Shown here: positions 1 to 34,133 of the stretch, in pieces
How positions within the stretch are numbered: the first letter of the stretch is position 1
How the letters are laid out: every line of letters starts with the position of its first letter
NCBI GenBank assembly: GCA_023260695.1
Contig: JALQUR010000548.1
Location: forward strand, 1-34,133
From: Planctomycetaceae bacterium
GTDB taxonomy: Bacteria; Planctomycetota; Planctomycetia; Planctomycetales; Planctomycetaceae
Direction: 5' to 3'
DNA length: 34,133 nucleotides
The notes under the pieces: generated by a model
The model's input: only the letters and a program-made list of their open reading frames with translations
Told to the model about the DNA's origin: nothing
Database searches by the model: none
Position numbers and translations under genes: made by a program

Positions 1-2535
1 AGTTAAGTTTAAATTCAAAGTCCCGATGTCATCTAAACTTAAAAATTCAACCTCATGGGGTTTTGGGGTTTTGGGGACACGCGCGGCGGAACGACTGCTG
101 CTGCCGCGATCAGCCTCGTCAGTGGAAGGCGATGCTGTCGCGGAAGGTGCAGCAACGCGTGGAGCCGTTTCGGTCTCAGGTGGCAGGCTCTCCAGCCTTA
201 CACGGGCGCTTGTAGCACTCCTGGCTGACGAAACCGGAACCGCCTGCACAGCCCGTGGTACAAACTGAGGCTCGGAAGTCTTCCTGCGAAAAATCGGCAC
301 CGCTGGTACTTCAGGAAGAGCTGATGAAGACTTTTCCGCCCCTGAACCAGGAACTGCTTTCTCAGTCGGGACAGGCTGCGGTTGCTTATTCAGGGCTGGA
401 GTTCGTGCCAGCGGTACATCAGCTTCAGCTTTCGCAGCTGATGTGTCTGCACCATCCGACTCACCGCCGGACGTCGACTCATCTTCCGGCACATCCACAT
501 CCCACTGAGCTTCAGCTTCGAGTTCACGGAAAAGGCTCTCCAGTGCACCCTCTCGGTGCGGCCGGTTGTTGCTGCCCGTGGCCTCCCAGCTGTTGGGTGC
601 CGGACCACCGGAAAATGCCTCCGGAATTGCGTCAACGAGTTCGTTGTCGAGGGCAGCCGACGTCGCTTCGCCACGTTCGAGTGCCTGATGATAGGCCTCT
701 TCGTTCCATTCACCTTCAGCAAGTCGAATGGAGTTTTCTCGCAGCAGAGTCCCGGATCGAAAATGCAGCTCCACCACAGCCTTGTTGTATTCAACGATAC
801 TGCGGAGGTAGGACTGATCGGCATCTCGACTAGTGATTTTGGCATCCAGTACGCGACCGATCGATGACGGATCACGGCTGCTGTCGTTCAGAACGCGTTC
901 TTCAGCAGTGGCCGCATAGTTGATGGCAACATCAGCTCGCTTCGCGCCACTTTCTGCAAGCAGGTACCAGCGATCCATCTCAAGTCGGGCGTGATTCAGT
1001 TCACGTGCAATTTCTTCTTCCTGGACCTGCAGCACGCGTTTCGCCTTGCGCAGGCGGAGTTCGTAGTTGCGGACCTGCGCGCGAGCAATCCGCAGACCGA
1101 GCGGAAGTGAGAACTGCACACCAGCCGCCCAGCCTGTCTGATTCCCCTGCGTAAGCGATTCGAGTGCGCCCGCATACCCCTCGTCGGTCAGCGAATCGTC
1201 ATCATTCCCACCGTTATAAATCGAATCCCCAAACCCATTGACGCGATACTGCGTTACGAGGTCAAGTCGCGGACGATTCAGGCTCCGGGCAGCACGCAGC
1301 TGCAGCTCCAGACTCTGAAGCTGCCATTTCTGACGTCGAACTTCAGTTCGATGACTCAGAGCATCCATCAGCATCGATTCCCAGTTTGGATCAAACCGGG
1401 CTTCCTGCGGCTGATCCGTCGGGACCAGGAATTCACCGTCATTCATTGGCAGACCAAGCAGTCGCCGCAGACGACTTTCGGCCTGCAGCACATCCGCAAG
1501 TGATCCTTTGATGCGGGCGTCAGCTTCGTAGAGCCGGTTCTGGGCCTGATAGACGGTGTCGCGGGCCTCGAGTCGCGTCGCCAGCAGGTCGCTGTACTTC
1601 ACAATATCCCGGAACGTCATCACTTCGGAGTGATACAGATGCAGAGCCAGATACAGATCCCAGTAAAGCGTCTCAACGTCGCGTACCATACCCTGCACGG
1701 ACTGTTCAAAATCGAGCAGTGAAATGTCACTGTTGATCCGCGAAATCAGCACGCCCTGGGAAACACCGCTCACACCGCGAAGGTTCTGGGCAGCAGGGCC
1801 CGCAATGCGAGTGAATTCTGTTCCCGATGCAGCAAGAAGCGGCTGGCGATATTCCGCCTGCAGAAATGTATTGTAGGCCGAATCGAACAGTCGCGTCTGG
1901 TTGTTCCGCGAGTACGCCCAGTTGCTTTCGACGGCGAACGAACCGGAGTTTGCGAAGGATTTCTCCAGTCGTGTCACCCACTGTCCGCTGTTTTCCCGCA
2001 GAACATCCCCCTGATCCAGTCCAATGTTGGCCGTATTCTGCACGTCTTCAGACCGCCCGGCCTGCAGGTTGCTGCTGAGTACAGGGTCGAAGTCTGACAG
2101 AGCAGCCTCCACCCCGCGATTTCCGATCAGGAAGCCTGTCTCCTGAATGGCATTGTCATACACAGACGGAACGCGGTCAGGATTGGCGAGCAATGGATTT
2201 CCAGGGGACAGAAACGAACTGTCCTCGCGAACCACAGCCGAGTTGGCAAGCGTCATCCGAATGCACTCATCCAGACTGACTCCGCGTTCCGTCACCTCAT
2301 CAAGGGAAGTGACGCTGCGGGGGGCCGTGAATAACTGAGCATCTGTCTGGTGCTCAGCATCCGCCGGGCTCGGGTAGTCCAGAGAAGTGGAGTAATTGCG
2401 GTAGTAGGTCGCAGTCGCATCTTCTTCCCTGTCCCGCAGCAGATACTGCAGAGTCCGACCTGGCCCGGCACAACCCTGAAACAGCAGTGTGACCAGCAGG
2501 ATCGCCGCTATAGACGGCCTGAGATCCTTCAGCAC
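1..2535 (-). CDS. TolC family outer-membrane efflux lipoprotein, C-terminus truncated by the left window edge
   Basis: Not in the ORF track because there is no stop in the window. I read the minus frame codon by codon from the GTG at 2535 to position 1 and found no stop (about 845 codons). N-terminus VLKDLRPSIAAILLVTLLFQGCAGPG has a lipobox-like LFQGC. AGGAG lies 9 nt before the GTG. The body has TolC-like coiled-coil segments (RDVETLYWDLYLALHLYHSEVMTFRDIVKYSDLLATRLEARDTVYQAQNRLYEADARIKGSLADVLQAESRLRRLLGLP). Confidence 0.88.
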   Translation of the reverse strand, partial: MLKDLRPSIAAILLVTLLFQGCAGPGRTLQYLLRDREEDATATYYRNYSTSLDYPSPADAEHQTDAQLFTAPRSVTSLDEVTERGVSLDECIRMTLANSAVVREDSSFLSPGNPLLANPDRVPSVYDNAIQETGFLIGNRGVEAALSDFDPVLSSNLQAGRSEDVQNTANIGLDQGDVLRENSGQWVTRLEKSFANSGSFAVESNWAYSRNNQTRLFDSAYNTFLQAEYRQPLLAASGTEFTRIAGPAAQNLRGVSGVSQGVLISRINSDISLLDFEQSVQGMVRDVETLYWDLYLALHLYHSEVMTFRDIVKYSDLLATRLEARDTVYQAQNRLYEADARIKGSLADVLQAESRLRRLLGLPMNDGEFLVPTDQPQEARFDPNWESMLMDALSHRTEVRRQKWQLQSLELQLRAARSLNRPRLDLVTQYRVNGFGDSIYNGGNDDDSLTDEGYAGALESLTQGNQTGWAAGVQFSLPLGLRIARAQVRNYELRLRKAKRVLQVQEEEIARELNHARLEMDRWYLLAESGAKRADVAINYAATAEERVLNDSSRDPSSIGRVLDAKITSRDADQSYLRSIVEYNKAVVELHFRSGTLLRENSIRLAEGEWNEEAYHQALERGEATSAALDNELVDAIPEAFSGGPAPNSWEATGSNNRPHREGALESLFRELEAEAQWDVDVPEDESTSGGESDGADTSAAKAEADVPLARTPALNKQPQPVPTEKAVPGSGAEKSSSALPEVPAVPIFRRKTSEPQFVPRAVQAVPVSSARSATSARVRLESLPPETETAPRVAAPSATASPSTDEADRGSSSRSAARVPKTPKPHEVEFLSLDDIGTLNLNLT

Positions 2536-2595
2536 TTCTACCGACTCCTGAAACCCGGAACCTTGCACAGTGGCAGGCGCCGGAAACTCCGTTCT

Positions 2596-2616
2596 GAGCA
2601 GGCTTCGAGCCTGCTC
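2596..2616. promoter_or_regulatory. Perfect 9-bp inverted repeat GAGCAGGCT-TCG-AGCCTGCTC upstream of the TolC gene
   Basis: Read directly from the sequence. Lies 61-81 nt upstream of the GTG start in the divergent TolC/YkgJ intergenic region. Function unknown. Confidence 0.45.
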
Positions 2617-2977
2617 TCACCGCATCTGCTGCGGCCTGGCAACACGGGATGTTGCCGCATTAGCTCGAACGGACTCAACACTGATTCATAACTTCAGCCC
2701 TGCTGGAAAGTCCCGGGAATACGCGGCTCGGAGCCATCCGGCAAAGAACGCACGGTTGCCATCACCCCGGCAGAATCTGCCTCGCTCGACAGGCTCCGAA
2801 CACACCCTTTCGGCAGTTCTCGCAGGAATCGTGTCCGCAAAATGGGCTGTTCGATGCTGCGGGAGCGAAGTGTCAGCCTGTTTTCCGCTTCCTGACAGCG
2901 ACAGATTGTCGCCGGCGTTCGGTTGCACGAACAGCAGCCTTCTGGAACACTGACGAAGTCAACTGAAGGAATTCAAC

Positions 2978-3409
2978 ATGCCCACAGAACAAATGACTCG
3001 GGAGAATCTCCCGGCCGGCGAAGTGCTGTGCAGTTACTGCAATGCCCGCTGCTGTCGCTACTTTGCGCTGCAGATCGACCAACCCACCACGCGCAACGAT
3101 TTCGACAATCTCCGTTGGTACCTGCTGCACGGTTCCTTCTCAGTCTTTGTCGACGACGGAGACTGGTACCTGATGATTCCAGGTGACTGTAAGCACATTC
3201 TTCCTGACAACCGCTGTGGTATCTATGATATCCGACCACAGATCTGTCGGGATTACACCACGGACAGCTGCGAATACGACAATCCCGGGGTCTACGACCA
3301 GTTCTTCGAAACACCAGAGCAGATTTACGAGTACGCTCAGGCTGTGCTGCCGGCGGCGGTCCGTCGTTCTGCTTCAGATCCGGTCAGCCTCCCGGTTCTC
3401 AACTCCTGA
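2978..3409 (+). CDS. YkgJ family cysteine cluster protein
   Basis: 143 aa ORF with the pattern CSYCNARCCRYFALQID...GDCKHILPDNRCGIYDIRPQICRDY, matching the Cys-rich YkgJ (PF03692) type. Confidence 0.88.
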   Translation: MPTEQMTRENLPAGEVLCSYCNARCCRYFALQIDQPTTRNDFDNLRWYLLHGSFSVFVDDGDWYLMIPGDCKHILPDNRCGIYDIRPQICRDYTTDSCEYDNPGVYDQFFETPEQIYEYAQAVLPAAVRRSASDPVSLPVLNS

Positions 3410-3663
3410 ACTTGACTCAACCCGCAATCAGGCACGGGTGCCGGGATCTGGCAGCGTCAGTCCTCGCCCGCAGCAGCAATGATCACGGCAGGACTCAATA
3501 CGGCGTCGGATTCCGTATAGTGCATTCCCGATCCGAGGATCATGCCATGCGGCCGCTGCCTGAGTGAGCAGACCTGTTAGTATGTCGCCCGGTCAGTCTT
3601 CAGCTCGGACTGCAGTCTTCGTGGACGATCGTGGCCGCCTCATTCAGCTTCCGGAGTTAATCA

Positions 3664-5013
3664 GTGACCGATTCGAAGCCTCATCGCATCAAGCCGCAGA
3701 CCCTGCGCGGCTTCAGAGACTTCCTGCCCGACCAGATGATGGCTCGTGAAAAACTGATCGACACAGCTCGCAGAGTTTATCGCAGCTATGGATTTGCTCC
3801 GATCGACACACCGGCGCTTGAGTATGCCGAAGTTCTGCTTGGCAAAGGTGGTGACGAGTCCGACAAACAGGTCTTCCGTTTTCAGGATCAGGGCGGGCGC
3901 GACGTGGCAATGCGTTTCGACCTGACAGTGCCGCTTGCCCGATTTTCAGCTCAGCACGCGCAGCAGCTGGGTACCCCATTCCGCAGATATCACATCGGGC
4001 CCGTCTGGCGTGGCGAACGGCCGGCGCGTGGACGATTCCGCGAATTCCTGCAGTGTGACTTCGATACCATTGGTACTCTGAGCAATTCAGCTGATATCGA
4101 GACACTCTTCGTCATCAACGATCTGCTGGAGAATATCGGCATCGAGCGGTTCACGATCCGGGTCAATAATCGACGCGTACTGAACGGTTTGCTGGAGCGT
4201 ACGGGTGCTCAGGAGCAGGCTGTGGCCATCCTGCGTGCACTCGACAAACTGGACAAGATCGGCCGCGACGCCGTCAGCCGCGAAATGACAGAACTTTCCG
4301 GAGTACCGCAGCAGACGGCCGAGCAGGTGCTGGATATGGCCCAGCTGCAGGGCAGTCCGGATCAGATTCTGCTGCAACTGGAGAACATGCTGCAGGGAAG
4401 TGCCACCGGGGAACAGGGTCTGCAGGATCTGAAGCAGTTGTTTGCATGTGTTGCACACTGTGGCTGGCCGGACGATCGCGTTCGACTGGACGTCGCCATT
4501 GCCCGCGGCCTGGATTACTACACGGGAACAATTTACGAGACGGTGCTCGGGGACCTCCCCGGAATCGGCAGCGTCTGTTCCGGTGGACGTTACGACAACC
4601 TTGCTGATCTGTTTACAGCTCAGCAGCTGCCCGGTGTCGGTGCCAGTCTTGGTCTGGATCGAATGCTCGCTGCGCTTGAGGAACTCGGACTGCTCGAGAC
4701 ATCAACGACACCGGCTCAGATTCTGATCACCATGATGGACCAGGAACACATCGCGGAATACCTGCAGCTTGGGCGCAGACTGCGTCAGCGCGGCATTGGT
4801 GTCGAAGTCTACCCGGAGGCCCGTAATTTCGGCCGCCAGATGAAATATGCAGATCGCCGCGGCTTCCGCTACTGTATTATTGCCGGGAGTGATGAATTTG
4901 CGGCGCAGCAGTGGCAGCTGAGAGACCTTGCAAATGGCAGCCAGACTGTTGTCTCTGACGCTGCGGCTGATGCTGAAGTCGTGCAGATTCTGACTGCGGA
5001 AGCTGCAGACTGA
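3664..5013 (+). CDS. hisS: Histidine--tRNA ligase
   Basis: 449 aa with class II aaRS/HisRS motifs: [77 protein letters not shown] start preceded by GGAG. Confidence 0.97.
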
Positions 5014-5123
5014 ACGGCAGGAAATCTCTTCTGCTGAATCACCTGCAGTTCCCGCATTACATTCCGGCTGCTGAAACGGAATCTTCTCAGACCGGTCAAA
5101 CTTTCAGGCCAGACAACCCTGAC

Positions 5124-5963
5124 ATGCTCGAAAACCTCCCCTGTTCTGCACTGAAACACCATTCACTGACGATTGAGGGCTACTCACGCGCAGCTGTGCA
5201 GAGTTACTGGAGAGTCCCGGAACTGCACATCGGATTCGAACTCGGTGGTAGTCCGTGGATGTTCATGGGCACGCAGACCTTCCTGGTCACACATGGTCAT
5301 CTTGACCACCTTGCTGCTCTGCCCGTCTTTGTTGCCCGGCGACGCATGATGAAGATGGAGCCTCCGGTGATCTACCTGCCACAGCAGATCGTTGATGACA
5401 CATGGAGGATGCTGCGTGCCTGGCAGAAACTCGATCGCGGACGCATGAACTGTGAACTCATCGGAGTCAGCCCTGGAGACCAGATTGACCTCTCGCGTGA
5501 ACATCGTTTCACCGCATTCGAAACTGATCACCGAGTGCCCTCGGTCGGTTACATCATCTACGAAGTGCGTCGCAAACTGAAACCCGAGTACCATCAACTG
5601 ACTGGTAACGAGATCCGGGACCTCCGCCTGCAGGGTACTGATGTCACGGCCGAAATATGTACCCCCCTGCTCGCATTTACAGGTGATACAGCCCCGCCGG
5701 GTCTGGACAGCCATCCCGATATCTATCGCGCCCGTATTCTGCTCACCGAAATGACATTCTTCAGACCCGACCATCGTCGTGAGAAGATCCACAAGTTCGG
5801 ACACACTCACCTTGATGATCTGATCGAACGAGCGGACAGATTTCAGAATGAGCTGATTATTCTCGCCCATCTCAGTACTCGAACCCATGTTGACGAAGCT
5901 CGCAGAAGACTGCAGAAAGCACTCCCCGACTCGCTGCGAGAAAAAGTTCATCTGTGGATCTGA
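5124..5963 (+). CDS. Ribonuclease Z-like metallo-beta-lactamase fold hydrolase
   Basis: 279 aa with the HxHxDH motif ([13 protein letters not shown]), [21 protein letters not shown] and a late ILAHLSTR motif, typical of the RNase Z/MBL family. Confidence 0.82.
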
Positions 5964-5978
5964 AGAGAAGCACAACTC

Positions 5979-6494
5979 ATGTCCGCACCTCCACCACGTG
6001 TTCACATTGTCGGTCGCAGGAACTGTGGCAAGACAACTCTTGTCTGTGAGCTGATCACCGAATTCACCCGTCGTGGACTTCGTGTGGCATCTGTCAAACA
6101 CACGCACCACCAGCATGAACTTGATACTCCGGGAAAGGACTCCTGGAAACACCGTCAGGCCGGTGCCGCCATTGTCGGAATTCTGTCTCCGGGAATGACC
6201 GCTCTCTTTCGGCCATGTGACCGCAGTCACCGGGACGAAGACCGCTACCAGTCCCTGGTCAGCGCAGCAGCAGACTGCCATCTGGTAATTGTGGAAGGTG
6301 ATCTGCACACCACAGCTCCGCGAATCGAAGTCTGGCGGCAGTCAGCTGCGGAGCAACCATGGGCATATGAAGTACCCGGCATCAGCGTCGTTGTTACTGA
6401 TGACCCCATGGCAAACGCCCCCTGCCCCGTCTGGGCCAGAGGCGATGTTTCAGCCATCGCGGATGGAGTTCTGAATCTCGTCAGCACTGACTGA
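5979..6494 (+). CDS. mobB: Molybdopterin-guanine dinucleotide biosynthesis protein MobB-like P-loop protein
   Basis: VHIVGRRNCGKTTLVCELITEFTRRGLRVASVKHTHHQHELDTPGKDSWKHRQAGA is the MobB Walker A/N-terminal signature. Starts 15 nt after the RNase Z-like gene. Confidence 0.87.
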   Translation: MSAPPPRVHIVGRRNCGKTTLVCELITEFTRRGLRVASVKHTHHQHELDTPGKDSWKHRQAGAAIVGILSPGMTALFRPCDRSHRDEDRYQSLVSAAADCHLVIVEGDLHTTAPRIEVWRQSAAEQPWAYEVPGISVVVTDDPMANAPCPVWARGDVSAIADGVLNLVSTD

Positions 6495-6502
6495 CCTGAG
6501 CG

Positions 6503-6520
6503 GTGCAGGTGAGCCTGCAC
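6503..6520. other. Short perfect hairpin GTGCAGG-TGAG-CCTGCAC just after mobB
   Basis: 7-bp stem with a 4-nt loop, 9 nt after the mobB stop. No T tract follows, so an intrinsic terminator is only tentative. Confidence 0.4.
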
Positions 6521-6555
6521 ATCGCGGCTCTGCATCGCGTTACGCCGCCGGCGTC

Positions 6556-6614
6556 AGCGCAGCATCACGGTGTACAGCGCGCATCACGGTGTGCAGCGCA
6601 GCATCACAGTGTGC
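6556..6614. repeat. Three tandem copies of a ~20-bp repeat, AGCGCAGCATCACGGTGTRC-like
   Basis: AGCGCAGCATCACGGTGTAC / AGCGCGCATCACGGTGTGC (1-nt deletion) / AGCGCAGCATCACAGTGTGC, followed by a degenerate AGCGCGTCATTAC. Confidence 0.85.
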
Positions 6615-6698
6615 AGCGCGTCATTACATCGATCATACAAATCACACGGATTATGACGCGTCGCCAGGCAATTGAGTGACTCTTTCAGATTCAATGTA

Positions 6699-6720
6699 GG
6701 GTGTTAATTGTACCACACCC
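6699..6720. promoter_or_regulatory. Inverted repeat GGGTGT-N10-ACACCC upstream of the DUF3127-like gene
   Basis: Perfect 6-bp arms around an AT-rich centre (TAATTGTACC), about 100 nt upstream of the ATG at 6823. Candidate operator or stem-loop. Confidence 0.35.
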
Positions 6721-6822
6721 AATATCGCTCTACTTTTCACACTACACATCGGCGGCGAACGGCTTCGCTCCGTGATCAAATGCAGGCAGGCACTGAACGC
6801 AATTTCTTGAAGGAAACTGACA

Positions 6823-7200
6823 ATGACCGAACCTACACTGACCGGAAACGTCTACACCATCGAAGAAACGCAGACCTATGGACAGAAGGGCTTTCGCAAA
6901 CGTCTGATTGTGCTCACCCAGAAACGCGGACAGTATGTCAATTACATTCCTCTGGAACTCATCGGAGATGCCTGTGAAGCCGCGGATGAACTTGAGCGTG
7001 GCGACCAGATCAGCGCGCAGTACCGCCTCTCCGGACGCCGTTGGCAGCGGGACGAGGCCAGTGAAGTGCGTTACTTCCTGAGTGCTGAAGCACGATCGTT
7101 CGAACGTACAGAGCTGGCCACGCAACCAGTTGCTGCACAGCCCGTTGCTGCACAGCCGCAGCCAGCAGCTGCAGCTGACGAGCAGGATGTGCCGTTCTGA
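6823..7200 (+). CDS. DUF3127-like, OB-fold/SSB-like protein
   Basis: 125 aa: LTGNVYTIEETQTYGQKGFRKRLIVLTQKRGQYVNYIPLELIGDACEAADELERGDQISAQYRLSGRRW. C-terminus is an Ala/Gln/Pro-rich linker followed by DEQDVPF. Shine-Dalgarno-like AAGGAA upstream. Confidence 0.72.
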   Translation: MTEPTLTGNVYTIEETQTYGQKGFRKRLIVLTQKRGQYVNYIPLELIGDACEAADELERGDQISAQYRLSGRRWQRDEASEVRYFLSAEARSFERTELATQPVAAQPVAAQPQPAAAADEQDVPF

Positions 7201-7325
7201 GTCAACTTTTCGTCACAGCAACTGCATCGAACTCCCTGTCGCAGCAGCTCGGTCCGAGCTGCGTGCGGGGAAACTCAGCAGTGTGGCTCCGCCACAGGGG
7301 GATGTCTGCCTCCGCAGCAGTTACT

Positions 7326-7349
7326 CCGGGCCTGAAGCATCGGGCCCGG
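7326..7349. other. GC-rich inverted repeat CCGGGCC-N10-GGCCCGG between the DUF3127-like gene and the giant fusion gene
   Basis: Perfect 7-bp arms. A second small hairpin (TGTGGC-TCC-GCCACA) is at 7282-7296. Neither has a clear U tract. Confidence 0.35.
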
Positions 7350-7628
7350 ACATCCCACCGATCACATCCAGCAGACAGACTGTTGCCCGGATCGAACACG
7401 CGGCATCCCTGCGTCCCGTCATGGATCATGCAGTGGTAGTGCCACAGCTGCGAAGAATCGCAGCGATGACCAGCCCGCGAATCGGCTGACAGCACAGCAA
7501 CAGCTTCGATCCTTATCGTTCCAATCAGCGGCCCCTGGCGTGTGCTTCGCATCCAAATCGGTATACTTTGCAGCAGTCAGGCGATGCATTCCGATCGCCG
7601 CGCACTTCAGACCCAGCGGAGTATCAAG

Positions 7629-10600
7629 ATGGCACCGGCTTCAGCGACCGTGGTTATGCGTGCAGGACTATTGACGCTCGCAGTGCTCCATGCTGCAGCA
7701 CCGACCGCAGCCTCGGATGAGCCGACGGAGCAATCTCGGAAAATCCTTCCGACACTTGCAGCGGATCCAGCCAGTCCATGGTACCCGCACCGCAACTTCC
7801 CTCACCTGAAGACTTCCGACTGGGCAGGCAACCCGAATACACGTGCCGTCATTGTCCTGGCAATCGACGACATGCGGGACTCAGCGAAGTATGAGCAGTA
7901 TCTGCGGCCGATCCTGAACCGACTCAAGCAGATTGACGGGCGTGCTCCGCTCAGCATCATGACCAATCAGATCGACCCGAGCGACTCCCAGCTGCAGAGC
8001 TGGCTTGGAGAAGGGCTTTCCATTGAATGTCATTCGGCCGATCATCCCTGTCCGCTCCTGCACGACGGCGATCTGCAGGCGTCTGTCTCCACCTACAATC
8101 GCTGCGTGGATCAGATGGCAGCGATACCAGGCAATACTCCGGTCGCGTTTCGCACACCTTGCTGCGACTCACTGAATACCGTCAGCCCAAGGTTCTTTTC
8201 AGAGATCTTCAGCGGACAGACTGAACAACAGCGATTCCTGCAGATCGACTCCTCTGTCTTTATGTTCTACAGCTCGGCTGACCCACGGCACGCCCGCGAG
8301 CGCGTACTCAATGAAGACGGAGAAGACCGATTTCTGCGATACCTTCCCACCGGGAACAGATATCGCGGGCTGCAGAATGACCACTTTGTCAATTACGTCG
8401 AGAATTACCCATGGCCATGGGTCATCAATAATGACTGCTGGGAAATCCCCTGCCTTGCCCCCAGCGACTGGTCTGCGCAGCACCTGCAAGGCGTTAATAA
8501 TCCCCGTACGCTGGAAGACTGGAAGGCGGCCATTGATCTGACAGTCGCCGCTGATGGATGTTTCAGCCTCGTATTTCACCCTCACGGCTGGATTCAGGCA
8601 GAGCAGGTGGTCGAACTGATCGATCATGCGGTCGCGACCCACGGCGATGCAGTACAGTTCATGAACTTTCGTGAAGTAGCGCATCTGCTCAATCAGCGTT
8701 ACTGTGACGGTGGCAACCTGCGCGAAAATCCTCCGCAGTTTCTTGCTGACTGGAAGCAGTCCCGCGATGCCTCTGCCCCCGATGTCGCCGCGCTGAATGA
8801 ACAGGATCAGGACCTGCTGGAGCAGATCCTGCAGCATCCAAAGGACTACGGTCTGCCGCCAGTTCGTCTGGACGACGGAAGTCACAACGGGTTCTTCATC
8901 CACAAGCAGCATCTCTGCTGGCAGAACGAACACACATCCGGCAATGACGACCTGCTCGTGAGAGTTTCGATTCCGGATCTGCTGCAGCGTGTCCGTCGTG
9001 AGGAAGCGAGGCGTGACTATCCGCTCACACCTGTTGGCTCCGCCATTGTCGACATTACACCGGACTATCCAGTACGTCTGACCGGCTATGGTGGTCGCAG
9101 TGAAGAAGCAGAAACGGCCGCAGTCAGCATTCATGCTCGAGCTCTTGCAATCGGCCCCGCCGACAACCTCCAGACACTGCTGCTGACCGTTGACAACTGC
9201 GGCATACCTGCCTCCGTGACAGAGCGTGTCTACGCACAGATCAGCGAACAGATTACTTTGCCGCGGGAGCGATTCGCGATCTCAGCGACACACTCACATT
9301 CAGCTCCCTGGCTGCGGGATTTCGCCCCGAATATCTTTGCGGAGATCCCACCTGAGCACGCAGAACACCTCGCCCGCTACGAAACAGAACTCACACGGAA
9401 GCTTGTCGACGTGGCATTGCAGTCACTTCGCCGGATGACTCCTGCAAAGTTATCACTGGGTTACGGCCACGCCGGCTTCGCGATGAACCGCCGTGCACTG
9501 ACAGACGGCCGCTGGTCGGGATTCGGAGAAGTCCCTGATGGTCCGGTTGACCAGCGAGTCCCGTTGCTGGCTGCACACGATGCAGACGGCAGACTCATGG
9601 CATTGCTGGTGAACTACGCCTGTCACTGCACCACCGAGGGCGGTAACTTCAATCAGATCAGTGGCGACTGGGCCGGATTTGCAGCGGACATGCTGGAAGA
9701 AGAATTTCCGGGGACAGTAGCCCTGGTGTCGATCGGTTGTGGTGCAGATGCCAATCCGTCTCCGCGGGGAACACACGAACAGGGCAAGGCGCACGGCAGA
9801 ACACTTGCCAACGAAGTGATTCGCATTCTGCAAGAGGCACGTCTGCAGCGAATCAATCCGCAGATCACATGTCGGCTGGATCATATCGACCTTCCCCTCA
9901 CTGCAATCCCGGATCGAGCCGGCTGGGAGCAGCAGGCTCAGCAGGGCGGCGTCACAGCATCCCGCGCAGACTGGTTCCTGAAACTGCTTGATGACGGCGG
10001 ACAGATTCCTGCAACCGTGCCGTCATACCCGGTTCAGACATGGTGCTTTGGCGATGATCTGGCCATGGTTTTTCTGGCAGGAGAGGTCGTTGTTGATTAT
10101 GCCCTGAGACTGAATGAGATGTTTGATGGCAGCAGATTGTGGATCAACGCCTACAGCAACGATGTCCCCTGCTACATCACATCGTCAAGATTACTGCGCG
10201 AGGGCGGCTACGAGACTGATTCCTCCATGCTCTACTACCGCCAGCCCGGTCGGCTGGCCCCGGAGACAGAAGATCTGATCTGTCAGACCGTGCAGCGCCT
10301 GACTCCGCACGATTTCTACTCGGAAGCTCTCCGGGAGGAATTCCCGGAACCGAAATCAACGGATGATGCCCTGAACTGCTTCACTGTACGTCCAGGGATG
10401 CAGGTCGTGCTGGCCGCAGCGGAACCTCTCATCCGCGACCCTGTAGCCTTTGACTGGGACCATCGAGGCCGTCTGTGGGTCGTCGAAATGGGTGATTATC
10501 CCCTCGGAAACGGCCCCCATCACGGGCGGGTCAGGATTCTGGAAGATATCGATGGGGACTACCGTTATGACACCGCAGTGACATTTCTTGACAACCTGCA

Positions 10601-13600
10601 GTATCCGTCAGGGATTCAATGCTGGCAGGACGGCGTCATCATCACGATGGCACCGCAGATCTTCTACGCGGAGGATACAACAGGAGACGGTATCGCTGAT
10701 ATCAGAGAGACTTTGTATCAGGGATTTGCGGAGGGCAATCAGCAGCATCGCGTCAATGGTCTCCGCTGGGGACTTGATGGCTGGCTGTATCTGGCCAACG
10801 GCGACAGTGGGGGATCCATTGGCGGTACCGGATTCATTCCGGGCAGCGCGGCAGCAAGGGCCCCTTATGCAGGCATTGAACTGCGCGGCCGTGACCTCAG
10901 GATTGACCCTCAGACAAATCGCCTTGAAGCGCTGGCGGGGCAAAGTCAGTTTGCCAGAGAACGCGACGACTTCGGCAACTGGTTCGGAAACAATAATTCC
11001 AATCCCATCTGGCATTATCAGTTTGAGGATCGTTACCTGTCTCGTAATCCCCATGCCGGAATCTCTGGCGGACGCGCTGGTGTGGCCGCGATTCCCGGCG
11101 CCGCACCTGTCTTTCCCTCCAGCAAAACCCTTGCAAGATTCAACGACTTTGCAGCGTCCAATCGATTCACGTCAGCATGCAGCACGATGATCTTCCGCAG
11201 TCATCGGCTTGGTGCAGAGGTCTACGGAAATGCCTTTACATCAGAACCAGTGCACAACCTGATTTCCAGACTGGTGCTGACCCCGGCCGTGGATGACAGC
11301 CGTATTGGATTCCATGGTGAGCGTGCGGCTGACGAGCAGGATTCGGAATTCCTGTCGTCCAGCGACAACTGGTTTCGCCCCACGATGCTGCGAACCGGCC
11401 CGGATGGAGGCCTCTGGGTCGCTGACATGTATCGTGCAGTTATTGAACACCCGGAATGGATCCCGCAGGAGTTTCAGCGACGCATGGACCTGACCGCTGG
11501 CACTGACAAGGGGCGTATCTGGCGAATAATTCCAGAGTCTGCATGTTGTGGTGCAGCGTCAGACTCCACAGCAGCCGAGACAGGCCATTACACGGCAGAT
11601 TTCCTGAATTCCAGCTGGCGGGACATCCCTCCGGACTCACTTGCGAACTACTTTACTGTTCAGAATGGATGGTGGAGAGATCTGGCACATCGACTGCTGA
11701 GTCATCATGCCGCCGTCAGTTCCGCCTCAACCGTTGGCTCATCCGCAACCATTACTGCTGGTACCGATCTGCTTGAACTTGCTGCAGACGGTGGAGCAGT
11801 CGGGCTGCAGGCGCTTTATGCCGCGCAGCAGATTCTGGCAGAAATCCCGAAGGTCAGTACGCCGCAGCTGCTGCGTCCGTTCCTGCAGCATGCCGATCCG
11901 GAACTTCGCAAAGCCGCTGTTCGTCTGCTTGAGGACGACCTTGATCAGATCGGTGATGCGGATACAGAAGCACTGACGCAACTGATTGCAGATTCGGATT
12001 ACGGCGTACGTCGGCAGCTGTTGCTTACCCTCGGGCAGTCGCATGCTGACTGGGCTGCAACACTGCTTGGCAATGCACTTGCAGAATCAGCAGATCAGCC
12101 GGTTCTGGTCAGCTGTGGACTCACATCTCTGCATTCGGACAATATTGCCACGGTTCTGAGTGTAATCTCCAGTCGCCCGGCAACACCGCAGATCCTGCAA
12201 TTGACCCGCCGACTCCTCCCACAGGCAGCCAGGCTGGGGGCATCTGAAGCAGCTGCAGCTCAGACGATTGCACTCCTGCGTTCCATAACCCCAGAGACGG
12301 GCACTGCGTCCTTCGCCGACCTGGCAGATTTACTCCGGGAAGTCCTGCAGAGTAATGCTGCGGGCACGCTGCTGAATACGGCGGAGGTCACACAGCTGAG
12401 AAAATCGTCGGCAGCAACCGCAATCGTGATCACGCGAGATGCGAGGAATGAGCCGGATCGCAGACTGGCAGCGTTTGAGTTTTTTGCAGTGGTTTCCCCA
12501 GCAGCCGTCTCCGCGGCAGACCAGGAACTGCTGCTCAGCCCTGTCACACCACCGGTCCTGCAACAGGCCCTGATCCGAAATCTTGTCGGAACTGGCGATA
12601 TTGATCGGGTCTCCACACTGGCGGCAGCCTTTGATCAGCTTTCTCCCACTGTGCGATCCGAACTGCTGGAACAACTCATCCGCCGTCCCCGCGTTACCAC
12701 CGTTCTGCTGGACCAGATCGAAACGAAGCGTATCTCCATAGCGGAACTCAACGCACAGCACCGTCAGACACTGGTCGAACATCCGGATGTCGAGCTCGCG
12801 AGGCGGGCAACCGCACTCCTGCAGCCGGAAGCAAAAGGAAATCTGCAACAGCTGATTGAGCAGCAACTGAGTGCTGTGGAGCAGCTGCAGGGATCCGTGG
12901 CTGATGGTCAGGAAGTCTTTCGCAGACACTGTTCAGCCTGCCATCGCGTGGGCGACACGGGGAGGGAAATCGGAGCAGATCTGACGGCACTCAAGGACCG
13001 CTCTGCCGGCTCACTGCTCACCGCAATACTTGATCCGAATCGCGCAGCCGAATCAAAGTTTCTCAGCTATTCCGTAGTGACGTCACGCGGCCTGCAATTG
13101 ACAGGTATGCTGCGAAACGAGACGGGCAGCAGCATTACACTACTCTCTGCAGACGGCAAGGAACAGGTGCTGCCTCGTTCCGAGATTGATCTGCTGCAGA
13201 GCTCCGGGAAATCACTCATGCCCGAAGGACTACAGCGTGACCTCAACAGTCAGCAGCTGGCAGACGTCATCGCATTTCTGCAGCAGGCTGAGTCCCCCTG
13301 GAAGCGCTTCCCGGGAAATCAGCCGCAACCGGTGTCAGCTGATGACGAAGGAAATCTGATTCTGGCCGCTGCTCAGGCCGAAATTCATGGCCCCAGCCTT
13401 GTCTTCGAACCGCAGTACCAGAATCTGGGCTACTGGTGTTCCACAGACGACTTTGCTTCGTGGACTGTGGATGTCCCGGTCGGCGGTCACTGGACCCTCG
13501 AACTGCGTTACGCCTGTGATGATCAGACTGCCGGTGGACTGATCAGGTTTTCGACTGGTACGCGAATGCTCACCTCACGAATTCCGGGAACCGGAACATG

Positions 13601-13742
13601 GGATGAATATCGCACATGGAACGCAGGTACGCTCGATCTGCGTCGCGGACGCAATCGCATCACGGCAACCGCTCTTGAGGCTCCGCGAATGGCCCTGATC
13701 GATCTTCACTCAATTCGTCTGGTACCGCCTACCGCAGACTGA
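7629..13742 (+). CDS. Giant exported multidomain protein: polysaccharide-deacetylase-like, neutral ceramidase-like, PVC-type dehydrogenase propeller, HEAT repeats, CxxCH haem-binding domain, C-terminal beta-sandwich-like module
   Basis: One continuous frame. ATG at 7629 is preceded by GGAG and a signal peptide follows (the track's 7542 GTG is less likely). Motifs: VIVLAIDDMRDS and ECHSADHPCPLL (deacetylase-like); AIVDITPDYPVRLTGYGG and AISATHSHSAPW (ceramidase-like); VAFDWDHRGRLWVVEMGDYP and EDTTGDGIADI (PVC dehydrogenase); EVFRRHCSACHRVG (haem CxxCH, nt 12930-12944). Confidence 0.9.
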   Translation: MAPASATVVMRAGLLTLAVLHAAAPTAASDEPTEQSRKILPTLAADPASPWYPHRNFPHLKTSDWAGNPNTRAVIVLAIDDMRDSAKYEQYLRPILNRLKQIDGRAPLSIMTNQIDPSDSQLQSWLGEGLSIECHSADHPCPLLHDGDLQASVSTYNRCVDQMAAIPGNTPVAFRTPCCDSLNTVSPRFFSEIFSGQTEQQRFLQIDSSVFMFYSSADPRHARERVLNEDGEDRFLRYLPTGNRYRGLQNDHFVNYVENYPWPWVINNDCWEIPCLAPSDWSAQHLQGVNNPRTLEDWKAAIDLTVAADGCFSLVFHPHGWIQAEQVVELIDHAVATHGDAVQFMNFREVAHLLNQRYCDGGNLRENPPQFLADWKQSRDASAPDVAALNEQDQDLLEQILQHPKDYGLPPVRLDDGSHNGFFIHKQHLCWQNEHTSGNDDLLVRVSIPDLLQRVRREEARRDYPLTPVGSAIVDITPDYPVRLTGYGGRSEEAETAAVSIHARALAIGPADNLQTLLLTVDNCGIPASVTERVYAQISEQITLPRERFAISATHSHSAPWLRDFAPNIFAEIPPEHAEHLARYETELTRKLVDVALQSLRRMTPAKLSLGYGHAGFAMNRRALTDGRWSGFGEVPDGPVDQRVPLLAAHDADGRLMALLVNYACHCTTEGGNFNQISGDWAGFAADMLEEEFPGTVALVSIGCGADANPSPRGTHEQGKAHGRTLANEVIRILQEARLQRINPQITCRLDHIDLPLTAIPDRAGWEQQAQQGGVTASRADWFLKLLDDGGQIPATVPSYPVQTWCFGDDLAMVFLAGEVVVDYALRLNEMFDGSRLWINAYSNDVPCYITSSRLLREGGYETDSSMLYYRQPGRLAPETEDLICQTVQRLTPHDFYSEALREEFPEPKSTDDALNCFTVRPGMQVVLAAAEPLIRDPVAFDWDHRGRLWVVEMGDYPLGNGPHHGRVRILEDIDGDYRYDTAVTFLDNLQYPSGIQCWQDGVIITMAPQIFYAEDTTGDGIADIRETLYQGFAEGNQQHRVNGLRWGLDGWLYLANGDSGGSIGGTGFIPGSAAARAPYAGIELRGRDLRIDPQTNRLEALAGQSQFARERDDFGNWFGNNNSNPIWHYQFEDRYLSRNPHAGISGGRAGVAAIPGAAPVFPSSKTLARFNDFAASNRFTSACSTMIFRSHRLGAEVYGNAFTSEPVHNLISRLVLTPAVDDSRIGFHGERAADEQDSEFLSSSDNWFRPTMLRTGPDGGLWVADMYRAVIEHPEWIPQEFQRRMDLTAGTDKGRIWRIIPESACCGAASDSTAAETGHYTADFLNSSWRDIPPDSLANYFTVQNGWWRDLAHRLLSHHAAVSSASTVGSSATITAGTDLLELAADGGAVGLQALYAAQQILAEIPKVSTPQLLRPFLQHADPELRKAAVRLLEDDLDQIGDADTEALTQLIADSDYGVRRQLLLTLGQSHADWAATLLGNALAESADQPVLVSCGLTSLHSDNIATVLSVISSRPATPQILQLTRRLLPQAARLGASEAAAAQTIALLRSITPETGTASFADLADLLREVLQSNAAGTLLNTAEVTQLRKSSAATAIVITRDARNEPDRRLAAFEFFAVVSPAAVSAADQELLLSPVTPPVLQQALIRNLVGTGDIDRVSTLAAAFDQLSPTVRSELLEQLIRRPRVTTVLLDQIETKRISIAELNAQHRQTLVEHPDVELARRATALLQPEAKGNLQQLIEQQLSAVEQLQGSVADGQEVFRRHCSACHRVGDTGREIGADLTALKDRSAGSLLTAILDPNRAAESKFLSYSVVTSRGLQLTGMLRNETGSSITLLSADGKEQVLPRSEIDLLQSSGKSLMPEGLQRDLNSQQLADVIAFLQQAESPWKRFPGNQPQPVSADDEGNLILAAAQAEIHGPSLVFEPQYQNLGYWCSTDDFASWTVDVPVGGHWTLELRYACDDQTAGGLIRFSTGTRMLTSRIPGTGTWDEYRTWNAGTLDLRRGRNRITATALEAPRMALIDLHSIRLVPPTAD

Positions 13743-13797
13743 ACTGCCCCTGGCTGCGACTGGTAAAACTCACATCACTCTCCACGGGACTCCTGAA

Positions 13798-15306
13798 ATG
13801 AAAAACCCTTTGTCAGGTCTCTGTCTGCTGCTGCTCGCAGGAATCTGCGCGACTCCCGAAGTTCTGCTCGCCGACAATCTGATTCAGACAGAGAATCGCA
13901 GGGAAGGATCAACGGACTGGCAGCTGACGCGTGTTCGTGTTGCTGGCAGTGAGTGTCGCTCGGTACCGATCGAAGGTTATTGTTCGCACCAGAGCATCGC
14001 TGCCGGTGAAACTCTGGACATCATGGTTTCCACAAACCCCTCTCGCGACTTTCGTCTCGAAGTTTTTCGTACCGGCTATTACGGTGGTCGTGGTGCCCGC
14101 CTTCTGAAAACCGTTGAGCGAATTGAGGGCAGCACACAGAGTGACCCTGAACCGGGGGATAAGAACCTGCACGAATGTCGCTGGAAATCGTCATATAGCC
14201 TGACCATTCCAGAAGACTGGATCAGTGGAGTGTACCTCGGTCGTCTGACGACCATCCCGGACGGTGAAGAGCCGTACTGGCAGAGTTATGTCATCTTCAT
14301 TGTGAAGGACGACCGCCCCGTAGACATCCTGTTTCAGTGCTCGGATAACACCTGGCAGGCCTATAACCTGTGGCCCACAAATTTTTCCGTGTACACCCAC
14401 CCCAAAGGCGGTCAGGGCCCCTGGGCGGATGTCAGTTTTGACCGACCTTATGGCCGGGAAGCTCAGTTCATGTCCGTTGTCAACGATCCGCTTACGACAG
14501 GATCCGGTGAGTTTCTGCCTTACGAGTTTCCGATGACGTACTGGCTGGAGGAACAGGGTTACGATGTCAGCTATTGTTCCAACAGTGATCTGCTCACACC
14601 CGATCGGGGGCTCAAATGCCGCGCATTCATCAGCATTGGCCATGACGAGTACTGGGACCGCCGTCAGTACGACAGTGTTGTTCGTATGCGTGACGAAGGT
14701 GTGAGTCTGCTGTTTCTCTCCGGAAACAGCGTCTGTTGGGTCAGTCCATTCCGATCAGCTGCAGACGGACGCCCGAATCGAATCATCTTTCGTGGCGGAC
14801 CTTACGGTGGTGACAACGAGTACGCGGTGCAGCGACATGAACAGCATGGACCATTTCCTGTTCGTGGACCGGACGAAGGCCTTTTGATGGGCGCGCGAAA
14901 TGTAGAGCCTGTCAATGGCGGGGGCGACTGGACTGTCACCGCTGCCGACCACTGGATTTTCGCCGGCAGCGGAGTTCAGAACGGAGATGCGATCCCCGGC
15001 CTGATCGGGTGGGAATATCATGGGGACCCTGCTGATATCACGGGGCTGGAAGTCGTTGCAGCCGGCACGGCCTGGCAGGGGGGAAAGAATCCCCAGAAGT
15101 GGACCGCGACGATTTATCCCGGACCACGCGGAAACTTCGTCTTCAATGCAGCAACAATCTGGTGGGCTCAGGCTCTCGGGGATCCACCGGGACACACGTT
15201 GCCATGGTCGCACTACAGCAGGCCCCACGGACCGGACGAACGCGTCAGGATCATTACTCACAATCTGCTGAAGAAAGCGATTGCTGCCGGCGACGATGCT
15301 CGGTGA
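13798..15306 (+). CDS. N,N-dimethylformamidase beta subunit-like exported protein
   Basis: 502 aa with signal peptide. FRLEVFRTGYYGGRGARL, GVYLGRLTT, WQAYNLWPTNFSVY, FPMTYWLEEQGYDVSYCSNSDL and FISIGHDEYWDRRQYDSV match the DMFase-beta-like family. Confidence 0.8.
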   Translation: MKNPLSGLCLLLLAGICATPEVLLADNLIQTENRREGSTDWQLTRVRVAGSECRSVPIEGYCSHQSIAAGETLDIMVSTNPSRDFRLEVFRTGYYGGRGARLLKTVERIEGSTQSDPEPGDKNLHECRWKSSYSLTIPEDWISGVYLGRLTTIPDGEEPYWQSYVIFIVKDDRPVDILFQCSDNTWQAYNLWPTNFSVYTHPKGGQGPWADVSFDRPYGREAQFMSVVNDPLTTGSGEFLPYEFPMTYWLEEQGYDVSYCSNSDLLTPDRGLKCRAFISIGHDEYWDRRQYDSVVRMRDEGVSLLFLSGNSVCWVSPFRSAADGRPNRIIFRGGPYGGDNEYAVQRHEQHGPFPVRGPDEGLLMGARNVEPVNGGGDWTVTAADHWIFAGSGVQNGDAIPGLIGWEYHGDPADITGLEVVAAGTAWQGGKNPQKWTATIYPGPRGNFVFNAATIWWAQALGDPPGHTLPWSHYSRPHGPDERVRIITHNLLKKAIAAGDDAR

Positions 15307-15393
15307 TCGTCGGCTGCCGCTCAGCCTGATGTTGCATACTGGGCCCTGGCACGCGAGACTGTGCAGCTAAGGAACTGCAGCAGGAACAAAACC

Positions 15394-17409
15394 GTGATCT
15401 CCTATCGCTCCCTCAAGAAAATCATCGGCGAGACCAGCCTCGAACGGAAGTGCCGACTTCTGTTCGGGCTTGCATTGCTGCTGCTGATTACAGGGAGTTT
15501 CTGGTGGTACGCTTCGCGGACGCAGCAACTGGTGGAAAACCAGCAGATCCGTGCTGCAAGGATGATGGTCCCACGCATTCTTCAGCTTCAGCACTATACG
15601 CGTTTTCTGGAACAGGCGACTGCAGCGAAATCCCACGATACCGGCGATGCAGGCCCGGACGCACAAGCCGGCAATGAAAACAGTGATCGCCCGCCTGAAA
15701 CGGACAATGCAGATACCGGTCCGACAGTGAGTATTGCCGCCTCATCGGAAAGAACCACATCACAGCTGGTCGATCAGTTCCTGCAGGTCATGGCTGAAAT
15801 GCCCTCCGATTCCAACAGCACCACCTGGGACCTCCGCCCTGCGGATGAAACCGGCAAGACCGGAGCAGAATTTGAAGCGGCGCAGAGATTTCGTTCGCAG
15901 GACGATCCGGTTGACGAGTTTTACCTGATCCGTACAGAGGAGCAGACGCGGCAATTGCAGTACTACTCCGCGATCAGAATCACTGGCAACTGCAGATTCT
16001 GTCACCTTGCGGATGGTGTGACGAAAGACTCATCCGCGGTCGAGCAGCAGGCGGCGATCCTGGCGATGAGTAACTCAGGACAGCCGCAGCCCGAAGGCAG
16101 CAGTCCGGCCCCGAACCTGCTCGATGACCCGCTGCTGCAGCAGGCTCTCAGCGATACTGAGTCCGCAGCCCCGGCCGATTTATTCGCCATCGCCAGCATC
16201 AAGATCTCCCTTGAGACCGTCGATCATCAACTGACCCGGAACTGGGCAGTCCTGTTTGCAACGGGGATTGTCACGGCATTTCTTGCAATGCTGGCCGGAT
16301 GGGCGATTGTGCGCTACATCATTGTCAAACCCGTCCAGCACCTGAAGGACGTCAGTGATCAGATTGCCCGCGGAAATCTCAATTCGCGTGCAGACATCAG
16401 TACCGGTGATGAATTCGAGGAACTCAGCCATGCATTCAATCGCATGCTGCGAGAGATGATGCAGAAGACCGACGAGCTGCGACGTCTGAACGATCGACTC
16501 GATGCCAAAGTCGATCAGCTTGCCCAGGCAAACCTCGAACTGTTCAACAGCAACCGGCTCAAGGATGACTTCCTCGCAACGATCAGTCACGAGCTGCGGA
16601 CACCGCTCAACTCGATCCTCGGATTCAGTGACATCCTCAGTTCCGCTGAGAACCTTGATGATCGACAACGACGATATCTGAGTAATATTCAGTCTTCCGG
16701 CCAGACCCTGATGGTGCAGATCAACGACCTGCTTGACCTGGCCAAAATCGAATCAGGCAAGATGGACATCAATCCGTTGCAGTTTGATGTCAGAGATCTG
16801 CTCGAGCAGCAGGTACAGCAGATGCTTCCACTTGCAGATCGTCGCAGCATCGATCTGCGACTTGAAGCATTTCCTCCGACACTGCCGATGATCTGTCAGG
16901 ATAGCGGCAAGATCCGACAGATCATCAGCAACCTGCTCTCCAACGCCATCAAGTTCACCCCCGAAGGAGGACGTGTGCGAGTTTCCGCGGGACCTGATAC
17001 GTCGGAGTTTTTTGTGATCCGTGTGGAAGACAACGGGATCGGCATTCCGATGCACGAACAGAACGACATCTTTGAAAAATTCCGCCAGGGTTCTACCGCC
17101 CCCGGTGCCAGAGATCACGTGCGACGCGAATACGGCGGAACTGGCCTCGGACTCTCCATCGTACGTGAGCTTTCCCGCCTGTTGGGCGGAGATGTGAGCC
17201 TGAAGAGCGAATTCGGTCGTGGAAGTCTGTTTTCTGTTCGACTCCCCTGCGAAGCCCCGTCTCGACTCACTCAGGAAACTGCGGTGGAGGATCTGCCAGC
17301 CATTCCGGCTCCGCCACTCATCACCTCAGCCACGCTGCGGCGCGAGGAAGAGCTTCCCGAACAGACACTTGTCAGGCGTCTCGATATTCAGACCATTGGT
17401 GACCCCTGA
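15394..17409 (+). CDS. Membrane sensor histidine kinase with a DUF3365/Tll0287-like CxxCH sensor domain, HAMP, HisKA and HATPase_c
   Basis: Two TM segments; sensor domain with YYSAIRITGNCRFCH (CxxCH at nt 15991-16005); HAMP (VKPVQHLKDVSDQIARGNLNSRADIS); H-box DDFLATISHELRTPLNSILGFSDIL; N/G boxes (ISNLLSNAIKFTP, VEDNGIGIP, GGTGLGLSIV). GTG at 15394 looks more likely than the track's GTG at 15361. Confidence 0.92.
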   Translation: MISYRSLKKIIGETSLERKCRLLFGLALLLLITGSFWWYASRTQQLVENQQIRAARMMVPRILQLQHYTRFLEQATAAKSHDTGDAGPDAQAGNENSDRPPETDNADTGPTVSIAASSERTTSQLVDQFLQVMAEMPSDSNSTTWDLRPADETGKTGAEFEAAQRFRSQDDPVDEFYLIRTEEQTRQLQYYSAIRITGNCRFCHLADGVTKDSSAVEQQAAILAMSNSGQPQPEGSSPAPNLLDDPLLQQALSDTESAAPADLFAIASIKISLETVDHQLTRNWAVLFATGIVTAFLAMLAGWAIVRYIIVKPVQHLKDVSDQIARGNLNSRADISTGDEFEELSHAFNRMLREMMQKTDELRRLNDRLDAKVDQLAQANLELFNSNRLKDDFLATISHELRTPLNSILGFSDILSSAENLDDRQRRYLSNIQSSGQTLMVQINDLLDLAKIESGKMDINPLQFDVRDLLEQQVQQMLPLADRRSIDLRLEAFPPTLPMICQDSGKIRQIISNLLSNAIKFTPEGGRVRVSAGPDTSEFFVIRVEDNGIGIPMHEQNDIFEKFRQGSTAPGARDHVRREYGGTGLGLSIVRELSRLLGGDVSLKSEFGRGSLFSVRLPCEAPSRLTQETAVEDLPAIPAPPLITSATLRREEELPEQTLVRRLDIQTIGDP

Positions 17410-17418
17410 ATACGCCGC

Positions 17419-20400
17419 TCATTGTTCCTGCTGCGGCCGAATCACCAGTTCTGCTGCACCTGTCCTGAGAATCAGGTGTTGTTTCTCAGCGTCGAAGACC
17501 AGCGGTTCGCCTCGATACTGGCTGGACATGAGTACTACGGGCTCAGCGAGGAGTTCTTCTCCGTTGCGAGCATTCAGTACCATCACGGAGATCGGGAGGT
17601 TGCCAAACCAGACATTCTGCGTTTCAGACATCAGCCGAACCGGTGGTTCAGGCGCTCCCGTGGACGATTCAGGCGTTCCTGTTTCATGTCTGCTGAACAG
17701 CACAACGGCATCACATGCATCCCCCGCCAGCAGCGGAAGAACAGCGTTTTGAATCGGCCTTGACCAGCGGATCTCGCTGGTTGCCTTATCCACAACAACA
17801 AGCAGGCCGGTCATTTCAGGTGTCTCCTCACCCGACATATACGACCGTTGCTGGCGACGATCAGCTGCCGTCCTCAGCAACAACAGATGCTCGTTGTCAC
17901 GAGGAATCAGATACAATGCGACACACGGCTCGTCAGGCGGCAGAGGTATTTGAACACGATTGACGATTCCTCCGGAGCGAGGATCGATGGTAACAAGCTG
18001 CCCTTCATTGCTGACAGCCATGATCATTCCACTGTCCGTAACGACCGCAATCGAGTGCTGTTGATAGACTCCGATCCGAACGGGTGCGGATGTGGCCAGA
18101 ACATCTCGACCATCCAGCGGATCAAGGACGTGCAGACGGTACTCCGGATCCGTAAACACGAAGAATCTTCCGATCACAAATGGAGTCGTTGAGAATCCCA
18201 GCGGAATCGTCCCCGATCGGAGCAGTTCGCCGGTTCTTGTATCCCAGGCAGACCACGCTTTTGTTCCGCTCCAGAGTGTGACCGTGACCTGTTCATCTCC
18301 CCAGAGATGTGGAAAATCTGCACCACCATCGGTCAGGCCCCCGGGTCCATGAAATGCCACGTCCCTGCACCAGAGGTCCCTTCCGCTCAACAGATCCGTA
18401 CAATGCAGTTGCCGGTCGTAATACCAGACCAACCCACTGCTGGTGAGCGGTCCTGCAGACATTGAAGAGGATTCGGAAAGACTGCGTTCCCAGAGCGTTC
18501 TCAATTCGCCATCTGCTCCCAGTCTGACCATACTCAGGCTCTGTAAATCCGCCAACGGCAGCAGACCCGGTACATCCGCAATCTGCCCCTGCGTCACCAT
18601 TGATGAGTAATAGCGATTCCGCGCGGCTGCAAAGCCGGATTGAGTCTGGTCAATCCAGTCAGCTTCGCCGCCGATGCTGGAGATTCCCGCGCTGTCGCAG
18701 AATCCCAGAGTGTGAACACCACCGAGATCGATGCGCAGGATCAGTCGATTTCCATACCACGCCGGAAGACGCATCTGATACTGTGACAATGGACTTGCGT
18801 TTGTGAGCTCCGTCCACTGGGGCTGCTCAGATGGGGACTGAACGAAAATGCCGCCGTCAATGTCGCCCGCATTCGAATTCCTGAAACTGCTGAACGAATA
18901 TCGGACTGCAGCCTGCAGCGATGACTGATCGCGAAACAACTGATCTTCATCAGAGAACTCCTGCCGGGGAACGATCCCGCGAATCCTGTTGAGCTGTTCG
19001 CGTATTTCGCTCGTCTCGTCGCCTGTTCTCAGCAGCCAGTTATGTCGCCCCGACCAGACAATTTCTTCAGCAGATGACATACCGCGCGAACGCAGCGTTG
19101 CACACAAGTGCTGAACTTCAACCCTCGTCAGAAGTTCAGGATACCTTGACGCAAAAGATGCCAGCGCAAGCAATCTGTCTGTGGGCAGATCTGCTGCTTC
19201 GAGCCAGGCATGCATCGCTTCGGTTTCAGGCAGACAACGTTCTGACAGGCTCCACGTTCGACTGACAGGGATCAGCGGTGACGCAGAAATCGTGAGCCTT
19301 CGTTGCCTCCCACAGGCAATCAATCCGGGGTTCTCCAGTACCCTGCCCAGCAGATAACAGCGAGCCCTCAGGTCATCACTCAGATTCAGAGCGAGCAGTT
19401 CCTGAACAATCGCCTGGTCGTCTGCGGTGATCCGCGGGCCGGACGCTGAATTCTCCTGCCACCCGAGTTCATCAAGCAGTGCCGCAGCAGTCAGATCATC
19501 CAGAAACTGCACTAACTGCATGTCTGAGGGATCTGTCATCGTGCGCAATCTGCGCACCCGGTCAAGGTGCCCGTCAAGCATCAACGCTGCCGCTTTAATG
19601 CGGACATCTGCCGTTGAATCCGCGACTCTGTCAGCCCGACGAAACGCCTTCACCTGTGTGCCATTCGTCTGATACACAAAGTTCGAGTGCATGCTCAATG
19701 CCGCTGCAGCAACGTTCTCTCCAGCTGACGCTGCCTGAGACCAGCCCACTGACTTCCCGGTCCGCAGGTCAATTGCCAGAAACTGAGAGCGCGACGTCAG
19801 CACAAAGCACAGGTCTTCGTGACAGCTCGGTGGCACGGAAAGATCCGGAAACTCAATCACCCAGAGCTGCTCTCCCGTGGCAGGATCAAGAGCACGCAGA
19901 TGGTGTTCACCGGACAGCACGAGGCGATCAGTGGACAGCTGAATCACCATGCGGTCCCTGCTGACTGTCTGACAGTAGTCCAGGAATACATTGCCCGCGG
20001 TATTCCAGACGACTTTCCCGGTCGCGCTGTCCAGGCATTGCAGATTGCCGGTGGAGGGAGACATGCAGAAGATCCTGCGGACCGAGACAGCCCCGCTGAA
20101 CTCTGCTGCGCTGACGGTGGAATTCTCCGTCGCCCAGGGCGTTGTGTCTTCAACGTCAGCATGAAACGCCGGATTGTTCGGCACATGAACCCACTGGATT
20201 TCGCCGGTTCCCTGCTCTGCAGACATCCAGATGCAGGAACTCAACTGACAGATCACACTCCCGCCAGCAACGTAGCATCGCACGGGAAACATCGCATGCT
20301 GATCATATACGCTCATCCATGGGCGGAAATCCGACTGCTGCGTCTGCCCTCCGATACTCACAGGCTGCTGCCAGTACACGCGTCCGGTTCCGCGATTCAG

Positions 20401-21846
20401 GCAGTTCAGAAAGCAGACGCCATCTGACTCACTCAGAATGAACAACCGCTGCTCATTGATTGCGGGAGGACACAGGAACTCATGCCCCGCAAGCGGGGCC
20501 GCCACTCTCAGACTGCTGTCTTCCTGAAGTACAACAGCGTGATTCCCTTCCAGCATGTCGAAATCATCAGCGGTCATTCTTTTTGTAATCGGACCGGCAC
20601 GCACTCCACCGGTATAACCATGCGCATCACCAGCGACCCATGCGATCTGCGGTGCCTGGTCCCCATCCCTGTATCGCAGGGCGACAAGACTGCGCGCTCG
20701 TCGTAAGTCTGCCTGCGGCAGACTCTGGTCCGGAAGCAGATGCCGAAAATTCCGGAAAGGATCATCAGCTGCCGCTGTCTCCAGACCGCGATCAAACAGA
20801 TCCAGTCCCCCAAGAACCCATAAATCTCCGCCATCACAGACGATCTGTCGTCGAGAAAAATCCAGCATCATCAGCTGAGTATGAGTGATGTATTTACCGA
20901 GTCCCGCCGGAAATTCTCCTCCTCTTTCTGAGACGCTCTGATCGTTGCCCCGATCGCCAGCGGATGATTCTTCGATCAATGACCAACGCTCTGCGCCCGT
21001 CTCAGGGTCGAGGCCCGCCACGCGAAATGGCGTGCGCGTCACCAGCCAGTCGCCCCAGCGCTCCAGCGGATGACTGCGGACACCGTACAGATTACCCCAT
21101 TCACTCAGCAGACCTGACGCAACAACCCGATGCTCCAGACTTCCCAGCCAGCTCGTCTCACTCCAGGACCAGTCCGGCTCTGCAACCCAGTTTGACGCAG
21201 TCCGGGAAGGTGAGGTCGCGGGAAAAGGCTGAAACAAATCAAACTTCTGCTGCAGTCTCGTGATCAGCTGACCTGCTTCGTCAGCCAGAATGGTTCCCGC
21301 ATGTCGCTTACGGATTCGCTCGATCCCTGCTGAAACTGCAGTAAAATCTGCCTGCAGTAATCTCCAGTTCAGCACGATGAATTCCGCACGCAGTCCCTCA
21401 CGTGTCAGGGGGTAGCGTGCAGCCACATCCGACAACTGCTGCGCAGATCTGAGCCGCAGCGCCTGCTGCAACGCGGCACTGCCCGCCGCTTCATTCAGAA
21501 TCTGCCAGCTTCGCTGAACCTCTGGAGACGCCTGTCGTAATAACTGCACTGAGAATTCACGCTGACCAGTCCAGACCGATTCTTCCGACTTGCCCATCGC
21601 GACATCAATGGGATGAGCAAACACCTGCTCCAGAACACTGAAAGCAGCATTGTTCAATGGCTGCCCGGCAATTCTTCTCAGCATCCGTTCGCGATCACGC
21701 AGACGGATTAACGACTGTTCCGCACCTGATGTTTCCTCAGGCAGGCTCAGACCCTGAATTCCCTGTGCGGAACAATTCGCAGCAGTGAAGCACAGCAGGG
21801 AGCACAGCAGGGAGCACAGCAGCAGGAAAAAGCGATTCTGCGCCAT
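17419..21846 (-). CDS. Giant PQQ-like beta-propeller repeat protein, exported
   Basis: Frame is open from 21930; the ATG at 21846 is preceded by GAGG and followed by a signal peptide (MAQNRFFLLLCSLLCSLLCFTAANCSA). Repeated PQQ-like blades: DPETGAERWSLI, DSATGKVVWNTAG, DPATGEQLWVIEF, DLRTGKSVGWSQ, DKATSEIRWSRPI. Confidence 0.82.
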   Translation of the reverse strand: MAQNRFFLLLCSLLCSLLCFTAANCSAQGIQGLSLPEETSGAEQSLIRLRDRERMLRRIAGQPLNNAAFSVLEQVFAHPIDVAMGKSEESVWTGQREFSVQLLRQASPEVQRSWQILNEAAGSAALQQALRLRSAQQLSDVAARYPLTREGLRAEFIVLNWRLLQADFTAVSAGIERIRKRHAGTILADEAGQLITRLQQKFDLFQPFPATSPSRTASNWVAEPDWSWSETSWLGSLEHRVVASGLLSEWGNLYGVRSHPLERWGDWLVTRTPFRVAGLDPETGAERWSLIEESSAGDRGNDQSVSERGGEFPAGLGKYITHTQLMMLDFSRRQIVCDGGDLWVLGGLDLFDRGLETAAADDPFRNFRHLLPDQSLPQADLRRARSLVALRYRDGDQAPQIAWVAGDAHGYTGGVRAGPITKRMTADDFDMLEGNHAVVLQEDSSLRVAAPLAGHEFLCPPAINEQRLFILSESDGVCFLNCLNRGTGRVYWQQPVSIGGQTQQSDFRPWMSVYDQHAMFPVRCYVAGGSVICQLSSCIWMSAEQGTGEIQWVHVPNNPAFHADVEDTTPWATENSTVSAAEFSGAVSVRRIFCMSPSTGNLQCLDSATGKVVWNTAGNVFLDYCQTVSRDRMVIQLSTDRLVLSGEHHLRALDPATGEQLWVIEFPDLSVPPSCHEDLCFVLTSRSQFLAIDLRTGKSVGWSQAASAGENVAAAALSMHSNFVYQTNGTQVKAFRRADRVADSTADVRIKAAALMLDGHLDRVRRLRTMTDPSDMQLVQFLDDLTAAALLDELGWQENSASGPRITADDQAIVQELLALNLSDDLRARCYLLGRVLENPGLIACGRQRRLTISASPLIPVSRTWSLSERCLPETEAMHAWLEAADLPTDRLLALASFASRYPELLTRVEVQHLCATLRSRGMSSAEEIVWSGRHNWLLRTGDETSEIREQLNRIRGIVPRQEFSDEDQLFRDQSSLQAAVRYSFSSFRNSNAGDIDGGIFVQSPSEQPQWTELTNASPLSQYQMRLPAWYGNRLILRIDLGGVHTLGFCDSAGISSIGGEADWIDQTQSGFAAARNRYYSSMVTQGQIADVPGLLPLADLQSLSMVRLGADGELRTLWERSLSESSSMSAGPLTSSGLVWYYDRQLHCTDLLSGRDLWCRDVAFHGPGGLTDGGADFPHLWGDEQVTVTLWSGTKAWSAWDTRTGELLRSGTIPLGFSTTPFVIGRFFVFTDPEYRLHVLDPLDGRDVLATSAPVRIGVYQQHSIAVVTDSGMIMAVSNEGQLVTIDPRSGGIVNRVQIPLPPDEPCVALYLIPRDNEHLLLLRTAADRRQQRSYMSGEETPEMTGLLVVVDKATSEIRWSRPIQNAVLPLLAGDACDAVVLFSRHETGTPESSTGAPEPPVRLMSETQNVWFGNLPISVMVLNARNGEELLAEPVVLMSSQYRGEPLVFDAEKQHLILRTGAAELVIRPQQEQ
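21791..21822. repeat. 12-bp tandem repeat (about 2.7 copies of CACAGCAGGGAG) inside the signal-peptide coding region
   Basis: Direct sequence cacagcagggag/cacagcagggag/cacagcag, in frame, giving the repeated CSLL in LLLCSLLCSLLC. Confidence 0.85.
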
Positions 21847-21930
21847 CACCACGAACCTCGCACCGGTCTGGAGATTTCCCTGACCATTCAGAGACGGCAA
21901 CAGCATGAGTGATGTGCACTGGATGGGCAC

Positions 21931-22440
21931 CTAGTACCCCTGACCAGATTCCATCAGGTCATCTTCATTCACCAGATCCAGTGAAACTTCACCGATTACT
22001 CGCAGCGTCTCTTCAAGATCCGTGGCGCAGACAACTACAGCCCCACGGCCGTTTCGTTGATACAGCATCGGGTAAACATACTGCACATTCAGTTCCGCCG
22101 ACATCAGACTTCCCAGCAGAAAGGTGTGCGGCTGTTCTGAATCCGGCAGGAGCACTCCCAGAACATCAGTTTCTATGAACGAAACTCCGGACAGATGCAG
22201 CAACTCGCGAGCCCGCTCGTAGTGATCTGCAATCATCCGTACGATTGCGCAGTCGCTCGACTCCAGCACCGATATGGCCATGATTCGCAGATCATCTCGC
22301 TCAACCGAGCGCAGCAGATCGTGCAGTCCGCCGACTCGATTCTCCAGAAAGACCACGAATTGCTTGAGGCAGGGCCAGTCTCTGCCTCGTGAAGTCATGG
22401 AATGAACCTGAGCATCATCTTCGTCAAATGAAGAAGTCAT
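21931..22440 (-). CDS. ACT-domain protein, acetolactate synthase regulatory subunit-like
   Basis: LKQFVVFLENRVGGLHDLLRSVERDDLRIMAISVLESSDCAIVRMIADHYERARELLHLSGVSFIETDVLGVLL is ACT-like. The start is ambiguous (22524, 22440 or 22398). Confidence 0.7.
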   Translation of the reverse strand: MTSSFDEDDAQVHSMTSRGRDWPCLKQFVVFLENRVGGLHDLLRSVERDDLRIMAISVLESSDCAIVRMIADHYERARELLHLSGVSFIETDVLGVLLPDSEQPHTFLLGSLMSAELNVQYVYPMLYQRNGRGAVVVCATDLEETLRVIGEVSLDLVNEDDLMESGQGY

Positions 22441-22559
22441 TCTGTCGCACCCGATTGCTGTTCCGTTGATAGAGCGTTCGGAATCATAGAATGACACCGT
22501 CCCCCGAAGAACATCAGTTTCCAAAGTACAGCCGGTCTCGAAGCCCCGCCCCTGTCAGC

Positions 22560-23342
22560 TCACACACCAGCCTCCGCCCCCGGAATGACCGCCAGAAGCA
22601 TCCCCACCATCAGGTCGTAAGCGGCGTGACAGCCAACGGTAATCCCGAATCCTCGGAGCAGAAATACCGCAGAAAAGAACAGGCCGGCCAGAGTTCGAAA
22701 GGAAAACACAAACAGATTGAATGCATCTGCCGCTGGACCTACGTGATGTGCCAGTGCAAACAGGAATGAGGTGCAGATTGCTGCCATCAACGCAGCTGCC
22801 AGCGATGGAAACTCAAACATCCGAAAAATCAGCCACGCAGCCGGGATCAGACACAGCCGAAACATCACCTCTTCGTACACACCCGCCCCGACGAACGAGA
22901 CCGCCTGCACGTAAGTGGGAGAAATCCCATTCAGCACCGGCCCCGACATCGCTCCCCCGGAATGACTCCAGTGAAAAGCAAAGTCATGCAATCGGCCCGC
23001 TGACAACAGAACAATCGCCAGCAGAACGCTCTCAGCCAGCATTCCGCCAAGAGTCGAAAAACTAACCCGCCACGGAAATCGGCCAATCAGATGCCACAGC
23101 AGCAACACCGCCAGAACGAGCAACGGTAACAGGACTTGCGCTGCCCCGACACGGCCAAGCAGAAGACGCATCCAGTAGTCGGCCCCGTTCCGATACGTGT
23201 CCGCATCGCCGGCACCAATACTCAGCACCCCCGCCTCGTACACAATCATCCACGGCAACAGAAACAGCAGACTCGACAGCGGAGCGCGCGCGTCCGTCCA
23301 GTATTCCGACGTCTGAGCAACTTCAGGCTGGTCCATGATCAT
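22560..23342 (-). CDS. CPBP family intramembrane metalloprotease (Abi/CAAX-like)
   Basis: Multiple TM segments with GAGVYEEVMFRLCLIPAAW (EExxxR) and LFALAHHVG (motif 2). The start may be further upstream (frame open to 23423). Confidence 0.85.
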   Translation of the reverse strand: MIMDQPEVAQTSEYWTDARAPLSSLLFLLPWMIVYEAGVLSIGAGDADTYRNGADYWMRLLLGRVGAAQVLLPLLVLAVLLLWHLIGRFPWRVSFSTLGGMLAESVLLAIVLLSAGRLHDFAFHWSHSGGAMSGPVLNGISPTYVQAVSFVGAGVYEEVMFRLCLIPAAWLIFRMFEFPSLAAALMAAICTSFLFALAHHVGPAADAFNLFVFSFRTLAGLFFSAVFLLRGFGITVGCHAAYDLMVGMLLAVIPGAEAGV

Positions 23343-23499
23343 ACTGCAGGGGAAAGAGTCACCGATACGTTCGTTGTTATCGGTAAACTCTGGCAGCAGC
23401 TGCCAGTCAGTCATCAACCACACCCAATCCGCTCAGCAACCCCTTTCGTGCATCGGCATTCCTTGCCGGTCTTTCGGCCGCAGCTGCACACGTGAATGT

Positions 23500-26400
23500 T
23501 CACTGCACGGCAGCCGGGACCAGACGCACATAGTCCAGCCCCAGCATGAACGACCTGACCGCCTGCGGATTGGCTCCCGTGATCTCAAACGTCAGCCGCT
23601 GCGGACCTTGCTGAACACGAATACCGCCGTAAGTAAGAACACCTGTCGTGATCACCTCGCCGGAATTGAATAAATCAACGCCGGCATCAAGCACTTTCTC
23701 CCCCAGTGTGACGCGAAAAACTCCGTAGTCTCTCGCACGTGTCAAAACCAGTTCCACATCCCATATCCCGTCGGCGGGTACTTCAATCTCAACGGCCAGA
23801 CGATCTCCGGGAGCAGCTCCTGTCCACCACAACTGATCCGCTCCACTCCAGCGCGCCGCTCGAAAATCACCCATTGGCTGGCTTGCAGCACGCCCGGCTG
23901 TCTTCTCCACAATCTTCAGTTTCTCGCCTTCCTGAGCTCCCTCAACTCGACCGGATTCTGCATTAATCGGTGCTGCTGGTCCCGACAGCGCAACCTGCAC
24001 CGGACTGCCCAGATATGCCACCAGATCACGAACTTCATCGCCACTGAGTGCGTCAAGCTGACGCTCCGGCATCATGGAAATTGTTGAGAGAGTTCGCTCT
24101 TCAATTTCAGCCAGAGGAATCACAAGCTGATCGTTGAGTGTCTGAATTGTCAGCGCACTGTCTGTTTCGCGTCGCAGCATTCCCTGCACAACACGACCAT
24201 CTGTGAGTGCCAGAACAGTCACCTGATAGTCCCGCCCCACAACAGCACTGGGATCCAGCATGTTCTCCAGAATGTAATCCAGATTTGCCCTGTTTGAGCC
24301 GGTGATGTCGGGGCCGATCTGCCCGCCAGTTCCAAACAAGCTGTGACAGTTCTGGCAGGTTTTCGCAAATACTCTGCGACCGTTTCCACGGCTGGCCTTG
24401 CTGAGAATTGCAGGTGTCAGTTTCTTCTTCCATTCCGCCAGCTGTTTCTGCCTGTCGGCATCCGACTCGCGAATCTCACCCCAGTGCTTCTGCAGCAGTT
24501 CGTTCAGTTCCGCGTCTTCAAATGTCAGAATCTGTCGCACGTGATAAGCATGCAGGTCAGCACTGCGGACTTCGCCATCGGCAATTGCCGTCAGCAGGCT
24601 TCTGACCCAGAGCGGGCGTGACACCAGAGTCCCGATGGCATCTGATTTCACTTCCGCAGGAAAGTCCGAATACTCCCGCAGCAGAACGCTCGGTGTCTGA
24701 TCTCCCCCCAGTGTTGCCAGAGCTCGAACTGCTGCCCCCTGGAGCGCAGACTGTCGGAGTACCCCCGGGCTGAGGAGTACAGAGGATGATTCACGGTCCT
24801 GACCGCGAACCAGCACTGCAAGTGCCTGCTGGCGACGCTCAGCGGAAGCCTCCTGATCCGCCAGCAGATTTCGCATCGCACCAAAGACCCGCTGGTCCCC
24901 GAACAACACAGCCAGCTGATCTGCCCGGTCGCGAACCGCCTGCTCTGCCGACTTCTGCAGATGCGGATACGCTGACTTCCAGCCTTCCGGCATCGGAATA
25001 TCCACACGTCCTTCGCAGGCAGCCATCACTTCCTCAAGAAACAACAGCTGCTGATCTGCACTGTCAGTATCAGCCAGCAGCTCAATAACCGCCGGCAGCG
25101 ACTGATTGTCGGAAGCTGCACGGCGAACAATGAACCGCCGCAGCTTTTCAATCGGCGTGGCAGCGGCAATCTTCATGGCTGCGGCAGGATCCGCCGCAAC
25201 CAGTGGTTCGATCCCATACCACAGCATCAGTGGCAGATTATGATCGGTGGCATCTTCCGCATGTGCAGCCAGGGCACCTGCCAGTCCGACACGCCGCTCG
25301 ACGGGGATTCTCTGCAGCGCTGAACTCAGATACAGCCGCACCACCGCAGAATCATCCGCCTCGGCGAGCTCCTCCAGCATCGCCAGCAGTTCATCGGAAA
25401 TCTGCAGGTCCTCAAGTTCCAGCTGAATTGTCCAGCTGCGAATCCATGCTTCGGAATCCTTCAGTAACCGCACAACCTGCTCAGAATCCAGACCATTGGC
25501 CGCATGCAGCGACCACAGACAACGCAGTCTGTGAGACAACTTCAGATCAGAATCAGCCGCATGTCGCCACAGATCTGCCGCCAGCTGCCGGGAACAGCCA
25601 CGTTCCATCAGCTGTCGGGTCGCCATCCGGCTGAACCACTCGTTCTGATGAAAGTGCATCTGCAGCAGTTCAGCTTCACTCCATTGCGAAGCATCAACAG
25701 CCACAGCCTTCGGCTGTCCATACGCAACGCGATAAATGCGACCGTTGGTGCGATCCCAGATCTCAGGATTGGTTCGATGGCATGCATTCCGGTCATACCA
25801 GTCGATCAGCAGCACGGTTCCGTCCGGACCATAACGCAGATTGATTCCGCGGAAGTAGTGATCATTGGCAACCAGCAGATCCTGACCGTGATGTCCGACC
25901 CATGATGAGTCCCCCTGAACCTGCTCCAGCACGTCGCAGTTCACCCGATTGCCGTGCACGTTATTGAAGTAGATTCGGTTGCGATATTGCTCGGGCCAGT
26001 TATCGCCGAGGTAGATCATTGCTCCGCAATGAGCATGTCCGCCACCAGCGTCGAGTGTCGCACCCGCAGCCTGAGGCTCGTGTCCCCACCATGCATGATC
26101 ACGGATATTCCCCACATAATGTGCGTGGTCCGCAATCGTCCCGATGTCTTCGTAAGTATACGGATTAAAGTGCTGCCCCCCCTGCCGCTGATACCTTGCC
26201 CCCTGAATCACATGCCAGAGGTGAGGAATCACGCAGGCCGTGATGAATGCCTGCCCTCGATCATTGAAGTCAACCCCCCACGGGTTACTTGTGCCATGCA
26301 TGAACGGTTCAAACACATCGCGCACCGGATGATAACGCCAGACTGCCGCATTCAGGGGAATTCGATCAGTATCCACAGCACCCGGACGTCCTGCTCGAGA

Positions 26401-28224
26401 GTGCGTAAACACTCCGTGACACCCATAAAGCCAGCCATCCGGCCCCCAGATGAAGGCATTCAGAGTTTCGTGCGTATCATGCCAGCCGAAACCATCTCGA
26501 ATCACAATCGCTCCTTCCGGAACGTCCCCGGGAAACTGCAGGTCCCGCTGAGGAATACCGGAGAACCCCTTTCCCTGTGGTGGCGTGCTGTCGGGTACAT
26601 CATCCTGATCCGTGTCAGGAATGAACATCAGGTAAGGTGGAGCCCCGACGAACACACCGCCATAGCCAACCTCAAGCCCACTGACCAGATTCAGCCCCTC
26701 AATGAAGGTCTTTGAGTGATCAAGGACCCCATCGCCGGTGGTGTCCTCAAAAATCATGATCCGATCCTTCCCGTCACCATCTGCCGCTCGCTGAGGATAG
26801 GTATGTGCCTCGGCAACCCAGAGTCGCCCGCGATGGTCATAACACATGGCAATTGGCTGATGCACCTGAGGTTCGCCAGCAGCCAGCTGAACATGAAAAC
26901 CTTCGGGGACCGACATCTGCCGAGCCGCTTCTGCGGGCATCAGGCCACTGGCCATCTCCTTCCGACGCTGTGGCTGCGCATTCAGAAACTCCTCTTCAGA
27001 AACCGCTTTCGGCTGGTTGATCATCACGCTGGCCCCGACCATCCCGCCCGCGATGATGTCCGGATGACCATCCCCGTTAAGATCTTCAACAGCCAGCCCG
27101 CGCCCGACTCCTGATTCACCATCCGCCAGATGTGGTACCCAGTCGACCTCCACGTGGCCGTCCTCATCCTGCCGGCGCTTCAGTTCAAACCAGTAAACGA
27201 CAGCCCCGGCATCCCACATCGGACTCTGGCGATGATGCGACCAGTACGTCTTTCCGGTCACGATATCCTGCAGACCGTCGCCATTGATGTCAGCCATTCG
27301 CACCGCATGCGGTTCAGTAAAGAGTATTCCATAGGGACTGTCAGATGTGGTCCGACCAACAATCAGATGCTGTGTGAAGGTCACCTCACCATCAGTCACG
27401 CCTGTATTCTCAAACCATGCCAGCCCGTATTCATGAGCGTGCAGAGCGGTGACCACGTCGGCATCGCCATCACCGTCCGCATCAACAGCAAACATGTCAG
27501 CGGATGCCGGGGCGAAGGGGTAACGGTGAAACACCCACTCCTGCTCCCACGGCTGCTCGGCCGGTTGCTCCATCCAGCCATCCCGAGCCAGCAGATCCTG
27601 GCGACCGTCTGCATTCAGGTCCCCGACACCCAGACCATGCCCGAACGGAATCGGAGCGATCTTTTCCGACACTGAAACAAACGACCATGGCTCAAGCGGA
27701 GACTCAGAATTCGGACGATAAAAACCATAATGCCCCTCGCGGGTGCAGATCAGTTCAGGCAGACCATCTCCGGTCAGATCCGCAAACTGCGGCGCCTCGT
27801 TGCTGACAGAGTCCGCAACCTGAATTTTGCGCCAGAGTGACTTTGACACATCCTGACCCGGATTCTGGTAGACAAATCCCGGCGTCCCCGGAAAACCTGC
27901 CGTCAGAATGTCGTTCCAGCCATCTCCGTCAAAATCATGAATCCAGGCGAAGAAATGATCGGCGTAGCGTTCTCGTGGCTGCGGTACTGCCGGGTAGATC
28001 TCATGCCGTGCAGTGAAATCTGGCCCCGCATACCAGTGCGGGCCGTACACCACATCCGGATGACCGTCGTTATTCAGATCGCCTGCAGCGGCACCCTCTG
28101 AGTAATACACATCCGTCAGCGCCTGCCGACGAAAACTGTGCAGCACAAAATCCTCAGCAGACACCGACGAATTCGAAATCAATGCAACAATCAGAACCTG
28201 CACTGACAACCGGAGAAACGTCAT
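23500..28224 (-). CDS. Giant exported protein: FG-GAP/VCBS repeats, PVC-type dehydrogenase propeller, HEAT repeats, CxxCH haem-binding domain, C-terminal module
   Basis: Signal peptide after the ATG at 28224. Seven DxNxDG-type motifs (DLNNDGHPDVV, DFDGDGWNDIL, DLTGDGLPELI, DLNADGRQDLL, DADGDGDADVV, DINGDGLQDIV, DLNGDGHPDII). MCYDHRGRLWVAEAHTYP and FEDTTGDGVLDHSKTF; FAKTCQNCHSLFGTGGQIGPDITGSNR (CxxCH at nt 24343-24357). Confidence 0.92.
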   Translation of the reverse strand: MTFLRLSVQVLIVALISNSSVSAEDFVLHSFRRQALTDVYYSEGAAAGDLNNDGHPDVVYGPHWYAGPDFTARHEIYPAVPQPRERYADHFFAWIHDFDGDGWNDILTAGFPGTPGFVYQNPGQDVSKSLWRKIQVADSVSNEAPQFADLTGDGLPELICTREGHYGFYRPNSESPLEPWSFVSVSEKIAPIPFGHGLGVGDLNADGRQDLLARDGWMEQPAEQPWEQEWVFHRYPFAPASADMFAVDADGDGDADVVTALHAHEYGLAWFENTGVTDGEVTFTQHLIVGRTTSDSPYGILFTEPHAVRMADINGDGLQDIVTGKTYWSHHRQSPMWDAGAVVYWFELKRRQDEDGHVEVDWVPHLADGESGVGRGLAVEDLNGDGHPDIIAGGMVGASVMINQPKAVSEEEFLNAQPQRRKEMASGLMPAEAARQMSVPEGFHVQLAAGEPQVHQPIAMCYDHRGRLWVAEAHTYPQRAADGDGKDRIMIFEDTTGDGVLDHSKTFIEGLNLVSGLEVGYGGVFVGAPPYLMFIPDTDQDDVPDSTPPQGKGFSGIPQRDLQFPGDVPEGAIVIRDGFGWHDTHETLNAFIWGPDGWLYGCHGVFTHSRAGRPGAVDTDRIPLNAAVWRYHPVRDVFEPFMHGTSNPWGVDFNDRGQAFITACVIPHLWHVIQGARYQRQGGQHFNPYTYEDIGTIADHAHYVGNIRDHAWWGHEPQAAGATLDAGGGHAHCGAMIYLGDNWPEQYRNRIYFNNVHGNRVNCDVLEQVQGDSSWVGHHGQDLLVANDHYFRGINLRYGPDGTVLLIDWYDRNACHRTNPEIWDRTNGRIYRVAYGQPKAVAVDASQWSEAELLQMHFHQNEWFSRMATRQLMERGCSRQLAADLWRHAADSDLKLSHRLRCLWSLHAANGLDSEQVVRLLKDSEAWIRSWTIQLELEDLQISDELLAMLEELAEADDSAVVRLYLSSALQRIPVERRVGLAGALAAHAEDATDHNLPLMLWYGIEPLVAADPAAAMKIAAATPIEKLRRFIVRRAASDNQSLPAVIELLADTDSADQQLLFLEEVMAACEGRVDIPMPEGWKSAYPHLQKSAEQAVRDRADQLAVLFGDQRVFGAMRNLLADQEASAERRQQALAVLVRGQDRESSSVLLSPGVLRQSALQGAAVRALATLGGDQTPSVLLREYSDFPAEVKSDAIGTLVSRPLWVRSLLTAIADGEVRSADLHAYHVRQILTFEDAELNELLQKHWGEIRESDADRQKQLAEWKKKLTPAILSKASRGNGRRVFAKTCQNCHSLFGTGGQIGPDITGSNRANLDYILENMLDPSAVVGRDYQVTVLALTDGRVVQGMLRRETDSALTIQTLNDQLVIPLAEIEERTLSTISMMPERQLDALSGDEVRDLVAYLGSPVQVALSGPAAPINAESGRVEGAQEGEKLKIVEKTAGRAASQPMGDFRAARWSGADQLWWTGAAPGDRLAVEIEVPADGIWDVELVLTRARDYGVFRVTLGEKVLDAGVDLFNSGEVITTGVLTYGGIRVQQGPQRLTFEITGANPQAVRSFMLGLDYVRLVPAAVQ

Positions 28225-28752
28225 TGAAGTACCTGTTCGCAGAAGTTGGGACGGATAACTACAGCAGCATACCAGCTGAATCACGAGCAACTGAACTGCG
28301 TCAGTCGCCTGTTCAGCGGAGAGGCATACTTTATCCTTACGGACGAAAAACCGCCATGTCGCAGACTGCACCTGCCCCGGGAAGGAATCAGGATTCGTGA
28401 ATTACGTCTTCGCTGCCGACTGGATTCTGCTGTGCTGTGCATGGTCTGAGTTTCCGCCCCCGCCCGGGTGGCAGCAGATTCGATCAATCCGCCCCTTCCG
28501 ATACAAACGCCAGGCTTTACTGATCTTCCCCCGTTCAGCCGAATTCCTGCTGTCTGTGATCAACTGCTGCTGCCGACATCCAGAGAAAGACTGGAAGGCA
28601 ATTTGCAGCTTTCGGTAAGCCGGAGCAGTCCTGTTGCTCCTTTAGAAACTCATTCACACTACGATTCCCAGTGGATTGTCTGGCTGCACGAACCTGAGAA
28701 CTGTGCGCTACGATACAACTGCGATCTGATCAGGCCAACCTCGGAGAAACTC

Positions 28753-29151
28753 ATGCTCGCACAACTGATTCCCGAGAGCGGTGCACCACCTATTACACTC
28801 GAGGCTTCGATCAACGTACTTGGCCGCAGCTCACGACTGTGCGACGTGATTCTCGATGACAGCAGCATCTCCAAGATGCACTGCATGCTGGTCAAGACTG
28901 ATGGACTGATCTATCTGCGGGATCTTGGAAGCACCAACGGCACGCGAGTCAACGGTCAGCGGGTGATCCGCGGTGCTCTCCTGCCGGGCGACCAGCTGGC
29001 TTTTGGAGCACTCGGATTCAAAGTCCATTTCGGACCCGATCAGGGTTCCAGACCTGTTCTCCCCGCAAACCCACGAAAAAAGAATGGGATGGACGCCAGC
29101 CAGAGCGATGTCCGACTCCTCGGGGATTCTGACTTTCTGCTGCCAGACTGA
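28753..29151 (+). CDS. FHA domain protein
   Basis: NVLGRSSRLCDVILDDSSISKMHCMLVKTDGLIYLRDLGSTNGTRVNGQRV is a classic FHA core. GGAG lies 6 nt before the ATG at 28753, so the upstream extension in the track (28468) is probably non-coding. Confidence 0.92.
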   Translation: MLAQLIPESGAPPITLEASINVLGRSSRLCDVILDDSSISKMHCMLVKTDGLIYLRDLGSTNGTRVNGQRVIRGALLPGDQLAFGALGFKVHFGPDQGSRPVLPANPRKKNGMDASQSDVRLLGDSDFLLPD

Positions 29152-29462
29152 TGAGCACTGCAGTAACGATGCCAATGCGCGAGGACTCCTTGCTCATCCC
29201 TGCTGCAGTCCCGTACACCTCCGCATTGCTCCCTGAGCTCGGATGAATCGCTGCGGAAGCCATTCTGAACCGCCGCCGTATTCTCAAATCGTACTGCGAT
29301 CGTCTCAGGTACCGACGTGAGATGAATTCCGCAGCAGCACTCCCTAAACTGCCCGAAGTCCGAAAACAGCGTGTCTCATGGAGACCTTCCGCTGGCTGAT
29401 GCCGCCAGCAGCCAGTGTCCATGCCGCCACTCGCCTTGCATCCGTCCAATCGAGGCTCACTC

Positions 29463-30749
29463 ATGGATCTGTCCATCGTTCAGCACGCCGAAATCAAGGA
29501 AATTGTGGGAACACTGCTGTTCGCACTGGCTGTGATTCACACTTTTCTGGTGAAGAAGTTTGCCGTCTGGGCGCATCGCTATCCGGAAGGATCGCTGCAG
29601 GAAAACCTGCTGCATTTTCTTGCCGAAACTGAAGTAGTTTTTGGGCTCTGGGCTGCAGTACTCTTTGTTGCCTTCTCCTGCTTCGAAGGACTGCACTCCG
29701 CGATTGAGTACATTGAAGCAGCGAACTTCACTGAACCAAAATTTGTGCTGGTGGTGATGGTCGTCGCAGCAACTCGACCAGTCGTGAAACTTGCCGAACA
29801 GATGATCCTCGGAATCTCACGCATGCTCCCCGTTCAGGAAAGCACTGCGTTCTTCTTTTCCAGCCTGGCAATTGGCCCCCTGCTCGGCTCATTCATTACG
29901 GAGCCTGCAGCCATGACGCTGCTGGCACTTGTCCTGAAGGAACGCTACTTCGATCGCGGTATCGGCCAGACGCTGACCTACGCCATGATGGGGCTGCTCT
30001 TTGTCAACGTCTCCATCGGAGGCACCCTGACACACTTCGCAGCACCACCAGTGCTGATGGTCGCCAGTGCGTGGGACTGGGACGCAATGCACATGATCAC
30101 AAACTTCGGCTGGCGCGCTGTCCTTTCATGCCTTGTTTCGACATCGATCGTATTGCTGATCTTCTGGCGACAGATCGCAGCCATTGAACCACCAGTGGTT
30201 CGGGACAGTTTCATCCCACGCTGGCTGACCGGAATGCACGTGGCCTTTCTGGCTGTGGTCGTGTTTTTCTCACATCATGAAGATATCTTCTTCGGCGTGT
30301 TTATGCTCTTCCTCGGACTGGTCACCGCCACCAGAGAATTCCAGGACCCGCTGAAGCTGAAGGAAGGGCTGCTGGTCGGCTTCTTCCTCGCCGGTCTGGT
30401 TACCTTCGGCAGTCTGCAGAGCTGGTGGCTGTCACCACTCATTGGCAGCCTGAATGAAGCGTCGCTCTACTTTGGTGCCACCGGACTGACTGCCATTACC
30501 GATAACGCAGCACTCACACTGCTGGGCAGCAAAGTCGAAGGCCTCACCGATGCCATGAAATATGCACTCGTTGCAGGTGCTGTCACCGGCGGCGGGCTGA
30601 CCGTGATTGCCAATGCACCAAACCCTGCCGGCGTCGGAATCCTGCAGTCATCACCGGCATTCGCAGGAAACGGCGTCAGCCCGATTAAACTGCTGCTGGG
30701 TGCATTGTTCCCGACCGCAGTCGCAATTGGCTGTTTCTGGTACATCTGA
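29463..30749 (+). CDS. Putative Na+/H+ antiporter (PF07399-like integral membrane protein)
   Basis: About 428 aa, polytopic: FGLWAAVLFVAF, VVKLAEQMILGISRMLP, AIGPLLGSFITEPAAMTLLALVL, NVSIGGTLTHFAAPPVLMVA, ITDNAALTLLGSKVEGLTDAMKYALVAGAVTGGGLTVIANAPNPAG. GAGG before the ATG. Confidence 0.8.
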   Translation: MDLSIVQHAEIKEIVGTLLFALAVIHTFLVKKFAVWAHRYPEGSLQENLLHFLAETEVVFGLWAAVLFVAFSCFEGLHSAIEYIEAANFTEPKFVLVVMVVAATRPVVKLAEQMILGISRMLPVQESTAFFFSSLAIGPLLGSFITEPAAMTLLALVLKERYFDRGIGQTLTYAMMGLLFVNVSIGGTLTHFAAPPVLMVASAWDWDAMHMITNFGWRAVLSCLVSTSIVLLIFWRQIAAIEPPVVRDSFIPRWLTGMHVAFLAVVVFFSHHEDIFFGVFMLFLGLVTATREFQDPLKLKEGLLVGFFLAGLVTFGSLQSWWLSPLIGSLNEASLYFGATGLTAITDNAALTLLGSKVEGLTDAMKYALVAGAVTGGGLTVIANAPNPAGVGILQSSPAFAGNGVSPIKLLLGALFPTAVAIGCFWYI

Positions 30750-30901
30750 TCCGACACACCTGAACACAGGCTCCCCGCAAACGCTCCCACGTACCGCTGC
30801 GGTAATCCGGCGGCTCGCCGTCGCCTGACCCCACTCCCCCGACTTCAGCACGCAGCCCCCGCCACTGGTCCCTCAGGAAGCGAACCAGCTGAAGCATCGC
30901 T

Positions 30902-31933
30902 TCAGGTTGCCGCTGAAGTCTGCGGTTCGTACAAAACCGGACCTCCGGCAAGTCGTACAAACAGCCGTTCCAGCAGGATCACCGGATCGACCCGACTGCC
31001 ACCCTTCATGTCGCGGTCCGCTTCAATCAGCAGGGAATAAATACGGCTCGCTTTTTCAAAACCCAGTCGTTTGAGATAGCGTTCGCCAGCTTCAATCTCG
31101 TTGCCTCGGAAAATGCCTGCTTCCTTCAATGCACTTCGGAGCGGTGTCCCCTGTCGGGCCCGCTCAGTCGCTTCTGCATACCTCCGAAATATGTACACCA
31201 GTCCCCCCAGAACTTTCTGTGGTGCCTCTCCTCCGTGAATCAGCTTTTCCAGATTCAGAAGGGCACTCCCCGGCTGTCCATCACGAATCGCGTCGAGCAT
31301 GTCCCAGGTTGTCTGAGTCTTCCAGCCACCAACAACGCGTGTAACGTCCTCACGCGTGATCTCTGGCGCATCACCTGCCAGAGACGACAGCTTGTCAATT
31401 TCCTGCTGCAGCTGAGTCAGACTTTCACCCGCCAGATCTGTGATCAATGACGCAGTCTCGGAATCCAGCTTCTTGCCGAACTCATCACGAGCCAGTTGTT
31501 GCATCCATCTGATCAGCGCAGCCCCACTCAGCTCGGAGCACTCAATGATCAGCCCGGAGGAACTGACAGCCTTGTACAGTCGCTCCGTTTTCTTCCACTT
31601 CTGCAGGTCCAGAATCAGCAGCGAACCAGATGAAGGTTTTTCAACCCACCCCTCCAGCTCGGATCGATACCTGCTGATGAACTCTTCAGCTCCTTCAATG
31701 AGCACACTCCGCTGATCGCCAAACATCGATACCGTCCGAAGCTCTGCAAACACATCCTTGACGTCTGCATCACTCCCGGAAAGTCGCGAAATGGCGATCT
31801 CCCCCGATTCGTCAGTTACCCCCGGGATTGCTCGCAGCACGGGCGCACGAAAAAAACGCTCCGGGCCGACCAGAGCAATCACGCTGGTCGACGTGATCGC
31901 AGTTTTTCCTGAAATTACCTCAGTCGCATGCAT
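30902..31933 (-). CDS. holA: DNA polymerase III subunit delta
   Basis: VIALVGPERFFRAPVLRAI, FGDQRSVLIEGAEEFI, LIIECSELSGAALIRWMQQLARDEFGKKLDSETASLITDLAGESLTQLQQEIDKLSSL. The alternative GTG at 32011 would overlap the upstream stop. Confidence 0.85.
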   Translation of the reverse strand: MHATEVISGKTAITSTSVIALVGPERFFRAPVLRAIPGVTDESGEIAISRLSGSDADVKDVFAELRTVSMFGDQRSVLIEGAEEFISRYRSELEGWVEKPSSGSLLILDLQKWKKTERLYKAVSSSGLIIECSELSGAALIRWMQQLARDEFGKKLDSETASLITDLAGESLTQLQQEIDKLSSLAGDAPEITREDVTRVVGGWKTQTTWDMLDAIRDGQPGSALLNLEKLIHGGEAPQKVLGGLVYIFRRYAEATERARQGTPLRSALKEAGIFRGNEIEAGERYLKRLGFEKASRIYSLLIEADRDMKGGSRVDPVILLERLFVRLAGGPVLYEPQTSAAT

Positions 31934-32007
31934 GGAATGAAGCCTAAGACCTGCTGCTGCAGGCGTCCAGTGAGCCCTGTCAAACACAATTTCAGCTCGG
32001 GAACAGA

Positions 32008-33348
32008 TCACATGAGCAATTCGCTGATGGGCTGTACATCGTGGTCGGCCAGCGGAATAGGCCTGCCGATATTGCTGATATTCGTGGTGGCTGCGTCCAC
32101 ACCCAACCCGCCACAGACCGTTGCAATCAGTTGCTGTGCGGTCACGGGATTGTCCCTGATCGCCACACCATCAGCTTCAGTCGCCCCGTAAGTCTGGCCC
32201 CCGCGTATCCCTCCGCCACCAGCAACGACAGACCAGCTGCCTGGCCAGTGGTCGCGGCCGGAATTCGGATTAATTACCGGTGTCCTGCCAAATTCTCCCA
32301 TCCAGAGCACCAGCGTGGATTCCAGCAGACCCCGTTCACGAAGATCAGTGAGCAGTGTCGACCACGCCGGGTCAAGCACTCTGCAGAGATCAGCAACGGA
32401 GGAGAAGTTCTCGCTGTGCGTATCCCATCCCGCTCCGCCGGTTCCATCCGGACTTCCCAGCGACACCTCCACAAATGCAACACCGCTCTCCACCAGCCGG
32501 CGTGCCAGCAGACACCCCTGACCAAATGCTGAACGCCCATACGATTCGCGCAGAGCCGCAGGCTCGCCGCTCAGATCAAACGCCTGAACAGCCGCAGATG
32601 TCATCATCCGAACAGCCGACTGATAAGCCTGACGGTGGCTTTGCCCGGGAACATCCGGACGGTGCTGCAGAAACTGATCCTCCAGCCGTCCCAGCATCTG
32701 CAGACGTGTGCGGAGGCGTGCGTCGCCAATAGTTTCGTTGACCTTCAGATTGCGGACTTCAAACGCCGCCAGCGCATCCTCCCGCGATTGGCCGGTTACA
32801 ATCAATGGCGACCACGCAGGCCCCAGAAATCCAGGCGACCAGGCATCAGGATTCACAGCACGGAAGGGATTGATACTGATAAATGGTGGCAGGTCTGAAT
32901 TGTCCTGAACCAGCTCATGTGCCAGAAATGAGCCCATGGCCGGATACCGAATCGGCCCCTGAGGCAGATACCCCGTGCGCAGAAAGTACGTAGCGCGGTT
33001 GTGATCTCCCTCCTTTGTACTCATTGATCGAATAATCGCCAGATCCTGCATCCGGGCAGCAATTCCTGGCAGGTTCTCTGAGATCGAAATGCCAGGCACG
33101 ACTGTCTGAATCGCCTTTCCGGGCCCACCGTTCTCATGCTCCGGTTTGGGATCAAATGTCTCAAGCTGGCTCGGCCCTCCTGACATCCACAACAGTATGC
33201 AGGATCTGGGTGGCCGGCCAGTAGTTCCAAGCAACTCGTCAGCCAGAGCAGGGAACCATCCCGAAGATGAAGTCGTGGAACACGCCAACGCAGCATTTCT
33301 GATCAACTGACGACGACTGTATGTCGGCCCCGTGTTCCAACTTTTCAT
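32008..33348 (-). CDS. DUF1501 domain-containing protein, putative Tat substrate
   Basis: N-terminal SRRQLIRNAALA (twin-arginine-like); CILLWMSGGPSQLETFDPKPEHENGGPGKAIQTVVPGISISENLPGIAARMQDLAIIRSMSTKEGDHNRATYFLRTGY; WMGEFGRTPVINPNSGRDHWPGSWSVVAGGGGIRGGQTYGATE. Confidence 0.95.
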   Translation of the reverse strand: MKSWNTGPTYSRRQLIRNAALACSTTSSSGWFPALADELLGTTGRPPRSCILLWMSGGPSQLETFDPKPEHENGGPGKAIQTVVPGISISENLPGIAARMQDLAIIRSMSTKEGDHNRATYFLRTGYLPQGPIRYPAMGSFLAHELVQDNSDLPPFISINPFRAVNPDAWSPGFLGPAWSPLIVTGQSREDALAAFEVRNLKVNETIGDARLRTRLQMLGRLEDQFLQHRPDVPGQSHRQAYQSAVRMMTSAAVQAFDLSGEPAALRESYGRSAFGQGCLLARRLVESGVAFVEVSLGSPDGTGGAGWDTHSENFSSVADLCRVLDPAWSTLLTDLRERGLLESTLVLWMGEFGRTPVINPNSGRDHWPGSWSVVAGGGGIRGGQTYGATEADGVAIRDNPVTAQQLIATVCGGLGVDAATTNISNIGRPIPLADHDVQPISELLM

Positions 33349-33405
33349 GGTTCAGCTCCTCGTTCTGCACGAACCCAGAACACTCACCTGCTGACAGTCT
33401 GACCA

Positions 33406-34133
33406 TCAGTGATTCAGCAGGAACTCTGAAGAATTCAGCAGCGCCCAGAACAGATCTGCAAGAATCGCATCGCGGTCCCCGGGAGCCGATGCTGCCTCCA
33501 GCAGCGATTCCACTTCTGCCAGCTCTTCGGCATCAGGGCTGCGGCTCAAAGCAGCAAGAAATAACATCTCGATCCGCTCCCGATCATCGATAATCGGAAA
33601 TCGCAAAGTCCCAGTCAGGGTCTGACCTACGTCCGGGCTGGTCGCATCCGCAACGAACTCGCCGTTCATCATCGCCAGAGCCTGAAGGATCGTGGTTTCC
33701 TTCTGCTGTGCGGTACTGGCTTCATCCTCAAACAAAGTCAGGAATCGGCCCCGTGGACTTTCCGTATCAACCACGAACGGGTTTTCACTGCGATAGGGCT
33801 GATAAAACCCCGTCGCTTCCGCCAGACTGTCAAACAACTGCTCAGGAGTCAGACCTCGGAGTGTCGATCGGGCGAACATCTGAGCGTCGTCCTGAGAATC
33901 GTGGGACTGCCGGCTGCTGAGCTGATACGTGCGAGTCGATGTAATTGCCCGAATCAGGAACCGTAAATCGAAGTCATGTGCCACCAGCTGCTGAGCAAGC
34001 AGATCCAGGACTTCCGGATGCGCTGGTGGATTAAGGTCGGAAAAATCATCCACCGGATGCACAATTCCCTGACCCATAAACAATGCCCACACTCGATTCG
34101 CAGCCATCCGCGAAAACCACGGATTCTCACGCG
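33406..34133 (-). CDS. DUF1553 (DUF1549/DUF1553) domain protein, N-terminus beyond the right window edge
   Basis: Frame stays open to the right edge (RENPWFSRMAANRVWALFMGQGIVHPVDDFSDLNPPAHPEVLDLLAQQLVAHDFDLRFLIRAITSTRTYQLSS). The track's ATG at 34107 is internal. Confidence 0.93.
   Translation of the reverse strand, partial: RENPWFSRMAANRVWALFMGQGIVHPVDDFSDLNPPAHPEVLDLLAQQLVAHDFDLRFLIRAITSTRTYQLSSRQSHDSQDDAQMFARSTLRGLTPEQLFDSLAEATGFYQPYRSENPFVVDTESPRGRFLTLFEDEASTAQQKETTILQALAMMNGEFVADATSPDVGQTLTGTLRFPIIDDRERIEMLFLAALSRSPDAEELAEVESLLEAASAPGDRDAILADLFWALLNSSEFLLNH

Follow-up and report, generated by a model that had tools for sequence, protein, structure and literature searches.

How should one read a single planctomycete gene that places two hydrolases on the chassis of a giant cytochrome? 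Giant cytochrome proteins are numerous in planctomycetes and their relatives, and He et al. 2017 (PMC5615132) describe their function as unknown. The planctomycete-specific cytochromes PSCyt1-3 are presented there as large, joined to carbohydrate-binding modules (CBMs) and with a proposed role in carbohydrate metabolism. The case discussed here lies in a window (the whole stretch of DNA analysed) of 34,133 nucleotides from contig JALQUR010000548.1, part of a fragmented Planctomycetaceae bacterium MAG of 734 contigs. It encodes a ‘megaprotein’, one chain in which the giant-cytochrome chassis carries hydrolases of defined type whose metal sites are intact. Its relatives show that this megaprotein is real and that its modular enzyme architecture has been rebuilt more than once. 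We discuss what its modules are and whether they could act together.

Reading frame and module order

The megaprotein was searched with Pfam and NCBIfam profiles at their curated cut-offs and modelled with AlphaFold in two parts (aa 30-902, mean pLDDT 89.7; aa 900-2037, mean pLDDT 85.7). The features of the locus are:

7618-7621, + strand: Shine-Dalgarno-like GGAG, 7 nt 5' of ATG 7629 (sequence read directly)
7629-13742, + strand: megaprotein ORF, ATG at 7629 and stop at 13742; 2,037 codons, uninterrupted
7629-7715, + strand: N-terminal signal peptide-like segment, hydrophobic (aa 1-29, ...LLTLAVLHAAAPTAA)
7746-8738, + strand: CE4/NodB polysaccharide-deacetylase-like module (aa 40-370; Pfam PF01522, PdaC profile, Foldseek)
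8739-9023, + strand: linker (aa 371-465), of which aa ~404-460 are the closing motif of the relatives’ FG-GAP region
9024-10319, + strand: neutral-ceramidase-type zinc hydrolase module (aa 466-897; Pfam PF04734, hmmsearch, Foldseek)
10341-11558, + strand: DUF7133/TIGR02604 propeller (aa 905-1310; Pfam, NCBIfam, fold and local alignment)
11586-12863, + strand: HEAT-repeat solenoid (aa 1320-1745; helical array, HEAT/ARM fold matches)
12876-13298, + strand: cytochrome c module (aa 1750-1890; TIGR02603, Cytochrom_C, fold match to Kustd1711)
13341-13739, + strand: C-terminal CBM6/CBM35-like beta-sandwich (aa 1905-2037; profile and fold)
13798-15306, + strand: DMFA2_C (dimethylformamidase/acylase-like) protein, exported-looking (PF20254, 1.4e-73)

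The chain runs from an export signal through CE4/NodB, linker, neutral-ceramidase-type module, DUF7133/TIGR02604 propeller, HEAT repeats and CxxCH cytochrome c (TIGR02603) to the CBM6/35-like end. An earlier note had proposed this six-module order, and it is borne out by the Pfam/NCBIfam profiles, the AlphaFold folds and the same order in other genomes. One boundary had to be redrawn: the N-terminal region, first taken as one deacetylase block, is CE4/NodB over aa 40-370 but linker over aa 371-465. The megaprotein is probably exported, judging by its N-terminal sequence; a hydrophobic 10-mer lies N-terminal of the NodB module in 50 of 52 homologues. We prefer ATG 7629 over the alternative in-frame GTG at 7542 because of the GGAG 7 nt upstream and because its closest relative has its start at this residue too.

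Since the MAG is in 734 pieces, separate genes could have been fused by misassembly. We reject this explanation as hardly credible: an independent MAG (JALRDR010000631.1) carries a full-length, collinear megaprotein (88% in the best segment), and the module order recurs in G071, an 8.9-Mb single-contig assembly, and in further genera. The earlier note had named misassembly as one of two findings that would overturn its reading, and the reading withstands this check. Moreover, the NodB, ceramidase, propeller, cytochrome and C-terminal modules are under purifying selection (dN/dS 0.03-0.07).

The two hydrolase modules

The CE4/NodB module scores above the gathering score of Polysacc_deac_1 (PF01522) by a marginal amount (aa 69-180, 23.9 vs 23.1 bits). 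Comparison with the PdaC (6h8l) profile gives E 3.4e-5, and the predicted fold matches CE4 structures in Foldseek (E ~1e-6 to 1e-5). The motif residues D80, D81, H135, H139, R175-x-P177 and H317 are invariant in 56/56 homologues. We take D80 to be the Asp base and D81, H135 and H139 the metal site, the others forming the RxP and C-terminal His motifs. The motif residues and NodB fold are shared with CE4 deacetylases (PdaC 6h8l, 3rxz and the insect chitin deacetylase 5znt), but the megaprotein family is divergent (profile E ~1e-5) and typically has an FG-GAP region after NodB. Most relatives still have this region, whereas the window megaprotein lacks the FG-GAP blades.

The second module matches Ceramidase_alk (PF04734) over aa 469-694 with 41.9 vs 32.1 bits (profile positions 3-231 of 509), and hmmsearch relates it to 4wgk/2zws at E ~1e-19. 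The AlphaFold models agree with these assignments, matching CE4 deacetylases and neutral ceramidase, the latter with a predicted-fold Foldseek E of 4e-26 to 2zws. Residues of interest are H555, H557, R621, H666, E819 and Y849. The zinc ligands of 2zws, H97, H204, E411 and Y448, correspond to H555, H666, E819 and Y849, the C-terminal pair being placed by a weak local alignment of 1.5 bits. Among homologues reaching each site, they are kept in 22/22, 22/22, 21/21 and 21/21, respectively. The N-terminal catalytic fold, the zinc ligands and the H99 equivalent are common to the module and the neutral ceramidases of Pseudomonas aeruginosa (2zws) and human (4wgk). On the other hand, the module sits mid-chain, has ~430 residues vs 646 in 2zws, and gives no Pfam match to the C-terminal ceramidase domain in the megaprotein. 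A ceramide or another sphingolipid is at most a possible substrate: the zinc site is kept, but the domain with which known neutral ceramidases end is missing.

The other finding that the earlier note would have counted against itself was a lack of catalytic metal ligands in the N-terminal regions; both hydrolases contain these ligands, conserved in homologues. That one or both are inactive relics, used for binding only, would fit the marginal Pfam score of the deacetylase and the cut-down or missing NodB of congeners. Yet the CE4 motif is unchanged across 56 homologues, the zinc ligands are present in all homologues that extend to them, and dN/dS is ~0.04; we consider relics quite improbable.

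Propeller, haem and the question of oxidation

The order of propeller, HEAT repeats and CxxCH domain is that of PVC-type haem-binding CxxCH proteins (TIGR02604 + TIGR02603; DUF7133), to which the megaprotein adds two N-terminal hydrolase modules and a CBM6/35-like end. The propeller matches DUF7133 (aa 911-1303, 481.8 bits) and TIGR02604, the N-terminal propeller family (aa 923-1303, 259.3 vs 122.2 bits). HEAT_2 (PF13646) falls just under its cut-off (1.1e-5, 26.0 vs 27.7 bits). The cytochrome module matches TIGR02603 (106.8 vs 68.15 bits) and Cytochrom_C (29.0 vs 21.3 bits), with the haem motif C1768-x-x-C1771-H1772 at nt 12930-12944 and Met1864 (nt 13218-13220) as the likely axial ligand; these C, C, H and M residues are kept in 45/45 homologues. 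The C-terminal module is under the Pfam cut-offs, and its alignment profile finds the CBM35 of CsxA (exo-beta-D-glucosaminidase) at E 1.7e-6; its predicted structure matches the CBM35/CBM6 fold of 2w1w (TM by target 0.80).

The propeller had been called a sugar dehydrogenase; it is at most a candidate for one. His1040 aligns without gaps, in a local alignment, with the catalytic-base His of GSDH (sGDH His144) and is kept in 38/42 homologues. The Arg228-Asn229 pair of sGDH is not found in the propeller, where the aligned segment reads GQSQF, and Pfam GSDH (PF07995) gives no match to it up to E 10. A propeller-GSDH profile comparison is weak (probability 1.4%, E 0.037). Direct GSDH membership is accordingly rejected on these three grounds; the propeller is remotely GSDH-like. 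A PDB sequence search with the propeller returned no significant match. As for the cofactor, no PqqE was found above cut-off in 40 relatives; the PqqC search lacked a positive control, and PQQ could be scavenged.

These gaps suit a different explanation, in which the propeller is a binding/scaffold domain, the haem a relay or sensor, and the hydrolases alone are catalytic. The missing Arg-Asn pair and GSDH profile match favour it, as do the lack of any PqqE above cut-off, the absence of the sGDH-like His from several paralogues and the nearest predicted fold match, a luciferin-regenerating enzyme. Against it stand His1040 and many invariant polar residues in the propeller, paralogous propellers that match both DUF7133 and GSDH (L151, 27.5 vs 25 bits; L152, 23.7, just below cut-off), and a GSDH-cytochrome chain in which GSDH takes the propeller’s place next to this type of cytochrome. 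We regard a purely scaffolding propeller as unlikely, though deserving some weight.

A precedent for combining such parts within a single polypeptide is Coprinopsis pyranose dehydrogenase, which has a cytochrome, a PQQ propeller and a CBM (PMC4332668). In design logic (dehydrogenase-like propeller, cytochrome and CBM-like module on one polypeptide) and in the His144 equivalent, the megaprotein resembles AA12/sGDH quinoprotein dehydrogenases (Coprinopsis CcPDH, Trichoderma TrAA12), but it differs in lacking the Arg228-Asn229 equivalent and GSDH profile match and in having haem c rather than haem b.

Module exchange and proposed function

NodB modules of the megaprotein type occur in 71/186 sampled genera of the class, most commonly as NodB/FG-GAP/DUF7133/HEAT/CytC/CBM. 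The NodB/propeller form is present in many genera, so an assay of one member would inform many genomes. Relatives have NodB alone (most), ceramidase alone, or both, and the two-hydrolase architecture is kept in several genera. In the chains that have both NodB and ceramidase, the ceramidase modules group as a single clade (97/99); the row L005, a stand-alone ceramidase, is to be disregarded in the first tree of this module (translated on the wrong strand). The trees fit an insertion of ceramidase into a NodB/FG-GAP/DUF7133/HEAT/CytC/CBM protein, followed by loss of FG-GAP and, in some congeners, of NodB too. Inheritance of the two-hydrolase chains’ propeller from ceramidase-only proteins is disfavoured: a tree constrained to group the two sets is weakly rejected (p-AU 0.038). 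FG-GAP loss, ceramidase insertion and NodB loss provide a natural variant series.

We tentatively propose, with somewhat less than even confidence, that the megaprotein belongs to the PVC-type (TIGR02604/TIGR02603) cytochromes and is a modular enzyme, exported and anchored to glycan, that combines hydrolysis with redox chemistry, its hydrolases being interchangeable plug-ins. The CBM6/35-like domain would keep the chain on a substrate rich in carbohydrate. N-acyl or O-acyl groups would be cleaved off by the CE4 module (metal D81, H135, H139; base D80) and N-acyl groups by the zinc module of ceramidase type (H555, H666, E819, Y849), exposing an amino-sugar or amino-alcohol in free form. An exposed sugar or alcohol may be oxidised by the DUF7133 propeller, with electrons passing to the chain’s own His/Met haem c and on to a periplasmic acceptor. 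The hydrolases would be swappable on this redox/binding chassis, not obligatory steps of a fixed cascade. Module order, folds, conserved residues at the catalytic and haem sites, purifying selection and the turnover of modules rest on observation; export, catalysis, oxidation at the propeller, the route of the electrons and the substrate are inferred. The proposal draws on the conserved metal sites, fold matches and low dN/dS; on the same chassis with other N-terminal enzymes (GDSL hydrolase, ThuA and alpha/beta-hydrolase) in the window’s genome; on the GSDH-matching paralogues and GSDH-cytochrome chain; on L104, where split NodB/FG-GAP and DUF7133/HEAT/CytC genes lie close together; on the single ceramidase clade; and on the Coprinopsis enzyme.

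The earlier note had instead placed the two hydrolases in series on one substrate. Such a linear intrachain cascade, with NodB and ceramidase acting on one lipid/amino-sugar conjugate and the propeller oxidising the product, could explain why one chain retains both sets of catalytic residues, and the single origin and retention of the two-hydrolase form agree with it. The relatives speak against it. In the same genus, L168 lacks NodB entirely and L098 has a NodB fragment only, both keeping ceramidase, propeller and cytochrome, and single-hydrolase relatives prevail elsewhere; the modules can therefore work apart. These natural losses argue against an obligatory cascade, which we consider improbable. 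We are equally doubtful that two metal-dependent amide hydrolases, a quinoprotein-like dehydrogenase and haem unmask and oxidise an N-acylated amino-sugar/amino-alcohol conjugate in place. If true, this would be a secreted deacylate-and-oxidise machine, an example of a wider planctomycete plan in which many different hydrolases are mounted on one redox chassis.

For the giant-cytochrome class, the hydrolase-redox proposal offers an idea: free a group from a glycan/lipid conjugate, then oxidise what is exposed. In the open literature, we found general PSCyt work and AA12 analogues only, and no account of this module order. A large PVC cytochrome joined to a carbohydrate-binding module, here a CBM6/35-like one, is common ground with PSCyt1-3, but PMC5615132, in its accessible part, describes PSCyt + PSD domain combinations and no hydrolase fusion.

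The gene neighbourhood points to no substrate, which counts against the hydrolase-redox proposal; conserved operon context is limited to the DMFA2_C neighbour, which lies ~55 bp downstream on the same strand and holds the +1 position in 5 loci. Like the dimethylformamidase/N-acetyl-(R)-beta-phenylalanine acylase family, this protein has Pfam DMFA2_C, matched along almost the full profile, and it weakly matches 8huy (N-acetyl-(R)-beta-phenylalanine acylase); unlike that family, it is a separate gene found beside the megaprotein in one lineage only. In this lineage, it is probably the megaprotein’s operon partner.

The megaprotein frame and its modules

The frame of the megaprotein (+) runs without interruption from an ATG at 7629, which is preceded by a GGAG at a distance of 7 nt, to a stop at 13742. 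The long open frame put forward in the earlier note is real: its 2,037 codons have a collinear counterpart in an independent planctomycete MAG (best segment 88%), and the architecture was found again in other genomes, including the single-contig assembly G071. Pfam and NCBIfam likewise return the modules in the order first read from motifs, that is deacetylase (NodB), ceramidase, DUF7133/TIGR02604 propeller, HEAT and cytochrome c/TIGR02603. The final module resembles CBM6/35 in profile and fold. The megaprotein is a new variant within the PVC-type cytochrome class. That note's observation is sound, and its interpretation only partly right.

The CE4 residues of the NodB module (D80, D81, H135, H139, R175, P177 and H317) show no variation among 56 homologues. 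In the ceramidase, H555, H666, E819 and Y849 pair by alignment with the zinc ligands H97, H204, E411 and Y448 of the Pseudomonas aeruginosa enzyme (2zws), the E411/Y448 part being a weak local alignment; these four, together with H557 and R621, are retained in all homologues that extend to them. The cytochrome keeps CxxCH and one conserved Met in 45/45 homologues. Two AlphaFold models (mean pLDDT 89.7 and 85.7) match neutral ceramidase (E 4e-26) and CE4 deacetylases (E about 1e-6), and the model of the C-terminal half matches Kustd1711, a diheme cytochrome c, as well as HEAT proteins and CBM6/35. Between the megaprotein and its nearest relative, the counterpart in the independent MAG, dN/dS per module is 0.034 for NodB, 0.047 for the ceramidase, 0.039 for the propeller, 0.044 for the cytochrome and 0.067 for the C-terminal module, compared with 0.16-0.18 for HEAT and linker. 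Purifying selection acts on all modules.

Gain and loss of hydrolase modules

Sampling across the class showed a NodB module of this kind in 142 of 398 genomes (71/186 genera); within the taxonomic family, 84/170 genomes have it. In the loci read it mostly belongs to a protein about 1,600-1,880 aa long with the order NodB/FG-GAP/DUF7133/HEAT/CytC/CBM, elsewhere to a NodB/FG-GAP protein standing alone; ceramidase/DUF7133/HEAT/CytC proteins without NodB occur as well. L104 has NodB/FG-GAP and DUF7133/HEAT/CytC as two genes on the same strand, with about 0.8 kb between them. At L084, a stand-alone ceramidase-family gene (4660-6111, -) is divergent to a NodB/DUF7133 gene (6070-10935, +) and overlaps its start. 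At L113 (8158-13353, genome G311), NodB, FG-GAP, propeller and cytochrome parts are split over four separate overlapping frames, which may reflect frameshifts, decay or sequencing errors.

Two-hydrolase chains, present in two further families (L115, L116), cluster in the propeller tree with NodB/DUF7133 proteins and not with ceramidase-only ones; a constraint joining them to the latter was weakly rejected (p-AU 0.038). Their ceramidase modules form a single clade (support 97/99). The simplest reading is that a ceramidase entered the chain behind FG-GAP and ahead of the propeller. On this reading several lineages, that of the window included, later lost the blades of FG-GAP, and its closing motif (NGFFIH..H.CWQNE.T) stayed behind as linker. 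Two congeners have lost NodB but retain the ceramidase, the propeller, the cytochrome and the C-terminal module:

L168, 6415-11895: no NodB, own signal-like N-terminus; adjoins NodB-bearing L063 in the tree (support 95/82)
L098, 5035-11049: NodB reduced to a fragment

The propeller and a proposed working

Among the PDB matches listed, luciferin-regenerating enzyme is the only clear propeller match; sequence searches with the propeller gave no match in the PDB or to Pfam GSDH. Kinship with glucose/sorbosone dehydrogenases is nevertheless likely, because the propellers of two same-genome paralogues match both DUF7133 and GSDH (for GSDH, L151 passes the cut-off and L152 falls just short), a GSDH-cytochrome protein also occupies this slot, and H1040 aligns ungapped with the histidine that in GSDH corresponds to His144 of the PQQ glucose dehydrogenase sGDH (roles of His144, Arg228 and Asn229 in PMC6881810). 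The Arg-Asn pair, present in L151, is however absent from the aligned megaprotein propeller, profile-profile comparison with GSDH is weak, and no PqqE was found at cut-off in 40 relatives searched (the parallel PqqC search had no positive control). On balance, oxidation by the propeller is plausible, and PQQ dependence is doubtful or would require scavenged PQQ.

Export is probable, given the signal-like N-terminus and a hydrophobic segment N-terminal to NodB in 50/52 homologues. We infer activity, substrate and electron path as follows: once exported, the chain would be tethered to carbohydrate by its C-terminal module, the hydrolases would strip acyl groups, and the propeller-haem pair would carry off electrons from oxidation of the newly exposed group. 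The nearest worked-out design is the Coprinopsis pyranose dehydrogenase, with its own cytochrome, PQQ propeller and CBM (PMC4332668).

The megaprotein's own genome joins its chassis also to GDSL hydrolase + PA14 (L150), ThuA + F5/8C (L151) and an alpha/beta-hydrolase (L160, the same protein as L003), pointing to a general hydrolase-redox fusion pattern. These other hydrolases and the module losses argue for hydrolases as plug-in modules on the chassis and against the fixed cascade of a single machine proposed earlier.

Neighbouring genes

About 55 bp 3' of the megaprotein lies a gene for an exported-looking DMFA2_C protein with weak similarity to N-acetyl-(R)-beta-phenylalanine acylase; this protein would add a third to the candidate amide hydrolases. 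It holds this position at five loci of the lineage, beyond which no wider conserved gene context was found around the homologues. Two other large proteins are encoded in the window:

17419-21930 (-): 1,503-aa protein with PQQ_2/BamB-like propeller repeats
23500-28371 (-): second DUF7133/cytochrome protein (1,623 aa), in which FG-GAP repeats come first
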